NCBI RefSeq assembly: GCF_900537085.1
Contig: NZ_UNRE01000004.1
Span: forward strand, 248,001 to 312,000
Direction: 5' to 3'
Length of the DNA stretch: 64,000 nucleotides
DNA from: Agarivorans sp. Alg241-V36
GTDB taxonomy: Bacteria; Pseudomonadota; Gammaproteobacteria; Enterobacterales; Celerinatantimonadaceae
Made by a program: the position numbers and the translations under genes. The notes beneath the pieces were generated by a model. It made no database searches, had not been told where the DNA came from, and saw only the letters and a list, made by a program, of their open reading frames with translations. Shown here piece after piece: positions 1 through 64,000 of this stretch (positions within the stretch are counted from its first letter, which is position 1; each line of letters starts with the position of its first letter).

Positions 1-323
1 GAGAACTGGTAGTTATCGTTAGTAAACTTACCACCGGCGTGTAAGCGGGTAAAAATAAGCTCTACACCACTGACTTTTTCTTCTGGGTGAACATCGGTAG
101 GCATACCACGACCATCATCAATAACTTCGATTGACTGGTCTTCAAATAAGGTGACTGTAATAGCACGAGCATGGCCGGCTAAGGCTTCATCGACACTGTT
201 GTCGATAACTTCTTGGGCTAAATGGTTGGGGCGAGTGGTATCGGTATACATGCCAGGACGGCGTTTAACCGGGTCTAAACCACTTAATACTTCAATAGAG
301 TCTGAATTATATTGATCAGCCAT
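1..323 (-). CDS. parE: DNA topoisomerase IV subunit B, N-terminal part (runs off window edge)
   Basis: ATP-binding subunit of topoisomerase IV, which unlinks daughter chromosomes. The first ~107 codons are present, starting at ATG 323 on the minus strand. The translation opens MADQYNSDSIEVLSGLDPV and contains the GHKL ATPase elements: EVIDNSVDEA (the N-box Glu/Asn) and DDGRGMP (the ATP-binding Asp-Gly motif). The C-terminal part lies outside the window. It is the last visible gene of the minus-strand run nudF-yqiB-cpdA-yqiA-parE, the same order as in E. coli, 11 bp after the yqiA stop. Identification is by direct recognition of the conserved N-terminus; gyrB is less likely given this neighbourhood. 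Confidence 0.95.
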   Translation of the reverse strand, partial: MADQYNSDSIEVLSGLDPVKRRPGMYTDTTRPNHLAQEVIDNSVDEALAGHARAITVTLFEDQSIEVIDDGRGMPTDVHPEEKVSGVELIFTRLHAGGKFTNDNYQF

Positions 324-334
324 GATAGAAATTG

Positions 335-919
335 TTACCTAAGTGCCAAAAAGTCGAGAATGGCAGCACAGTGATTTTCAAATCCTTGAAAACTGTGGTC
401 GCCGCCTTCTTCAATGGTGAAAGTTGCTCCCTTATATTCTGTGACTGCTAAATTAAAGTCCAGCACTTCATCTGCCGTTTGTAGCATCACCCAAAGTCGC
501 TGCTGACAACTTAAGTGACTTACTTCTAATTGCTTTAACTGTTCGATGTGCTGTTGTTCTAATTGATAATGCTGCTGAGTATAAGGGTTTTGTTGCTCGC
601 CTAAATAGTCTTTTAGCAGTTCATAGGGTTTAACTGCTGGATTAACCAGCACCGCTTTAGCTGAGGTTTGCTGAGCCACTCGAGTGGCTAAAAAGCCGCC
701 CAAAGAACTACCCACTACACCGAGCTTTTTACCACGGTGTTGATCGAGAATACCTTCAATCTGCTGCCAAGCGTCGTTTGGATAACAGGCAAGCTGCGGG
801 CATACCAGCTGAATTTGAGCTTTATATGGTTCAAGATACTGGGCCATTGCTTGCGCTTTAGCCGAATTAGGAGAGCTATTAAATCCGTGTAAGTACAATA
901 ATACTGATGGTGGCTCCAC
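335..919 (-). CDS. yqiA: YqiA-type alpha/beta-hydrolase esterase
   Basis: Small cytoplasmic serine esterase of the YqiA family (acyl-CoA thioesterase/esterase activity is known for the family; the physiological substrate is unclear). The 194-residue length is typical. Visible motifs are LHGFNSSP near the N-terminus (oxyanion-hole region), the nucleophile elbow GSSLGG around residue 71, and a C-terminal GGDHSF that supplies the catalytic His. The start is GTG at 919, directly abutting the TGA stop of cpdA (920-922), so translation is probably coupled. The next gene downstream is parE. Gene order and motifs both support the name. Confidence 0.9.
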   Translation of the reverse strand: MEPPSVLLYLHGFNSSPNSAKAQAMAQYLEPYKAQIQLVCPQLACYPNDAWQQIEGILDQHRGKKLGVVGSSLGGFLATRVAQQTSAKAVLVNPAVKPYELLKDYLGEQQNPYTQQHYQLEQQHIEQLKQLEVSHLSCQQRLWVMLQTADEVLDFNLAVTEYKGATFTIEEGGDHSFQGFENHCAAILDFLALR

Positions 920-1744
920 TCAATAACCTTTCGATTTAGGGTCGGGAAGAAAACTGCGCTCAGATAAACGCCGCAAGCGAGTGGCAATGCGTCCTTCAGC
1001 AGTTAATTGCAAGTAACGCCAACCAGGCTGCTGGTGATCTAAGGCAAAATTGGCCGATAAGGGTAAAAACTGAATACAGGTACTTGGGGTGGCAATAAAC
1101 GCAATGCCATCAAACTGAAATTCATAGTTTTGATGGACATGGCCAAATATGACTCCGCGAACATTTGGATAATCAGCAATCACCGCAAAAAACTCATCAG
1201 CATTTTTAAGGTTATGTTGATCTAGCCATTTACTGCCCACGGGAATAGCTTGATGGTGCATAGCAATTAGCACATGTTTATCGGGATACTCGGCCAAAGC
1301 TTCAGCTAAGTTGTCTAACTGCCGTTGACTCATCACTCCATGAGGCTCACCTTCTAACTGGGTATCCAACATAATGATTTGCCAGTGCTCGCTCACCAAT
1401 TGCTTTGCCGCTAACACCCCATGCTGCTCAAGTGTCAGCATGTTTTCTTGCATGTCATGGTTACCCGGCAACCAAACGCAAGGGCGATCTAAGTCAGCAA
1501 TTCGCTCAGCAAAACGTTGATAAGAGCGCTTGGTGTGATCTTGAGATAAATCACCCGTAGCGAGAATGTACTCGAAAGGAATGTTGTCACTTTGGATATT
1601 TTCGATGACTGCAGTGAAACTGTCATTGGTATTAACCCCCAATAAGCCGGTTTGCTCATCGGCAAACAAGTGGGTATCGGTGACCTGCAATAAGTGCACA
1701 CTTCCGTCTGGTGCTGTGTTTATGTTTAATTTAGTAAATGCCAC
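920..1744 (-). CDS. cpdA: 3',5'-cyclic-AMP phosphodiesterase CpdA
   Basis: Class III cAMP phosphodiesterase, a metallophosphoesterase that lowers cAMP and so tunes CRP-dependent transcription. All metal-site motifs are visible in order: DTHLF (D-x-H), GDLSQD, GNHD, AMHH and GHVH. The 274-residue length matches the family. It lies between yqiB and yqiA in a compact minus-strand operon that also encodes the ADP-ribose pyrophosphatase NudF. The start ATG at 1744 puts the first metal motif about 23 residues in, as usual. Two CRP-like sites occur in the accessory region (28.7 and 29.2 kb), but any link to this gene is speculative. Confidence 0.95.
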   Translation of the reverse strand: MAFTKLNINTAPDGSVHLLQVTDTHLFADEQTGLLGVNTNDSFTAVIENIQSDNIPFEYILATGDLSQDHTKRSYQRFAERIADLDRPCVWLPGNHDMQENMLTLEQHGVLAAKQLVSEHWQIIMLDTQLEGEPHGVMSQRQLDNLAEALAEYPDKHVLIAMHHQAIPVGSKWLDQHNLKNADEFFAVIADYPNVRGVIFGHVHQNYEFQFDGIAFIATPSTCIQFLPLSANFALDHQQPGWRYLQLTAEGRIATRLRRLSERSFLPDPKSKGY

Positions 1745-1764
1745 AATGTTTTCTTGTAGTTTGC

Positions 1765-2220
1765 TTAAGCAAACTCAACTTTAATCCGCTGTTTTAAACA
1801 AAATACCAACCAGTCATTAAGAAACTGATTTGTTTGATGCTTTTCATCTTGGTGATGCATCTTTTTATTCGGGTAATCATACCTTGGTTTTAGCTTATAA
1901 ATCTGCTGACTAGCACACACTTCCGCCAACCGTGCATCGTGATACAAGCGCACCAACAGCTGAGGCTGTAGGTAATTATAGGCTTGGGCACTGGCTTGCC
2001 TTATCTCATAAAGTGCGGTGTAACGAGTAAGCTCTTTGCTTTCTAGCAAATAATCTTCACCCAGTTTAGGGGTCAAACGTAGTATTTGCCCCACTTCAAG
2101 CGGCCCTGGAAACAAACGCGTCATCAAGCTGTAATTGGCAGCATAAAGCTGCATCAACTGGTCGAGGTTGACTCGATAACGGCTAGGGCTAGTATTACTG
2201 GGCATCACCATCGCCATCAT
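1765..2220 (-). CDS. yqiB: DUF1249 family protein YqiB
   Basis: Conserved protein of unknown biochemical function, found between nudF and cpdA in many gammaproteobacteria. About 150 residues; the body contains LDQLMQLYAANYSLMTRLFP, typical of the family N-terminus, and no membrane segment or signal peptide. The longest start (2220) overlaps the last 26 bp of nudF; an internal ATG giving MPSNTSPSRYR is an equally plausible start. The overlap implies translational coupling with nudF. The name rests on position in the operon and family resemblance. Confidence 0.85.
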   Translation of the reverse strand: MMAMVMPSNTSPSRYRVNLDQLMQLYAANYSLMTRLFPGPLEVGQILRLTPKLGEDYLLESKELTRYTALYEIRQASAQAYNYLQPQLLVRLYHDARLAEVCASQQIYKLKPRYDYPNKKMHHQDEKHQTNQFLNDWLVFCLKQRIKVEFA

Positions 2221-2854
2221 TTTGCCACTGCTGACGCACCTTCTGCAAATTCAACTGCAACCACTGAATGGCAATCACCGCCGCAGCATTATCGATAACC
2301 CCTTGTTGCACCCATTCAAAAGCCTGCTCGCGACTAATTACTTTAACAAGTATGTCTTCGTTTTCTTTCTCTAGGCCGTGAACACCACCCGCTTGGCTAG
2401 CGTCCACTTCACCAATATACAAATGAATGCGTTCACTTAAACCACCAGCCCCTGGTAAAAAGCTATTGCAAGAAAACACCCGTTTAACGGTTAAACCGGC
2501 TTCTTCTTCAGCTTCACGTACTGCTACATCTAAGGGAGGCTGGCCACTGTCGAGCATGCCAGCAACAATTTCTAATAACCAAGGGCTAGCGCCTGTTTCC
2601 ACGGCACCAATGCGAAATTGCTCCACCAACACCACTTGGTCTAACTTTGGGTCAAATAACAAAATACCGGCAGCATGTCCGCGGTCCATCATTTCGCGCT
2701 GAATCCAGTTGCTCCATCCGCCTTGATATAAGCGGTGGCGCAGAGTATAGCGTTGCATCTTGAAGAAACCTTGATATACATCTTCTACATCTTTGATTTC
2801 CACATCTTGGTGGGAGAATTGACTACTATTTTGTAACTTTGTCATATTGACCAA
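2195..2854 (-). CDS. nudF: ADP-ribose pyrophosphatase (Nudix hydrolase)
   Basis: Hydrolyses ADP-ribose to AMP and ribose-5-phosphate. A complete Nudix box is present: GMLDSG...REAEEEAGL, fitting G-x5-E-x7-REUxEExGU with Glu residues positioned for Mg2+ binding. The length of 219 residues is normal for NudF, and the N-terminal dimerisation region precedes the box. It is the first gene of the minus-strand operon and is divergent from tolC, sharing a ~235-bp regulatory gap, exactly the E. coli arrangement. Its 3' end overlaps yqiB. Confidence 0.95.
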   Translation of the reverse strand: MVNMTKLQNSSQFSHQDVEIKDVEDVYQGFFKMQRYTLRHRLYQGGWSNWIQREMMDRGHAAGILLFDPKLDQVVLVEQFRIGAVETGASPWLLEIVAGMLDSGQPPLDVAVREAEEEAGLTVKRVFSCNSFLPGAGGLSERIHLYIGEVDASQAGGVHGLEKENEDILVKVISREQAFEWVQQGVIDNAAAVIAIQWLQLNLQKVRQQWQNDGDGDAQ

Positions 2855-3090
2855 GACTCCTTTTTGTAACGCTTGGTATAAAAATTGTCAGAACTTATTG
2901 ATCAAACACCCGCTTGACCTTAATTTATGCTTTTTCTTTGTTATCTAGGTCTTACTCTACAAATAAAGCTGGTATAGACTAGCATTAATTAAACTGTGGT
3001 AGTTTTAAACTATTAAGATTTAGTCTAAACAAAGTAAATATCTATTCCCGAAATAACCTCGCTAAACACAGCGACCAAAGGAAAGGCGTA

Positions 3091-4416
3091 ATGAAGCTGA
3101 AAATCAAATCGTTAATATTAGCTTGTGGAATGAGTTCTTTAGCATTCCAAGCCCAAGCTGATGATTTATTGCAAATTTATCAATTAGCTCAAGAGAAAGA
3201 TCCTGTAATTTTGCAAAGTAAAGCTCAGCGTGACATCGCCTTTGAGCAAATTACCGAATCTCGTGCATCTTTGCTGCCACAAATTGGCTTTGGTGCTGGC
3301 GCTACATATACCACCACCAGCAATGATGCTATCGACAGCATTACTAATACCACTGCATCAGTTGGCCTTAGTCAGTCGCTGTACTCAAAAACCAACTGGA
3401 CTAGCTTAAGCATCTCTGAAAAGAATGCGACACGTTCAGAAGCCTTATACGGTAACGACGTACAAAGCCTGATTATTCGTGTAAGTAACGCTTACTTTAA
3501 CGTATTACGTGCAATGGACAACGTTACCTTTGTAGAAGCCAACAAAACGGCAGTGGGTCGTCAGTTAGAGCAAACTAAACAACGTTTTAACGTTGGTCTT
3601 ACTGCGATTACTGATGTTCACGAAGCCCAAGCTGAATATGACCGTACCCTTGCCCAAGAAATTCAGGCGCGTAACGACTTGTCTAACAGCTACGAAGATT
3701 TACGTGAACTAACTGGTTTAGAGCACCGCGAACTAAACATTCTTAATACTCAGCGCTTTGAACCAAACCCACTTGAGCAAGGTTCAGACTTTTGGTTAGC
3801 CACAGCAACCGACCGTAACCTAGAGCTAAATGCTCAGCGCATCGGCAAAGAGATTGCCCAAGAGCAAATTGAGTTAGCCCAAAGTGGTCACTTACCAACC
3901 CTAGACTTAACTGCAGGCATTGGTTACGACAATAACCAATATGGAAATGACATTTATGACTCATCAGTAGGTGGCAGTGCCAACGCTGGTAATATTGGCC
4001 TTGAGTTCAACTGGCCTATCTACCTAGGTGGCAGTATTGATTCGCAAGTAAGACAAGCGCAGTTCAGCTACATCGCTTCGTCTGAAGCACTAGAGCAAAC
4101 TTTCCGTACAGTGCAAAGCACGGTTAACTCTGTAGTAAACAACGTTAGCGCCAGCATTGGTTCGGTTAAAGCCTTTGAACAAACTGTAGTTTCTTCACAA
4201 AGTGCGCTAGAAGCCACTGAAGCTGGTTTTGAAGTAGGTACTCGTACCATTGTTGACGTACAAGACGCTACTCGTAACTTGTACTCTGCAAAAAGCGATT
4301 TATCTAACGCGCGTTATGATTACATTCTTAACATGCTTGCGCTTAAACAAGCTGCTGGTACTTTAACCGAAGAAGACGTAGCTTTGGTTAACTCAGGTTT
4401 AATGCCAGCTCAGTAA
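3091..4416 (+). CDS. tolC: Outer-membrane efflux channel TolC
   Basis: Trimeric outer-membrane/periplasmic duct for RND, MFS and type I secretion systems. Residues 1-23 form a Sec signal peptide (MKLKIKSLILACGMSSLAF, then AQA before the mature DDLLQIY). The duplicated OEP repeats follow, including the VEANKTAVGRQLEQTKQRF and TEAGFEVGTRTIVDVQDA helices that mark the two homologous halves. 441 residues, slightly shorter than E. coli TolC. A purine-rich RBS (AGGAAAGG) lies about 7 bases before the ATG. A bidirectional terminator follows at 4443-4470. Divergent from nudF, as in E. coli. Confidence 0.96.
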   Translation: MKLKIKSLILACGMSSLAFQAQADDLLQIYQLAQEKDPVILQSKAQRDIAFEQITESRASLLPQIGFGAGATYTTTSNDAIDSITNTTASVGLSQSLYSKTNWTSLSISEKNATRSEALYGNDVQSLIIRVSNAYFNVLRAMDNVTFVEANKTAVGRQLEQTKQRFNVGLTAITDVHEAQAEYDRTLAQEIQARNDLSNSYEDLRELTGLEHRELNILNTQRFEPNPLEQGSDFWLATATDRNLELNAQRIGKEIAQEQIELAQSGHLPTLDLTAGIGYDNNQYGNDIYDSSVGGSANAGNIGLEFNWPIYLGGSIDSQVRQAQFSYIASSEALEQTFRTVQSTVNSVVNNVSASIGSVKAFEQTVVSSQSALEATEAGFEVGTRTIVDVQDATRNLYSAKSDLSNARYDYILNMLALKQAAGTLTEEDVALVNSGLMPAQ

Positions 4417-4442
4417 TCCAGCTAGCAAAACAACCTGCAATA

Positions 4443-4470
4443 AAAAAGGCGCCAATTGGCGCCTTTTTTA
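4443..4470. terminator. Bidirectional Rho-independent terminator between tolC and hldE
   Basis: A perfect palindrome: AAAAAAGGCGCC, a 4-base AATT centre, then GGCGCCTTTTTT. It carries a T-run on both strands, so it serves both convergent genes, tolC and hldE. Confidence 0.93.
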
Positions 4471-4484
4471 AATCTAGGGAAAAG

Positions 4485-5918
4485 CTAGTCGATTTGATTT
4501 TGACGAATAGACTTAATGATTTCCGAGGTTGAGCAACCATCTTCAAAGTTAAGCACTCGCACTTCACCACCGTTAGCAATCACTTCTTTTCCGCCAGCTA
4601 TTTGCTCTGGTTGATAGTCTCCGCCTTTCACCAGTAAGTCTGGCAACAGGTTAGCAATTAAACGCTGCGGGGTGTCTTCGCTAAAATCAACCACCCAGTC
4701 AACGGCGCCTAAACCGGCAAGTACCGCCATACGGCGATCTACACTATTTACCGGACGCCCTTCGCCTTTTAAGCGCTTAACAGAGTCATCACTGTTTACC
4801 GCCACAATCAATCGGTCACCCAAGGTGCGTGCGTGATTAAGGTAAGACACATGACCAGCATGCAAAATGTCGAAACAACCATTGGTCATTACTACCGTTT
4901 CACCGCGACGTTTAGCAGCCTCTAGTGCAAACTTAAGTTGCTGCTCACTCAATACACCAAAGCCTGTTTCCTGCGAGCCGTACACGGCGTTGGCAAGCTC
5001 AATGGTAGACACCGTAGACGTACCCAATTTACCAACCACAATACCAGCTGCAGCATTAGCTAAGGCACAAGCGTCATCTAAGCTTGAACCAGCGGCAAGT
5101 GAACTGGCTAAGGTAGAAATCACCGTATCACCAGCACCGGTTACGTCATATACCTCTTGCGCTAGAGCAGCTAAATGCAGCTCCGGCTGTCCTTTACGGA
5201 TAAGCGTCATACCGTGCTCGCTGCGAGTCACCAACAGGGCTTGTAGATCCAGTTGCTCAATTAGCGCTTCGCCTTTACTAATAATTTCGTCTTCATCTTT
5301 ACAGTGGCCAACCACCGCTTCAAACTCAGAAAAATTAGGCGTTAGCAAGGTTGCACCGCGGTACTTATCAAAGGCACTGCCCTTTGGGTCAACCAATACA
5401 GGAACGCCAGCTTCACGCGCCAGCGCAATTAAATCGCCCACTTGATTTAAGGCGCCTTTATTGTAGTCAGACAAAATAACCACTTGATGCTGCTTAACCT
5501 GCTCGGCAAAACTAGCGGTTAAATCTTTGCTGTCTACTTCGTGAAAATTCTCTTCAAAATCTAAACGAATTAGCTGCTGATGACGGCTAAGAACACGTAG
5601 CTTAGTAATGGTTGGGTAGTCGGCAAATTTGGTAAATTGGCACTCTACGCCAACCGCTGCCAACTTATTTTCTAAGGCAATGCCCGCTTCGTCTTCGCCG
5701 CTCATTCCTAATAAAGTAGAGCCAGCACCTAAGGCCACGGCGTTTAAGGCTACGTTAGCCGCGCCGCCGGGGCGTTCTTCAATTTGTTCAACTTTAACCA
5801 CTGGAACCGGGGCTTCAGGCGAGATGCGTCCGGTAGGTCCATGCCAGTAGCGGTCTAACATTACATCGCCAACTACTAACACCTTTGCTTGGGCAAACTC
5901 AGGGAGGGTTATTCTCAT
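4485..5918 (-). CDS. hldE: Bifunctional heptose-7-phosphate kinase / heptose-1-phosphate adenylyltransferase
   Basis: Makes ADP-glycero-manno-heptose for the LPS inner core. Two domains are visible. Residues ~1-320 are a ribokinase/PfkB-type sugar kinase ([11 protein letters not shown] at the start; [15 protein letters not shown]; a DVTGAGDTV-type catalytic segment near residue 265). Residues ~343-477 are a nucleotidyltransferase with [14 protein letters not shown], containing the HxGH motif. 477 residues is full length for the fused enzyme. It ends just before the shared terminator with tolC. The upstream gene lpxL is divergent; both act in lipopolysaccharide synthesis. Confidence 0.96.
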
Positions 5919-6036
5919 TGTTCACTCTCATCGAAAAATAATTACTAACAGTTTATCATAGTTAAACTTATGGTCTGCGGCATAATCTCTTGATATCCGG
6001 TAGACTTTACACATTATTACAGTGACAAAGTAAAAT

Positions 6037-6963
6037 ATGGCGAAAATTTCATCACCCAAGCTTAATGCACAATCTTTCCACCCAAAGAACTGGGGCGCTT
6101 GGGTATTAATTGGCTTTATGTTCAGCATTAGCTTGCTGCCTTATCGCGTTCAACATTACTTAGGTTTGGGCATTGGCCGTTTAGGCCGAGCACTGATGAA
6201 GTCACGCGTGCATATAACTCGTCGCAACCTAGAGATATGTTTTCCAGATAAAAGTGAAAGCGAGCGAGAGCGCATAGTTGAAGGCTGTTTTCGCCACCTT
6301 GGTCATTCAGTGGTGGATACCGCCAACGCATGGTTTTGGCCACAATGGCGCTTTGCAAAACACTTTAAGGTTGAAGGGCTTGAACATCTCAAGAAGGCCC
6401 GCGAACAAAAAGGCGGCATACTATTAGTCAGTGCCCACTTTTGGACTTTAGAAAGCCATGCTCGGGCCTATGGTACTTTGGATCCCGGTGTTGGAATTTA
6501 CCGTCCTAACAAAAATTCGGTTTATGAGTACTTCCAATATCATGGTCGCACTAAGTCCAATAAGTATTTAGTGGATCGCACCGATGTACGCGGCATGATT
6601 AAAGCACTGCGCCAAGACAACGCAGTTTGGTACGCACCCGATCACGACTACGGTACCCACGCTGCAGTCTTTGTGCCGTTTTTTGCTCAAGATAAAGCCG
6701 CCACCATTACCGGCACCGCCACCCTAGCTAAGGTGAAAAACGTACAAATATTACCCACCTATGCACTGCGTAATGAAGATGGTTCAGGCTTTACTTTGGT
6801 AATTGAGCCAGCCCTAGAAAACTATCCGCAAGGTGATGATGAGCTAGATGCTCACACCATTAACCAAGTGGTAGAGAAAGCGATCCTACGCGCGCCCGAG
6901 CAATATATGTGGATCCACCGCCGCTTTAAGTCTCGCCCAGAAGGTGAAAAAGGCGTTTACTAA
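6037..6963 (+). CDS. lpxL: Lipid A biosynthesis late acyltransferase (LpxL-type lauroyltransferase)
   Basis: Inner-membrane acyltransferase of the HtrB/MsbB (LpxL/LpxM) family that adds a secondary acyl chain to Kdo2-lipid IVA. A membrane anchor sits near residues 11-30 (GAWVLIGFMFSISLLPY). The catalytic HX4E motif is in SAHFWTLES. Family signatures IYRPNKNSVYE, LVDRTDVRGMIKALR and WYAPDHDYG follow. 308 residues is the usual size. LpxL is preferred over LpxM/LpxP from overall pattern, but acyl specificity cannot be read from sequence. Divergent from hldE; a strong terminator follows. Confidence 0.88.
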   Translation: MAKISSPKLNAQSFHPKNWGAWVLIGFMFSISLLPYRVQHYLGLGIGRLGRALMKSRVHITRRNLEICFPDKSESERERIVEGCFRHLGHSVVDTANAWFWPQWRFAKHFKVEGLEHLKKAREQKGGILLVSAHFWTLESHARAYGTLDPGVGIYRPNKNSVYEYFQYHGRTKSNKYLVDRTDVRGMIKALRQDNAVWYAPDHDYGTHAAVFVPFFAQDKAATITGTATLAKVKNVQILPTYALRNEDGSGFTLVIEPALENYPQGDDELDAHTINQVVEKAILRAPEQYMWIHRRFKSRPEGEKGVY

Positions 6964-6964
6964 T

Positions 6965-7004
6965 AAAAAGGCGCTTACTTTGTATTAAAAGTAGCGCCTT
7001 TTTT
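6965..7004. terminator. Terminator between lpxL and glnE
   Basis: Inverted repeat AAAAAGGCGCT...AGCGCCTTTTT with extra pairing of ACTTT/AAAGT around a short loop. T-runs on both strands suggest it serves both convergent genes. Confidence 0.85.
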
Positions 7005-7028
7005 AAGCCTTAAAACCTTTGTTCAGTG

Positions 7029-9890
7029 CTAAGTAAACAGCTGTTGCCAAGTATCGGTGACCACACTTAAATCTTGCTTAAACTCAGCTTTATTAGCCAA
7101 ACGCGGTAAACCTTGCAAACCACAGCGGTGACACTCATCGCGAATATCTAAATAGCTTTGGCTAAGCCCCTGCGCTTGTTCTGGCGTTAATAGCTCTAGC
7201 TCGGCGCAGCTTTCAAATATTCTTACATTATCGGTCCATTTACTTAGCTGAGGATAATCTTGGGTATGTAACAATACTAAGTATTGCGCAATAAACTCAA
7301 TATCAACCATGCCACCAGCCGACTGTTTAAGGTCAAGAACCTCTTCGGTTTCTCGGCTTAAATGCCCCTGCATTTTACTGCGCATCTCTTGCACTTGCTT
7401 CGCTAGCTCTTTGGCTTCACGTGGCTGAGCCAATATCTTATGGCGCACTTGGCCAAAACCTTCTGCTAATTCTGCATCACCATAAATTACCCGCGCACGC
7501 ACTAGCGCTTGGTGCTCCCAGGTCCAAGCTTCTTTCACCTGATATTGCTCAAAAGCTTCAATGGCCGACACTAACAAGCCAGAAGCACCAGAGGGCCGTA
7601 GTCGCATATCCAATTCATACAGTACACCTGAGGCGGTGCGGGTATTAAACAAATGCATAATTCGTTGTGCCAGCTTTAGATAAAACTGCTTACTGTCGAT
7701 TTGCTTTGGCCCATTGGTATAAGTGCTGCTGTCGCTGTTATGTAAAAATACCAAATCTAAATCTGAGCTATAGCCCGTTTCAATACCGCCAATTTTGCCG
7801 TAACCCACTACCGCAAAACCGCGTTGCTGTTCGCTTAAATGCTCAGGGTAACCATGGCGTTCTATCATCTGACTCCATGCTTGCTCAACCACCGCACTAA
7901 CTATCACCTCTGCCACTGCGGTTAAGTGATCGCTTACTTTCATTAGCGGCAAGGCTCCAGCAATATCGGCGGCAGTGATGCGCAGTTGTTGAATCTGCTT
8001 AAACTGACGCAGTGCCTCCATTTGCTGTTCCATATCATCGGGCGGAATGCGCAGCATAAATTCACGTAGCTGTTGGGCGTAACTGTCTTCGCTGGCTGGG
8101 TTGTACAATAACTTGGGATCTAATAGCTCATCCAACAGAATCGGGAAACTCGCCAACTTTTGCGCCAACATGGCACTGCCTGCGCAAAGCCTTAATAGCT
8201 GCTGAAGCGAAGCTGGGTTTTCTGCTAGCAGCTCTAGATAAGCGGTTCGCGACAAAATTCGCTCAAGCAAAACCATCACCCGCGGCAATACCAAGCTGGT
8301 TTGGGGATGCTCAAACAACTGTTGCAGTAAACTAGGCATCATTCGTTCTAGGGTTTGGCGACCACGCTGACCAATTTGGCGTTTCTCCACGGCGTGCATA
8401 AAGTGGTACATGGTTTCTACGCGGGCTTTTTGTTCTTCCTCGCTACAAACATGCTTGCTCATCAAGCTGGCCAGCGCTTCTCTATCTGCTCCACAGTGCC
8501 AAAGATCATCATAATCTTGACCCGCTTGATGCTCTTCCTGCTCTTCTTCACCAATTGCAGATTGGAAACAAGAATTCACTTGCTTGAGACCTTGCTGCAA
8601 TTGTTGATAAAAGCTATCCCAATCATCATGGCCCATTACCCAAGCAATACGTTGCCGATCGCTGCTGGTATCGGGCAAGGTTTGGGTTTGCTGGTCATCC
8701 ATTTGCTGCAGAATGTTTTCTACTTGGCGCAAATATAAATAGTGTTCACGTAGCATTTGAGTTTGCGCTTCACTCAACTCACCGTGTTCACTTAACTGCG
8801 ACAAAGCCTGCAGCAGTGAGCGGGTTTGTAATACCGGCTCTCGTCCACCGCGAATAAGCTGAAAAGTTTGCACAATAAATTCGATTTCACGAATACCGCC
8901 CGAGCCCAGCTTGATGTTGTCGCGTAAACCTTTACGACGGATTTCTGAGTTGATCATGGCTTTCATCGAGCGCAGTGCTTGAATGGCACTAAAGTCAATG
9001 TAACGGCGATAAACATAGGGCTTAAGCATGGCCTGAATATCTTGGTCGAAACGTAAGTCTTGGTTAATCACTCGTGCCTTAACCATGGCGTAGCGCTCCC
9101 AGTCTCGGCCATGGTGCTGGTAATAATCCTCAAAGGCGGCGTAACTTACCGCCAACGGGCCAGACTCACCAAAGGGCCGCAAACGCATATCCACGCGAAA
9201 TACAAAACCATCTGCAGTGGTTTGGTCTATCAGCTGAATCAACCGTTGTCCCATACGAATAAAGAACTGTTGATTGGCAATACTACGTCGGCCGCCTTGA
9301 GTTTCACCGTTCTCGGGGAAGCAAAAAATCAAATCAATATCGGAAGAAAAGTTAAGCTCACGCCCGCCTAACTTGCCCATACCAATCACCACTAAAGGTT
9401 GAGCATTTCCCTCTGCATCGCTAGGTGTGCCAGACTCACTGCAACAGCGCTTATACAACCATTGATTAGCACAATCTACGCAGCTATCGGCCACTGCTGA
9501 AACTTGAGCAAAGCTGTCTGTTACCGCTTGCTTGAGTAATAAGTCGCGCCAAGCAATAAGCACCATTTGCATACGGCGAAAATGACGCAATACCTTTTTA
9601 GCACCGTCATCAGTAATTTGCTCAGCCAACTCGGCACTTAGCTGTTCACGCATTTGCTGTTCATTTAAGGGCTGGGCTAATAGTTCTTGCTGCCAAATAT
9701 CCGCTAATAAACTGGGCTGGCTAACGCAACTGCGGGCAATAAAATCGCTTAAAGCAAAAGCGGTTTTACTTTGTAATTGTTGCTGTTGGTCTAGCTGTTC
9801 AAGTAATTGAGGCGCTAACTCGATGAGGCGTTCCCAAGATTTAACAGCAATAGCAGATAGCTCGCTAGGGATAGGAAGAGTACTTGGCAT
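7029..9890 (-). CDS. glnE: Glutamine synthetase adenylyltransferase / adenylyl-removing enzyme
   Basis: Controls glutamine synthetase by adding AMP (C-terminal half) and removing it (N-terminal half) in response to PII. The 953-residue length is full size. Two nucleotidyltransferase active sites are visible: GMGKLGGRELNFSSDIDLIF (~170-190) and GYGKIGGIETGYSSDLDLVF (~700-720), each with the metal-binding DxD. Both are followed by the characteristic DMRLRPFGESG / DMRLRPSGASG segments. The gene neighbours hldE and ygiF as in E. coli, with additional genes inserted between. Confidence 0.96.
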   Translation of the reverse strand: MPSTLPIPSELSAIAVKSWERLIELAPQLLEQLDQQQQLQSKTAFALSDFIARSCVSQPSLLADIWQQELLAQPLNEQQMREQLSAELAEQITDDGAKKVLRHFRRMQMVLIAWRDLLLKQAVTDSFAQVSAVADSCVDCANQWLYKRCCSESGTPSDAEGNAQPLVVIGMGKLGGRELNFSSDIDLIFCFPENGETQGGRRSIANQQFFIRMGQRLIQLIDQTTADGFVFRVDMRLRPFGESGPLAVSYAAFEDYYQHHGRDWERYAMVKARVINQDLRFDQDIQAMLKPYVYRRYIDFSAIQALRSMKAMINSEIRRKGLRDNIKLGSGGIREIEFIVQTFQLIRGGREPVLQTRSLLQALSQLSEHGELSEAQTQMLREHYLYLRQVENILQQMDDQQTQTLPDTSSDRQRIAWVMGHDDWDSFYQQLQQGLKQVNSCFQSAIGEEEQEEHQAGQDYDDLWHCGADREALASLMSKHVCSEEEQKARVETMYHFMHAVEKRQIGQRGRQTLERMMPSLLQQLFEHPQTSLVLPRVMVLLERILSRTAYLELLAENPASLQQLLRLCAGSAMLAQKLASFPILLDELLDPKLLYNPASEDSYAQQLREFMLRIPPDDMEQQMEALRQFKQIQQLRITAADIAGALPLMKVSDHLTAVAEVIVSAVVEQAWSQMIERHGYPEHLSEQQRGFAVVGYGKIGGIETGYSSDLDLVFLHNSDSSTYTNGPKQIDSKQFYLKLAQRIMHLFNTRTASGVLYELDMRLRPSGASGLLVSAIEAFEQYQVKEAWTWEHQALVRARVIYGDAELAEGFGQVRHKILAQPREAKELAKQVQEMRSKMQGHLSRETEEVLDLKQSAGGMVDIEFIAQYLVLLHTQDYPQLSKWTDNVRIFESCAELELLTPEQAQGLSQSYLDIRDECHRCGLQGLPRLANKAEFKQDLSVVTDTWQQLFT

Positions 9891-10115
9891 GATGAAGAAA
9901 ACCCGAATCCAAAATTTGGCTTAATATCATCATGATTTATGCTTGAGCACAAGCCAGATCGCAGGGAGTGTAAGCCATATCAAACTGCCATTTAAGCTGC
10001 GCCACAGATCCAAGCAAAAATCTGATTCGACAACCATTTATAGTGATGCCCAGCGGTTGTTAGACAAAACTGGCGTATAGTAAAATTAGCGCTAGTTACT
10101 TTTCGGAATTCATCA

Positions 10116-10862
10116 ATGAAAACACACGTTAATGCCTTTGATCTAGTGATGCTGTTACTGTCGCTAATTGCCATTTTGATTGTAAGTAGCTTGCTGTTCT
10201 ACCCGGCTGACTCGCAGCTTCGTGCCTTACTGATTAACCTTGATACACTTATTTGCGTAGTGTTTATTGTCCATTTTTTGCTAAGCGCTATACGCAGCAA
10301 ATCCCCAGTTAATTATTGCAAACATCATTGGATAGATTTGTTGGCAAGCATACCCATGGTTGAGGCCTTACGTTTATTGCGCTTCTTCCACGCGATAAAA
10401 CTGATAAAAGCCCTAAGCGAACAGCGCCACTTGTTAGCAAACTTAAAACATCGGCGGGTAGAATCGGCCGCAGCCACCGTGTTGTTCACTCTGCTGGTAA
10501 TTATTTTGTTGGGTTCCATTGGCATATTACTGGCCGAACAAGACCAAGCTGGCAGCCAAATAAGTAGTGCGGGTGAAGCGCTATGGTGGGCGGTTGTCAC
10601 TATCTCGACAGTTGGTTACGGTGACTTTGTACCAGTAACCGATGCAGGCCGGATTATTGCCGGCATCATGATACTCACTGGGGTAGGTTTTTTTGGTGCC
10701 ATTTCCGGCTTAATGTCTACGGTATTGCTACGGGGAAAGTCTCAATCTGAACATCAACTAGAACAACTATTGTTAGCGCAGCAACAAGAGCAGCAACTTA
10801 TTAAGCAGCAGCTCCATCAGATTCAACAACAACTGGATGAACTGGTCACTAAAAACAAATAA
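10116..10862 (+). CDS. Voltage-gated-type potassium channel protein
   Basis: Predicted inner-membrane K+ channel subunit of 248 residues. Several hydrophobic helices precede the pore, including one near residues 11-30. A voltage-sensor-like helix with spaced Arg/Lys (RLLRFFHAIKLIKAL) is followed by a pore loop WWAVVTISTVGYGDFVP, containing the K+ selectivity signature TVGYGD. A final TM helix (IIAGIMILTGVGFFGAISG) and a Gln-rich cytoplasmic coiled coil (roughly residues 212-244, many EQQLIKQQ-type repeats) end the protein. No RCK/TrkA-N domain is present. It lies between divergent glnE and convergent elyC-like gene and has no obvious operon partner. Confidence 0.88.
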   Translation: MKTHVNAFDLVMLLLSLIAILIVSSLLFYPADSQLRALLINLDTLICVVFIVHFLLSAIRSKSPVNYCKHHWIDLLASIPMVEALRLLRFFHAIKLIKALSEQRHLLANLKHRRVESAAATVLFTLLVIILLGSIGILLAEQDQAGSQISSAGEALWWAVVTISTVGYGDFVPVTDAGRIIAGIMILTGVGFFGAISGLMSTVLLRGKSQSEHQLEQLLLAQQQEQQLIKQQLHQIQQQLDELVTKNK

Positions 10863-10875
10863 CGAGGAGTATGCT

Positions 10876-11649
10876 TTAGTTACTGCGTAACTTAAGCCAG
10901 GCCGTGGCTAGCGCTTCATAAGCAGCGGTATCGGCTTTACCAATATGGCTCAGCCGCGGTATAAAGCTTTGCCAAGTATAATCAGCATGCCAGTTCTTCA
11001 CCTGATAATAGGTGGGTGCAGCGGTAGGGTGAAGCCCATTTCTGGCAAATAGCAGCATCGCTCGTGGCATGTGAGAGGCTTGTGTGATTAAAGTGAGATT
11101 GGTATTTGGGTAAAGCCTAGCAATATTGCCCGCCTCTGCAGCGGTATCTTTAAGCTGATAACTGCGAATGATCCGCGAATCTGGCACTCCTAGCGATATG
11201 GCTAGCTTGGCAAGCATATCAGCATGCTGCACTCCGCTGCCTTCGTTGTCGCCACCAGACAATAAGATCTTCGCCTGCGGCTGTTGGCGCCACAAACGTA
11301 CTGCTTCGGCAACTTTAATGGCGCCACAAGGCAAGACTTGACTGGTTATAGGTTGATTTTGATCTTGATAATGTAAGCAGCCCAATACCACTATCATTTG
11401 GGTATCGGGGGGCAGAGTATGTAAGCCGTTGTATTGCTTTTCCCAATGGTAGAGTAATGTGCCGCTCACCGGGTATAAGCTTAAACAAAACATCAGCAAT
11501 ATACTGACTAGCGCAAAAGTTCGAGCCAGTAGTTTACGCCCTAGCAAGCCCAAAATAAGGGCCAGCACCAGTAGTAACCATAGTGAAGTGCTAGGCATAG
11601 CCAATACGGTAAGCAGTTTTTTTAAGGCAAAACCGTCCACGTTTACCAA
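10876..11649 (-). CDS. elyC: ElyC/YdcF/SanA family envelope protein (DUF218)
   Basis: Membrane-anchored DUF218 protein of 257 residues. E. coli ElyC, of similar size and topology, is linked to peptidoglycan precursor and envelope maintenance. Two N-terminal transmembrane segments occur around residues 18-36 (SLWLLLVLALILGLLG) and 44-62. The periplasmic domain starts with IVVLGC and includes KILLSGGDNEGSG, a SRIIRSYQLKDTAAEA segment and TLITQASHMPRA, the usual DUF218 signatures. It overlaps the 3' end of the upstream CYTH-CHAD gene by 7 bp, so the two are likely cotranscribed. The ElyC assignment over SanA/YdcF is by length and topology. Confidence 0.78.
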   Translation of the reverse strand: MVNVDGFALKKLLTVLAMPSTSLWLLLVLALILGLLGRKLLARTFALVSILLMFCLSLYPVSGTLLYHWEKQYNGLHTLPPDTQMIVVLGCLHYQDQNQPITSQVLPCGAIKVAEAVRLWRQQPQAKILLSGGDNEGSGVQHADMLAKLAISLGVPDSRIIRSYQLKDTAAEAGNIARLYPNTNLTLITQASHMPRAMLLFARNGLHPTAAPTYYQVKNWHADYTWQSFIPRLSHIGKADTAAYEALATAWLKLRSN

Positions 11650-13130
11650 TACACCGCTTGTTGCAAAGCTTGCTGGCGAGAAAACTCTAAGGCATCCAGC
11701 AGGGAGCGCTCTTTACGACGCACCCACTTTTCAATGGCTTGTTGTAGCTCAGTATCTTGCTCGGGCATTAGCTCACGCAGCGGTTTAAACAAACTCAGTT
11801 CTTCAATGCCCGACAAAATATCAACCCAAGGCAATCTAAAGTCTTGGCGTAGCTCCTGATCAAACAGCTCCCCTACACACATACCCACCAGCAAATTACG
11901 GCGCAGTTTAGTGGCTTGTTTCATGTAGGCATTACAATCAAGTTGCGGCTCAGCCAAGGGTGATTGCTGCAAATTATCCCAGCTGGTTTGCAACATGGTG
12001 GTGGCGATATTTTGAATATTCTCTTGCTGCAACGATTGACGATGCTGCCACTTAGCTTGATATAGCCAACGGGTGATTTTTAGCATCAAGCTACAGTAGC
12101 GAGCACTGTGCATTAGCTGGTAAACGTCGTCGGGTTGAGGTAAATCGTGCTGACGCTGTTTAAGGATCTTCAATAAAGAGCGCTGCTGCGGCAATTTTTT
12201 AATTAAGGCGCCACGTTCAGCGGTAAGTTTATTTAAGCTAGCGGCCTTCGTTAGCCAAGCAAACTGTTGGCGCAACCAGCGAAGCTCACTAAGCCAAGAG
12301 CACTCTACTAAATCGCGCTCACTAAACATTTTGCAGGCTTGATACAACATCTGCACAGCCAAAGACACTTGTTCTAAAGCGGCAAAACTGCGCTGCTCTA
12401 CAAAGAGTTGTTCATGATATTGCCAATGCGCTAGAGCACCAGCAAAAATACGGTCTAAGCACTCACTACTGTTTTCGGCGTCACTCAGCTTAACTGCGGT
12501 TAAGGTTTTTACTTGTTGCACATGGGCAGTGGCTAACATATAGCCGCGCTGGGCCTTGCTAATGTTGGCCAAACGTAAGCCTTCAATAGTGGCAATCTCG
12601 CTGGCTAATTCAAACAGTTGGCTAATGTCGCCTTTAACAAACTCAAGCTCAATTTCGCAGATGGCTTCATGCTCACTGCCTGCGGTAAGCGAACCTTGGT
12701 CGAACGCAACTTCAATTAAGGTATCGTTTGGCAGGTCAACCAACCAAGTTTGTCTATCGAAGGTGGTGGTAAATAAGGGGTTGAGCTGATTATTGAGGCT
12801 GGCAAGATCGGCGCCGGCTGGCCATTCAACCTCTTCAAACAAGGCTAACTGTGGTTGACTAGATTGAACCACGCAGTTGTATTCGGGGCGTTGATGCAAG
12901 CCCCCTACACTGAGGCCATCGGTTTTAATGGTTTGAACATTGTCACCATCGCCACTGCGAATACGTAGGCCCATGCCCCAACGCATTAGTTGGCGGTCAT
13001 CAGTATCAAAATAAACACTGGTGAGGGTTTTCACTTCGGTTTGCAGCACACTATACTGATTGAGCCGAGCCAATAACACCGACGCGCATTGAGGTGTAGC
13101 TAAGAGCTTGATTTCAATTTCATTGTTCAT
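11643..13130 (-). CDS. ygiF: CYTH-CHAD inorganic triphosphatase (YgiF)
   Basis: Two-domain protein of 495 residues. The N-terminal CYTH tunnel fold (~1-200) opens with MNNEIEIKLLAT, giving the defining ExExK motif, and continues with acidic/basic tunnel residues (SVYFDTDDRQL, GLRIRSGDG, EIELEF). The CHAD domain (~210-480) is helical with conserved His/Arg (MHSARYCSLMLKITRWLY). E. coli YgiF hydrolyses tripolyphosphate; CHAD domains bind polyphosphate. The next plus-strand genes are a phosphate regulator and a phosphate permease, so the neighbourhood has a phosphate theme. It overlaps the elyC-like gene. Confidence 0.92.
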   Translation of the reverse strand: MNNEIEIKLLATPQCASVLLARLNQYSVLQTEVKTLTSVYFDTDDRQLMRWGMGLRIRSGDGDNVQTIKTDGLSVGGLHQRPEYNCVVQSSQPQLALFEEVEWPAGADLASLNNQLNPLFTTTFDRQTWLVDLPNDTLIEVAFDQGSLTAGSEHEAICEIELEFVKGDISQLFELASEIATIEGLRLANISKAQRGYMLATAHVQQVKTLTAVKLSDAENSSECLDRIFAGALAHWQYHEQLFVEQRSFAALEQVSLAVQMLYQACKMFSERDLVECSWLSELRWLRQQFAWLTKAASLNKLTAERGALIKKLPQQRSLLKILKQRQHDLPQPDDVYQLMHSARYCSLMLKITRWLYQAKWQHRQSLQQENIQNIATTMLQTSWDNLQQSPLAEPQLDCNAYMKQATKLRRNLLVGMCVGELFDQELRQDFRLPWVDILSGIEELSLFKPLRELMPEQDTELQQAIEKWVRRKERSLLDALEFSRQQALQQAVYW

Positions 13131-13313
13131 GGTTTATCCATGTAGGCTGATGCAGCGACCTGCTCCCTCTGTTCAGTTTTCAAACAAAACCTTTGATTCA
13201 GCTCAAGTAAAAAGCAACAATTTGTAAGATAAATGCTTGCACTTAAGCTCCGCTACGTTACCATGCGCCTCGCAAAAAATATATCCTTTGCATAGCTAAT
13301 TGGAACACAGATT

Positions 13314-13991
13314 ATGTCCGGAAATACAATTCTAGGTTTGTTCGCTAAGTCGCCAATTAAACCACTAGAAGAGCATATAAACGTAGTACACGAATGCTGT
13401 GAAGGTCTTGTACCTTTTTTTGAAGCAGTACTGAGTAAAGATTGGAAAACTGCGGCTAAGCGTCGTAGAGATATTTCAAACTTAGAAAAAGAAGCTGATC
13501 GCATGAAGCGTGAAATTCGCTTGAATTTACCCGGTGGTATTTTCATGCCAGTTGAACGTTCAGACGTACTCGAACTGCTTACTCACCAAGATAGAATTGC
13601 CAATAAAGCAAAAGACATTTCAGGCCGCATGTTAGGGCGAAAGATGGAGTTACCTCCCAAGCTTGCAGAAATGTTTATGACTTACTTAGCCCGCTGTTTA
13701 GATGCAACCGGTAAAGCTAAAGAAGTTATCAACGAACTAGAAGATCTGCTAGAAACTGGCTTTAAAGGCCGTGAAGTAGACCTAGTGAAAAAAATGGTAC
13801 ACGAACTCGACATCATTGAGGACGATACCGACGCACAGCAAATCAAAATTCGTCGAAAATTACAAAAGCTAGAGAAGAAACTAGATCCTATCGACGCAAT
13901 GTTCCTATATTTCATCATTGAAGCTATCGGCGAACTTGCCGACCAAGCGCAGCGTGTTGGCGCTCGCTTAGAACTGATGATCTATCGCTAA
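13314..13991 (+). CDS. DUF47/TIGR00153 phosphate transport regulator (PhoU-like)
   Basis: Helical PhoU-like protein of 225 residues, of the family routinely encoded just before PiT permeases. Signatures include LFAKSPIKPLEEHINVVHECC, the DISNLEKEADRMKREIRLNLPGGIFMPVERSDVLELL region and a C-terminal IEAIGELADQAQRVGARLELMI. No membrane segments. The stop is 26 bp before the pit start, so the two genes form an operon. The likely role is controlling the permease or phosphate homeostasis; this is inferred from family context, not from any catalytic motif. Confidence 0.9.
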   Translation: MSGNTILGLFAKSPIKPLEEHINVVHECCEGLVPFFEAVLSKDWKTAAKRRRDISNLEKEADRMKREIRLNLPGGIFMPVERSDVLELLTHQDRIANKAKDISGRMLGRKMELPPKLAEMFMTYLARCLDATGKAKEVINELEDLLETGFKGREVDLVKKMVHELDIIEDDTDAQQIKIRRKLQKLEKKLDPIDAMFLYFIIEAIGELADQAQRVGARLELMIYR

Positions 13992-14017
13992 ACAAAGAAA
14001 ATACTTAGGTAACTCCA

Positions 14018-15283
14018 ATGGAAATTCTTGCAACTTACGGCACTACGCTGATTGTTATTGCGGCCGTTTTTGGCTTTGTTATGGCATGGGGTATTGGTGC
14101 CAACGACGTAGCCAACGCTATGGGTACGTCGGTAGGCTCTAACGCTATTACCATTAAACAAGCGATCATTATCGCGATGATCTTTGAGTTCGCTGGTGCG
14201 TACTTAGCCGGTGGTGCAGTAACCAATACTGTACGTAAAGGCATCATCGATTCTGGCGCCTTTGTTAATACTCCCGAGCTATTAGTATTCGGTATGATTG
14301 CCGCGCTACTGGCTGCTGGTACTTGGCTATTAATTGCCTCTTACAACGGCTGGCCGGTATCTACTACTCACTCTATTATCGGCGCCATTGTTGGTTTTGC
14401 TGCAGTAGGTGTAGGCACCGAAGCAGTAGAATGGGCGAAAGTGGGCGGCATTGTAGGTAGTTGGGTAATTACTCCGGCTATTTCTGGTGTATTTGCTTAC
14501 TTAATTTTTGTGAGTGCCCAAAAGCTGATCTTTGAACATGACAACCCACTAGAAGCAGCTAAGCGCTACGTACCGGGTTATATGTTCCTAGCTGGCTTTA
14601 TGATGGCACTGGTTACCATTAAGAAAGGCCTTAAGCACATTGGCTTAGAGTTAAGCAGTGTTGAAGGTTACGTTTGGGCTGTAGCTATTGGCGTACTGGT
14701 TGCGATAGTAGGTAAAGTGATTATTAGTCGCTTGAAAATTGACCCTAAAGCTGACCGTCAAATGCACTACACCAACGTAGAAAAAGTATTTGCGGTATTA
14801 ATGGTAATCACTGCTTGTTGTATGGCGTTCGCCCACGGTTCAAACGACGTTGCCAACGCGATTGGTCCTCTTGCTGCGGTGGTTAGCGTAGTAAGCAACA
14901 ACGGTGAAATTGGCGCTAAAGCGACGCTTGCTTGGTGGATTTTACCACTAGGTGGTTTAGGAATTGTGGCCGGTTTGGCATTGTTTGGTCACCGCGTTAT
15001 TGCCACCATTGGTAAAGGTATTACTCACCTTACCCCTAGCCGTGGTTTTGCCGCAGAACTTGCAGCTGCAACTACCGTAGTTGTGGCCTCGGGTACTGGC
15101 TTGCCAATCTCAACTACTCAAACCCTAGTGGGTGCGGTATTAGGTGTGGGTATGGCGCGTGGTATTGCCGCACTTAACCTCGGTGTAGTACGTAGTATTG
15201 TAGTATCTTGGGTAGTAACGCTACCGGCCGGTGCTGCACTATCTATCGTGTTCTACTACATTATGTTGGCTATTTTTAACTAG
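14018..15283 (+). CDS. pit: PiT-family inorganic phosphate transporter
   Basis: Low-affinity phosphate permease of 421 residues with about ten hydrophobic helices. Both halves carry the PiT signature: N-terminal GANDVANAMGTSVGSNAI (~residues 27-44) and C-terminal FAHGSNDVANAIGPLAAV. Each is followed by the PISTTH/Q-type motif: WPVSTTHSIIGAIVGF and LPISTTQTLVGAVLGV. This inverted-repeat architecture is diagnostic. It is cotranscribed with the upstream PhoU-like gene; a 12-bp perfect hairpin follows. Confidence 0.95.
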   Translation: MEILATYGTTLIVIAAVFGFVMAWGIGANDVANAMGTSVGSNAITIKQAIIIAMIFEFAGAYLAGGAVTNTVRKGIIDSGAFVNTPELLVFGMIAALLAAGTWLLIASYNGWPVSTTHSIIGAIVGFAAVGVGTEAVEWAKVGGIVGSWVITPAISGVFAYLIFVSAQKLIFEHDNPLEAAKRYVPGYMFLAGFMMALVTIKKGLKHIGLELSSVEGYVWAVAIGVLVAIVGKVIISRLKIDPKADRQMHYTNVEKVFAVLMVITACCMAFAHGSNDVANAIGPLAAVVSVVSNNGEIGAKATLAWWILPLGGLGIVAGLALFGHRVIATIGKGITHLTPSRGFAAELAAATTVVVASGTGLPISTTQTLVGAVLGVGMARGIAALNLGVVRSIVVSWVVTLPAGAALSIVFYYIMLAIFN

Positions 15284-15316
15284 AACAGCGCTAAACTAGT
15301 TAACTTTACTCACATT

Positions 15317-15353
15317 AACAACGTTGCTGGTTGAGACTAGCAACGTTGTTTCG
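15317..15353 (+). terminator. Hairpin terminator downstream of pit
   Basis: AACAACGTTGCT, a 10-base loop, AGCAACGTTGTT: a perfect 12-bp stem followed by a short T tract. It separates pit from the ygiM-like gene. Confidence 0.75.
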
Positions 15354-15393
15354 TACACTAACGGCGAAACTATTTTAAATAAAGAGATACGCC

Positions 15394-16005
15394 GTGATTG
15401 TCAGAACCCTATCTGCTGCTTTTTTATCGCTTGCCCTCGCCTTCCCTGCTCTTGCTCAAACTCGTTACATCTCTGACGACTTATATGTCTTCATGCATTC
15501 TGGTCCTAGCAACCAATTTCGAATTGTGGGTAGTGTAAATGCAGGTACTAAAATCAATCAGGTTGAGTACAACCAAGAAAACAAATACGCCAAAATTGTA
15601 TTAGAAGGTGGTCGCGAAGGTTGGGTAGAAGCCAAATACCTTAATCGCTCTCCAGGTTTAGCCGCACAGTTAGAACAAGTTAAAAGTCAGTTAGAAAAAA
15701 GCCAAACTGCACTTAAGCAACAGCAACAAGACAGCGGCGCGGCCTCTGCCGAACAAGTGGAACAAATTGACGCCCAGCAACAGCAAATTGAGCAACTTCA
15801 GGTGACTAACGATCAGTTAAACGAACAGCTAACTCAAATTAGCCAACAAAATAATGCCATTCAACATGAGTTAGACACCAAAGATGAAGCTGTGCAAATG
15901 CAGTGGTTTATGCGAGGTGCAGGTGTAGCCGGTATTGGTTTAATCCTAGGTATCTTGCTGCCGATGATCCCACGCCGCAAAAAACGTGATAATCAGTGGA
16001 TGTAA
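15394..16005 (+). CDS. ygiM: SH3-domain exported/membrane protein (YgiM, TIGR04211-like)
   Basis: Envelope protein of 203 residues. The start is GTG at 15394. A signal peptide (MIVRTLSAAFLSLALAFPALA, cleaved before QTRYISD) is followed by a bacterial SH3 domain (~22-88; LYVFMHSGPSNQFRIVGSV). A long Gln-rich coiled coil (~90-165) and a C-terminal TM helix (~172-190, GAGVAGIGLILGILLP) ending in a basic RRKKR tail complete it. Function unknown; the domain order predicts a periplasmic SH3 head on a coiled-coil stalk. Its position between ygiF and cca matches E. coli. Confidence 0.9.
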   Translation: MIVRTLSAAFLSLALAFPALAQTRYISDDLYVFMHSGPSNQFRIVGSVNAGTKINQVEYNQENKYAKIVLEGGREGWVEAKYLNRSPGLAAQLEQVKSQLEKSQTALKQQQQDSGAASAEQVEQIDAQQQQIEQLQVTNDQLNEQLTQISQQNNAIQHELDTKDEAVQMQWFMRGAGVAGIGLILGILLPMIPRRKKRDNQWM

Positions 16006-16024
16006 TCTCGAACATTTATTCCAT

Positions 16025-16052
16025 TAAAAAAGGCGCTTAATGCGCCTTTTTT
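16025..16052 (+). terminator. Rho-independent terminator after ygiM
   Basis: AAAAAAGGCGC, 5-base loop TTAAT, GCGCCTTTTTT. The A-run on the 5' side also allows function on the opposite strand. Confidence 0.9.
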
Positions 16053-16077
16053 GTTATGCCTGTCACTCTACAAGCCA

Positions 16078-16341
16078 TCAGAAATAACGCAGTTATCGAG
16101 TACTTTAACCAGATAGATTGAACAGTTATTTAGTACGATGGAAATTAACCCCAATCCGACAAAGCATTCAATCGGCATAAGTAGCCTGCCACCCGCAATA
16201 CAATATCTTCAGAAATAACGCAGTTATCAAGCATTTTAACCATATAGAATGAACAGTTATTTAGTACGATGGGTATTACCCCCAATCCGACAAAGCATTC
16301 AATCGGCATAAGTTGCCTGCCACCCGCAATACAATATCATC
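16078..16341. repeat. Two tandem ~131-bp direct repeats covering the gspB 3' end
   Basis: Copy 1 spans about 16078-16208 and copy 2 about 16209-16341, period 131 bp, with roughly nine substitutions by eye and no indels. Copy 2 includes the last ~22 codons and stop of the gspB-like gene; copy 1 is a noncoding echo of those codons (still readable as VLRVAGYLCRLNALSDWG followed by stop). Each unit also contains the downstream sequence TAACGCAGTTATC...AACAGTTATTTAG. Confidence 0.9.
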
Positions 16342-17088
16342 AAGGCGAATCGCCACTAGCTCGATATTATTGGTCACAAAGTCACCCTCAATTAACTCTT
16401 TATCATTAAGCGTGACATAACGACGGTTGGGATCTGAAGAAAATACATGAGAGTTAAAAGTGATCGCCGGTACCAACTTTTGCACCTCTGGGTCGAGCGC
16501 CCCAACCATGGGAGCGTCATCATAATTACTAGGGTCAAGTTCCTGATCCCAACTTAAAGTATTGGTTGCCTGCACTGCGGCGGCAAAACGCTGCTCTAAG
16601 CCCTTTTCTTCTGCCGAGCTAGGCTTGGCAGACGCTGACGGCTGCACTGGCTCGGCTCTACTAGCAACAACATTATTGCTGGGGCTTGGTTGGGCCACTG
16701 CTTCAGCCGCTTGATACTGCGGAATAGGCGCATTTAATAAGGTTTCAAACTGCCTTTGGCGTAGTGCGAGTAAATCAACTTTCTCTAAGCCTTCTAATTG
16801 AGGTAAAGCTAGCAGCTCTATTTCCAACTCAGGCTCACCCACCCGAGAAACCCGCATAATAGGTTTTGTTTCTATCTCAGCTGCCACTGGCTTAACTGCT
16901 GCCACCACTTTTGGCGGCGCTGTCTCTTGGTTTGATTGCTGCCACAACCAAAATCCGCCAGCGCCTAAAGATAAAGTTAGCACCGAACTTAGCACTGCGG
17001 TTAATACCGGGTTAACTGAAGCCGGTGCAACTAAGGCAACGGCTTCACTTGGCTGATTGCGGCGCTGCGCGTCTAAAATACTGGACAT
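16276..17088 (-). CDS. gspB: Type II secretion assembly protein GspB/ExeB-like
   Basis: Partner of ExeA in placing the type II secretin in the outer membrane. 270 residues: a short cytoplasmic N-terminus, a TM helix near residues 28-50 (PVLTAVLSSVLTLSLGAGGFWLW), a long Pro/Ala/Glu-rich periplasmic linker, and a C-terminal GspB domain (ITFNSHVFSSDPNRRYVTL, then a GDFVTNNIELVAIRLDDIVL segment). Its start at 17088 overlaps the exeA stop by one base, giving a coupled exeA-gspB pair. The last 22 codons lie in a tandemly duplicated 131-bp unit. Confidence 0.9.
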   Translation of the reverse strand: MSSILDAQRRNQPSEAVALVAPASVNPVLTAVLSSVLTLSLGAGGFWLWQQSNQETAPPKVVAAVKPVAAEIETKPIMRVSRVGEPELEIELLALPQLEGLEKVDLLALRQRQFETLLNAPIPQYQAAEAVAQPSPSNNVVASRAEPVQPSASAKPSSAEEKGLEQRFAAAVQATNTLSWDQELDPSNYDDAPMVGALDPEVQKLVPAITFNSHVFSSDPNRRYVTLNDKELIEGDFVTNNIELVAIRLDDIVLRVAGNLCRLNALSDWG

Positions 17089-18722
17089 TAGTTCAACTCC
17101 TGCAAGCGCGGTTGATCAACGTAAATCTGTTGGTTAAGACGTAATAAAGTAAACACACCGGCAATACCATCGGCACTTAGGCGATTTTGCTGTTGGAACT
17201 GCTGCACTTGGCGGCTTAACTGGGCATCAAAGTTAAAGGTTTTACGCGGACGCTGGCCTTGAATTAACGACAAGCTTTGCTCCAACCAATAAACCGCTTC
17301 GCCTTGGTTGCCTTGCTTAAGTACCCCGGTAAACCCTGGAGGTTGCTTCCACAGTACTTGAAATTCACCGTTCCAACGCTGGCCAAACCAAGATCGGCTA
17401 ACCATTATCGCGCGGTCGCCCATCCACAATTCCAATGTAGGTCCCCAATGGCGCACCACCGCATAAAAATAGTGTCCCTCTTCCTCTAGCTCTACCACCG
17501 CAGGAAGATTCACTTCACGCAATGCCCGCTCGCCGCCAGTAAGGTTTAAACAATATAAGTTTAAGCTGGTCACCAAGTTACAGTTTGCTTGGGCATTCGC
17601 CACATCGTACCCCCAAGTGCGTAGCAACAATTGCCAAGAGCGTGCTGGCAAACTGTTGTTCGCGCGCAGTTGTTGCCACTCTTGTTTAATGGCTTGGATA
17701 TCATCGGGGCTCTGCGCAACCACCACAGGTTCAACAGCAACAACTTCTACTTCCGGCTCTTCAAGCACTGGAGCAGGAGCAACAGCAACGAGAACTTGGC
17801 TTGTATCTTCAACTTTTGCAGGCTGCTGCAATACAAACCAGGCCACTACGATTAAACAAGCAGCCAAAGCACCACCGAGGACATAGTTAAGATTAATGCC
17901 TGATGCTTTAGGCTCGCCTAGCGCTACTTCTTCAATCGCTTGATTAAGCGCCTTTTTATCTACCTGCATTTGGTCACGGCCGTAAGCGGCTAGCAAGGCG
18001 CGATCGCATAACAAGTTAATTACCCGCGGAATACCCTCTGCGGCTTTAAACAATTGCTTAATCACAGCAGGAGCAAATAATGGCCGCTCACACCCTGCCA
18101 CCATTAAACGGTGGCGTACGTAAGCTTCTACTTCATTCACCGTTAGAGGTAATAAATGGTAACGCGCGGTAATTCGCTGTGCTAACTGGCGCAAAATAGG
18201 CTGCTTTAGCTTTTGCTGTAACTCAGGCTGGCCAATCAGCACCACCCGTAATAACTTACGCGTGTCGGTTTCAAAATTGGTTAATAGCCTAAGTTGTTCG
18301 AGAACTTCTACCGACAAGTGCTGCGCTTCATCAATTAGCAGCATGGTATTGCCGCCTTGGAAGTGGTTTTCTAACAGGCGCTTGCGAATCGCGTCACCAT
18401 AGTCTTTAACGCTGAACACTTCTCTATCGTATTCAATGCTAAGTTCATCACACACTGTGGCTAATAACTCTAGCTCGGTAAGACTAGGATTTAATACCAA
18501 GGCAACTTGAGTGTTTTCTGGTACCTGTTTAAGCAAGGCGCGCGACACCGTGGTTTTACCGGTGCCCACCTCGCCGGTAAGCAAAACAAAACCGCCAGTC
18601 TCGCCTAAACCAAAAGTAAGGTGAGCTAAGGCTTCTTTATGACGCTCGCTCATAAACAAGAAATCAGGGTTTGGCGCTATCGAAAAGGGACTTTCCTTCA
18701 AGCCAAAATAATCCAAATACAT
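17088..18722 (-). CDS. exeA: ExeA-type AAA ATPase with peptidoglycan-binding domain
   Basis: Inner-membrane ATPase that with GspB/ExeB helps the type II secretin cross the peptidoglycan. 544 residues: an AAA domain at ~1-265 with opening MYLDYFGLKESPFSIAPNP, Walker A GEVGTGKTT and Walker B LLIDEAQHL. A TM helix lies near 279-295 (YVLGGALAACLIVVAWFVL). A periplasmic peptidase-C39-like region and a C-terminal peptidoglycan-binding domain (LSRQVQQFQQQNRLSADGIAG) follow. No other general secretion genes are in the window, so the remaining type II system must lie elsewhere. Confidence 0.93.
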   Translation of the reverse strand: MYLDYFGLKESPFSIAPNPDFLFMSERHKEALAHLTFGLGETGGFVLLTGEVGTGKTTVSRALLKQVPENTQVALVLNPSLTELELLATVCDELSIEYDREVFSVKDYGDAIRKRLLENHFQGGNTMLLIDEAQHLSVEVLEQLRLLTNFETDTRKLLRVVLIGQPELQQKLKQPILRQLAQRITARYHLLPLTVNEVEAYVRHRLMVAGCERPLFAPAVIKQLFKAAEGIPRVINLLCDRALLAAYGRDQMQVDKKALNQAIEEVALGEPKASGINLNYVLGGALAACLIVVAWFVLQQPAKVEDTSQVLVAVAPAPVLEEPEVEVVAVEPVVVAQSPDDIQAIKQEWQQLRANNSLPARSWQLLLRTWGYDVANAQANCNLVTSLNLYCLNLTGGERALREVNLPAVVELEEEGHYFYAVVRHWGPTLELWMGDRAIMVSRSWFGQRWNGEFQVLWKQPPGFTGVLKQGNQGEAVYWLEQSLSLIQGQRPRKTFNFDAQLSRQVQQFQQQNRLSADGIAGVFTLLRLNQQIYVDQPRLQELN

Positions 18723-18857
18723 TAAACCGCTATCCTTTCACCGATTATGGCTGCCACTTATATCAGCAAGTCGCAATCCAAGCCCTATTGAGCATTGATA
18801 GGTGTATAATACCCCCACACAAGGCGTTTGTGGATATTAGTTAGCGAGGAGTGATAA

Positions 18858-20099
18858 GTGGAAACCTATTTAGTCGGCGGAGCAGTACGAGATCAACTAC
18901 TAGGTTTACCAGTAAAAGACCGCGATCACCTAGTGGTTGGCGCCACTCCAGAGCAAATGTTGCAGCTTGGCTACAGCCAAGTGGGTAAAGACTTCCCAGT
19001 ATTTTTACATCCTCACAGTCAAGAAGAATACGCACTAGCTCGCACCGAGCGCAAACAAGGCACCGGTTACACCGGTTTTTATTGTGATTTTTCCGCTGAT
19101 ATTCGTTTAGAAGACGATCTGCTGCGGCGCGACCTTACAGTAAACGCCATCGCCCGCGCTGAAAATGGCGACCTTATTGACCCTTATGGCGGTCAACACG
19201 ACTTAGAAGCCAAGCTACTACGCCATGTATCACCAGCCTTTGTCGAAGATCCACTACGAGTATTGCGAGTAGCTCGCTTTGCCGCGCGTTTTCATCATCT
19301 AGGATTTAAAGTTGCCGATGAAACCATCGAGCTAATGCGAGAAATTGCTCAATCTGGCGAATTAGCCAGCCTAACCCCAGAGCGTATTTGGCGAGAGTTA
19401 GAAAAAGCGCTGAGTAGCCAATCACCACAAGTGTTTTTTGAGGTATTGCGAGAGGCTGACGCTCTGGCTGCCCTTATTCCTGAGCTAGACGATTTATTTG
19501 GCGTACCTGCCAGCCCCAAATGGCACCCAGAGATTGATACCGGTATTCATACCTTAATGGTGATTGAGCAAAGCGCTAAGCATGAATATGACGAAGTGGT
19601 GCGTTTTGCCGCTTTATGCCATGACTTTGGCAAAGCCCTCACTCCTGAAGAAAAGCTACCTTCTCATCCGGGCCACGGGCCTAAGGGCGTTAAGCTCATC
19701 AAAGCCTTTTGCCAACGAATAAAAGTCCCTAATGAATACCGCGATCTCGCTCTGCTCGTTGCCGAGCATCATATTACCATTCACAGCGCTTTGGAGCTTC
19801 GCCCCGAAACCGTATTAAAACTGTTTAACCGTTGCGATGCTTGGCGCAAGCCGCAGCGCTTTACCCAAATACTAGAAGCTGGCGTGGCCGATATTCGCGG
19901 GCGTTTGGGCTTTGAGCAAAACGATTACCCACCTTACGACTATTTGCTAGCGCAACTTGAAGTAGCCAATAGCGTGAATATTCAGGCCATTGTGCAACAA
20001 GGCTTTAAAGGTGAGGCAATTCGAGAGCAAGTGCATCAGGCAAGACTAAAACTGATTAAACAAGAAAAGCAACGTTACTTGCAGCAGCTAGAGCAGTAA
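18858..20099 (+). CDS. cca: CCA-adding enzyme with HD domain (multifunctional CCA protein)
   Basis: Adds or repairs the 3' CCA of tRNAs. 413 residues; GTG start at 18858 behind a GAGGAG RBS. The nucleotidyltransferase core begins [19 protein letters not shown] and has the catalytic DRDHLVVG acidic pair, then [10 protein letters not shown] and [18 protein letters not shown]-terminal HD phosphohydrolase domain (LCHDFGKAL) marks the gammaproteobacterial multifunctional type. A terminator follows at 20123-20150. Confidence 0.96.
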
Positions 20100-20122
20100 C
20101 TTAATCAAGCGCTAAGTAAAAT

Positions 20123-20150
20123 AAAAAGCACGCTAATTAGCGTGCTTTTT
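20123..20150. terminator. Bidirectional terminator between cca and uppP
   Basis: AAAAAGCACGCTAATTAGCGTGCTTTTT, a fully symmetrical palindrome with A/T runs on both flanks, placed between convergent genes. Confidence 0.92.
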
Positions 20151-20170
20151 TGGTTCTAGCATAATGTGGT

Positions 20171-20971
20171 TTAACTTAAGGCCAAAAAGGCAAATAAGGT
20201 AATACCCAGTAACATGCGGTAGATAACAAATGGCTTCATGCCAACCTTGTTCACCCACTTAATAAACAGGTGAATACAAGAATAAGCGCTGATAAACGAC
20301 ACCAATATACCTAGCGACATAGCAGACCAATCAATATCAACCGGATTATCAGCCATGTCTTTACCCATAAGTACACACGCGCCAACAATAACCGGAATAG
20401 ACATTAAGAAGGAAAAGCGAGCAGCTGCTTCACGGGTAAGCCCTAACATTAAGCCGGCGGTAATGGTTATCCCGCTACGCGAGGTACCAGGAATAATCGC
20501 AATGGCTTGGGCAACACCCACAAACAGAGCTTGTTTCCAGCCAATTTTATATTCGTCGTGCACCAGCTTCGCTTGAGAGTCTGCCCACCATAACAAACCA
20601 CCAAACACGATGGTGGTGGTTGCAATTACGTAAGCAGAACGCAAGTACTCTTCAATCATCGATTTAAATAAGCCGCCAAACAATACCGCAGGAATGGTGG
20701 CCAGTATAATTAGCCACGCTAGCACGGCTTCGGGGCTGCGATTACCGGCAAAAGAGCCTAGCCAAGCCTTTAACATTACCCATACTTCTTTTCTAAAGTA
20801 ACCCAGCACAGCAAACAAACTACCTACATGCACGGCTACGTCAAAGGCGATGCCTTGGTCATCCCAACCAAAGATTTGCGAAGGCAAGATTAAATGGGCA
20901 GAACTGGAAATTGGTAAAAACTCGGTTAAACCTTGGATCAAAGCCAAAAAAATGGTCTCGAATGTACTCAT
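20171..20971 (-). CDS. uppP: Undecaprenyl-diphosphatase (BacA/UppP)
   Basis: Integral membrane phosphatase that recycles undecaprenyl pyrophosphate for cell-wall synthesis; overproduction confers bacitracin resistance in known homologues. 266 residues, about eight hydrophobic helices. Active-site motifs are present: [15 protein letters not shown] near the N-terminus and [14 protein letters not shown] (~160-175). It is followed upstream by folK and folB on the same strand; the 24-bp gap to folK suggests cotranscription. Confidence 0.96.
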
Positions 20972-20995
20972 TCTTGGTTCCTTGCTGCTAAAAAA

Positions 20996-21484
20996 TTAAA
21001 AATTGAAACTCTCTACAAGAGTGAGCGCTTGGCTACTATGATCAAAATCTTGCCATAGTTGCGTGTAAGTTTGATGAAGTGTTGGATGTATCAGTTCGCC
21101 AGCAATATCTGCCAGCGGCTTTAATACAAAAGCACTCTTACTTATCTCGGCTCTGGGTAGTACACAGGGTGAATCTACCACTAAGTGGTTATATAAAAGG
21201 ATATCGATATCTAGCGTTCGTGACGAGTACTTTTGTGCATCCATTGCTCGCCCATGTTCAAATTCAATCCGTTTGATCGCCTCAAAAACCGCTTGCAACG
21301 ATAAGGGGCTGGTAAATTTAGCCACTAAATTGTAAAACGCAGGCCCATCAAAACCCAAGGCTGGGCTTTCATAAACAGGGCTTAGGCTTAACTCACCAAA
21401 CTGCTCGCGTAAGGCCGCCACTCCCTGACGAATATATTGTTCGCGCTCAATGTTACTGCCAATACCTACAAAGATATCGGCCAT
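20996..21484 (-). CDS. folK: 2-amino-4-hydroxy-6-hydroxymethyldihydropteridine pyrophosphokinase
   Basis: Folate-pathway pyrophosphokinase acting after FolB. 162 residues, typical size. It starts MADIFVGIGSNIERE and contains the signature RTLDIDILLYN, with the Mg2+-binding DxD. The start at 21484 overlaps the folB stop by one base, so the consecutive folate enzymes folB-folK are coupled. The N-terminal FVGIGSNI and central LPRAEI segments match the family. Confidence 0.94.
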   Translation of the reverse strand: MADIFVGIGSNIEREQYIRQGVAALREQFGELSLSPVYESPALGFDGPAFYNLVAKFTSPLSLQAVFEAIKRIEFEHGRAMDAQKYSSRTLDIDILLYNHLVVDSPCVLPRAEISKSAFVLKPLADIAGELIHPTLHQTYTQLWQDFDHSSQALTLVESFNF

Positions 21485-21849
21485 TACGAAAGGTAATCCT
21501 TTTGCTCGCGCTCGATTTGTACACCTACATTGCTAGCAAAAGGCACCGCACCAGGCTTATTAATAGTGACTTTTAGCCACGGCACTGAAAACTGTTGAAT
21601 CACCAAACTCGCCACTTTTTCGGCTACCGTTTCAACTAACTCGTGGGCTTGCCCAGTGACTAAGTCGCTAACCGCTTGGCTTACCGAAGCATAATCCAAG
21701 GCAAGTGACAGATCGTCGCTTTGGGCGGCAGGCTTGTTATCCCACGCCATTTCTAGATCGATAAGCAACTTTTGCTTAATCTCTTTTTCCCACTCGTAAG
21801 CGCCGATGGTGGCTAATACGGTGAGATCTTTAATAAATACTTTATCCAT
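21484..21849 (-). CDS. folB: Dihydroneopterin aldolase
   Basis: Converts dihydroneopterin to the hydroxymethyl-pterin substrate of FolK. Conserved segments: MDKVFIKDLTVLATIGAYEWE (with the characteristic IG..WE), DYASVSQAVSDLV and HELVETVAEKVA. An open frame extends upstream to 21942, but the family N-terminus begins at MDKVFIKDL. The extension would run into the plsY promoter region, so the start at 21849 (121 residues) is chosen. One-base overlap with folK. Confidence 0.93.
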   Translation of the reverse strand: MDKVFIKDLTVLATIGAYEWEKEIKQKLLIDLEMAWDNKPAAQSDDLSLALDYASVSQAVSDLVTGQAHELVETVAEKVASLVIQQFSVPWLKVTINKPGAVPFASNVGVQIEREQKDYLS

Positions 21850-21972
21850 AGTTCTGGCTGCTATGCTGCAAACGTGCTTATTAGCCTTAGCTAAAAAAAC
21901 AGCGTATGATTTGACCTTTGAGAGAGCGCGATAATACCGCAATTCAGCAATTGGTGGAATGCTTCTAAGCTA

Positions 21973-22566
21973 ATGGGTTTACTCGGTTTATTTTTTATTA
22001 CGGCGGCTTATTTGCTGGGTTCTATATCCAGCGCCGTACTAATATGCCGAATTTATCGCTTGCCCGACCCCCGCCAACACGGCTCAAACAATCCCGGCGC
22101 CACCAACGTTTACCGCATCGGCGGCAAAATTCCTGCAGCATTAGTACTATTGTGCGACCTACTAAAAGGCATGATGCCAGTATGGTTGGGCTATTATGCT
22201 GGCCTTGCTCCGATTGTGTTGGGCTTTGTAGGTATAGCAGCATGTTTGGGCCACATGTACCCCATTTTCTTTCACTTTGAAGGCGGGAAAGGCGTAGCTA
22301 CCGCCTTAGGCGGCGTACTGCCCATTGGCTTAGACTTAGCAGCTTTACTAATAGTCACCTGGATTATTACCTTAAAACTGCGTGGCTATTCCTCTTTGGC
22401 CGCCATCGTGAGCGTAAGCCTCGCGCCTTTATATACTTGGCTCATTAAACCAGAGTACACCTTGCCAGTCGCCATGCTGGCCTGCCTGATTATTATCCGC
22501 CACCAAAGCAACATTAGTCGCCTGCGCAACCACACCGAAAGCAAAGTAGTAAACAAAGACCAATAA
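21973..22566 (+). CDS. plsY: Acyl-phosphate:glycerol-3-phosphate acyltransferase PlsY
   Basis: Inner-membrane enzyme that starts phospholipid synthesis with acyl-phosphate. 197 residues, five hydrophobic helices. The three PlsY motifs are seen: LGSISSAVL(I), [10 protein letters not shown] and the [15 protein letters not shown] loop that binds substrate. Divergent from folB, as in E. coli (ygiH). A terminator follows at 22564-22592. Confidence 0.95.
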
Positions 22567-22592
22567 AAAAGCGCCTCATCTGGGCGCTTTAT
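22564..22592 (+). terminator. Terminator between plsY and tsaD
   Basis: AAAAAAGCGCC, loop TCATCT, GGGCGCTTTATT: an approximately 8-bp GC-rich stem with T-rich tail, between convergent genes. Confidence 0.8.
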
Positions 22593-22597
22593 TCTAA

Positions 22598-23620
22598 CTA
22601 GATCACTTTAGCCGGCGGCAGCTCATCAAGCGGCCAACGAGGCATAGCTTTCACCGACAAGCCCTCAGTTTGCCCTGCCTTAAAACGCTGCATGCCCGCG
22701 TAGGCAATCATAGCACCGTTGTCGGTACAAAATTCTGGACGAGGATAAAACACTTTTCCACCTCGAGACTCCAGCAATTCACCTAGCTGCTCACGCAGTG
22801 ACTTATTGGCACTCACCCCGCCAGCAATCACTAAACGCTTCAAGCCAGTTTGCTTTAAGGCGCGACGGCACTTAATGATCAAAGTTTCTACTAAGGCTTG
22901 TTGAAACGCCAAGGCAATATCAGCCTGAGTTTGCTCATCTTTACCTTCTGCATCAATGGTGTTTTTAGCAAAGGTTTTAAGGCCAGAAAAACTCATGTCT
23001 AAACCGGGTCGATCGGTCATTGGCCTTGGGAACGTAAAGCGACCTGGAGTGCCCTTTTCTGCCAAACGGCTTAAAGCAGGGCCACCGGGATAATCTAAAC
23101 CAAGTAGTTTGGCAGTTTTATCAAAAGCTTCACCGGCGGCATCATCAATAGATTCACCAAGAATTTGGTATTCACCAATCCCGTCTACTTCAACTAACAG
23201 TGTATGGCCACCTGATACCAACAGCGCTAAAAAAGGAAATTCCGGTGGATTGTCTTCCAGCATTGGGGCCAATAAGTGCCCTTCCATATGATGAACCGGC
23301 ACAGCAGGCTTGTTCCATGCCATGGCAATACTGCGCGCCGTAAGCGAACCCACTAACAAAGCCCCCACTAAACCTGGGCCAGCTGTGTAAGTAACTGCAT
23401 CAATATCTTCGGGGCTGCAATTAGCCTTAGCCATTGCTTCTTTTACTAGCGGAATCGTTTTACGAATATGATCACGCGAGGCTAACTCGGGCACTACACC
23501 ACCATAATCGGCATGCAGTTTAACCTGGCTGTAAAGAACATCGGCCAATAAACCTTGTTGGTCATCATAAATGGCCACGCCCGTTTCATCACACGACGTT
23601 TCAATACCTAGTACACGCAT
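22598..23620 (-). CDS. tsaD: tRNA N6-adenosine threonylcarbamoyltransferase TsaD
   Basis: Transfers the threonylcarbamoyl group to A37 of ANN-decoding tRNAs. 340 residues. Signatures: [19 protein letters not shown], the metal-binding [10 protein letters not shown] (HxxxH), LLVSGGHT and the [13 protein letters not shown] segment, and [10 protein letters not shown]. Divergent from rpsU as in E. coli. Its only conserved neighbour on its own strand lies outside this region, so it appears monocistronic here. Confidence 0.97.
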
Positions 23621-23742
23621 AATCTTGCTTTTCCTGCTTAGTTACTGGCTTAAAAATAGGTGTTTTTATTGCTTAAGCCCGCTTAAAATCGCAGCTATCT
23701 TACTTGCTAGCGGCTTATTTCACCAGAGGATTACAAATAGGC

Positions 23743-24057
<315 letters not shown>

Positions 24058-24073
24058 GCGCTGTTAATAACCT

Positions 24074-24517
24074 ATGTCATTAAAAGCAACCTTACAAGAT
24101 GAGCAAAAAGCAGCAATGCGTGCTAAAGACAAATTTCGTCTTGGCACCTTACGCATGTTGCTTGCGGCAGTTAAGCAGGTAGAAATTGACGAGCGTATTA
24201 CTTTAGATGATGACCAGATCCTGAGCATCATTGTTAAACAAGTAAAACAGCGTAAAGACGCAGCTGAACAATTTACAGCTGCCGAGCGTCAAGACTTAGC
24301 TGATAAAGAACTTGCCGAGATTGAAATCTTGGAAGCGTTCCTTCCTCAAGCGCTTAGCGAACAAGAAGTGGCTTCGTTAATCGAAGCAGCTATTGCTCAA
24401 ACAGGCGCTGCAGGAATGCAAGATATGGGTAAAGTGATGGGCATCCTGAAACCTCAGGTACAAGGCCGTGCAGACATGGGTGCTATTAGCACCGCTGTTC
24501 GCAGTAAACTAGCCTAA
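24074..24517 (+). CDS. yqeY: GatB/YqeY domain protein
   Basis: Protein of 147 residues related to the C-terminal tRNA-binding region of GatB amidotransferase; its own function is not established. Signatures are SLKATLQDEQKAAMRAKDK, RLGTLRMLLAAVKQVEIDER and the C-terminal DMGKVMGILKPQVQGRADMG. It is placed between rpsU and dnaG and is cotranscribed with rpsU (16-bp gap). An attenuator-like hairpin follows before dnaG. Confidence 0.93.
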   Translation: MSLKATLQDEQKAAMRAKDKFRLGTLRMLLAAVKQVEIDERITLDDDQILSIIVKQVKQRKDAAEQFTAAERQDLADKELAEIEILEAFLPQALSEQEVASLIEAAIAQTGAAGMQDMGKVMGILKPQVQGRADMGAISTAVRSKLA

Positions 24518-24538
24518 GCTCGTCCCTTAGAATACTCG

Positions 24539-24580
24539 AACAAGCCGTGTTCTCATTGAGTTCACGGCTTGTTTGTTTTT
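24539..24580 (+). terminator. Internal terminator/attenuator upstream of dnaG
   Basis: AACAAGCCGTG, 12-base loop, CACGGCTTGTT then TGTTTTT: an 11-bp stem with U-tract. E. coli also has a terminator between rpsU and dnaG that keeps primase low relative to S21; the same role is inferred here. Confidence 0.85.
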
Positions 24581-24604
24581 AAATTTCGCTGAAGATGGTA
24601 GTGA

Positions 24605-26365
24605 ATGGCTGGAAGAATACCGCAACAGTTTATCGATGATTTATTGGCTCGTACCGATATCGTAAGCCTTATCGATCAACGTGTGCGCTTAAAAAAAACC
24701 GGCAAAAACTATTCAGCATGCTGCCCCTTTCATAATGAAAAATCTCCCTCATTTACCGTAAGCCAAGACAAACAGTTTTATCACTGCTTTGGTTGTGGTG
24801 CTCATGGTAATGCCATCAGCTTTTTAATGGAGTACGACAAACTTGAGTTTGTAGACGCCATTGAAGATCTCGCCAGCCAAATGGGCGTAGAAGTAGAGCG
24901 TGAGAACAGCAACAACAGTAAATTTGATAAAGTCAAAAGCCAGCAACAGCGCCAAGCCAGTAAAGACTTATACGAGCTAATTGGCCATGCTAGCCGCTTT
25001 TTTCAACAGCAGTTACGGGTTAACCCAAACAAACAACAGGTTATCGACTACCTAAAAAGCCGCGGCTTAAGTGGCGAAGTAGTACAGCGCTTCTCCATTG
25101 GTTACGCGCCCGATGAGTGGGACGCGCTAGGCAAAGCCCTAGGCGGCTCTAAGCAAGCTAGTCAACAGTTAGTCGATGCCGGATTATCCATAGAAAACGA
25201 CAAAGGCCGCCGCTACGACCGCTTTCGTGACAGGGTCATGTTCCCTATTCGTGATAAACGTGGCCGCTATATTGGCTTTGGTGGGCGGGTATTTGGCGAC
25301 GGCACACCTAAATACTTAAACTCTCCAGAGACTAGCGTATTCCATAAAGGACGCGAGCTTTACGGCCTTTACGAAGTGCGCCAAGCGCACAAACAAGTAC
25401 CTCAAATTTTGGTGGTTGAAGGCTATATGGATGTGGTGTCATTAGCCCAGTTTGATATTGATTACGCGGTTGCCTCGCTAGGTACCTCTACTACGCCAGA
25501 ACACTTGCAAACGCTATTTAGAGCCAGCGAGCAAATCATTTGCTGTTATGACGGCGACCGAGCTGGCCGCGACGCCGCATGGCGCGCCCTAGAAAATGCC
25601 CTACCGCATTTACGCGACAACGTAGAACTTAAGTTTATGTTTTTACCCGACGGTGAAGACCCAGACACCCTAGTTCGCCAAGAAGGTAAAGACGGCTTTG
25701 AACAGCGCATGCGTGACGCCATGCCGCTCTCTCGATTCCTATTTGAACGCCTAAGCCAAGAAATAGACGTCACTACAGATGCGGGGAAAAGCCACTTGGC
25801 AGCCCGCGCTTCTGAGCTAATTAAACCGGTTCAGGCTGAATTTTATCGCGAAATGCTCAAGGGCGAATTGGCTAAATGGTTGCGCTGGGATAGTAACCGC
25901 TTAAATAAGTTTTTTGCCGCAAGCGACCCCAAGCCCCAAAACAATCAGGCCAACACACTCAAAATCACCCCAATGCGTAAAGCCATTGCGATGATTTTGC
26001 AACGTCCTGAGATTGCCAATGAATTACCGCCATCAGAGCAGCTTAAGCAAGTTAACATTAAAGGCATGCCACTGTTATTGGCACTGATTAGCGAAATACA
26101 CAAGAAACCCGAGATTACCACCGGCCAGCTAATTGAACGCTGGCGCGAACAACCTGAGCAAAAGCACTTAAGTGCATTGGCAGGCTATAATTTAGAAATT
26201 GACGAATCAGGCTACCCAGACGAGCTGCAAGATATTATTGCCAGTTTTGTGGAGCAACTGCTACTGCAGCGTTACGAGCAACTCAATGTTAAGTCACTAC
26301 AAGGCACACTTAGCGTTGAGGAGAAATATGAAATGCAGCAATTGGTAGTGGAATTAAAGCCTTAA
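24605..26365 (+). CDS. dnaG: DNA primase
   Basis: Synthesises RNA primers at the replication fork. 586 residues. N-terminal zinc-binding domain CPFHNEKSPSFTVS...YHCFGCGAHG (CHC2 type). The TOPRIM catalytic core has VVEGYMDVVSL (catalytic Glu) and CYDGDRAGRDAA (DxD). The C-terminal ~150 residues match the DnaB-interaction region. There is no strong Shine-Dalgarno before ATG 24605, in line with the low expression expected for primase. Between rpsU-yqeY and rpoD. Confidence 0.97.
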   Translation: MAGRIPQQFIDDLLARTDIVSLIDQRVRLKKTGKNYSACCPFHNEKSPSFTVSQDKQFYHCFGCGAHGNAISFLMEYDKLEFVDAIEDLASQMGVEVERENSNNSKFDKVKSQQQRQASKDLYELIGHASRFFQQQLRVNPNKQQVIDYLKSRGLSGEVVQRFSIGYAPDEWDALGKALGGSKQASQQLVDAGLSIENDKGRRYDRFRDRVMFPIRDKRGRYIGFGGRVFGDGTPKYLNSPETSVFHKGRELYGLYEVRQAHKQVPQILVVEGYMDVVSLAQFDIDYAVASLGTSTTPEHLQTLFRASEQIICCYDGDRAGRDAAWRALENALPHLRDNVELKFMFLPDGEDPDTLVRQEGKDGFEQRMRDAMPLSRFLFERLSQEIDVTTDAGKSHLAARASELIKPVQAEFYREMLKGELAKWLRWDSNRLNKFFAASDPKPQNNQANTLKITPMRKAIAMILQRPEIANELPPSEQLKQVNIKGMPLLLALISEIHKKPEITTGQLIERWREQPEQKHLSALAGYNLEIDESGYPDELQDIIASFVEQLLLQRYEQLNVKSLQGTLSVEEKYEMQQLVVELKP

Positions 26366-26407
26366 ATGGCTTGTTTAAGGAATAAACAAAAAGTTTTTGG
26401 TTAAATG

Positions 26408-26445
26408 CCCTTGATATAGAAATTTTAACCCATACTTGATATAAT
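26408..26445 (+). promoter_or_regulatory. Candidate internal promoter upstream of rpoD (heat-shock-like)
   Basis: CCCTTGATAT (26408-26417) and ACCCATAC (26428-26435) resemble a sigma32 -35/-10 pair (CTTGAA / CCCCAT) with a spacer of about 12; a TATAAT hexamer follows at 26440-26445. E. coli rpoD also has a heat-shock promoter just upstream. The match is imperfect and spacing is short. Confidence 0.35.
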
Positions 26446-26512
26446 TCTTCGTTTGCGCTTGCAGCGCTTACGTTTATGGTTTTGCTAGCTTAATCTACTT
26501 CGGATGACATCT

Positions 26513-28336
26513 ATGGAACAAACCCCACAGTCTCAACTCAAACTCCTTCTCGCAAAAGGTAAAGAGCAAGGCTACTTAACTTATGCAGAGGTAAACGACC
26601 ATTTACCTGCTGATATCGTAGATTCCGATCAAGTTGAAGATATCATTCAAATGATCAACGACATGGGTATTCAGGTACATGAAAATGCACCCGATGCCGA
26701 TGACTTATTGTTGGCCGAAAATACTACCGATGAAGACGCCGCCGAAGCGGCAGCCCAAGCACTTGCTACGGTAGAGTCAGAATTAGGCCGCACCACCGAC
26801 CCAGTACGTATGTACATGCGTGAAATGGGTACCGTTGAACTACTTACTCGCGAAGGCGAAATCGACATTGCCAAGCGCATTGAAGAAGGTATTAACGAAG
26901 TTCAACGTAGTGTTTCTGAATACCCAGAAACCATCTCTATCCTGCTTGAAATGTACGACCAGTACCAAGCAGAAGAACTAAAAATTAGCGATATTGTAAA
27001 CAGCTTCATCGACGAAGACGAAGTAGCCGAAGCCGCACCTACAGCGACTCACATCGGCTCAGAGCTTGAAGAAAAAGATCTTGAAGACGAAGACGAAGAT
27101 GAAGACGAGGAAGAAGAAGACACTGGCCTTGATCCAGAGCTGGTAAAAGAGCGCTTCGACACCCTACGTGATCAATACGAAAAAACTCACGCAGCTATTG
27201 AAAAGCACGGCCGTATGTCTGCCCGTGCAACCAAAGAGATTTTTGAACTAAGCGAAATTTTCCATACTTTCCGCCTAGTACCAAAACTGTTCGACAAGCT
27301 AGTAGCCAGCATGCGTACCATGATGGAACGTGTGCGTACTCAAGAACGCCTAATTCTTAAGTTGTGTGTAGAGCAAGGCAAAATGCCAAAACAAGCATTT
27401 GTAAAAGCCTTCTCTAAAGACGAAACAAACGAAGAATGGTTTAACGAGCACAAAACCTCTGCTAAAGACTACGCACCTGCGTTGATGGCCGTAGACGAAG
27501 AAGTTCGCCGTTGTATCTTCAAGCTGAAAAGTGTTGAAGAAGAAACTGGCCTAACCATTAACAACATTAAAGACATCAACCGTCGTATGAGCATTGGTGA
27601 AGCAAAAGCTCGCCGTGCCAAGAAAGAAATGGTTGAAGCTAACTTACGTTTGGTAATTTCTATTGCGAAGAAATACACCAACCGTGGTTTGCAGTTCTTA
27701 GACCTTATCCAAGAAGGTAACATTGGCCTAATGAAGGCCGTAGATAAGTTTGAATACCGTCGTGGTTACAAATTCTCTACTTACGCTACTTGGTGGATCC
27801 GTCAGGCAATTACTCGTTCTATTGCAGACCAGGCACGTACTATTCGTATCCCTGTGCACATGATAGAAACCATTAACAAGCTAAACCGTATTAGCCGCCA
27901 AATGCTTCAGGAAATGGGTCGTGAGCCTACTCCAGAAGAACTGGCAGAGCGCATGTTAATGCCAGAAGACAAGATCCGTAAGGTGCTTAAAATTGCTAAA
28001 GAGCCAATCTCCATGGAAACACCAATTGGTGATGATGAAGATTCGCACTTAGGTGACTTTATTGAGGATACCACCCTGTCGATGCCAGTAGATGCAGCAA
28101 CAGGCGAAAACCTCAAGTTTGCCACGCAAGAAGTACTAGCCGGCCTAACCCCGCGTGAAGCCAAAGTACTACGCATGCGTTTTGGTATAGGTATGAACAC
28201 CGACCATACACTTGAAGAAGTAGGCAAACAGTTTGACGTAACCCGTGAGCGTATTCGTCAAATTGAGGCAAAAGCACTGCGTAAGCTTCGTCACCCATCT
28301 CGTTCTGAGCAGCTACGTAGCTTCTTAGACGAATAG
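26513..28336 (+). CDS. rpoD: RNA polymerase sigma-70 factor RpoD
   Basis: Primary sigma factor. The N-terminus [20 protein letters not shown] aligns with E. coli RpoD, so the ATG at 26513 is preferred over an in-frame ATG at 26504 (607 residues). Region 1.1 is followed by an acidic non-conserved insert (~residues 170-200, [14 protein letters not shown]). Regions 2.1-2.4 ([20 protein letters not shown]), 3, and 4.2 ([20 protein letters not shown]) are almost identical to the E. coli protein. Last gene of the core operon; a tRNA follows. Confidence 0.98.
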
Positions 28337-28379
28337 GTGAGCTAAACGGCGAATAAATAAGCGCTTAGTTTCAAACGCA

Positions 28380-28408
28380 TAGACAAGGCTGATATGATTT
28401 TTTATAAT
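28380..28408 (+). promoter_or_regulatory. Sigma70 promoter for the tRNA gene
   Basis: TAGACA at 28380-28385, exactly 17 bp spacer, TATAAT at 28403-28408. Five of six and six of six consensus bases at optimal spacing, about 40 bp before the tRNA 5' end. Confidence 0.6.
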
Positions 28409-28448
28409 CCAGCCTCGTTGTTTGAGCTAAGCTCGCAACACCCAATTT

Positions 28449-28525
28449 GGCCCTTTAGCTCAGCTGGTTAGAGCACACGACTCATAATCGTTAGGTCCAC
28501 AGTTCAAGTCTGTGAAGGGCCACCA
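28449..28525 (+). tRNA. ileX: tRNA-Ile2 (CAU anticodon, lysidine type)
   Basis: 77 nt with encoded CCA. Acceptor stem GGCCCTT/AAGGGCC, D-arm GCTC...GAGC, anticodon loop CTCATAA, T-arm CACAG-TTCAAGT-CTGTG. A CAU anticodon could mean Met, but the GGCCC acceptor with C4-G69 and C5-G68 pairs is the isoleucine-2 (TilS substrate) pattern, and E. coli ileX also follows rpoD. Position 27-43 is C-U rather than a pair. The chromosomal synteny ends right after this gene. Confidence 0.88.
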
Positions 28526-28529
28526 TATA

Positions 28530-28567
28530 CAAAGGCGTAGAAGGTTAGTAACCACTACGCCTTTTTT
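28530..28567 (+). terminator. Terminator after the tRNA
   Basis: AAAGGCGTAG, internal AAGGTTAGTAACCA, CTACGCCTTTTTT: 10-bp stem with an internal GGTTA/TAACC extension and T-run. Confidence 0.85.
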
Positions 28568-28783
28568 CTGTGCCGCCTCTGTGCCGTTTATTCCCCGTAA
28601 AGGCCTATTATCAGTACCAATACCCTACTGAGATAATAGAGAGGTTTTCCGCGTTTTTCACCCCAAAACGCGAAACAAAAATATTCTAACCCAACCGCAA
28701 AAGCGTGACACAGATCACACTTTGTGCCAGATAAAGTTAACCTTCTCATAAGCAAATCTTAAAAATCTATTGGAGAGTTTGTT
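28568..28783. promoter_or_regulatory. Island edge and upstream region of the first HTH gene, with CRP-like site
   Basis: No gene. At 28704-28719 there is CGTGA-N6-TCACA, one mismatch from the CRP core TGTGA-N6-TCACA, 65 bp before the TTG start at 28784. A purine-rich RBS GGAGAG lies at 28772-28777. The same layout recurs upstream of the second HTH copy (29164-29179). Confidence 0.5.
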
Positions 28784-29014
28784 TTGAAAGAAAATTCATT
28801 TGGTACTCAAATATTGGCTAGAGCTGGCTTCTCAACGGGCGAAAAACTCACACCGGCACAAGCAGCTGACATCTTGTCTGTACAAGTGAGCACTTTGGCT
28901 ACTTGGCGCTGCAACAAACGTTATACGTTGCAGTACATGAAGGTTGGCGGGCGCATCTACTACCCAGCAGAGGCTGTCATTGCTCACCTTGATAGCCAAA
29001 CCAGGCAATGTTAA
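28784..29014 (+). CDS. Small helix-turn-helix (excisionase/MerR-like) DNA-binding protein
   Basis: 76-residue putative DNA-binding protein. TTG start at 28784, chosen because a GGAGAG RBS precedes it by about 7 bases and because the paralogue's ATG aligns here. The HTH-17-like domain covers ~22-72: LTPAQAADILSVQVSTLATW is the helix-turn-helix, then MKVGGRIYYPAEAVIAHL forms the wing typical of excisionase-family proteins. No catalytic residues. It stands alone next to the tRNA with a CRP-like site upstream. It could be a recombination directionality factor or a small regulator; no integrase is nearby to decide. Confidence 0.75.
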   Translation: MKENSFGTQILARAGFSTGEKLTPAQAADILSVQVSTLATWRCNKRYTLQYMKVGGRIYYPAEAVIAHLDSQTRQC

Positions 29015-29163
29015 TACGCAGGGAGGCTTATAGAGTTGATACGGCTCTATAAGCTTTATTTGCATTATTCCGTTCAAGCCTAGATACACTAACCACCTCA
29101 GCAAAATCTAGTTAAGCCCACGCCTCCGCTTAAATAAGCCAAAAATCACAAACAAACCAAAAC

Positions 29164-29179
29164 TGCGATATGCATCACA
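29164..29179 (+). promoter_or_regulatory. CRP-like site upstream of the second HTH copy
   Basis: TGCGA-N6-TCACA, one mismatch from the CRP core, about 64 bp before the ATG at 29243, the same distance as in the first copy. Confidence 0.45.
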
Positions 29180-29242
29180 CTAAAGAACCAAAAACATTAC
29201 CCAATGGGTTTTGACCTTATAAAAACAACCTAAGGACGACCC

Positions 29243-29462
29243 ATGGAAAATAATACTTTTGGTACAAATGCATTACTGTCGGCAGGCTTTCATTCAGGAC
29301 ACATACTCAGCGCAGGCAGCTAGGGTTTTATCGGTTCGTATAAGTACCTTAGCCAATTGGCGATGTGCAAAATGCTATGACTTGCACTACTTGAAAGTGG
29401 GGTCGCGGATCTATTATCCCGCTGATGCACTTATCGCATTTCTGGATAGGCAAACTCGATGA
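29243..29462 (+). pseudogene. Frameshifted paralogue of the small HTH gene
   Basis: Opens with ATG 29243 behind an AAGGACG RBS and encodes MENNTFGTNALLSAGFHSG, aligned to the start of the neighbouring 76-residue HTH protein. The frame hits TAG at 29321 after 26 codons. The rest of the homologous protein (QAARVLSVRISTLANW...GSRIYYPADALIAFLDRQTR) continues in another frame to 29462. A small indel around 29300-29318 explains this. The shifted frame could be translated alone from a TTG at 29259, but its first residues do not match the family, so decay is more likely. A strong terminator follows. Confidence 0.75.
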
Positions 29463-29468
29463 ACGTTG

Positions 29469-29508
29469 CATAAAAATCTATCGAGCTTTTAGCTCGATAG
29501 ATTTTATT
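29469..29508. terminator. Strong terminator after the HTH pseudogene
   Basis: CATAAAAATCTATCGAGC, loop TTTTA, GCTCGATAGATTTTAT: a perfect long stem rich in A/T at the base. Confidence 0.85.
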
Positions 29509-30314
29509 CATTGAAGCATCACTCTGAGCACAATCTATCGATTCAAACTTTTTTTTTGCCTTAACTCGAATTTTTTTTGGGGACCTTGAAAAGCCAAATT
29601 TCAAAAATTTTATAGGCCGCAAAAATACCTCTGCACAATCCCCTGCACAATCCCCTGCACAATCCCCTGCACAATCCCCCTGCACAATCCCCTCTAAAAT
29701 TTAACTTGAGCACATTTTTCTCATTACTTGGGACTAATTTGGCTATGTTTTTCTCATGGGTGTGCAATGGAGGATTGTGCAAATCGGCTAAAATAGCGAT
29801 AAAACTGTCGTCTATTTTTGTATCCAAAATCGATAAGAAAATTGCAGGCAAAAAAGCTCGTTCAACAGATTAACGCTATTCAACGATTTACATGTGTTAG
29901 AGTTTGATTGTTGCTGTAAAAAGCTTTTTACTTAGAACTAAATCGTTCAATCGATATCAGTTCAATTTTCCAAATAATGAGATTTTAGTTAGTAACTGCG
30001 CAACTAGAAGCTCAACTATTCGTATATCAGATTCGAGAGCCGTTAGCGCAAACTGAATCAGTTATATTTTGTAACTTCACCGGCAAAACAGTGCTTAAAA
30101 TACTTTTGGACAAAACCGAGTCAATGGCTCTGTTGGTGGCTTTGCTAAATTAGCTTTTTACGGATTATTTGGGGTATGGAGAAAGCTTTTGATCAAGTGG
30201 AGTTCTCATCCACTACAGTCAAGGCTGCTTTGATGTAAGAGCAAGCTTTATAGACTCACCGAGACAAAATAAATAAGGTCGTATTTAGAGACTTTTTTAG
30301 GCCTGCTGTTTAAG
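29509..30314. other. Gene-free stretch with short tandem repeats
   Basis: About 0.8 kb with no ORF that looks like a protein; the minus-strand frames across it are low-complexity translations of the repeat (GDCAGDCAG or LCRGLCRG). The region is A/T-rich outside the repeat. No RNA gene or insertion-sequence ends could be recognised. Confidence 0.6.
29631..29691. repeat. Five tandem 12-bp units (CTGCACAATCCC)
   Basis: Units begin at 29631, 29643, 29655, 29667 and 29680; the fourth carries one extra C (13 bp). An inverted GATTGTGCA copy lies at 29773-29781. No spacers, so this is not a CRISPR array. Confidence 0.9.
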
Positions 30315-30923
30315 TTAGTTACCAAGGTTCTCTAGGTACTTAACGAACGAAGAAAAATCACCTTTGTCTGCTTCCTTAAGGCAAGAGATATAAGCTTTTC
30401 GCTCTTCGCTCACTTTCTCTAAATTGCCTTCAGCCCAATTAAGCTGTGGCTCTTCTAGTAGAACTAGACGAACTACGTCGGTAAATACACGCGAGTGCCT
30501 GCCATTCCCATTTGGGAAAGGGTGAATTTCAACAAGCTTGTGTTGTATACGAGCACTGAGCTCTAGGCTTGAGAAATGCTTGAACTCTACCCAACACTTA
30601 GCGTCTTCTAGAAAGTTGTGGAGATTAGGCCTGATTTGGAAGGGATCGCAGCCAATGCTTAACTCTTTGTTTCTAATGGTCCCCGCCCATCTCCAGACAT
30701 CACCAAATAGGTTTTCATGGAGGGCAAGGACGAATTCAACTGAGAAAATAGAATCCTGTGTTAGGTCAGAGAAGATTCCAGTAACCCATTGTTGCCCTGC
30801 CAATATATTGGACTGTTCAAGTTCGTTAAGTTGCTCTCTTGTTGTTACGTGTGGGTGTTTCAACCCTTCCATATCATCTGGATCAAGAGGTGTAGCACCT
30901 TCTGGCTCATTGCTGATGATCAA
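30315..30923 (-). CDS. Fic-domain protein (mobile mystery protein B type)
   Basis: Predicted Fic AMP-transferase of 202 residues. The catalytic loop HPFPNGNGRHSR (residues 134-145) is complete, including the active-site His and the Arg at its end. The N-terminus (EPEGATPLDPDDMEGL...TTREQLNELEQSNI) matches the mobile mystery protein B family, which is typically paired with an XRE-type partner. That partner is the next gene upstream, overlapping by 4 bp (ATGA), so a toxin-antitoxin-like pair is inferred. Target protein unknown. The catalytic site looks intact, unlike several other genes in this island. Confidence 0.88.
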   Translation of the reverse strand: MIISNEPEGATPLDPDDMEGLKHPHVTTREQLNELEQSNILAGQQWVTGIFSDLTQDSIFSVEFVLALHENLFGDVWRWAGTIRNKELSIGCDPFQIRPNLHNFLEDAKCWVEFKHFSSLELSARIQHKLVEIHPFPNGNGRHSRVFTDVVRLVLLEEPQLNWAEGNLEKVSEERKAYISCLKEADKGDFSSFVKYLENLGN

Positions 30924-31432
30924 ATTACTTTATCTTCCTTATTCTTAACCCATAGCTTTCGTCCACCGGCACGCATAATTTCTCCGGCTAGTTCACTTAT
31001 TAATATGTTTTCTTTCTCTTTGTTAATTGATTGCGCCTCTAGAAACATATTTTTAGATGCTTTCTTTACTTCTATTTTCGCAATCTCAAGTGCACGTTCT
31101 TGTATTGTTTCAGAGATTGCCTTTTTCGGTTTTAGAGTATATGAGAAGTCACAGTCTAGAGCTTCAGCTAGTTGCTTTAACTGATTTAGAGTGATATCGC
31201 CATCAGCCTCTCGCCTTTCAAGGACTGAAACTCTATTTCTGGTCATGCCGGCCCTATCTGCTAGCTGGGCGCCTGACATATCAAGAGCCTTTCTTACCGT
31301 TCTAATCCAGCCCTCTTTAGGTGTTGAGGGTAATAGTGTTTCCTTAACTGCATCAACCAGTTCTCTGTACTGTCTTAAAACCGTTTTCTTAACGGGTTGT
31401 TGCTTGTACGAGCTGCTTTGAAAAGAGTACAT
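30920..31432 (-). CDS. XRE-family regulator (mobile mystery protein A type)
   Basis: HTH protein that partners the Fic gene. The XRE domain is around IRTVRKALDMSGAQLADRAG, followed by MTRNRVSVLERREADG, then a helical C-terminus. The open frame extends to 31486, but the ATG at 31432 (MYSFQSSSYKQQP) has a GAGG RBS five bases upstream and is preferred. Its stop overlaps the Fic start by 4 bp. The upstream DNA holds seven AGATAC/GTATCT motifs, probably its own operators. Confidence 0.85.
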   Translation of the reverse strand: MYSFQSSSYKQQPVKKTVLRQYRELVDAVKETLLPSTPKEGWIRTVRKALDMSGAQLADRAGMTRNRVSVLERREADGDITLNQLKQLAEALDCDFSYTLKPKKAISETIQERALEIAKIEVKKASKNMFLEAQSINKEKENILISELAGEIMRAGGRKLWVKNKEDKVI

Positions 31433-31478
31433 AGTAACCTCGTTTTCTATTACTGACGCCATAAGTGTAACCAAAAAT

Positions 31479-31680
31479 AGATACACTTTCCACTATATTG
31501 TATCTTAATTAGATTACATATAAGTTATGAGTGTATCTATTAGTGAACACATAATAGCTTTAATTGTGTTTAAATACAGATACAAAACCAGTTTAAAGTA
31601 TTCATTTTCAGATACATAAAAAACTAACGGTATCAAAAAATAGATACGATACTTCAGGAGATGTAATCCAAATAAGATAC
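31479..31680. promoter_or_regulatory. Operator array of seven AGATAC motifs upstream of the mobile mystery pair
   Basis: AGATAC or its complement at 31479, 31500 (inverted), 31533 (inverted), 31578, 31610, 31642 and 31675. The last four are direct repeats spaced 32, 32 and 33 bp, close to three helical turns. Many are embedded in AATAGATAC. The array ends 47 bp upstream of the regulator start. Confidence 0.7.
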
Positions 31681-31950
31681 AAAGTGCCACTTGGTAGTAA
31701 TCATTTTGTGTTTGAAGCTAGCTGAGGTGAGTCGCTAGCGCAAGACCATGGGGACAGTCTGCCTCTTGCCATTCATTAGTTTTGATATATCAAAACCAGT
31801 AAATACCCGAAATAACAATCCTATACGTAGCTCATTTGGAGCAAAAGCTTGTTACGAACTTTATATTACAAAGTTAACTCGAATAACCTCGGCTACTTTA
31901 CCCGCCCCCTCAAAATCGGCCACAAAGCCATGGCAGATATGATTTATCCA
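31681..31950. other. Gap without a recognisable gene
   Basis: Together with the operator array this makes ~520 bp between genes. A short plus-strand frame at 31748-31942 has no family resemblance, poor composition and no clear RBS, so it is not called. Nothing else recognised. Confidence 0.5.
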
Positions 31951-33195
31951 CTACACTGACAGCGCTCTAAATTTTTCTAACATATCCTTATCAATCTCTT
32001 TGATTAGATTAGGTGACAAGCCCAGATGTTTGGCCTCATGACTAAACGAACGTGTTGTTTCAAATATTTCCTCAACCATAACCATTATTGCTTTCTTTGA
32101 AGACAAACCCGACTGAGCAGCTAACTGGTCTAGTGCGCTCTTTAGCGTTCGCCCATTGCCACCGATCTTTGTAAGGGTTAGGGCTGTAAACAATGTCGTA
32201 GAAAGGCGATAGAGTCCAGCTATCGGTGTCACTGGCAAGGAAACTGAAGTTCTTGCTGTGATCATCTTGGTTAACAGTTAAGTAGTTAAACATGCAGCGC
32301 TTAATAAGTTTCTGAGATTCAGTGACACTACACATAATGCGCGTAGCTTTAACTAAATCCACATAGTCCAAAGAAGGCTCTCGAAACGGTGCATCTAACA
32401 ACCCACACGCTGAAATCATGTGGACTCGGCCGCCTTGCTCGGTGCAATCAAATCGTTCCTGTTCTAGCCAGAATCGTCCATTACCCACATCTATCAAATC
32501 AAAGTCAGGAACCTCAATACCTACATTACGGGCCATCTGCATGTAGCAATATTCGACTAATGATTCAGAGTGCTTCAAGTCAAACTTTTCAGATGTAAGC
32601 TTTACGATGAGCTTTGTTCCTGGTGAGTCATCTAATGTTGAATATTGCCCATTTAATAAACGTGTAACGTTCATTTTGGGCCTAGCACCACCCGAACCAC
32701 CAGTATTCATCAAGTGCTCAAGCAAAGCAGACTCGGTGCCTTCAAGCTCTTCAATCGCAGCTCGTCCAAGGGCAATGATATCAATCGACTCCTTTGACTC
32801 ATCAAGTAAATCTAATTCTGGCTCATAGCTCAACGCCCCCATACATCTGTCCCCCAGGTATGCCAAACGCTCTAGGGCGGTAACTTCCTTTGGGTTATGA
32901 TCGTTCTTTCTAAATACACGATCCATGAGATAAAGGCCCCAACCATCAGGAAGACTATCTCCAAAACTCCGTGAATACCGTAATGCGGCCCTCTAGGCGC
33001 AACTTGCAGGCTTGTATCAGCCTTTAAATTGAACGGAGCTAAATAGGTTGAGTGATCGCTTAAATAAGACTCATCAAACTGAAAGAAGCTTTGCTTACTA
33101 TTTTCAACGAGCTTTCCGACCAGTACCTTTTCACCTTTGCTAAGCGTTCGTTTTGCGGTTAGGGCAGGTTTAAGCATGTCGAAGCACATCCTCAA
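31951..33195 (-). pseudogene. hipA-like kinase gene broken by two frameshifts
   Basis: Three overlapping minus-strand frames together give a HipA-type protein. Part 1 (from 33195) is the N-subdomain, KRTLSKGEKVLVGKLVEN. Part 2 resumes at GDSLPDGWGLYLMDRVF and carries the kinase body (FDLKHSESLVEYCYMQMARN, RFWLEQERFDCTEQGGRVHM, NYLTVNQDDHSKNFSFL with the catalytic Asp/Asn, SPFYDIVYS with the metal Asp). Part 3 is the C-terminal helical end, GGNGRTLKSALDQLAAQ. The first shift fits loss of one base in an A4 run at 32963-32966; the second lies near 32160-32175. Toxin activity is probably lost unless the shifts are sequencing errors. Partner hipB-like gene is intact. Confidence 0.85.
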
Positions 33196-33445
33196 TTGAC
33201 TTAAATTCAGGCTCGGACGACTTGGTCAACTCTTTCACTTTTTTCAAGTCTCCGACTGCCTCATAAAGCATGAGGAACTGACGTAATGAGATGTTGCCAG
33301 ATGACTCAAACTTTCGGATCGTCGCGTAAGGTACGCCTGAGAGTTCGGCCATCTTTTGAACACTAAGTTTATCTTTTTTCCGAGCAGACTTGATAAACTC
33401 TTTGAGTTCCATCTGCAAATCATAAGCGGTATAAAGAGATAACAT
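33170..33445 (-). CDS. HipB-like XRE antitoxin/repressor
   Basis: 91-residue DNA-binding protein preceding the broken hipA. The HTH is SVQKMAELSGVPYATIRKFE, followed by SGNISLRQFLMLYEAVGDL, typical of HipB/XRE antitoxins. Its last 26 bp overlap the longest hipA start (33195), or 8 bp if hipA starts at MLKPALT (33177). Pseudo-palindromic operators lie just upstream. With hipA disrupted, it may remain only as a repressor. Confidence 0.85.
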   Translation of the reverse strand: MLSLYTAYDLQMELKEFIKSARKKDKLSVQKMAELSGVPYATIRKFESSGNISLRQFLMLYEAVGDLKKVKELTKSSEPEFKSIEDVLRHA

Positions 33446-33459
33446 ACATGCCTCACAAA

Positions 33460-33520
33460 TTGTTACTATAATAGCAATTATAGCAAAAATTATGATTTAT
33501 TTGCTATCATAGTAGCAGTT
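33460..33520. promoter_or_regulatory. Paired operators upstream of the hipB-like gene
   Basis: TTACTATAATAGCAA (33463-33477) and TTGCTATCATAGTAGCA (33500-33516) are inverted versions of the same GCTATNATAGTA element, about 35 bp apart, with a third partial ATAGCAA between. Immediately upstream of the HTH gene start; likely autoregulatory. Confidence 0.6.
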
Positions 33521-33746
33521 AAATAAAGGCTGACATCCTTCAGATATACGCGTTTTGCACAGCACAAATAGAAATCCCCCTAATGATGCAATAGAAGATA
33601 TGTTGCAACTCCCAGCCTATCATCGGGATACCCTACCAATCTGCATGAAACTACTAAGAGAGAGCAAGGCTAGTTGATGTCAATCAAGATTATTGATTGG
33701 TAACTTTGTATAGAATTGGTCACAGCTCAGGAATACGGTAGATAAA

Positions 33747-34334
33747 ATGGAAACAGGCGTATTAAAAAAATGGAATGATGCCAAAGGATTTGGCTTTATC
33801 TCAGTAACTGGAAAACCAAACGATGTGTTTATCCACATTTCATCTTTAAAATTAATGCCCAGAAAACCACAAGTTGGCGACACCATTTTATTTCAGATTG
33901 AGCATCAGCCGAATGGAAAAACCAAAGCCTACAATTGCAGTATTCAAGGGCTAACGCCCATAAGCTCTAAGAAGCCTTTTAACCATTCACCGCAAAGGAA
34001 AGTAGCTCGCAATAAAAAGCCAAGTGTATTGGCAAAATTGATTCCGGTTCTTGCGGTTATAGGTGCGATTTATCTGTATCAAACATTTGCTCCTCAATAC
34101 TCGAATACTGAGAGCACACCACTTCCCCCCAATGCAGAAGGTTCTGCATTTAATAGCTCTTCAAACTTTTCAACTAGTAACAACTTTAGCTGTGAAGGGA
34201 AAACGCATTGCAGCCAAATGGTTTCTTGTGAGGAAGCCAAATTCTACTTGGCAAGCTGCCCTAATACTAAAATAGACGGTGATGGCGATGGAGTGCCATG
34301 CGAGCGACAGCACTGCACTTCTTTCTGGAATTGA
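33747..34334 (+). CDS. Cold-shock-domain / excalibur-domain membrane protein
   Basis: 195 residues with three parts. The cold-shock domain at ~1-68 has RNP1-like KGFGFIS and VFIHISSL (RNP2-like). A single TM helix lies near 96-114 (LIPVLAVIGAIYLYQTF). A Ser/Asn-rich linker precedes a C-terminal excalibur domain (~150-195; CSQMVSCEEAKFYLASCP...DGDGDGVPCE), a small Cys-rich, Ca-binding-like fold. The topology puts nucleic-acid binding in the cytoplasm and excalibur outside. Known architecture in gammaproteobacteria; role unknown. Terminator at 34351. Confidence 0.88.
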   Translation: METGVLKKWNDAKGFGFISVTGKPNDVFIHISSLKLMPRKPQVGDTILFQIEHQPNGKTKAYNCSIQGLTPISSKKPFNHSPQRKVARNKKPSVLAKLIPVLAVIGAIYLYQTFAPQYSNTESTPLPPNAEGSAFNSSSNFSTSNNFSCEGKTHCSQMVSCEEAKFYLASCPNTKIDGDGDGVPCERQHCTSFWN

Positions 34335-34350
34335 GCTTGAGGATAAATTT

Positions 34351-34388
34351 GAGTCTTCACGCCTAACTGCTGAAGACTCAATTTTAGA
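34351..34388. terminator. Terminator between cold-shock gene and lipoprotein operon
   Basis: TTGAGTCTTCA, 11-base loop, TGAAGACTCAA then TTTT: perfect 11-bp stem between convergent genes. Confidence 0.85.
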
Positions 34389-34402
34389 AAATATTCTAAA
34401 AT

Positions 34403-34828
34403 CTATTTTCCTAGAGCTTCCAAAATTAGAGATTTGGTTTCTACGAGTTCGCTAGAAAGATCTCCCGCTGGAAAACCTTCTTTAGCCATTTCCTCGACTT
34501 CGTGAACGTTCTTGTCGAAGTAGCTTATCGCTGCAGTATATTCCACATACCTAAAATCTTTTTCTAAATCTTCATCAATTGGATAAGCTGCTGCTAACTC
34601 TTCTAAAGACGCATCCTTATAAACAACAACTTTTACCGGGTACTCGCGAGGTCTTGAGTCACCATGCGACTGCCACTGAAACCACTCCACACCCAATAAA
34701 TGGCTGCTCATAGAAGGTGGTCCAAAAGCGTTGTAAGGTAAAACGATAATCTTATCTTCTATCGAAGAGTGGGTGCATCCCAAGATAAAGAATATGCTAG
34801 CAATAACAATAGGCAAAAACTGTTTCAT
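34403..34828 (-). CDS. Hypothetical lipoprotein
   Basis: About 141 residues from ATG 34828, which has an AAGGA RBS six bases upstream; a longer frame to 34849 lacks one. The signal sequence MKQFLPIVIASIFFILGC ends in a lipobox (ILGC), so it is lipid-anchored. No family recognised for the acidic mature part. It is the last gene of a six-gene minus-strand run headed by the putative toxin at 36681-37742. It might be an accessory or immunity lipoprotein; this is inference only. Confidence 0.7.
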   Translation of the reverse strand: MKQFLPIVIASIFFILGCTHSSIEDKIIVLPYNAFGPPSMSSHLLGVEWFQWQSHGDSRPREYPVKVVVYKDASLEELAAAYPIDEDLEKDFRYVEYTAAISYFDKNVHEVEEMAKEGFPAGDLSSELVETKSLILEALGK

Positions 34829-34864
34829 GTTAGTCCTTATGAAGCACATTTTAGCTTGGCTAAG

Positions 34865-35362
34865 TCAATTAACAAAAAGCCTTACCAAAATTTGATTGCT
34901 GTTGACATTTTTAACTAAAACTCCGTCTGGTAAAGCACTAGACCTAAACCTACACGCATCAAAAACTTCTATAGGAGCACTAAAAAATTTGGGGTTGCTG
35001 GTTAGCTTTCGAATAGTATCGTCTACAAAATCAGAATCTATATCTCCGTCATTAATGGAGTATAAAAACTTGCACCCTTGCGTTATCTCTTCGACCTTTT
35101 GCTCACTGGAGATATTTATTACTGCATTAAGCCACCAATCATTACTAGATGGCAAAAAGCTATCATATTCATTTTCACGAATAACTGGCCCAGAAGTCCA
35201 ATATACCGATTCGATATCTAATCCATCAAGATTCACAAATAGTGCTAATTTTTCAACACTACGGGAGTACTCAATAAAGTTACTTTCTTTGGGTTCATCG
35301 CTATAGCAACCTGATAACCAAAAGAGCCCCCCTAAAAACAGTAGACCAACCTTTACCCTCAT
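34865..35362 (-). CDS. Hypothetical lipoprotein
   Basis: 165 residues; MRVKVGLLFLGGLFWLSGC gives a signal peptide with lipobox LSGC. The mature part is soluble and of no recognised family; it contains a short Cys pair (CKFLYS and DACRFRSS). The start is 7 bp after the upstream gene stop, so the two are cotranscribed. Unknown function. Confidence 0.7.
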   Translation of the reverse strand: MRVKVGLLFLGGLFWLSGCYSDEPKESNFIEYSRSVEKLALFVNLDGLDIESVYWTSGPVIRENEYDSFLPSSNDWWLNAVINISSEQKVEEITQGCKFLYSINDGDIDSDFVDDTIRKLTSNPKFFSAPIEVFDACRFRSSALPDGVLVKNVNSNQILVRLFVN

Positions 35363-35369
35363 ACCTACC

Positions 35370-35870
35370 TTAATTTAGCGCCCCAGTTTTAGGAATGTAC
35401 TGACCATTAACATGTCTAAAAAACACATTGCACTCTGTTAGCTCAAAATCATCGCCCGTCTTTTGAACATAAGGGTTTAGCTCGATGTAAACATCGACAT
35501 TACTCCCCTCACTTTTTGACGCATCTACAATCGCTTTGTACACATTGTATTTTTCATCAATGAAATCTTCAGCTGCATTTAAGCCTGAGTTTGTCCAAGG
35601 CAATCTGAGGATCAAGTCATCTTTACAGTTAGGGGCTTTTATCGGGAAAGAGTTTTGTTGAACCTTCACCTCAAATTGCCCTCCATTTATAACAAACTGG
35701 TCTGCGCTAAACTCTTTGATTGAACTAATACTTTGGTCATTCAATGCAAGCTTCAGGTGATAATAGCTTTTGCCATTAGACGTTGTAGTAACGACATTTT
35801 CGCTGCTTGCAAAACAAAAGCAGCTAAGTATTACTCCCGCACTAATACAGCATATTTGCAGCTTTGTCAT
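35370..35870 (-). CDS. Hypothetical exported protein
   Basis: 166 residues with an N-terminal signal peptide (MTKLQICCISAGVILSCFCFASS). The mature part is beta-rich, unfamiliar, and ends CNVFFRHVNGQYIPKTGAL. It sits 10 bp after the second duplicated membrane-protein gene and 7 bp before a lipoprotein gene. Periplasmic, role unknown. Confidence 0.7.
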   Translation of the reverse strand: MTKLQICCISAGVILSCFCFASSENVVTTTSNGKSYYHLKLALNDQSISSIKEFSADQFVINGGQFEVKVQQNSFPIKAPNCKDDLILRLPWTNSGLNAAEDFIDEKYNVYKAIVDASKSEGSNVDVYIELNPYVQKTGDDFELTECNVFFRHVNGQYIPKTGALN

Positions 35871-35880
35871 AACAGCAAGT

Positions 35881-36228
35881 TCAATAAAGGAACACTAGGA
35901 ATACCATTCCTACTAATGAGCACCAAAGCCACAGTGATATGTACCAGTCCTTCTTCGTAGCCAGCTTACGGGTAGCATCTACTGGAACGAAGGGATAATT
36001 ACTGTCATTTAGCAACTTTGTTTGAAACAAAATAATCGTTGCATAACTTAATACTCGAAATCCAGGGCCATCCCAGCTTCCACAATTAAATCCCTGCTTT
36101 TTTAATTCAGGCTCAATTCTTCTCATGGTGAACTTTGCACTTAATAGCCAAGCTATCATTGACGACACAAAAGTAATCATGAAAAAGAATTGGAGCCAAT
36201 CGTCATAACTTAAAGGAGGATGTTCCAT
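35881..36228 (-). CDS. Small membrane protein, candidate immunity protein (copy 2)
   Basis: 115 residues, with one TM near residues 12-30 (FFFMITFVSSMIAWLLSA), a central SWDGPGFRVLSYATIILFQ hydrophobic stretch, and a C-terminal TM (ISLWLWCSLVGMVFLVFLY). Roughly 85-90% identical by eye to copy 1 at 36334-36684. Its ATG overlaps the stop of a toxin C-terminal remnant by one base. A membrane partner encoded straight after a membrane-acting toxin suggests immunity, but no family was recognised. Confidence 0.75.
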   Translation of the reverse strand: MEHPPLSYDDWLQFFFMITFVSSMIAWLLSAKFTMRRIEPELKKQGFNCGSWDGPGFRVLSYATIILFQTKLLNDSNYPFVPVDATRKLATKKDWYISLWLWCSLVGMVFLVFLY

Positions 36229-36314
36229 TACAATAACCTTGGAATACGGTTAAAGATACTATTTCGCTCATAAAGGTTTTTGACATCACGTTTAAGCCGA
36301 TTTATTTGCTTAAG
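36228..36314 (-). pseudogene. Remnant of a second toxin C-terminus
   Basis: The strip between the two membrane-protein copies reads KRDVKNLYERNSIFNRIPRLL followed by TAA. It parallels the end of the intact toxin gene (ATKNLYERNGIFSRIPRTL). Upstream of this the reading frame has no support. It is the trace of a duplicated toxin-plus-immunity unit. Confidence 0.75.
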
Positions 36315-36333
36315 GGGTAGAGTAAACATAAGG

Positions 36334-36684
36334 TCAATAGATAAATGCTAGGAATACCATTCCTACTAATGAGCACCATAGCCACAGTGATATGTACCAG
36401 TCTTTTTTCGTAGCTAGCTTACGGGTAGCACTCACTGGAACGAAGGGATAATTACTGTCATTAAGCAATTTTGTTTGAAACAAAATAATCGTTGCATAGC
36501 TCAAAACCCGAAAACCAGGTCCATCCCAGCTTCCACAACTGAAGCCCTGCTTTATCAATTCTGGTTCTATTCGTCGCATGGTGAGTTTTGCACTTAATAA
36601 CCAAGCTATCATTGCTGATACTCCAAGTATCAGAAAAAATAACTGTATCCAATCTGCATAGGTTAAAGGGGCATGCTCCATCAT
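36334..36684 (-). CDS. Small membrane protein, candidate immunity protein (copy 1)
   Basis: 116 residues from ATG 36684, or 115 from the next ATG at 36681; either overlaps the stop of the putative toxin, so translation is coupled. It has the same architecture as copy 2: N-terminal TM ~15-30, a central hydrophobic segment, and a C-terminal TM (LWLWCSLVGMVFLAFIY). Most differences from copy 2 fall in the first 40 residues. Placement right after the toxin supports an immunity role by analogy with other toxin-immunity pairs. Confidence 0.78.
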   Translation of the reverse strand: MMEHAPLTYADWIQLFFLILGVSAMIAWLLSAKLTMRRIEPELIKQGFSCGSWDGPGFRVLSYATIILFQTKLLNDSNYPFVPVSATRKLATKKDWYISLWLWCSLVGMVFLAFIY

Positions 36685-37742
36685 AAAGTCCTTGGAATAC
36701 GGCTAAATATACCATTGCGTTCATACAGGTTTTTTGTCGCGTCTTGAGCCAACTCATCAACTTTTGTCGCCGCTACATATGCCGCCCCAATACCAATACA
36801 TATAACGATGCCCCACCCCACAGGAGTCATAGTTAACCCAATAGCTACGGCGGCTGTACTTACCGCAGTAATAGTTCCTTTTGCCACAGCTGCGCCAGCT
36901 AATACAGAAAAAGCCAGTCCCGAGGACTGTACAACTGCCGTTTTCCCCCAGTCTTTATTTTGCTCAAAATCAGATTTAATTATTTGCCCTCTCTGAGCTA
37001 CATCAACAGCCAAAAGCGCATTCCCCCCAAACTTTAAGCCTTTAGACATACGACTCAAATTTTTCAGTTCTTTTGCGTTACTTAGCTTAACAGACGCGTC
37101 AGTTCTATTGCCTTTCGCCTTGTTGATAGCTCTTTGGGGATTATTCAGCACGGTGCCCTTTCGAGCTTTTACTTTCGCTGTAGCTTTAGCCAGTTCGGTT
37201 TTGAATAAATCATTTAGTTTTTTCCACGCCGAGCGAGCATTCGATTCCAACGTCATCATTTGTAGTTTTGGCAGTTTGGCTTTGTGGCCTCTTCGCACTT
37301 CCATTAATGCTTTTTCATAAGCGCCAATGCTTTTTTCAAACTGTCCATTACGACTCTGCAATAATCCAGCAGCTGCGCTAGATAGGTTTACTTTCTCATC
37401 ATTCACCCATTGATTAAGCTTGCTGGCCGCAGGAGCAATCTGTTGGTCAAACAGCTCAGCAAGCCCAAGTGTAACATCACTGCCAAGCTGAGCATTTACA
37501 TTGGCTAACGAGCGACGATGACAGGACGGGATACTTTGCAGCTGTCTACATTGCTGCATTAAGTTGGTCGATTTTTCACTCCCACTTGGGCGAACAATGT
37601 AAGGCGTTCCTGCATGCAAAAAACTGCCAGATTGCAAAGAATTGTCGCTTAAAAATGTATTAAATGCTGCTTCATTTTCAAAATCATTCGATTTTAGCTG
37701 ACGACTCTTTGTACTGAGAAAAATCTCGGCTTGCTCGCTCAC
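36681..37742 (-). CDS. Putative membrane-acting antibacterial toxin/effector
   Basis: 353 residues; no confidently recognised family. Residues ~1-120 are polar, ~120-230 are helical and Lys/Ala-rich, and ~255-325 form a hydrophobic, Gly/Ala-rich hairpin (AFSVLAGAAVAKGTITAVS, then AAVAIGLTMTPVGWGIVICIGI) flanked by polar ends, as in pore-forming effector tails. The C-terminus KNLYERNGIFSRIPRTL overlaps the downstream membrane-protein gene. No signal peptide, so delivery by a secretion machine such as type VI is possible, but no VgrG, PAAR or TSS gene is in the window. Membrane action is inferred from sequence pattern and from the neighbouring immunity-like genes. Confidence 0.6.
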   Translation of the reverse strand: MSEQAEIFLSTKSRQLKSNDFENEAAFNTFLSDNSLQSGSFLHAGTPYIVRPSGSEKSTNLMQQCRQLQSIPSCHRRSLANVNAQLGSDVTLGLAELFDQQIAPAASKLNQWVNDEKVNLSSAAAGLLQSRNGQFEKSIGAYEKALMEVRRGHKAKLPKLQMMTLESNARSAWKKLNDLFKTELAKATAKVKARKGTVLNNPQRAINKAKGNRTDASVKLSNAKELKNLSRMSKGLKFGGNALLAVDVAQRGQIIKSDFEQNKDWGKTAVVQSSGLAFSVLAGAAVAKGTITAVSTAAVAIGLTMTPVGWGIVICIGIGAAYVAATKVDELAQDATKNLYERNGIFSRIPRTL

Positions 37743-37920
37743 AGTTTGTTCCTTTTACTGTTAAATCAAATATAAAGTGATACGGTAAATGTAAGTAACA
37801 AAACAGTCAATATACCTCCTGCTGTATATGGGTGAAATTAAGGAAAAGTTCTTAACCAAGTAGCCTCGTTTATTTGACCGTTACACTATCACTTGGGCAT
37901 GGTCTTAGCATAGATTCCCT

Positions 37921-37995
37921 AAAAGCTATCATATGACTCATTAGTCAGCCTAAAAGATAGGATTATCATATAGGCTCCTAAATGATAGATATGGA
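37921..37995. promoter_or_regulatory. Repeat-rich region before the resolvase gene, possible recombination/operator sites
   Basis: Direct and inverted repeats: GCTATCATATGA, TGACTCATTAGTCA, CCTAAAAGATAGGATTATCATATAGG, CCTAAATGATAG. They abut the serine recombinase start. They could be res/crossover sites or its operators. Confidence 0.45.
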
Positions 37996-38004
37996 ACGCC
38001 TCCT

Positions 38005-38562
38005 ATGAAGTACATTTATGCTCGAACCTCTACCACAGATCAAAATGTTGACCAACAAGCGGAACATTTACTCACTCTTCACGATGCCGCCGAAATATTC
38101 AAAGAACAAACGAGCGGAAAATCTCTCGATAGGCCAATACTCAATAAACTCACCAACAAAGTATCAGCCGGAGATATCATCATTGTTTTGTCGGTGAGCC
38201 GACTTGGTCGTAATACTGAAGAAGTGTTGGCTTTCATCCGACTGATGAAAACCAAGAGCGTATCAGTGCTTGTGGAAGATTTAGGCGGTATAGATGTGAC
38301 TAGCGCAATGGGCAAGCTAGTTCTAACTACTCTTGCTGCGGTGGCAGAGATGCAACGTGAAGATACACTTGATAAACAACGTATCGGTATTGCTCGCGCC
38401 AAGGCAGAGGGCAAGTACAAAGGCAAACAGCAATCATTAGAAACGATTCAAAAATGCAAAGAAGCACTCACCTATGTTGAAAAGGGACTAAGTAAAGAAA
38501 AAGCAGCTAAGGCTGTGGGAATCGGTGTAGCCACATTATATAGGTACATCAAAGCAAAATAG
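38005..38562 (+). CDS. Serine recombinase (resolvase/invertase family)
   Basis: 185 residues. The catalytic domain opens MKYIYARTSTTDQNVDQQ, with the nucleophilic Ser in YARTS and the conserved Arg; further SRLGRN (~residues 65-70) and the E-helix QREDTLDKQRIGIARAKAEG. The C-terminal HTH (LSKEKAAKAVGIGVATLYRYI) is complete. Size and order match Tn3-type resolvases and DNA invertases. It has no adjacent transposase. It may rearrange DNA at the repeats just upstream or be a remnant of a mobile element. Confidence 0.92.
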   Translation: MKYIYARTSTTDQNVDQQAEHLLTLHDAAEIFKEQTSGKSLDRPILNKLTNKVSAGDIIIVLSVSRLGRNTEEVLAFIRLMKTKSVSVLVEDLGGIDVTSAMGKLVLTTLAAVAEMQREDTLDKQRIGIARAKAEGKYKGKQQSLETIQKCKEALTYVEKGLSKEKAAKAVGIGVATLYRYIKAK

Positions 38563-38940
38563 TTGAGTCCATACTGTAATTTACCTTGGCCCTCACAGAG
38601 CAATTAATTAGTACAACTAGCGTCCTAACTCGTGTTGGTCATACGATACCTAAAAAAGTTTTCCAAGCTTGAGGTCTGAATGCATTAGATACCGCAGTAG
38701 CACATAAAGTACCTATTAGGTGCCATTCTATAGCATGATACGATTAACTATATGAATCCGCTTTATGATCAAAAACAGTCCATTTTCTATTGTTTAGCCT
38801 GTTAACCTTGGTAATCCCAGTTTAAATAGCCAACACATAGTATGACGTATACCTCAATTATCAGACTTTTAAAAACAGAATAGCTAGATAGTCTTTACAG
38901 TATACGACTATGATTATTTTGATACGCGGCAGAGATAAAA
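38563..38940. other. Gene-free gap before the SF2 pair
   Basis: About 380 bp without an ORF of protein-like composition. A/T-rich near its end. No terminator, RNA or repeat was recognised; presumably carries the promoter of the downstream gene pair. Confidence 0.5.
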
Positions 38941-40938
38941 TTGACAGATAAAGCACAAAAACTTCGCCAAATGGTACATTCTGTTCTCGATAGTGATGAC
39001 CTCCACACTCACCAGGTTAATGCGGCCACGAAAACCTTTAACGCACTCAAAAATGATATAAGAGCTGTGGTTACTGCTGCAGAAATGCAGGCTGGGAAAT
39101 CAGGGATCGCTCTCGCTCTTTGTTGTATACAACGTCTAAGTTTAAGCGATACTGAGATCTGCGATCGTAAACAGCTCAAAGATACTCTGTACCTTGTTAC
39201 CATGCCTGATACCGCGCTTAAAGAACAAGCTGAAGATGACTTAAAACTAGCTAAAAATGTTGTGGTAAGCAACTTCGTCAATTTCGAAAAAGCTTTAGAA
39301 AATGAATTTAAAGGCAGTCCACCAAAGCTTATCATCATTGATGAGTGTCATTATGGGTCAAACGTATCAGCGGTGAGATACAGCAAGATCTTTGATTACC
39401 TTGAGCAAGAAAACGATAGCTGCAAAGTCGCCTTCATTTCAGCAACGCCTTTTGGTGCTCTCTATGGGGCGGAATCAGAATATCAAGAGGCGATTGATAT
39501 TCAACAAGAAGCAGAAGATGAGAACGACCGAGCTTTAATTCTTGAGGCACAAAAAGCTGCCCATAACGCACTTAAAGATTCAATCCTAAGACGCGATTTC
39601 AATACACGCTTAGTTTTCCATAAGACCAGCGATGAATACTATGGCGTTCGTGAAATGCTCAACAGTGGGAAAGTTAAAGGCCTGGAACAAGACAACAAAA
39701 ACTTTCTCGTTGGCTCTCCTGAGCGAGAAGAATTTATTCGGCAGTTTAAAACTCATGAAGGTATGGGTTGGTCATTAGTTCGGGTTCCTGCGGGCTTTGC
39801 TATGGATGCAAAAGAGTTACTAATTGCTCAAGGGATAGATGAAAATGCTGTTTATATACTTGGAAACTCGCTTAACGGAGTACCAGAGGATGAACATTGC
39901 AGCATAGACCGCTTTAAGCGAGAGTTCGATGATGCAAAGATCTTCGATGATAAACTCATTGCCATTACGGTCGCGGGTGCCAGAGCTGGCATTAACTTTG
40001 GTGCGATGATGAAAAACAACCTTATCTCGACATGGGATAGCACCGTTGCTAGTGTTGCTGCTGTTGTGCAAGCCAATATTGGTAGAGCTTGCGGTTATCA
40101 TGGTAATAATGCTTCGATGCACTATACCAACCTCAATGCAGCTGAAGCTTACGCAGCTATCTTGGACCATTTAGAAAAAACCTGCTCCGATCACGCAGCG
40201 TCAGATTTTGATGGACTCAAAGAATTTTTCGAAGATGTTTGTCAAGAGTACCAAGTAAATGGGTTGGATGTAGGACTCACCATAAAGTATAAACGCCGCC
40301 GTCCGATCGGTGATGTCGAGACCTATCGAACTCACAGTTACGTGGCCGTACCTGCAAAATTATTACAAGACCGCGTCGACTTTAGTCGCTACACCAAAGA
40401 CAAACACCTTCTACAAGCTATCGATATTGTTCGAAACGAGTTCACAGCTAAGGGGGCACCTAGCGTAAAAGGCAACCGAGCTATGCGAGGCAAGACTAAA
40501 AACTGGATTAAAGCACACTGGATTAACGGTGACAGTTACGACAACCCCGAAAAAGCTCGTGCAGATGGCACACAACAAGACAAAACAAAACTCTATACTC
40601 AAATGATAGACAATAATGAGTATCTAGAGTTTAACCGCGTCGTTGCTCCAGGCTCTGGGGAGCTTTCTGAAAATAAACTAGTCACTGCTGCTATTTTTAG
40701 CGTCTACAACATTTCACGTCGTCAAGTAGAAAAGAAGATCATGACTATCGAAGATGTTCACCACATGTGTGATCACTTTGATATAGAGCATGACGACACC
40801 ATGTTAGTTCTATATAAGCGCGGAGAATACGACATCGAGCGCTCTATCGCTAAGAAACAGCATAATGAGCTACCCGAAAAGTCCGGTGATTTAAGCGACG
40901 AATCCCACTTTTCAGATAAAGCTGATTCTAACTTTTAA
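38941..40938 (+). CDS. SF2 helicase/translocase-like ATPase (tandem copy 1)
   Basis: 665 residues; start TTG at 38941. Superfamily-2 motifs are clear: Walker A AEMQAGKSGIALAL (Lys53), DEAD-like box IIIDECHYGS (134-137), motif III ISATPF (~167-171), and a motif VI-like VVQANIGRACGYH (~376-387) with the arginine finger. A 30-40-residue charged insert at ~177-213 is absent from copy 2. The C-terminal ~250 residues contain a MRGKTKNWIKAHWINGDSYD block and an end domain of no known family. There is no nuclease motif. About half identical to the next gene. Function unknown; defence role suggested by the neighbours only. Confidence 0.8.
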   Translation: MTDKAQKLRQMVHSVLDSDDLHTHQVNAATKTFNALKNDIRAVVTAAEMQAGKSGIALALCCIQRLSLSDTEICDRKQLKDTLYLVTMPDTALKEQAEDDLKLAKNVVVSNFVNFEKALENEFKGSPPKLIIIDECHYGSNVSAVRYSKIFDYLEQENDSCKVAFISATPFGALYGAESEYQEAIDIQQEAEDENDRALILEAQKAAHNALKDSILRRDFNTRLVFHKTSDEYYGVREMLNSGKVKGLEQDNKNFLVGSPEREEFIRQFKTHEGMGWSLVRVPAGFAMDAKELLIAQGIDENAVYILGNSLNGVPEDEHCSIDRFKREFDDAKIFDDKLIAITVAGARAGINFGAMMKNNLISTWDSTVASVAAVVQANIGRACGYHGNNASMHYTNLNAAEAYAAILDHLEKTCSDHAASDFDGLKEFFEDVCQEYQVNGLDVGLTIKYKRRRPIGDVETYRTHSYVAVPAKLLQDRVDFSRYTKDKHLLQAIDIVRNEFTAKGAPSVKGNRAMRGKTKNWIKAHWINGDSYDNPEKARADGTQQDKTKLYTQMIDNNEYLEFNRVVAPGSGELSENKLVTAAIFSVYNISRRQVEKKIMTIEDVHHMCDHFDIEHDDTMLVLYKRGEYDIERSIAKKQHNELPEKSGDLSDESHFSDKADSNF

Positions 40939-40978
40939 TCAAACTCATAGGGGAAAGCCCCTATTGTAGAGAAGTACT

Positions 40979-42838
40979 ATGAATACTGCTGATAAACACC
41001 GTCAACTTGTTGAAAACGCACTTTCACAGAACACTTTTGAGCATCAACGCCATGCCGCGAATCAAGCTTTTTTGCAATTTAAAGCAGGCTCTAGGGCCGT
41101 AGTGATTGCCGCTGAAATGCAATCGGGTAAGTCTGGGATTGCGCTTGCCCTCTCTGGACTACAAAGATTGTCTCTTCGTGATGACAGGATAGGTGAAAGA
41201 AAGTACTTAAAAGACACTTTATACTTGGTCACCATGGCGGACATAGCGCTACAAAATCAAGCTAAGCGCGATCTGGCGCCCAGTAAAAATGTAGTTATAA
41301 GTAATTTTACTAACTTCGAAATCGTCCTTAAGAGTGATTTTAAGTATTTGACTCCAAAACTCATTATCATTGATGAGTGTCATTATGGATCCAATATGGA
41401 CAGCGTTCGCTATGAGAAAATCTTCAATTACTTAGAACATGAAAATCCCGGCTGTAAAGTCGCCTTTATCTCGGCGACCCCATTCAGTGCCCTCTATGCT
41501 GCTGGAGCTGATTCGATTCTTCGACACAACTTCAATACTTCTTTAGTATTTCATAAAACCAGCGGTGAGTACCATGGCATTAGGCAAATGCACCGTAACA
41601 ATCAAATAATTAAACTGGATGAAAACTCACGGGACTTTTGCGAAAACTCTTTGCTACGCAACCGCTTCATGCGTCAATTCAAAGAGCATGAGGGCCCAGG
41701 GTGGTCGCTAGTTCGAGTACCAAGTAGTCAAGCTAACACTGCAAGAGATGCCTTACTCTCTTATGGAATTAAACCTCATCAAATCCATATCATCGGCCAA
41801 AAACTGGTCGGTATCGAAGACAATGAACTGTCCTCAATTGATGACTTTAAGCGAGATTATGAAACCGCTGTATTGTTTGATGACAAGCTCATTGCGATCA
41901 CCGTAGCGGGATTTAGAGCCGGTGTTAACTTCGGTCAAGACATGAAGGAAACACTAATAAACTCCTGGGATAGTACCATTGCCAATATTGCGGCAGTTGT
42001 TCAGGCGAATATAGGTAGGGCATGTGGCTATCATCACAACCTCGCTGCAAAACACTACACAAACCTTGATGCTGTTCGAGCCTACGGAGAGCTTCTCGAT
42101 CATCTAGAAGCCAATAACAACAGCAACGAATTTGAAGGTCTTCACCACATATTTGATCAAATATGCTCCCGCTATGATGTCAGAGGCTTTGATCGCGGTA
42201 CCACGATTGCCCCTACAACTGAGACTAAAGTTACTAAGAAGCTTGCTGATAACAAAGTTTATCTAACAAAAGGTTACGTGGCTGTTCCTGGTAAGCTTGA
42301 TGAACCTGGCTTTGATTTCTCCTCCTTTACCGAGGATGAAATGTTACTCAAGGCTATTAGCCACATTCGCCAAGAGCTTCTTAGTGATGATGGACCATAC
42401 AGGAAAAAGAACAGAGCACTCCGTGGCGAGCATCAAAACTGGATCAAAGCACAATGGGTAAACGGTGCGACATACGATGATGGCACTCAAAGCTGCGCTA
42501 AGGCTAAAACCTTAGACTTTACCTCTAAACTAAACTCTGGTGACCAAATATCTTTCAACCAAATAGTTAACCCTGGCGGAGGGGAAAAAACCGAAGACAA
42601 GAAGGTGATGGCCAGTATTTTTAGTACTTACAACCTTTCTGGCCAAATGGATGCGTTTAAACGTTCGTTAGATTTTGATGATATAGAAGAACTCAGCTCT
42701 CTGCTTAACGTAGAAGACGACAACACCATTATTGTTATTTACCAGCGAGGCAAGTTCTCGAAAGAACTGACTGATGAAACGACCAAAGCAAGTCTAGATG
42801 TTCAAGCGACTCGAGTTCGACACAATAGTGTTTTTTAA
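40979..42838 (+). CDS. SF2 helicase/translocase-like ATPase (tandem copy 2)
   Basis: 619 residues with the same motifs as copy 1: AEMQSGKSGIALAL (Lys51), IIIDECHYGS, ISATPF, VVQANIGRACGYH. It lacks copy 1's charged insert. The C-terminal block RGEHQNWIKAQWVNGATYD is conserved, as is YQRGKFS near the end. The start ATG at 40979 is 40 bp after the copy 1 stop; the pair is probably one transcript. It converges on the dprA-like gene ending at 42940. Two divergent but motif-intact copies suggest a heteromeric complex or two retained specificities rather than a recent duplicate. Confidence 0.8.
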   Translation: MNTADKHRQLVENALSQNTFEHQRHAANQAFLQFKAGSRAVVIAAEMQSGKSGIALALSGLQRLSLRDDRIGERKYLKDTLYLVTMADIALQNQAKRDLAPSKNVVISNFTNFEIVLKSDFKYLTPKLIIIDECHYGSNMDSVRYEKIFNYLEHENPGCKVAFISATPFSALYAAGADSILRHNFNTSLVFHKTSGEYHGIRQMHRNNQIIKLDENSRDFCENSLLRNRFMRQFKEHEGPGWSLVRVPSSQANTARDALLSYGIKPHQIHIIGQKLVGIEDNELSSIDDFKRDYETAVLFDDKLIAITVAGFRAGVNFGQDMKETLINSWDSTIANIAAVVQANIGRACGYHHNLAAKHYTNLDAVRAYGELLDHLEANNNSNEFEGLHHIFDQICSRYDVRGFDRGTTIAPTTETKVTKKLADNKVYLTKGYVAVPGKLDEPGFDFSSFTEDEMLLKAISHIRQELLSDDGPYRKKNRALRGEHQNWIKAQWVNGATYDDGTQSCAKAKTLDFTSKLNSGDQISFNQIVNPGGGEKTEDKKVMASIFSTYNLSGQMDAFKRSLDFDDIEELSSLLNVEDDNTIIVIYQRGKFSKELTDETTKASLDVQATRVRHNSVF

Positions 42839-42939
42839 TCGCAGCGATTACGTGGTGTAATCGCCTTAGCCTGGTTACATGACGAGCAAATTTTTCAATA
42901 ACTCTCATCGTTCATAATTGAACAGTAAAACTACCTGAA

Positions 42940-44523
42940 TTAATCAGGCAGCTGATAACTTTTGGCTCTCCCGGGACGTATCAGTTTTTGCTCTGAGACT
43001 AAATGGGCTAACCATTTAGCCAATGACGTTTTTCCCATAATAGAGAACTCAGGGTATTGTTCGGCAATTTCACTTTGAGTGATGGGTTGATTACTGTTTT
43101 GGGTCAGCAAAATCTTCAGTTGCTTATAAAAGTAGTCTAATAACGGCATAGTTAAATTGGATGAGTCGGGTGTTTCAGATTCGATCGAGGCATTTACTGA
43201 TATTGTGTCTTGCTCTAGGCCACTAAACTCAACTGCATCTTGGCTTCCATCATCTATAGCAGTAGAAAGCTGTACCTCGCTCTCTTTTTCATCAGACTCT
43301 GTAAGCTCTACTATCGTAAGCGTTGTTTCACTCAACTCTGCTTGATTCTCTATTCGCGCTTTCTGAGTTGATTGTGTATTTTGCTCAGTAAACAGATCCG
43401 GCGAAAACAAAGTATCTTGGCCACTACCACCAATCCCACCCAATTGGCTTTGTTGGCTCTCAACTTCTGTAGATACCTGTAGGGGGTTAATAAATGCTTT
43501 AACAATATCAATCATGCTCTCAAACGAAGCTTCAGGGGTAACTTTGTGACCTAGCGAGTAACCTTTGGGAAGCCCCTCTCCTGAAAGCAATCCATGATTT
43601 CCCTTTTGCAGAGGTGATTTATGGGCTGATACAAGAAGAGGCACCCAACCTTTATATAAGTTTTCTTTTGCCCCAGACCAAGTCCCCCCTTTTTCTGCCG
43701 ACGTGATCACCATGGTTGCTTGAGAAAGCAGATAGATATATTTATTGCGTGCCATTGCATTGGCTGGAGTAAAACGACTTTCTGGGTAAAATGGGCTAAT
43801 TAATACCAGTTGACCAGACTTTAAATATTGACGCCATTGTCCCACAGCACTGTTTTTAAACAAGCTATCAGACATAACCCCAATAGCATTGTTATCAGCT
43901 TTTAAGGACTGCTCCATTGCATGAGAGTCTACACCTTTGGCCCCACCTGAAACCACTTGATAACCATGCTGGCTGAACTTGGCGACATAATTAGCGGTAG
44001 CTTGTTCATCTTGGCTATCACAGTCACGTGAGCCAACAAAACCAATTGAACGATTAAGCAATAGCTCGGAATTTCCCACACCAAACAAAATAGCAGGGCT
44101 TTGATGTTTTAGCTGCCCCCTAAAGGCTTTAGGGTAATGTGAATGGCTCCTGTCCAAAATCCAGATACCTGCACTTTGCCATTTTTCTAACGCTAAGCTT
44201 AAACTAGCACCACGGTTGAGTAACGCACTAATCCGACCATCATAGATTGCATCAATAGTGTCATCTAGCCTAGAAAAGTTAACCATTTTTTTGGCTTTAG
44301 CATGGCTTAGTGGCAGCTCCCACTTCATCCATATTTCAGTTAGCCTTGTAGCATCTAATAATGATTCCGGATGATAACCATTTTGATGCAACCAACAAGC
44401 GAAGTAACCATACTCATTTATACTGAGAGGCTTACATACTTTCGCTTCTTTACTACTAAATAAACTGGTTAATAATAAAATGGCCTTGGTATTTTCGGTT
44501 ATCATATTTAGCTCTATGCTCAC
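42940..44523 (-). CDS. DprA/SMF-like Rossmann protein
   Basis: 527 residues. The Rossmann (SMF/DprA, SLOG-superfamily) core at ~135-330 shows SIGFVGSRDCDS (163-170), VVSGGAKGVDSHA (~191-202), and NAMARNKYIYLLS; these match DprA's VGSR, SGGA-GID-A and RN-IIS motifs. The N-terminal ~110 residues resemble the SAM-like part of DprA. A long acidic, low-complexity linker (~365-455) leads to a C-terminal winged-helix-like domain. Last gene of the BREX-headed operon, abutting the RecQ-PRTase. Chromosomal DprA acts in transformation; here a role in nucleotide sensing or phage-DNA handling is inferred. Confidence 0.85.
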   Translation of the reverse strand: MSIELNMITENTKAILLLTSLFSSKEAKVCKPLSINEYGYFACWLHQNGYHPESLLDATRLTEIWMKWELPLSHAKAKKMVNFSRLDDTIDAIYDGRISALLNRGASLSLALEKWQSAGIWILDRSHSHYPKAFRGQLKHQSPAILFGVGNSELLLNRSIGFVGSRDCDSQDEQATANYVAKFSQHGYQVVSGGAKGVDSHAMEQSLKADNNAIGVMSDSLFKNSAVGQWRQYLKSGQLVLISPFYPESRFTPANAMARNKYIYLLSQATMVITSAEKGGTWSGAKENLYKGWVPLLVSAHKSPLQKGNHGLLSGEGLPKGYSLGHKVTPEASFESMIDIVKAFINPLQVSTEVESQQSQLGGIGGSGQDTLFSPDLFTEQNTQSTQKARIENQAELSETTLTIVELTESDEKESEVQLSTAIDDGSQDAVEFSGLEQDTISVNASIESETPDSSNLTMPLLDYFYKQLKILLTQNSNQPITQSEIAEQYPEFSIMGKTSLAKWLAHLVSEQKLIRPGRAKSYQLPD

Positions 44524-46626
44524 TTATTGATTTTTACTAGTGGTAGTTAGCGCAATGGGTATCACTTTTGTCACACCAGCCTTTTTTAACAGCGCTCCCG
44601 CAACTGTAAATGTCCAACCAGAATCGAAGGCATCATCAATCAACCATACCGAATCACTGTATATTTTACCAGTGTCAACTCCAAAGGCACCATCTAGATT
44701 TTTAGCTTGATAAAACCGATTTTCCATCGTCTTTTGTGGAGGTCTTTCTTCTGCAATATACAAGGCATCCATACAGGGAACCCCTAGTTTTTCAGCTACT
44801 TTTCTTGCAAAGTCTGGCACCAATGTCGGATGCCTTGGCGATGGAACGTAAGCAACCCACCCAGGCCTCTCTTCATACTCAAGAGAGTTAATCATTTTCA
44901 CTATTGGTGCGACTAATTCATCACTGAAATGATTCTGTTTTTTACCCGAAGCAACCAAATCTCCCCAGCCACCATCTTTCCATGAAGAAAGAGCTACTCC
45001 CGCTTCCAGATCCAAGTTGTTGTTTTTTGCACTATAAGGAAATTCATAGTTAGGAAACGCTAATCTAGCATTTGCTCCAGATGCCGCAAAAGTTGCTTTA
45101 GGTTTAATCGCTATATATCGACTACGCAGAAAATCATTGGCCTTGATAACTAAGTCATGTCTTACCTGTTCTGATAATCTAGAATCAGGCAAACAATTGG
45201 CGCACTTCCCACAGGACTGAGGATTAGCATCATCCAATTCAGTAGATAAGAACTTCATTAAACAACCAGATGACTGATGGTAATCATTTAGCCTATCCCA
45301 CTCTTGTAGCTTTATGCTATTCAGTCGCTCAATCTTTTCGTGAGGCAGTTCATAATCGAATTGGGTTCGGTAGTAAGTGGACTCATCCTTCAGAATAGGA
45401 GAAGGATGCTCAATCCTTAAAAATTTAATAATCTTTTTTACTGTACTTGCTGAAAAGTTCACTTTAGGCTCAAAATCAGAAAGCCTACAACCATCAGTCT
45501 CTTCAATCACTTGCAATATTTGGTTTATTTGATGTTCTTTAGGAAAAGCATTTTCAATAAAATAGCTCTGAATTTGCGCATCTTCCTCGCCCAACATCAT
45601 GACCCCAATAGCACTGTCGATACCACGACCTGCACGGCCAACTTGCTGATAGTATTCAACTACATTTCCAGGGGCTTGATAGTGAATGACAAAGCTTAAA
45701 TCTGGTTTATCAAAACCCATCCCTAAAGCTGAAGTAGCAACCAAACATTTGACATCGTTATTTATGAGCGCTTGCTCAAGCCGTAACTTTTCCGAGTCAT
45801 CATTAATTTGGCTATGATAGGCTAAAGCTGAAATGCCGTATTGCTGTAAAAAGCCTGATACAATTGCAGCATCTTTGGTTGTTTTAACATAAACAATACC
45901 CGTTCCCTCTATTTCGGGAAGATGCTCCACCAGCCAAGCTAAACGCTCTGAACGATTGCTGATGGCTAAAGTATGTAAGCGCAGGCTCTCACGTGTTAAA
46001 GGCCCACGTAAAGAAACTAAGCGTTCACCAAGTTGGTAAACTATATCGTCGACTACACGGTTATTTGCGGTGGCAGTTGTAGCTAATACAGGCATGTTGC
46101 TGGGCATGTTTTTAAGCACCCGTACAATCCGACTATAATCAGGTCTGAAATCATGCCCCCAATCAGAAATACAATGCGCTTCATCCACGACAAACAAACC
46201 AATATTACTACTAATTTGTGGCAGTATATTTTCACCAAAGCCTACGGAAGCCAATTGCTCTGGAGCAATAATAACTGCATCGACTCTCCCTGCTAAAATG
46301 CTACGCTCAGCCGCAGCTTTCTCGTCCTTATCCATAGATGAGTTATAGGAAACTACGTTTAACCCTAGTTTCGCGGCACTATCTATCTGGTTACGAATAA
46401 GCGACAGTAGAGGAGAAATAATGATAGTAGGTCCATAACCCTGGGAGCGACGGAGCTTAGTAGCGATAAAGTAGACAGCACTTTTACCCCAACCAGTTCT
46501 TTGAACCACCAACATCTGATTTTGATGCTCAACTAACCCTTGGATGGCTTCCCATTGATCATCGTGAAAGGTAGCCACTTGACTGCCAGTCATTTCACGA
46601 AGGTAAACTAATGCTTGCTCTTTCAT
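44524..46626 (-). CDS. RecQ-type helicase fused to phosphoribosyltransferase
   Basis: 700 residues. Residues ~1-480 are a RecQ core: Walker A VQRTGWGKSAVYF (~42-54), VDEAHCISDWGHDFRPDY (motif II), TATANNRVV, VGRAGRGID (motif VI), then a zinc-binding CGKCANCL segment. Residues ~580-700 are a ComF-like phosphoribosyltransferase with PRPP loop VWLIDDAFDSGWTFTVAG (660-677) and a YVPSPRHPTL substrate loop. RecQ alone unwinds DNA; coupling to a PRTase with DprA next door suggests DNA unwinding linked to nucleotide metabolism or signalling. It starts 46 bp after pglZ, in the brxL position of the operon. RQC/HRDC domains of housekeeping RecQ are not seen. Confidence 0.85.
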   Translation of the reverse strand: MKEQALVYLREMTGSQVATFHDDQWEAIQGLVEHQNQMLVVQRTGWGKSAVYFIATKLRRSQGYGPTIIISPLLSLIRNQIDSAAKLGLNVVSYNSSMDKDEKAAAERSILAGRVDAVIIAPEQLASVGFGENILPQISSNIGLFVVDEAHCISDWGHDFRPDYSRIVRVLKNMPSNMPVLATTATANNRVVDDIVYQLGERLVSLRGPLTRESLRLHTLAISNRSERLAWLVEHLPEIEGTGIVYVKTTKDAAIVSGFLQQYGISALAYHSQINDDSEKLRLEQALINNDVKCLVATSALGMGFDKPDLSFVIHYQAPGNVVEYYQQVGRAGRGIDSAIGVMMLGEEDAQIQSYFIENAFPKEHQINQILQVIEETDGCRLSDFEPKVNFSASTVKKIIKFLRIEHPSPILKDESTYYRTQFDYELPHEKIERLNSIKLQEWDRLNDYHQSSGCLMKFLSTELDDANPQSCGKCANCLPDSRLSEQVRHDLVIKANDFLRSRYIAIKPKATFAASGANARLAFPNYEFPYSAKNNNLDLEAGVALSSWKDGGWGDLVASGKKQNHFSDELVAPIVKMINSLEYEERPGWVAYVPSPRHPTLVPDFARKVAEKLGVPCMDALYIAEERPPQKTMENRFYQAKNLDGAFGVDTGKIYSDSVWLIDDAFDSGWTFTVAGALLKKAGVTKVIPIALTTTSKNQ

Positions 46627-46672
46627 TACGACCCTACTTCATTATGTTTTGGCGACATTAACGTTTATCTGA

Positions 46673-48739
46673 TTAATTGGTGGACTTTATACTAAGCACA
46701 GGCGTCAAACACTCTTGCAAGCTCAAGCCACCATGGTTGTAGTAGTCGCCAGCAACATAGCCTGATATACCTGGAGCCATTGCTACAGAGACATTTTCAT
46801 TCCAATGCCACGGCACTTTTAACTCAGAAGTATCAACATTATCTTTTAATATTGCACAACGAGCTAAACGCTTTTTCACCATATTTTTGGAAATGCTGGC
46901 TTCAGCTAATTTGTTTGGCACCCATAACCAGCCATGATCAGTAACAATACGGATATTCTTCCAGCCAGCTTTTAATAATCCATCAACTCGAGCAACAACA
47001 TCTTCCAATACAGCATCAATATTCAGTGGCATCTTCATTTGTTGCTTATGCCCCATATTATCTAAATCGCCTGTTTGCACCCAGGCGTTACCTGTAGGTT
47101 TACCTGTTTCTAAACCATCTAAATATTGCCAACTTTTCGCATCTAATGATTTTTTCAAATGGTAAGAGCTAAACTCTGAACCAGAAGTAGCAACCATTGG
47201 CGTAAAGTTATCATTTTCTTGCGCACCAATGAGTAAGTCAGCAACAGGGGTTACAGCCGCTTTTGCGGTAGCGGTTAATGAAGGTAATGCACACCAATTA
47301 GTTTTTAAAGCCGTGCTAACTGAAAGCTTATCTAACTTTTGTTGTAATGCTTTTGCGGTATCGAAACGTAAACCATCAACAAAGAAAACAACCTGACTGC
47401 CGACATCATATTGCGCGGTTGACTCATTAACTTCATCAGATTTCCCAGGCTTACCGGGATAACCTTCCGCCCTAACCAGATTTTGAAAGTTTAATGTGAC
47501 TTGTTCTAACCACGGGGTATAAATTACCGCTAAAATATCAGCCACAATTTGTTGTTGGTTTATATCTTTGGCAACCGCCATAGCATTAATAGCAGCGGCA
47601 TCGGCTTGCCAAAAACGCTCTTTATAGGTATTAGCCATTACTTCTACTGAAGGGCCAGTAAAAGCAATATCAGTATGTTCAACCACTAAAGCTAATTGCT
47701 CTAGAATTGTTAACCAAGGAGATAACTCAAGGCCATACCATAACCATGATTTTCTATCTGCTTGTTGTTCAAAAACTTCTATTATCTGTTTTTTAATAAC
47801 AGTTACATCTTGCCCTGCAAAACCTTCTAACTTATCAGCAATCTCATTTTCATCTTTTAAGTTTTCACATAAAAAGTGGCTGGCATTAAAGGCTAATCCA
47901 ACAGGTTGAACTGATTTCAGCTTTTCAACTAATAAAGGTAAGTTATGCGCCGTATCTTCAAATCGCTGCCACACTGCCTGCCATTCACCTTCTGATTCAC
48001 ACAAGCTAAATAACACTGACTCGATATCAGTGTTCCCTAGGCATAAGTCAGGATCAAAGCCAAAGTTATCCGAACACGTTTGTTTGAAAATAGGCCACTT
48101 ACTGTCTTCCCATAAAGCTTGTTTATCTTCAGGGTTATTTAACCAACCTAGAATATCTTTTGCGGGATCATCCATGACAATATTGATGAAATCTTGAGCT
48201 TCTAGCTTTTTACCTCTTAATGACTCATCTGGTGTTTCTAATAGATCAGGTAATATTTTTAATATCGCTGCTTGAGTCTTTTTGTCTTTGGCTACATCAA
48301 GCTCTAAACCTACTCTTGGGTTAGTTAAAAAAGATCCAACTGACCAATCTCTACCAGCAGTATTATAAGCCCACCAGCAACCACGATACTGAAGCTCAGC
48401 AAGCGGCCTCAATTCATCAGGGCATTGTTCTATTGCTCGTAAATCTTTGCGTCCAACGCCAGGTAAATAAATGATAGGCGTTTTGCCCTCTGGCAATTCA
48501 AGATCTTCTAATACACCTGCAATAGCACATTTAATCCAAATAGCGGGACCAGTTCTTTCGTCAGGATTATATTCACCTAACTCAACTAACTCAGGTAAGT
48601 ACTGCTTAATAGAAGGCATTGCGGATTGCCACTGACGCTCAATATCAGTCCATAAAATAGCAGCAGGCGCTATTTGCACTGCCGAATTATAGTTTGCTGA
48701 GCTTCGTAACTGCGAAGCTAAGTAATCAATTAATTGCAT
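46673..48739 (-). CDS. pglZ: BREX alkaline-phosphatase-fold protein PglZ (short, type-B-like)
   Basis: 688 residues, shorter than the ~830-870 of typical type 1 PglZ. The C-terminal half carries the alkaline-phosphatase fold: metal-binding FVDGLRFDT (453-461) and VTDHGWLWVPN (~609), with the SLTATAKAAVTPV catalytic-Thr-like stretch between. The N-terminal half is helical. PglZ is required for BREX modification and defence; nucleotide or DNA-end phosphatase action has been proposed. It abuts the DUF4276 gene (no gap). The short form is recalled as the BREX-1 type-B variant; that subtype call is inference. Confidence 0.88.
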   Translation of the reverse strand: MQLIDYLASQLRSSANYNSAVQIAPAAILWTDIERQWQSAMPSIKQYLPELVELGEYNPDERTGPAIWIKCAIAGVLEDLELPEGKTPIIYLPGVGRKDLRAIEQCPDELRPLAELQYRGCWWAYNTAGRDWSVGSFLTNPRVGLELDVAKDKKTQAAILKILPDLLETPDESLRGKKLEAQDFINIVMDDPAKDILGWLNNPEDKQALWEDSKWPIFKQTCSDNFGFDPDLCLGNTDIESVLFSLCESEGEWQAVWQRFEDTAHNLPLLVEKLKSVQPVGLAFNASHFLCENLKDENEIADKLEGFAGQDVTVIKKQIIEVFEQQADRKSWLWYGLELSPWLTILEQLALVVEHTDIAFTGPSVEVMANTYKERFWQADAAAINAMAVAKDINQQQIVADILAVIYTPWLEQVTLNFQNLVRAEGYPGKPGKSDEVNESTAQYDVGSQVVFFVDGLRFDTAKALQQKLDKLSVSTALKTNWCALPSLTATAKAAVTPVADLLIGAQENDNFTPMVATSGSEFSSYHLKKSLDAKSWQYLDGLETGKPTGNAWVQTGDLDNMGHKQQMKMPLNIDAVLEDVVARVDGLLKAGWKNIRIVTDHGWLWVPNKLAEASISKNMVKKRLARCAILKDNVDTSELKVPWHWNENVSVAMAPGISGYVAGDYYNHGGLSLQECLTPVLSIKSTN

Positions 48740-49417
48740 TTAATTACTATCTCCTGCGATAGCTTCTATATTAGAAAGCCATTGATCAAATAATTCGCAG
48801 TTATCACGCATTGAATCCAAACCAACTTCTAACGCAGCTAAAGCTCCCATCAAAGGCTTCTCATATCCTCTAATCAAATTAAGTATTCTCTTGCTAGGAG
48901 CCGTTTGAGGGCTATTGTTTATATGCTCTGGTGATTCAAAGTTATCAGCGATTTGTTGGAAATTTCCAACTAAGTCTTCGCGACCCATTCCTAATGCCAT
49001 TTTCTCGGGTTCACTAAATAATAACCCTTCAAATTCATACATTTGAATAAAGGGAATAAAACGTCTCATTGCATCTTGACCAAGCTTGCGAGTTAATTTA
49101 CTCACTAATTCTTCATTAACTTTTTGTGATTTTTGTTGAATAGTATCATTGTGATTTGTAGTCGATTTACCAGGGAAGGTCTCTGGTAGGCCATAGAAAT
49201 CAAAGAATGTAGTACAATAACATTCTGCATCTCCAAGCAACCGATTTTTGACCTCTGGAAGTAAACGGTCAAATTTAAAATTCCCCCCTTTATGTCCAGG
49301 TTTACCAATTAAAGCTGGCAACAATATAATACCTTGAGCTAAGAAAGGCTCAACTAAAAGCTCTTTTACAAATGCTTCCTCTGTTTGTCCTTCACAAATA
49401 ACATGAACTCTAATCAT
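48740..49417 (-). CDS. DUF4276 TOPRIM-like protein
   Basis: 225 residues; starts MIRVHVICEGQTEEAFV with the Glu of a TOPRIM-like active site (E9, E13). The DxD-like acidic pair is FFDFYGLP (D73); a QMYEFEGLLF segment is typical of DUF4276. The start overlaps the ATPase gene by 4 bp, and pglZ abuts directly, so it is an integral cistron of the BREX operon. ATPase plus TOPRIM partners are reminiscent of OLD-type nucleases with the two activities on separate chains. Predicted nuclease; no direct evidence. Confidence 0.85.
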   Translation of the reverse strand: MIRVHVICEGQTEEAFVKELLVEPFLAQGIILLPALIGKPGHKGGNFKFDRLLPEVKNRLLGDAECYCTTFFDFYGLPETFPGKSTTNHNDTIQQKSQKVNEELVSKLTRKLGQDAMRRFIPFIQMYEFEGLLFSEPEKMALGMGREDLVGNFQQIADNFESPEHINNSPQTAPSKRILNLIRGYEKPLMGALAALEVGLDSMRDNCELFDQWLSNIEAIAGDSN

Positions 49418-50517
49418 TTAGATGGCCTCCCACCTAAGATGTTTTTCTCCCAAAGTTCACCAACAGAATAATCTTCCAGCCATAACTTAAAATCATCCTG
49501 TTTTAATCTTTTAAAAACGGATTCACCTTTTTCTCTCTCTACTACAATAATATCTCTTAATTCAAATTCATTAAGTAAAGGAACCGATTGTGTTGAAACA
49601 ATAACTTGCATACGCTCTGAAGCAGAGCGCAATAACGCTCCTAATAAAGTAAGTGCGTAAGGATGGAGACCTAACTCTGGTTCATCAATAATAATTGTAG
49701 ACGGAGGATTAGGTTGCATTAAGGCTGTTACTAAACATATAAAGCGTATAGAACCATCTGACAATTGGCTTGGCCATAATGCATAATCACTATCAGCTTG
49801 TTGCCACAATAATCTAATTTGCTCTTCACCTGATTCAAGTTGTGTTGGTTTTAATACAAAATCATCAAAAAATGGTACAGCCAAACGTACTGTTTTTTGT
49901 ATTTGACTGTAAACATCCTTATTTTCTTTAGATAGTTTATATAAATAAGCAGCTAAATTAGATGCATCCGTTCGCAAATATTCATTATCATGAACTGAGC
50001 ACAGCCTTTTCATAGCCGCTGTATCACTGGTATCGTGAAAATGGAAAACTCGCCACTCTGAAATTGCTGAATAACAAAAACCTGCTACTTTAGCGGAATT
50101 TCCGCCTTTAATTTCTGACTTTAGGTTAGATTCCGTATGGCCTGCGCCAAGGCTCGGCCTAGTCACTCCATAAAGAGGGCCATCAAAATAAAGCTGCTCC
50201 ATATTAAAAGTAAAACCTGAGTTGGCAGTTGGAACCAATTCAGCCGCGTAGCCGTTATCCCCAAAACGTATTGCAGATAATAAAGCTGGAGTTTCTTTAA
50301 TACCGTAACTGAGTATTCGATCGGCTCCACCTTGTTTACTTGTCCATAATTGTAAACGACCTTCCACCTGCTCATGGAGCATTTTAAAGTAGCCCACAAA
50401 ATTACTTTTACCTACCCCGTTTGCGCCTATTAGTACATTCAGGTTGTGCAATTTAAACTGTTCAAGGTTACGAATAGACTTATAACCTTTAATAGTTAGC
50501 CACTTTATTTTACTCAT
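49414..50517 (-). CDS. AAA/ABC-type ATPase paired with DUF4276
   Basis: 367 residues of the OLD/RecF-like ATPase type. Walker A LIGANGVGKSNFVGY (~29-43), ABC signature-like LWPSQLSDGSIRFI, Walker B TIIIDEPELGLHP (~276-288), and the D/H-loop VIVSTQSVPLLNEF. The start overlaps the pglX stop by 4 bp and the stop overlaps the DUF4276 start by 4 bp, so it is translationally coupled on both sides. Together with DUF4276 it forms an ATPase/TOPRIM module nested inside BREX. Confidence 0.88.
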   Translation of the reverse strand: MSKIKWLTIKGYKSIRNLEQFKLHNLNVLIGANGVGKSNFVGYFKMLHEQVEGRLQLWTSKQGGADRILSYGIKETPALLSAIRFGDNGYAAELVPTANSGFTFNMEQLYFDGPLYGVTRPSLGAGHTESNLKSEIKGGNSAKVAGFCYSAISEWRVFHFHDTSDTAAMKRLCSVHDNEYLRTDASNLAAYLYKLSKENKDVYSQIQKTVRLAVPFFDDFVLKPTQLESGEEQIRLLWQQADSDYALWPSQLSDGSIRFICLVTALMQPNPPSTIIIDEPELGLHPYALTLLGALLRSASERMQVIVSTQSVPLLNEFELRDIIVVEREKGESVFKRLKQDDFKLWLEDYSVGELWEKNILGGRPSK

Positions 50518-53500
50518 AACAAATCTCTCGCTTGCTTCTTCTCAGCTAGTGTTAGGTGGTGATCGTTGACACGGTCGCCTTGTTTGCCGCCATATTTTAG
50601 GCCAAGATCAAACCATGGGGCTGAAGGCACGTCGGTACCTCGGTCTTTTTTCCAATGAATGTTTGGTTTTGAGCGCAGTATGCCTGCTTCTTTTTTGCCG
50701 ACGTCTTTGGCTTGCATAAATGGGCGGATGTTTAGGCGTACGCCATCGTTTAGGTCTGGGTTCCAGCCGATTGGTTGTTCGGCTAATGACTTCCAACGTA
50801 CAAAGATATCAAGACCTTCTTTACCGTTACTTTCACCAACAAGAATTGCTTCTAGTTGCTCTCTTAAGTTTCTTGCAGCGGTTAATCTTAGTTCAGCGCC
50901 TTCGTCACCATCTTTTTCTTGTTGAATTTGAGTGCTAATCCAATCATCAAGGTAAGTGTAAATTAAACGTTCTAAGCCTTTGTAATCCAGCGTGTGATAA
51001 TTTACCAATGCCGTGAAGCCATCAGGTAATCCATCCCATATTTGCCAAATAAATGGGCGATGTTGGAATAACTTTGAGTGTTGCTCAAAGAATTTATCAC
51101 GTAGCCATAAGTTTAAGTCGCGAGACTTAACGGACTTTAATAAGTTATTGAGTACAGTAGCAGACCACTGTTCACCATATGCGGCATGTAATATCGCTTC
51201 TAACCTATCAACCGCAGGTTTTTCACCTCGGATTGCTGGAATACAAACAATGCCATCATCATCTACCAAGTCATCAAAGACTTTGTTTTGAGCTATCACT
51301 TCACGCATTTCTGGTGCTAATTCCATTTCAGCATCAAGCTCTGCTGGCCAGCGATAACCTAATAAGCGAGCAACAGCAACTTGCAGCACGGTGTCATCTT
51401 GTCGTGTGTCACTAATTGCAGTGGTTTTTGTTTCTTCATTCCAGATTACTGATGCACAAGGATGACCGTGAAAGATCCATTGTGAAGCAGTGTTAGTGAA
51501 TGGGCTTGGTAACCCTTGTGGATACAATTTGTCAGCAACCTTACTCCATTTTTTTGAATCAAACTCAACTTTAACTAAGGCGCCTCTGACTTTAAGAGCC
51601 TGATCAATTTCTCTGACATCATCATTGTAAAATTCTGAAGAACAGTAAGCCCAAATTTCAGGTAATTGGCTAGAATCCGCAGGTATTATAATTTGTACAT
51701 TATCATCAAAGCATTGCCCATCATACAAGGAAGCGGTTAATGTTCCTGTAGGATTTATAGCAACTCCTTTTTTGCCAAGAGCTGCTTCTCCCCTAACGTA
51801 GGCACGGCCATCTTCAATTGCATCTAGTAGATCTTTACCGTAATTTAATAAAGTATCTCTACCTGAATAAGTTTCTTTCTCTTTTGACGTGCCTTGCCAA
51901 AAAGTCCAGGGTGAAGTTTTCTTATCAAATTCCCAGAATTTTTTGCTAAATCTTAATGTATCTGCTGGAGATATACCTTGTCTTGAAGATGCTATTTCAT
52001 CAAGAATACGATTTTCCCCTCCAGTGGTTGCCTTAATAATTGCATTTCTATTTTTTAATTGTTCAAGTTGTTTAGATAAACGGATTTGTGCTTTATTTAA
52101 ATATTCTTCTTTACCATTAGCGTCTTTCTCATTCGAAACGTTCACGTCTGATATGGTACTTTCTTCATTTCCAGGGGCAGAGCCAATTGTTAACAATTGA
52201 ACATTAAAATCCCACATTGGAGTTTGAAAGCTTTTGGCTCCTAACCTGGAAACAAGTTTAATACTATTCCTTTCTAAAAGTTGGACTCTAAACCCCTCAT
52301 AAGTAGGTAAAAACAAAAAGTTCTGCGGTAGTACAATACTTGAATAACCATTTGTTATTTTTGTATATTCAATACACCTTTCGAGAAATGTTGTAGATAA
52401 GTCCCCTTTAGATTGAAAGTAGTGTTTTTCACAAAAGACTCTAAGTACATCTGATTGTTTTCCCCTTGCTAAATATGGAACATTTGTAACAACCCATTCA
52501 AAGTTAGTCGACATTATGTTCGCAGCCTTTATCAATCCCTTGGCTTTTATAGACGATTCACCTTCTAATTTAACTTCATAGTTGGATCTCGATTGCAAAT
52601 AGTTCCAGGGATTGTTTTTTAGATCATTAGCCCTGGTAGGATCTATTAAACTCCCTAAAGTTGGAGCATCTTTAAATGTTTCCTGCATCCACTTAATTGC
52701 ATCTTGCAGTTCTTCATCGGCTTTAGCTAATTCTTTCCATTCTTTTTGCGCTTCAGCAATCGACATGCCAGAACAAGCGAGCTGTAACTCAGGTAACTGA
52801 CGGTAACCACCAGCACCAGGATAGCGCCATGCTTCAAGTGCTAAAGCAAAAGCAGCCAATTCAACACAACGTTGGTCTAGTTCTAGACCATGAATATTTT
52901 CAGCGATAACTTTATCAATCGCTTGTTTAGCGGTTAATGCCTCTAGCTGCATGCGCATTGGCACTAACATTAAAAATTTAGCAACTAAAAAGTGACCTGA
53001 ACCACAACACGGGTCGAGTGTTTTGAGTTCACTTAAGTCTTCAGGCCATTTCTCAAAATCGCCTGCGGCATTAGACCAACTCTTTACCTTCTCTCCGCTG
53101 TGGGCACATGTCTCTTCATTTTGAACAAAACGAAGGTACTCTAATGGAACACCTGGAATAGCAGCGATTTCTCGCAGTTCTTGTTCACTAGTGGCGGTTA
53201 GTAAATCATCTGTTGATAAGCGTCGTTTTGCCCACCAAGCACCTAAAGCGTTGTCGAGCAAAAAGCTAACCATATAGGGTTCGGTAAATAATTGAGTAAC
53301 CGGGCTTAGTTCTTTAGCACCAATTTTTACACCAGACTCGTTAACCTGTTTTTTCTTTTTATTTTGCCAAAATTGATAACACCAACCTAAAGCATCGGAC
53401 GCTTGAAAAGTGGCTTTATCAAGGGCTGCAATGAGTTCTTCTAATGCATTAACATGGTTAATAGAGAGTTTTACTTCAAACACTGGTGAGTCAGCACGGA

Positions 53501-53954
53501 AAATTTGCGGTAGCATTTTTTGCGCTAATTGCCCAGCTAATTCCCAGCCATCTTTTACATCCGTGCCATCACCTAAAGGATCACCATCCTCAGCTAACTC
53601 AAAACATTCATCTAAGGTAACGTGGGTATTTTGGTCATACATTAACAAGTCATTTTGCTCTAAAAAGCGAGCAAATAGCATACGATGCCAATGCTCGTAT
53701 GCCATTTCATTAATCAGTAACTCAGTTTCTTGTTTGCCAGAGTCGCGATTTAAAACATCACCTAATTGACGACCGTGGGCACGTAAACGTGTTCTTAGTT
53801 TACGGTCTTCGTCTGATAAATAACTTGGTGCACTGCCATCGCTAATACCTAAACGAGTGAGTGCTTCTGTTACTGCAATTTCAACGATGTCACGGGCTTT
53901 TTCTACTGTTTTTTCTAGCTTGCCACGTAAAGCTTTATCTAATGGTGTTCTCAT
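50514..53954 (-). CDS. pglX: BREX adenine-specific DNA methyltransferase PglX
   Basis: 1146 residues. The SAM-binding motif I LDPCCGSGHFLVAKF (~309-323) is intact. Motif IV is VVTNVPYLAR (~489-497): the N and Y of N6-adenine methyltransferases are kept, while the usual NPPY second residue is V. C-terminal target-recognition/specificity region ~680-1146 is long, as in BREX PglX. It methylates a non-palindromic host motif and its target choice sets self/non-self. Gap to brxC 57 bp, overlap with the ATPase 4 bp. Confidence 0.92.
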   Translation of the reverse strand: MRTPLDKALRGKLEKTVEKARDIVEIAVTEALTRLGISDGSAPSYLSDEDRKLRTRLRAHGRQLGDVLNRDSGKQETELLINEMAYEHWHRMLFARFLEQNDLLMYDQNTHVTLDECFELAEDGDPLGDGTDVKDGWELAGQLAQKMLPQIFRADSPVFEVKLSINHVNALEELIAALDKATFQASDALGWCYQFWQNKKKKQVNESGVKIGAKELSPVTQLFTEPYMVSFLLDNALGAWWAKRRLSTDDLLTATSEQELREIAAIPGVPLEYLRFVQNEETCAHSGEKVKSWSNAAGDFEKWPEDLSELKTLDPCCGSGHFLVAKFLMLVPMRMQLEALTAKQAIDKVIAENIHGLELDQRCVELAAFALALEAWRYPGAGGYRQLPELQLACSGMSIAEAQKEWKELAKADEELQDAIKWMQETFKDAPTLGSLIDPTRANDLKNNPWNYLQSRSNYEVKLEGESSIKAKGLIKAANIMSTNFEWVVTNVPYLARGKQSDVLRVFCEKHYFQSKGDLSTTFLERCIEYTKITNGYSSIVLPQNFLFLPTYEGFRVQLLERNSIKLVSRLGAKSFQTPMWDFNVQLLTIGSAPGNEESTISDVNVSNEKDANGKEEYLNKAQIRLSKQLEQLKNRNAIIKATTGGENRILDEIASSRQGISPADTLRFSKKFWEFDKKTSPWTFWQGTSKEKETYSGRDTLLNYGKDLLDAIEDGRAYVRGEAALGKKGVAINPTGTLTASLYDGQCFDDNVQIIIPADSSQLPEIWAYCSSEFYNDDVREIDQALKVRGALVKVEFDSKKWSKVADKLYPQGLPSPFTNTASQWIFHGHPCASVIWNEETKTTAISDTRQDDTVLQVAVARLLGYRWPAELDAEMELAPEMREVIAQNKVFDDLVDDDGIVCIPAIRGEKPAVDRLEAILHAAYGEQWSATVLNNLLKSVKSRDLNLWLRDKFFEQHSKLFQHRPFIWQIWDGLPDGFTALVNYHTLDYKGLERLIYTYLDDWISTQIQQEKDGDEGAELRLTAARNLREQLEAILVGESNGKEGLDIFVRWKSLAEQPIGWNPDLNDGVRLNIRPFMQAKDVGKKEAGILRSKPNIHWKKDRGTDVPSAPWFDLGLKYGGKQGDRVNDHHLTLAEKKQARDLL

Positions 53955-54011
53955 ATTCTTTATTCCTTCGAGCTTGGCTCTAACTAGCTACTAATTTGGT
54001 TCTAGTTTGCT

Positions 54012-57000
54012 CTAACTTGGTACTACTGGGCCATTGCCAAGCTCAGCACGTATTTGTGCTTCAATTTCTGATAACCATTTTTGTAAATCTTGCTCTGATT
54101 CAATTACAGGTTTGTTTAAGCGACAATGTTTAGCTTTTGGTGTTAGCTCACTAATTGCATCTTTAAGTGCAGCATCAAAACGACCTGGCAATGCTGAAAT
54201 ACGATCACTCCATTGCTCAAAGCTGGTTTCTTCAAGTGCATCGTAAACTGCGGCGGCTGACGATAAATCAACACTTGGTATAGTTGAAAGGCTACGTTTG
54301 GATAATAACGCTTGTTTTTTAGCGTCATCTAGCTTTAACCAATTAGCATCATCGGTAAGGTCGCGATGGCAGGTATTAAACTCTTGTTCGTATTCAGCTA
54401 GTTTGGCAGTAATTGCATCGCGCAGCGCAGACTCTGCTTGTTGAAGTAGCGGCGTTACAGGATTTGGCTCAACCAGTAAGCTTCGGCTTTCAACGATTGA
54501 GTCCATTTGCTGTGTTAAATTGGCATGAATAGCTAAGTCTTTACAGTAACGCATGGCAGTTTTTAGCTCTGACCATTGGCTTGTTCTTGCTTTAACTCGA
54601 TCTGCTTGGTCTTGCCATTGCGTGAACTGGCTTTGAATGTCGTCTTTAGCATCAAAGGCTTGTTGTAATTGATCGTTACCTGAATACATTTCGAGGTTGG
54701 TAAGTACACTGGTACTTGGCGCTAATGGTAATGGTGCTTCACCACCTGCACTACGCGCTACTTGTTTAGCGTTAGTTATGGCTGATGGTAGTTTGCTTTG
54801 CTCTTCACCTATGTTGCAATTTTGTCCTTCTGGTAATAATGCGTTAATTAAGCCGCGCACTTTAATAATTTGGACTTTAGACAGCGTGACATTTTCAGGA
54901 CGGAATTTAGTTTGCGTCACTGATGACCTATCAAGGCTCTTAGCATCTACCGCTTTTTCTTGTCCGTCAGAAGCTTTTAATACGCCTGCCGCTAACATGG
55001 CAAATAGCGCACCTTCAATCGTGTCTTTACCCCAACCGTAAGGTGCATCCTTAAAGTTTTCGATAATTTCACGGCCTGTTTTCATCACACCAATAAAACG
55101 TTTTACTTCAGCACACACTGGGTGCTTGTCAGCTTCATCATTATGTTCAATGGCTTCAAGTGCATTAGCATCTGCTTGTGTACTGGCGCGTTGGAATACT
55201 TTTGCCCAACCTTTGTTGTCAGCCATTTTAAATTTACTGAATAAACGCTGGCACGCTAGTACACCTGCATTTTGAATTTGCTCAGCTAGCGATTCACCTT
55301 CAACCTCTTGACCACCTGCTAGTTTTACTTGGATTTGGTCAAAGATGTCTTTTAATATCGCTTTTTTAGCTCGGTCAGCTTCTTTAAAGCGATATTCCAT
55401 AGCCGCGTAAGCTTCCTTACCCGCATCGGTTTTGGCTGTACCACGAACATCAATGGTAGTTTCTGCGGCTTTTAATTCAACAATGGCTTTACGCAATTCG
55501 TCGCGCTGTGTGGTAGGCACATAAATATAAATAGTTGCAGTGTCTGGATTTGCACCACGGGCAAGATCATTAAATTGTTTTTCAGGTACTTCTGGTGCCC
55601 AGGCATAGAGCTTTTTATCAGCATCGTTTGGTAACTCACTGCCAAACTCTAAGTTGATCATACGAGGTTCGGCAACACTACCTTGGGTGATTCTGGCTTG
55701 TGCGACTTGTTTGCGAACATACTGCTGGATTTCTTGTGAGCGGAATACTTCTAAGCGTTGTGGGTTGCTTTTTAGCTCACTTTCTTGCTGTCGGTACATG
55801 TCGTACCATTGTTGGCTTTCAACTGTTTGTAAACGGTATTCTTCGCCTGCTGATGTTTGCATTGGCATTACCAAACCATCATCAACGAGTTGAATTAATA
55901 ATTTAGGTACTATGGCACGTAGCTCGTGTTTGCCTTCAAGTAGGTTCTCTAGCAATAGATCTGAAATAGTATCAGCTGTTGCAGCGATGCCGTATTCGAT
56001 ATCTGTCGGTAATTTACTAATGAGTAAAATCAGTGCAAGAATACGCGCTTGTAATTTTTGGTCGTTATCACCACCTTTTAAGCGGCTAATAGTCTCGTAA
56101 ATATCTTTACCAATGACACCGCTGTTAAGCAATTTTGTGGCGATTTGGTCGTAAATATAATCAGCAGGTACAACGTAACCTAAAGGTTGCTCGGCAGTTA
56201 CTTTAGTTGCTTCGTGTACGACACGTAGCTGGTTTCTTAATTGTGAACCCGTACCTGTTTTGTCTAATGCTGGTAGTACACGCTCCCAAAAACGACGACG
56301 CACGGGCAATAGCGGGTAATCTGCTACCATCCATTTTTCATCATCTTTGTTGTGCTCGATAATACTGCCACGTAAATGACGTGAAATTTCTCCTAGCTCG
56401 TTATCAATAACGTTTTGGATTTGAGGGCGAGCTGTTTCTTTCTTTTGCAGAATGACTTTACGGATGACTGAATCAACATCGGTATCTTCAAGTTGCACGG
56501 GCACTTGGAAACGCCCCATTAAGCGGTTTAAGTTAGCCATGCCTGATAAAGCACTTTGGCCAGTAGCTACAAAGAGTAACTTAGAATTTAAACGGCCATT
56601 ACCACTACAAGTTTCAACTACTTCTTGTACATCAAAGGCTTTCTTAACATCGTCACCAATGTATTGTTGTACTTCATCAAGCACCACTAACGTTAACGGC
56701 AATTCACCATTAACCGCTAATGTATCCATGATTGCGGTAACCATTTCATCATTGGTTACGTCGTCAACAATTTTGTATTGCGCACGTAGCATGTCGCGCA
56801 CTTCTTTTACATCACTGGCAAAGCCTGGTAGTGCTTGAAGTAAGGCATTGCCCATAACTGGAGAAACGTGAAGATTCTTTAATTCATGTGCCCAAGGGTC
56901 ACGACCTTCTTTCGCTTTCGCATTTTCAGTAATGTAGGTTTGTACTTGCTCTAACACACCTCCTTCTTTTAGCCACATAACAAAACGGGCTAAATGGTAT

Positions 57001-57494
57001 TGTTCAGGCAAACCTGCTGATTTAAAAATTATACCTAAGAATGCTAAACGCACTTGTTCGCCTGCACCTGCGCCTAAAGTACCAGAGGCTGCATGTAAGC
57101 CTTGGTGTTGAGATGCAAGTGTAGAAAGCTCATCAAACTGGGCGGCAATATGACTAGGCATATCGACAACAACGTCGCGAGCGTTGCGACCATCATTGAG
57201 TTTTTGGTTAGTCCATAGGGTACGCAGCATTTTTGCTAAATGCGATTTACCAGAGCCAAAGAAACCACTGATCCAAACGCCTGGTTGCTCACCATCGTTT
57301 TTTACATTTTGCAGATAGGCATCAAGTATTTTTTCCATGCCTGCGGCATAAGCACCATCACAGACAAAGGTTCTTAATTCATATTCTAAAGTTTCAAGTG
57401 CTGCCTTAGATAAGTCATCTTTTACTTGGGCAACACCATTGTTGGCAAGGCGGCTAGTAAGTGGATCGTTTAAGTAAATTTCGCGGTTTAGCAT
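54012..57494 (-). CDS. brxC: BREX ATPase BrxC
   Basis: 1160 residues from ATG 57494 (MLNREIYLNDPLTSRLAN). A longer frame to 57560 would overlap brxB; the MLNREI start has an AAGG RBS ~10 bases upstream. P-loop domain: Walker A GFFGSGKSHLAKML (~77-90), Walker B LVVLDEVQQYIGDD (~265-278). Long helical C-terminal two-thirds with coiled coils. BrxC (PglY-like) is a core subunit required for BREX function. 13 bp downstream of brxB. Confidence 0.92.
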   Translation of the reverse strand: MLNREIYLNDPLTSRLANNGVAQVKDDLSKAALETLEYELRTFVCDGAYAAGMEKILDAYLQNVKNDGEQPGVWISGFFGSGKSHLAKMLRTLWTNQKLNDGRNARDVVVDMPSHIAAQFDELSTLASQHQGLHAASGTLGAGAGEQVRLAFLGIIFKSAGLPEQYHLARFVMWLKEGGVLEQVQTYITENAKAKEGRDPWAHELKNLHVSPVMGNALLQALPGFASDVKEVRDMLRAQYKIVDDVTNDEMVTAIMDTLAVNGELPLTLVVLDEVQQYIGDDVKKAFDVQEVVETCSGNGRLNSKLLFVATGQSALSGMANLNRLMGRFQVPVQLEDTDVDSVIRKVILQKKETARPQIQNVIDNELGEISRHLRGSIIEHNKDDEKWMVADYPLLPVRRRFWERVLPALDKTGTGSQLRNQLRVVHEATKVTAEQPLGYVVPADYIYDQIATKLLNSGVIGKDIYETISRLKGGDNDQKLQARILALILLISKLPTDIEYGIAATADTISDLLLENLLEGKHELRAIVPKLLIQLVDDGLVMPMQTSAGEEYRLQTVESQQWYDMYRQQESELKSNPQRLEVFRSQEIQQYVRKQVAQARITQGSVAEPRMINLEFGSELPNDADKKLYAWAPEVPEKQFNDLARGANPDTATIYIYVPTTQRDELRKAIVELKAAETTIDVRGTAKTDAGKEAYAAMEYRFKEADRAKKAILKDIFDQIQVKLAGGQEVEGESLAEQIQNAGVLACQRLFSKFKMADNKGWAKVFQRASTQADANALEAIEHNDEADKHPVCAEVKRFIGVMKTGREIIENFKDAPYGWGKDTIEGALFAMLAAGVLKASDGQEKAVDAKSLDRSSVTQTKFRPENVTLSKVQIIKVRGLINALLPEGQNCNIGEEQSKLPSAITNAKQVARSAGGEAPLPLAPSTSVLTNLEMYSGNDQLQQAFDAKDDIQSQFTQWQDQADRVKARTSQWSELKTAMRYCKDLAIHANLTQQMDSIVESRSLLVEPNPVTPLLQQAESALRDAITAKLAEYEQEFNTCHRDLTDDANWLKLDDAKKQALLSKRSLSTIPSVDLSSAAAVYDALEETSFEQWSDRISALPGRFDAALKDAISELTPKAKHCRLNKPVIESEQDLQKWLSEIEAQIRAELGNGPVVPS

Positions 57495-57507
57495 TTTATT
57501 ATTTACC

Positions 57508-58053
57508 TTATGACATTGCTGTGATGGCAGTTGCGTGGTATCCCCACCCATCCTTAGCATCTAAAAGTTTGTAATTGTTGTTTTGATGTTCACCTGGGAA
57601 GAAAACGACTAATCGGCCTTTTACCTCTTTAGCTATTCCTTCAACTAAGCCAGATACGGATGCAAAGCCAAATAATGCTCCGCAGCCGAGTAAGGCAATA
57701 ACACCATTTTCATCTTGTTTTTCTACAAATTGAGACTTTAAGTTTTCGATAAGCTCATCTGAAAAGTCTTCATAAAGCCCTTTGAGGTATTCAGGGTCTT
57801 CGAAGTAAGTTTCTTTATAGTCTTGCTCTTCCATCCAGTTTTCAAAGCTATGAGTAAGATCAAGTTGTAGCCAAGGATGTCCACTTTGGGTAGAACTGGC
57901 TTCAAATTCGCCAATTCTGGCTCGAAGTTTTAATTCATCTTCTTTGTTGTAAACAACAAAAATAGTGCGCTCGTCAGCAGACACAGCTTTAGGCCATGGA
58001 ATGCTGATATGGCTGTCAAAGCTTTGCAGTAATTTAGATAATCTATCCGACAT
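57508..58053 (-). CDS. brxB: BREX protein BrxB (DUF1788)
   Basis: 181 residues; opens MSDRLSKLLQSFDSHISIPWP and contains PFTHSFENW-like LTHSFENWMEEQDYK and the C-terminal RLVVFFPGEHQNNNYKLLDAKDGWGYHATAI motif typical of DUF1788. It abuts brxA with no gap. Small soluble core BREX subunit of unclear biochemical role. Confidence 0.9.
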   Translation of the reverse strand: MSDRLSKLLQSFDSHISIPWPKAVSADERTIFVVYNKEDELKLRARIGEFEASSTQSGHPWLQLDLTHSFENWMEEQDYKETYFEDPEYLKGLYEDFSDELIENLKSQFVEKQDENGVIALLGCGALFGFASVSGLVEGIAKEVKGRLVVFFPGEHQNNNYKLLDAKDGWGYHATAITAMS

Positions 58054-58836
58054 TTAAGCTTGCTCCTTTGACTGGCTCACTGTAGGTAACTCTATGTTTG
58101 GAAAGGTGACTTCTATCACTTCACTAACTTGTTTGAAGTTTATTAAACCTCTTAAAGATGCTCGGTGCGCTAGCTCAAACAAATGCTCTTTATCTTGCGA
58201 TAACATTTGGCACCAAAAACTGTCGAACATACGTTGCCCAGATAAGCCATGGCAGTGCGCTAAAAACAATGCATAGGCCAGGTTTACATAAGTAGCTTTA
58301 GGTTGTGAACGATATTTTTTCGCTTTACCTTCTAGGTAACTTGCTTGTGTCCAGGTGCCGTTAATATTTTGTGCGAAAGACTTTAATGATGCTGCGCTAA
58401 AGCGTTCTGGATCATCTTTAGCCAAGTGTTGCTCTACTATTTCACGAGGTAAATGTTCACCAAGCTGAAGCGGTAGAATGACGCTAGCTGAATTTCTGAG
58501 AATTGGATCACGAGCAACTGCAAGCTGTAACGCTAAGATAGGCTGTGCATCTTCTGATAGTTCCCACCATTGGCGAAATACGTTAAACAATGGGATATCC
58601 ATAGACATACCGTATAAATCAACAAGATGTCTAAAAGTTAAGGTGCGAGACTTTTCAGTTGGCTTATGCAAAATATTGAAGTTGATAATATCGTTTTCAT
58701 AATCTTGCTTGCTTGCACTTTCATCTCTTGAAAAGAGAAGTTCTTTAAGCTCTTCAATCATCATACTTCTTGCAGAATGGGCACCATTTTTACCAAATTT
58801 AAAACCAAATTCTGTTAGTTGTTGTTCGTTGGTCAT
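58054..58836 (-). CDS. brxA: BREX protein BrxA (DUF1819)
   Basis: 260 residues with the DUF1819 pattern: an N-terminal MIEELKELLFSRDESAS stretch, EHLPREIVEQHLAKDD in the middle and HKL/AHRASLRGLINFKQVSEVIEV near the end. Known BrxA is a DNA-binding subunit. Its start overlaps the HTH gene stop by 4 bp, so it is coupled to the regulator and to brxB. Confidence 0.9.
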   Translation of the reverse strand: MTNEQQLTEFGFKFGKNGAHSARSMMIEELKELLFSRDESASKQDYENDIINFNILHKPTEKSRTLTFRHLVDLYGMSMDIPLFNVFRQWWELSEDAQPILALQLAVARDPILRNSASVILPLQLGEHLPREIVEQHLAKDDPERFSAASLKSFAQNINGTWTQASYLEGKAKKYRSQPKATYVNLAYALFLAHCHGLSGQRMFDSFWCQMLSQDKEHLFELAHRASLRGLINFKQVSEVIEVTFPNIELPTVSQSKEQA

Positions 58837-59027
58837 TTTGATGTGCCTTTGTCCACAACAACTTTATTGCTGTCTATCCATGCTTCTAAGTCTTCACGCT
58901 TAAAGCGCCAGCTTCCGCCGACCTTAAATCCAGGTAGTTTTCCTTCACTGGCAAGTCTATATGCGGTTTTCTCGGCCAACTTTAAATAAGCAGCAACTTC
59001 TTTAAGGGTTAGGATTTGATCAACCAT
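58833..59027 (-). CDS. Small HTH-17 (excisionase-like) regulator heading the BREX operon
   Basis: About 64 residues from ATG 59027 (MVDQILTLKEVAAYLKLAEK); a longer frame to 59141 has a non-homologous N-terminus. HTH-17 motif LTLKEVAAYLKLAEKTAYRL, followed by the wing GKLPGFKVGGSWRFKREDLEAWI. Its stop overlaps brxA by 4 bp. Many BREX operons carry a regulator in front, commonly a WYL-type BrxR; here the position is taken by an excisionase-type HTH, possibly an autoregulator. Promoter elements upstream are weak. Confidence 0.85.
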   Translation of the reverse strand: MVDQILTLKEVAAYLKLAEKTAYRLASEGKLPGFKVGGSWRFKREDLEAWIDSNKVVVDKGTSK

Positions 59028-59236
59028 CAGCTTATAATCTCTACTGTGTATTTTATAGCTAGTTGAGAGAATATGGGAAAATTGAGGAGTCGACAATGAT
59101 ATAAAAGGGGTTGTGGGACGATACGCCGATTCTTTGTACACATTAATCTAGAGTGAAATAATCATTAGGCATTTTGATCATTAGTCCTTCAGCGCATTAC
59201 ATTGTCACACAAGGCCCAGTGTGTAACACTTCACTT

Positions 59237-60946
59237 CTACCATTCAGAGACTAACAAGCGGCTCCTAACTCCCTTTATTTGCAAGCCCATCGCTTCAAAA
59301 ACTTCCTCAAAATCTTGGCACGTTTCAGACACGTCAGGTAAAGAGAATGTTGCTTCGGTGAAAAAGCGTTTCTGATGCAGAGGGTCTTGCCCCCACGCTA
59401 TCTGCCACCATTCCAATATTCGCTCTTTAGAGTCAAACAGCCGCTTCGCTTTTGGTACACGATCGCTTTTGCTTCGGTTCTCGTTTGATGTAGCCGGCAA
59501 TAGGTTCCATTTATCATTATTTGGCCAGTAAGCAAAAGGTAGGCAGTGGTCCACATCGTACTGGTTCTTTAATACCGAATTACTCCAGGCGCTATGGACA
59601 ACCATCCCCTTTGTTCGTAGTTCCTCCACACGCTTGCGAACGTCCCGTGTATCACGAGATGAATCAATCCACACAAGACAGTCATGGTACGTTTGTAGGG
59701 TTATGCATCGATTTCGATTTAGTTCAAAACGCTGCATTTCTTTAATCCATTGATTTACTACTAAAGGTTCTATCCATGAGTGGTAAACCCTAAAACAATC
59801 CCACAGCTTTTCATCTAGAATAAATTGGCCGACCCCATTAAAGAACTCACTATCTAAAATGATGGAGTTTGAAGTTTTTCTACGCTGCGGCGCAGAATGA
59901 ATCTCAAATAATCTATTTTCTTTATCTCCTTGATAAATAAACTTTACGGGTCCCGCTTTCACTGTGCTTAAGGTTTGTGAGAGGAGCTTTTGTATAGCCT
60001 TAGCTTCTTCTCCAACATAAAGGGCACCGATAGAAAAGTCATCAGCAGAGAGGTGTTTTAGCATATTCCAACCATCATCTTTCACAAAACCCAATCCTTT
60101 CGTTGAATTAGAGTTTTGCTGGATTCCAGTCCCTTCAATATCAACATCTATAAGGCGTTTGAACTGGCGCACCCAATATAATGCGACTAAACCTGCTGAA
60201 ATAGCGACTTTGCCATCACTACGATCTAAAACAGCACCGGGATGAGCGTCAGCAATACGAAGTAAAGTTCTTAACAGAGCAAGCTTATAAGTGGCTGACT
60301 TACTGTCATTCACGATGATTCTACGAACAGTATTGAGTTTACCAGAGCCATCATCAGGTAAACTCAGCACGACTGTCTGCCAAGTTACTTCCGTCCGTTG
60401 AAGGTTATCTTCACTATTTGATACTAATTGAACCTGCAAAGCGTGGTCTTTTGAAAGCTTCTCTACCTCTTCAACCGACACCAAATAACTTTGGCGTCCA
60501 TCGGTAAACTCTCCATGTCGTAAACTAATAACTAGCTTTCCATTCGGTGACAACAAGTTAGAAAGTTTACGAAATGATCTCACTCGTATAGATGGGGCTA
60601 GATGCATCCACACGGCACTGACAAGTATTAAGTCAAAACGTATTCCTAGGCTATGTGCGCTTTTAAGAGCAGGCAATGAGTCTTTAAGCCAAGTGACTTC
60701 TGGACCTGTAACCTTCTGCCCTATTTGGCGTAAAGCATCACTTGGCTCTACTGCTATAACCTCACAGCCTTGCTCATTCATCCACTTGGCATCACGCCCC
60801 GAGCCAGCACCAATATCTAGAACATTCGCCCCTGATTGTGGCCAATACAACTTCCAAGATTCGTGTACTGACTCAAAATCAAGAGCGTTATATTGTTTAG
60901 CTAGTTCACTAGCATTTTGTCTGTAAAAAGTAGAGGTTAAATTCAT
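59237..60946 (-). CDS. Class I SAM methyltransferase fused to an HNH nuclease-like domain
   Basis: 569 residues, two recognisable ends. The N-terminal domain (~1-200) is a type-11/25-like methyltransferase: VLDIGAGSGRDA (43-54), AVEPSD (motif II), and LILVSAVWMHLAP in place of an (N/D)PPY motif, so it does not look like a classical DNA methylase. The middle ~205-400 holds SATYKLALLRTLLRIADAHPG and VALYWVRQFKRLI, a pattern seen in some HNH proteins. The C-terminal HNH motif is YDVDHCLPFAYWPNND (D466/H467), then NLLPATSNENRSKSD. It lies 210 bp upstream of the BREX operon on the same strand, with its own promoter region. Function unknown; a restriction-like role is inferred. Confidence 0.8.
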   Translation of the reverse strand: MNLTSTFYRQNASELAKQYNALDFESVHESWKLYWPQSGANVLDIGAGSGRDAKWMNEQGCEVIAVEPSDALRQIGQKVTGPEVTWLKDSLPALKSAHSLGIRFDLILVSAVWMHLAPSIRVRSFRKLSNLLSPNGKLVISLRHGEFTDGRQSYLVSVEEVEKLSKDHALQVQLVSNSEDNLQRTEVTWQTVVLSLPDDGSGKLNTVRRIIVNDSKSATYKLALLRTLLRIADAHPGAVLDRSDGKVAISAGLVALYWVRQFKRLIDVDIEGTGIQQNSNSTKGLGFVKDDGWNMLKHLSADDFSIGALYVGEEAKAIQKLLSQTLSTVKAGPVKFIYQGDKENRLFEIHSAPQRRKTSNSIILDSEFFNGVGQFILDEKLWDCFRVYHSWIEPLVVNQWIKEMQRFELNRNRCITLQTYHDCLVWIDSSRDTRDVRKRVEELRTKGMVVHSAWSNSVLKNQYDVDHCLPFAYWPNNDKWNLLPATSNENRSKSDRVPKAKRLFDSKERILEWWQIAWGQDPLHQKRFFTEATFSLPDVSETCQDFEEVFEAMGLQIKGVRSRLLVSEW

Positions 60947-61211
60947 AATATCGGTACTGTATATCTTTGTTTATTCATCATATACGGCTCGATTGCATAT
61001 GACGATAGCCAACTAATAAAGAAGCTGATTACTGCTTAAACTCGCCACAAACCATTACCTAGAACACAATAAAACCAACATTATTTATAACTGCGCCAGC
61101 ACATTTTAAATCATGGTTGAATTAGAAAAATATTAGTAAAATTCGCCTATTTCTTTTTTCTAAGCCCTTGCTATAGTCAATTAAGGCTGGGCTTTAGCAA
61201 CGGAGTTACCA
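60947..61211. promoter_or_regulatory. Divergent intergenic region
   Basis: About 265 bp between the methyltransferase-HNH gene (minus) and the unknown gene at 61212 (plus), so it must carry both promoters. A/T-rich tracts occur around 61095-61150, but no convincing -35/-10 pair with standard spacing was found. Confidence 0.4.
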
Positions 61212-61775
61212 ATGACATTCGCCTCAAATGTTTCGCCATTTCCTAAAACGAATCACCTCAAACCTTATGAGTTCACTATCACAGACTCGAGCTCTCTTGC
61301 GATAACAGCTAATGGTGAAGAGATTGAATCAGATCTTAACAAATCCATTCTTACTGATGAGCAATTTGAATTTATTGCCAAGCCAGAAGCTGAGTTAAAT
61401 GCAGTCTCAGAAGCAATGTTTCAGTACCTAATCGGTACAAAAAAATTGCCAAAACGCTTTGTTAGTAACCTTGTTTGCGCCAGTTTCTTTTTAACACCAA
61501 AACGCTACACCCCTGCAGTAGCAAACTTAGCTTCGAGGCATGTTAAAGCTGGGGAGTTTGTGCAGGTGGTAAATCATCAAAAAGCATATTTCGCTTACGA
61601 TACGGATTCGGACTCTTCAGATATGCATCTCGTTGAATTTGAGCTAGACACCATGCAAGTTAAAGCAACACATTTAGTCAGCCAAGTGTATTTAGAGCCA
61701 GTGACCGTATTACCAAGTGACCACTTTCCAGAGACTACCGACCTGCCATTGCACCTAGTGTTGGTTAAAGACTAG
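61212..61775 (+). CDS. Hypothetical protein
   Basis: 187 residues, soluble, acidic; a CGGAG RBS seven bases before ATG supports the start. No recognised motif, signal or TM segment; the C-terminal half is rich in beta-type sequence (GEFVQVVNHQKAYFAYDTDSD). Stands alone and converges with the lipoprotein gene at 61886. No function can be assigned. Confidence 0.6.
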   Translation: MTFASNVSPFPKTNHLKPYEFTITDSSSLAITANGEEIESDLNKSILTDEQFEFIAKPEAELNAVSEAMFQYLIGTKKLPKRFVSNLVCASFFLTPKRYTPAVANLASRHVKAGEFVQVVNHQKAYFAYDTDSDSSDMHLVEFELDTMQVKATHLVSQVYLEPVTVLPSDHFPETTDLPLHLVLVKD

Positions 61776-61826
61776 TACTATTTAGCCTAGGGCTCTTTTC
61801 GGTATGGGGTGATTTATCGTCTATAT

Positions 61827-61865
61827 GAGGCCACCTCTGCATAAGCTCTGTAGAGATGGCCTTAT
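61827..61865. terminator. Candidate bidirectional terminator
   Basis: AGGCCACCTCT...AGAGATGGCCT, an 11-bp stem with one mismatch, between two convergent genes. The T-tract is short. Confidence 0.5.
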
Positions 61866-61885
61866 TACTTTAAGCCGGTGTAAAG

Positions 61886-62731
61886 CTACTCCATTTTGAA
61901 TAACGGATACTGCTTTTCTCCGTTATTCGTTTTAACAAAAACTAGGTTACCGCAGCGCAAGCATGAATGAGCCGACACACTGTTTCTATCAATATATGGT
62001 TCAGTGGCTTCAAACACTTCAGTTAAGTAAGGGTTGTCGATATCAGGGCCCATAAATTTAAGGTTTGAATAGGATGCTATGTTTTGCTCTGTAGAAATCA
62101 GAGTTTGAACTTGTACGTTATAATCGCTACAAACATAAAAATGTTGTCTAATTGCCCCTTTCTTATAAAGCAAACCTTTTGCCCGAGAAAACTGGTCTTT
62201 ATCGTTATACCCCATAATTGAACATAGCTGATTTGTTACTTGTGTAATAGCCTTAAACTTTGCTAATGCCGCATCAAAATCTTGCTCAAGCTGCAGCTCG
62301 TCATTACCTATCGATTCAGTATTGAAGGAACCCAGCTGCACTTCACCACTCCACATATTGTTGTATTGGATATGGAAATAGTTTCGTTCAGTTTTAGTGA
62401 GTTCTTTAGTGAGTTCTTTAGTGAGTTCTTTAGTGAGTAAATTAGCCGAGAATATATTGCCTGCTGCACTTAAGCTTCCAGAAAGAAGAGCAGAAACAGT
62501 GACGACCTCCGTAAGTTTGGAGCGATTTTTAACGGTAGTGCTTTTTTCAACGCCAGGCTTAAGGTAAACCAACATTGGATCCGCGAGCACTTTGTATTGT
62601 TGCCTTTCTTTAAACTCTTGGTCGGCAACTTCGCCACCATACAGCCTATTTTCAGCTTGCTCTAAGGTCATCGGTGTTGTACCACAACCGATAAGCGCTA
62701 CACATAAACCAAGTGGCCATAATACTTTCAT
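61886..62731 (-). CDS. Hypothetical lipoprotein with LTKE repeats
   Basis: 281 residues. MKVLWPLGLCVALIGC gives a signal peptide with lipobox LIGC. A hydrophobic Ser/Ala-rich segment (SALLSGSLSAAGNIFSANL, ~80-98) may be membrane-associated. Near residues ~99-113 it has four LTKE/K units encoded by a 12-bp tandem repeat. The C-terminus carries two CxxC-like cysteines (SCLRCGN). No family recognised. Confidence 0.65.
   Translation of the reverse strand: MKVLWPLGLCVALIGCGTTPMTLEQAENRLYGGEVADQEFKERQQYKVLADPMLVYLKPGVEKSTTVKNRSKLTEVVTVSALLSGSLSAAGNIFSANLLTKELTKELTKELTKTERNYFHIQYNNMWSGEVQLGSFNTESIGNDELQLEQDFDAALAKFKAITQVTNQLCSIMGYNDKDQFSRAKGLLYKKGAIRQHFYVCSDYNVQVQTLISTEQNIASYSNLKFMGPDIDNPYLTEVFEATEPYIDRNSVSAHSCLRCGNLVFVKTNNGEKQYPLFKME
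62396..62440. repeat. 12-bp in-frame tandem repeat in the lipoprotein gene
   Basis: Three full GTTCTTTAGTGA units (62401-62436) plus partial flanking units. They encode LTKE on the minus strand; being a multiple of 3, copy-number change would not break the frame. Confidence 0.85.
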
Positions 62732-63142
62732 AACTCCATCCTATTTACTTTATTATCAATATAAATAATTAACCCTAGCAGGTTTTATCGTTCAGTCGAG
62801 TTGTAGACATCTTGTCTTCACTCCATTCAGTACGCAGCTTAAGTAAATTATTAAATCTGACTAACTTTCTATGTTTCTCATTTCGAAACTTGGCCAAGAC
62901 TGGCAAATCTCTCTAGCTCATTTTTGTCCAATTGTGTTTTAGTGATAATGGTCAGTAATAGGAAGAAAATGATCCGATGAGACGCAGCTTCGCCATCGTA
63001 ATTATTTAGAGATACTAGGCCTTACGAGATCGAACAGGGGAATCGATTCATTGGTCACACAAATATTGATCTTGTATGGAACTGCCTTTTGACTCAATTG
63101 ATAAACTCCTGCTGAGATAAATAAAACCTAAAGGGAGAATAA
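62732..63142. other. Gene-free gap
   Basis: About 410 bp. No protein-like ORF, RNA gene, repeat or terminator was recognised. Its right end holds the AAGGGAG RBS of the next gene. Confidence 0.5.
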
Positions 63143-63643
63143 ATGAAAAAACTGTTGTTAAGCATGTTGCTTCTTGTATCAACTTCTGTTGATGCTGGTG
63201 ATTGGAAGCCTGAATTTAGTTCTGAACAGTGGGAGCATAACTCTGCTTCAGTCGGACTAAAGAAAGGTGATGATTTACTTGTAGTAAGTGTAAATGTAGG
63301 AAGTGGTAGAGACGGTAAACAGCGACTTTATATCGAGCAAGCTGTGGCCTCATTTGAGAAAGAAATTATTAAGACAATATGCAAAGACTCTGAAGACGAT
63401 AAACGCACTGTACTGAATATTAACGGCACTAACGTTCAGTTTGCTAAGAGTTGTATTGAAGAGCCTGATGGTGAGGGTTCATACCTATCAATGACACCTT
63501 TAAATGATGCTGGTATTGATTATGTACTAAAGCAATTTAGGCAGCATAATTCAGTAACAATACAAATCTGGTCTGTTCCTGTATCTATAACGGCTAAAGG
63601 GTTTAATGATTCTTGGAATAGTTTTGGCGGTGATGCGCTTTAG
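63143..63643 (+). CDS. Hypothetical exported protein
   Basis: 166 residues; signal peptide MKKLLLSMLLLVSTSVDA cleaved before GDWKPEF. AAGGGAG RBS eight bases before ATG. The mature protein has two Cys (IKTICKDSEDD, AKSCIEEPD), which could form a disulfide, and no known domain. Function unknown. Confidence 0.65.
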   Translation: MKKLLLSMLLLVSTSVDAGDWKPEFSSEQWEHNSASVGLKKGDDLLVVSVNVGSGRDGKQRLYIEQAVASFEKEIIKTICKDSEDDKRTVLNINGTNVQFAKSCIEEPDGEGSYLSMTPLNDAGIDYVLKQFRQHNSVTIQIWSVPVSITAKGFNDSWNSFGGDAL

Positions 63644-64000
63644 GAATCGAAGGGCAATGGATGCCCCACATCCCACATACGCACTCTTAAGCAACTCTTA
63701 GTAATCATTCTAGTAGCTAAATTAAGCAGACTTTTGTCTTTAGAATAAAGGCCATTAGTTACAGATATCTTAACGTTTGGCGAATCCTATAATGACTAAG
63801 GTAACGAGTGTTTCCGAATAAAATGGTGCTAATAGGAGCCGTCTTTTAAAAAGCTCTTCACCTTGATTAGCACACACCAATTGGTCAGCTTCAGAGTATA
63901 TAGATTTGAAGATTCAGTTGGTCTATATGCCTTAACATCACTTCTACAACCAATACCACTGATACGCCTAGTTTCACTCTAATATTAATGTTCAAAACCC
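63644..64000. other. Window end without a recognisable gene
   Basis: About 357 bp with no frame of protein-like composition, no tRNA and no visible repeat of the tRNA 3' end. The island continues past the window or ends beyond it. Confidence 0.5.

Follow-up and report, generated by a model that had tools for sequence, protein, structure and literature searches.

PsyrTA occupies a variable cassette slot behind pglZ in a BrxL-less type 1 BREX operon of Agarivorans

What is a RecQ helicase fused to a phosphoribosyltransferase (PRTase), and followed by a DprA-like protein, doing at the end of a BREX operon? This question is raised by a 64,000-nucleotide stretch of Agarivorans sp. Alg241-V36 (NZ_UNRE01000004.1, positions 248,001 to 312,000; hereafter the window), for which an original prediction proposed that the two genes unwind or sense phage DNA, couple this to a nucleotide reaction and occupy the place of brxL. 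The features of the locus are listed in Table 1.

Table 1. Coordinates of the BREX operon, the cassette slot and the convergent helicases, in window positions.
Feature	Coordinates	Strand	Remarks
Convergent helicase 2, 665 aa	38941..40938	+	Tandem paralogue of helicase 1
Convergent helicase 1, 619 aa, DEAD/ResIII-type	40979..42838	+	Tandem paralogue of helicase 2
Slot 2 for variable cassettes, bounded by pglZ and convergent helicases	42839..46672	-	PsyrTA here
Terminator-like hairpin	42929..42953	-	At psyrA stop codon; possible operon end; weak
psyrA (rqlI-like)	42940..44523	-	DprA/SLOG-type protein; predicted antitoxin
psyrT (rqlH-like)	44524..46626	-	RecQ-family helicase core, Zn-cysteine segment and C-terminal PRTase; predicted toxin
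pglZ, BREX-1 PglZ type B	46673..48739	-	NF033450 850 bits, cut-off 400
HEC-01B-like DUF4276 protein (slot 1)	48740..49417	-	PF14103 8.8e-47; PADLOC HEC-01B 1.3e-76
HEC-01A-like AAA_21 ATPase (slot 1)	49414..50517	-	PADLOC HEC-01A 4e-145
pglX (BrxX) adenine methyltransferase	50514..53954	-	PADLOC PglX 1574 bits
brxC	54012..57560	-	NF033441 872.7 bits
brxB	57508..58053	-	PADLOC BrxB 4.8e-74
brxA	58054..58836	-	PADLOC BrxA 1.7e-99
HTH protein, MAD1 family; first gene of run	58833..59141	-	NF047737 86 bits, cut-off 80

The domain assignments of that prediction (RecQ core, zinc cysteines, PRPP loop and DprA motifs) were borne out by motif inspection, PADLOC and Pfam, and the ORF coordinates confirmed that the two genes abut exactly (44524 adjoins 44523) and lie on the same strand as pglZ, 46 bp behind its end (46673), at the end of the BREX operon. 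The PsyrT ORF (700 aa, ATG start) was found to have an intact RecQ-family core, with Walker A (GWGKS, residues 45-49), DEAH (148-151) and motif VI (QVGRAGRG, 328-335), a zinc segment with cysteines 455, 472, 475 and 478, and a C-terminal PRTase with the PRPP loop DDAFDSGWT at 664-672. It matched PADLOC PsyrT at 904 bits (E 2e-272), and the closest PDB fold to its AlphaFold2 model (pLDDT 92.3) was the RecQ core 1oyw. The PRTase was weak in Pfam (E 0.0032, below cut-off), and nothing significant was found when this part alone was compared to PDB sequences; a Pribosyltran match at E≤1e-3 was detected in 20 of 52 aligned family members, the window protein not among them. D664 and D665 were invariant in all 52 aligned PsyrT sequences and D668 nearly so, with a DIVD motif at the place of D668 in two other E. 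coli copies of the alignment. The directly downstream partner, PsyrA (527 aa, GTG start), carried VGSR (163-166) and SGGAKGVD (192-199), matched PADLOC PsyrA (397 bits, E 2.9e-119; a model of 398 positions, shorter than the protein here) and Pfam PF02481 DNA_processg_A (E 3.8e-36), and had DprA and ShosA (9vzo) as PDB matches, the ShosA model scoring 82 bits on this protein vs the 397 of the PsyrA model.

The pair is thus almost certainly a PsyrTA/RqlHI module, a family of RecQ-PRTase toxins with DprA-like antitoxins (described in the available parts of PMC4670107 and PMC9122126), the name PsyrTA being credited to Sberro et al. 2013 (via the parts available of PMC8790059 and PMC9122126). The original prediction was aware of no firmly named system with this make-up, and held that such a system, if found, would speak against it; on this point it was mistaken. 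The pair is already known, and its BREX context is newer than the pair. As in known PsyrTA, the RecQ-PRTase toxin precedes the DprA-like antitoxin and the PADLOC matches are full-length, but PsyrA is longer here and the pair fills a cassette slot of BREX. In RqlH-RqlI of E. coli F11, domains and genes come in the same order, and the Walker/DEAH motifs and the PRPP loop are shared (RqlH K49, D148 and D663 correspond to PsyrT K48, D148 and D668 as matched by motif, the F11 protein being outside the alignment); by contrast, the F11 copy is described as an operon of just these two genes, set apart from the genes around it (PMC4670107). ShosTA is likewise composed of a PRTase toxin and a DprA-like antitoxin, but its toxin is a stand-alone PRTase, whereas that of the window is fused to a RecQ core. 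To our knowledge, ShosTA occurs without a RecQ helicase fusion.

RecQ and DprA are families of DNA repair and transformation, and the RqlHI authors also weighed whether the pair might act beneficially on DNA or be tied to its uptake (PMC4670107, in the part available). A housekeeping repair or uptake unit acquired by the island is nevertheless very improbable: PsyrA scored 79 bits with the dprA equivalog model, far below the cut-off of 191, and PsyrTA is rare and patchy, being found in 7 of 394 genomes of the order and 11 of 369 of the class (the window counted in each).

The operon ahead of the pair contained the type 1 BREX genes brxA, brxB, brxC, pglX and a type 1 pglZ, and assignment to type 5 or 6 found no footing, as PglZ_5 (49.6 of 250) and PglZ_6 (28.9 of 400) scored far under their cut-offs. 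The sixth canonical gene, brxL, occurs in 76% of type 1 BREX (PMC12839542, in the part available). No BrxL was matched in the whole genome of the window by PDLC02507 or TIGR02688. The window further differs from type 1 BREX by its convergent tandem helicases and cassette slot, which were not found in the type 1 account within the available part of PMC12839542. Terminator and promoter scans of the region were at or below chance level; because the region is no richer in terminator-like sites than its shuffles (16 found vs a mean of 16.5), the hairpin at the psyrA stop is weak.

The slot behind pglZ was compared with that of seven further BREX loci from the order, all having the same PglZ subtype, and of one Aeromonas locus (L183), the genes of which were called by script since its record has no annotated features. 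In all eight, genes other than PsyrTA filled the interval from pglZ to the helicase pair. In the nearest relative (L181, PglZ 93% identical), the slot held NADAR (PF22397, 2.8e-88) and DarT (PF14487, 1.1e-19), and alignment of the window with L181 DNA failed only over 42780-46685 and part of pglX (51504-52197), both flanks of the former segment aligning at 68-83% DNA identity. Three loci with nearly the same PglZ as one another (L177, L178 and L179; end branches 0.013-0.025) carried a dynamin-patatin, a Zeta toxin and a PDC-M16 cassette, respectively, and an MqsA antitoxin was also among the slot contents of the sister loci. Two of the nine slots were without a recognisable effector: that of L180, where a weak match to PDC-M16A at the N-terminus was all that was seen, and that of Aeromonas, where transposases were present. 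Slot genes of the seven order loci were co-oriented with pglZ, except for one 84-aa ORF in L179, and the Zeta ORF of L178, as called, shared one base with the pglZ stop. No boundary repeats were found at the ends of the PsyrTA cassette. Thus, cassettes are interchangeable at the position behind pglZ, with toxins or abortive-infection genes in several of them, and PsyrTA is very probably swappable cargo in this slot of a BREX chassis without BrxL.

The idea that the pair takes the place of brxL held in part. The position is that of brxL in all nine PglZ-1B loci sampled beyond the order, where brxL lies directly behind pglZ and such helicases are absent, and BrxL is missing from the genome of the window; PsyrT is, moreover, a helicase by its predicted fold. 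The sister loci, however, were also without BrxL in the stretches fetched, from which they were judged and several of which end inside brxC (the genome-wide BrxL search covered the genome of the window), and they carry cassettes other than PsyrTA, with the helicase pair common to all. PsyrTA is, therefore, cargo and not a BrxL substitute. Since neither BrxL nor PsyrTA was found in those eight stretches, and PsyrTA occurs together with brxL in three loci (L112, L054 and L045), PsyrT as a DNA motor working in BrxL's stead as a core part of BREX was rejected and is considered highly unlikely.

The convergent helicases are the better candidate for a BrxL substitute. The two are paralogues (48% identical), for which no PADLOC family, BrxHI and BrxHII included, gave a match at E≤1e-3. 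Homologues of both were present in all seven other PglZ-1B loci of the order and in the Aeromonas locus, which was itself found by searching with helicase 1, and AEMQ[AS]GKSG and DECH were invariant in 17 aligned helicase sequences. The pair was detected in 7/7 order genomes with PglZ-1B (the window included; these genomes were found through PglZ), in none of eight class genomes with PglZ-1B (nine loci, all with brxL) and in none of 54 further order genomes. Helicase 2 was encoded only beside PglZ-1B in the whole genomes searched (15 chosen genomes and 56 of the order, two being in both sets), and no useful match to it was found in viral contigs or E. coli DNA. Its fold was not obtained by AlphaFold2 without an alignment (pLDDT 31.6), and a PDB profile search with the 17 helicase sequences gave no match. 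Judging from this distribution, the pair probably supplies the DNA-motor role held elsewhere by BrxL.

A further explanation is that PsyrTA is an independent toxin-antitoxin module that happens to lie in the defence island, which it would stabilise through addiction, or that serves its own defence, with no tie to BREX. Embedding in modification operons was not seen for 84 of the 96 PsyrT in the tree set (some at contig ends or with unscanned neighbours), in keeping with the separate F11 operon, and mostly embedded occurrence in RM or BREX operons was rejected (12/96 in the tree set). In the 394 order and 369 class genomes, screened for PsyrT as well as PglZ-1B, the two lay side by side only in the genome of the window, and a conserved BREX-PsyrTA pair was likewise rejected. 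In one genome (G658), PsyrT and PglZ-1B were both present on different contigs; in L054, from outside the two samples, PsyrTA immediately preceded a PglZ belonging to this family. In a search of the phylum, partial matches to PsyrA, both near 1e-41, came from G128 and G134.

PsyrTA was also found inside further modification-based operons, namely four of BREX, five of a type I-like kind and two with DUF499. On the PsyrT tree these are dispersed: 11 changes are needed, of which starred branches force at least 7, and the scatter is similar to that of shuffled labels, which was as low in 170 of 500. By strict profile calls, RM/BREX core genes were touched by 6 of 100 PsyrTA loci vs 18 of the 812 remaining genes at these loci (Fisher p=0.039), with p=0.22 for the genome_contigs loci alone and 0.058 for the Pseudomonadota loci alone; a separate, unpooled plasmid/E. 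coli set of six loci gave 2/6 vs 4/102 (p=0.035). The count omitted ORFs <150 aa, loci lacking a PsyrT ORF of 350 aa, scores ≤40 bits and gaps ≥400 bp; DUF499 and Schlafen neighbours stood outside it. One E. coli element, read in four copies (L113, L117, L119 and L120), was counted once. The enrichment is modest and indicates that much is explained by a shared defence island. Against independence stand the 46-bp spacing of psyrT from pglZ on the same strand, the other cassettes at this position in eight further loci with the Zeta ORF overlapping the pglZ stop, and the nesting of PsyrTA between hsdS and hsdR in E. coli, G064 and G742. We consider an independent module unlikely, although considerably less so than the housekeeping and motor alternatives.

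The explanation we favor, to which we assign a probability of roughly 0.6, is that PsyrTA is exchangeable cargo of a BrxL-less type 1 BREX system and acts by a suicide-type mechanism. The chassis would consist of brxABC-pglX-pglZ(1B) and the two convergent tandem helicases, with BREX methylating self DNA and blocking unmodified phage. PsyrA, as a DprA-like DNA-binding protein, would keep PsyrT in check. By analogy to RqlHI and ShosTA, we infer that PsyrA may be engaged or removed by phage DNA, by intermediates of replication or when BREX function is lost, that the RecQ motor of freed PsyrT would bring it to DNA where the PRPP-using domain would attack nucleotides or DNA, and that the cell would halt before phage maturation. 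That DNA sensing may be coupled to a nucleotide reaction at this locus, as originally proposed, is plausible. PsyrTA here is probably a suicide-type effector serving as backup; its functional coupling to BREX is more doubtful.

Related systems were considered as described in the available parts of the papers cited. The toxicity of RqlH requires its PRTase site and is countered by RqlI; viable counts still fell with the K49A and D148A helicase mutants, and no toxicity was seen for the PRTase part by itself (PMC4670107), and the toxic step is, therefore, not simple. Deletion of RqlHI had no fitness effect in the assays used, and the main text of that paper makes no mention of hsd, restriction or phage (PMC4670107). 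PsyrTA of strain NILS69, expressed alone in E. coli K-12, gave no detectable protection, only a growth defect (PMC12409345); protection by abortive infection is stated elsewhere, citing others (PMC10855318). The related toxin ShosT disturbs purine pools and is triggered by T7 Gp0.7 (review PMC12593503). PARIS, Schlafen, HEPN and OLD modules inside BREX loci are regarded as accessory effectors with a proposed backup role; this catalogue is of nucleases, and RecQ, DprA, PRTase, SLOG and Psyr are not mentioned in the main text (PMC12839542). In Acinetobacter BREX, 'intruding' recQ and dprA genes are drawn inside the cluster; that case differs in that the genes are not named PsyrTA there, the extra genes lie between pglX and pglZ, and brxL is present (PMC10117892).

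The location of PsyrTA at a slot where sister BREX operons hold DarT, Zeta and others makes it a candidate partner of BREX. Position in the slot also points to effector candidates, and the helicase pair is a candidate BrxL replacement in some type 1 systems without BrxL. It is possible, though somewhat doubtful, that these loci form a distinct BREX subtype in which the helicase pair replaces BrxL and a dedicated slot holds operon-armed cassettes that fire when BREX is overcome or blocked. In that case, an exchangeable suicide device would stand guard over BREX, be it PsyrTA, DarT-NADAR, Zeta, an MqsA-linked cassette, dynamin-patatin or PDC-M16.

The two abutting ORFs of the window were found to encode PsyrTA, termed RqlH-RqlI in the available portions of PMC4670107 and PMC9122126. 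By PADLOC, PsyrT was matched over residues 2-699 of the window protein (904 bits, 2e-272) and PsyrA over residues 8-525 (397 bits, 2.9e-119). The original prediction had placed the pair on the minus strand in exact abutment, 46 bp behind pglZ, and this placement was confirmed, as were the motifs and domains it assigned to both ORFs (by motif reading and profile matches). Its statement that no firmly named system has this composition was incorrect, since PADLOC and the available text of PMC4670107 name PsyrTA/RqlHI. According to that text, toxicity of E. coli F11 RqlH requires PRTase site D663, the PRTase part by itself is non-toxic, helicase mutants K49A and D148A still reduce viable counts, and RqlI binds and counters RqlH. 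The counterparts of D663, K49 and D148 in window PsyrT are, by motif, D668, K48 and D148; K48 and D148 were invariant and D668 nearly so among 52 aligned PsyrT-family sequences. The zinc cysteines were not universal, being absent from the Accumulibacter (L054) and Spirochaetaceae (L045) copies. The Pfam PRTase match was weak in window PsyrT (E 0.0032) and reached E<=1e-3 in 20/52 family members. An AlphaFold2 model of PsyrT (pLDDT 92.3) had RecQ cores (1oyw) as its top PDB matches; the best 50 matches listed were all RecQ-family helicases, with no PRTase structure among them.

The minus-strand gene order was HTH, brxA, brxB, brxC, pglX, HEC-01A-like ATPase, DUF4276 protein, pglZ type 1B, RecQ-PRTase and DprA-like, with two plus-strand helicase-like genes oriented toward this run. 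No match to BrxL was detected in the window's whole genome with two models. A methyltransferase-like gene was located upstream of the BREX run, and a serine recombinase-like gene adjoined the helicase pair; the latter and a tRNA-Met are possibly the means and site of island movement. Small HTH genes were also found to head hsdMS-PsyrTA-hsdR runs in E. coli and in genome G742, and the MAD1/excisionase-like HTH is perhaps a regulator type common to both kinds of run.

Features of the window and of compared loci (slot, interval between pglZ and the convergent helicases)
Feature	Locus	Coordinates	Strand
tRNA-Met	window	28449-28525	
Serine recombinase-like gene	window	38005-38562	
Helicase-like gene (helicase 2), weak DEAD/ResIII match	window	38941-40938	+
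Helicase-like gene (helicase 1), weak DEAD/ResIII match	window	40979-42838	+
PsyrA, DprA-like	window	42940-44523	-
PsyrT, RecQ-PRTase	window	44524-46626	-
HEC-01A/B-like pair (AAA_21 ATPase + DUF4276)	window	48740-50517	
pglX part unalignable with L181	window	51504-52197	
MAD1/excisionase-like HTH gene, first of BREX run	window	58833-59141	-
SAM-dependent methyltransferase-like gene, 569 aa	window	59237-60946	-
Small HTH gene heading hsd run	E. coli L113	6451-6675	
Small HTH gene heading hsd run	G742 L141	4857-5096	
DUF1156-PsyrTA-HEPN-DUF499 run	Verrucomicrobia MAG L009	7185-16757	
Slot: PsyrTA	window		
Slot: NADAR antitoxin, DarT, TPR protein, small ORF	L181		
Slot: Zeta toxin	L178		
Slot: MqsA-type antitoxin, small unknown ORFs	L182		
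Slot: dynamin, unknown, patatin	L177		
Slot: PDC-M16A and B	L176, L179		
Slot: DUF4145-Sel1-SEC-C protein	L180		
Slot: unknown ORFs, transposases	Aeromonas L183		
PsyrTA in BREX, between pglX and DUF262-pglZ-brxL	Acinetobacter L112		
PsyrTA in BREX, between pglX and pglZ-brxL	Accumulibacter L054		
PsyrTA in BREX, between brxC-Schlafen and pglX	G1083 L151		
PsyrTA in BREX, behind brxL	Spirochaetaceae L045		
PsyrTA between hsdS and hsdR	E. coli L113, G064, G742		
PsyrTA in hsd-like run that also carries HerA and Schlafen genes	L051		
PsyrTA behind GmrSD-HsdS, contig start	L042		
PsyrTA adjoining DUF499/DUF1156 BREX-related genes	L009, L036		

The window was compared to the remaining PglZ-1B loci detected in the order, seven from six genomes (L176-L182), and to an Aeromonas locus (L183) that was found via plasmid search with helicase 1 and thus counts for BREX beside helicases, not for helicases beside BREX. 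BrxL was found in none of the eight fetched stretches, and both helicases had homologues behind pglZ in 8/8, convergent in 7/7 of the other order loci. Several fetched stretches end inside brxC, so both brxA and brxB were visible in L176 alone, and brxB also in L183. In class genomes outside the order, brxL was directly behind pglZ in 9/9 PglZ-1B loci (L160-L168), and the convergent helicases were absent from all eight genomes with these loci. All helicase matches in the seven positive genomes were at the BREX locus, and among 56 order genomes searched, the helicase was detected only in the window's genome and G036, both with PglZ-1B. They are paralogues of each other, with 48% identity between the two helicases. 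The PglZ tree placed the window in a supported group (98/99) with six of the other order loci; the seventh, L182, and L183 joined this group only weakly (all nine, 57/40).

The pglZ-to-helicase interval was 3834 bp in the window. In L176-L182 it measured between 953 and 5093 bp, and the slot genes there, as called, began -1 to 185 bp behind pglZ and were on its strand except for one 84-aa ORF. A toxin or antitoxin was recognised in four of the nine slots and a dynamin-patatin set in one; two others carried a candidate defence module by PADLOC, and no effector was recognisable in the remaining two. Cassette exchange was decided by the closest pair, the window and L181, with PglZ proteins 93% identical. 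Their DNA aligned at 81-83% over 46686-57217 (apart from 51504-52197, inside pglX) and at 68% over 39052-42779, with no alignment across 42780-46685, which is PsyrTA end to end. PsyrTA is thus replaced by other cassettes at this position. The unalignable part of pglX, with flanks at 81-83% DNA identity, is probably a swapped target-recognition part, so the methylation site is perhaps different. The HEC-01A/B-like pair between pglX and pglZ was common to the window and L181. Since the content of this interval differs among sister loci (a DUF262-like protein of 45-57 bits in L177-L180, nothing in L176 and L182, and an AAA_21 ATPase and a 202-aa ORF in L183), it represents a second variable slot.

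With the window's genome included in each count, PsyrT was detected in 7/394 order and 11/369 class genomes (E<=1e-120) and PglZ-1B in 7/394 and 9/369 (E<=1e-80); within these two samples, they were side by side in the window's genome alone. Nesting of PsyrTA in other operons arose several times, as 12/96 rows of the PsyrT tree were embedded and 11 changes were needed, at least seven by starred branches; no embedding was seen for the other 84. By a strict count, contact with RM/BREX core genes was limited to 6/100 PsyrTA loci, compared to 18/812 for other genes in those loci (p=0.039). An hsd-nested psyrT match was found in 54/5426 E. coli genomes; by record, identity was at least 99% in 54/55 and 73.5% in one. 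The hsd layout was present in 4/5 annotated E. coli records, with the 73.5% copy (L118) standing alone. E. coli isolate 68 carried two hsd-PsyrTA elements, on plasmid P3 and the chromosome (L113, L120), with psyrT 100% identical, so the element moved recently. The L009 run, in which the DUF1156 protein has a methyltransferase-like motif, was located behind an OLD-type ATPase, and PsyrTA is thus inside a BREX-related (DUF499) system. Acinetobacter BREX 'recQ' and 'dprA' genes were drawn earlier, unnamed in the available portion of PMC10117892.

The BrxL-less BREX group, in which convergent helicases are combined with an exchangeable cassette slot, is new as far as searches of mainly open-access main texts go; among the papers listed, no description of the slot or of the helicase pair in BREX was seen, which is weak evidence of novelty. 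A stand-alone effect of PsyrTA is disfavoured by E. coli NILS69 PsyrTA, whose expression in K-12 caused a growth defect and conferred no detectable protection; a deletion mutant was also constructed (both from the available text of PMC12409345). For the related ShosTA, the accessible part of a review (PMC12593503) describes disturbed purine pools and states that ShosA binds DNA and that T7 Gp0.7 acts as a trigger. PsyrTA may be co-transcribed with pglZ, and PsyrA would sense infection-born DNA states and then release PsyrT. The work of BrxL may be done by the convergent helicase pair, in agreement with the argument, in the available portion of PMC12839542, that SF2 helicases fill the BrxL role in BREX types 2 and 3, which are without BrxL.
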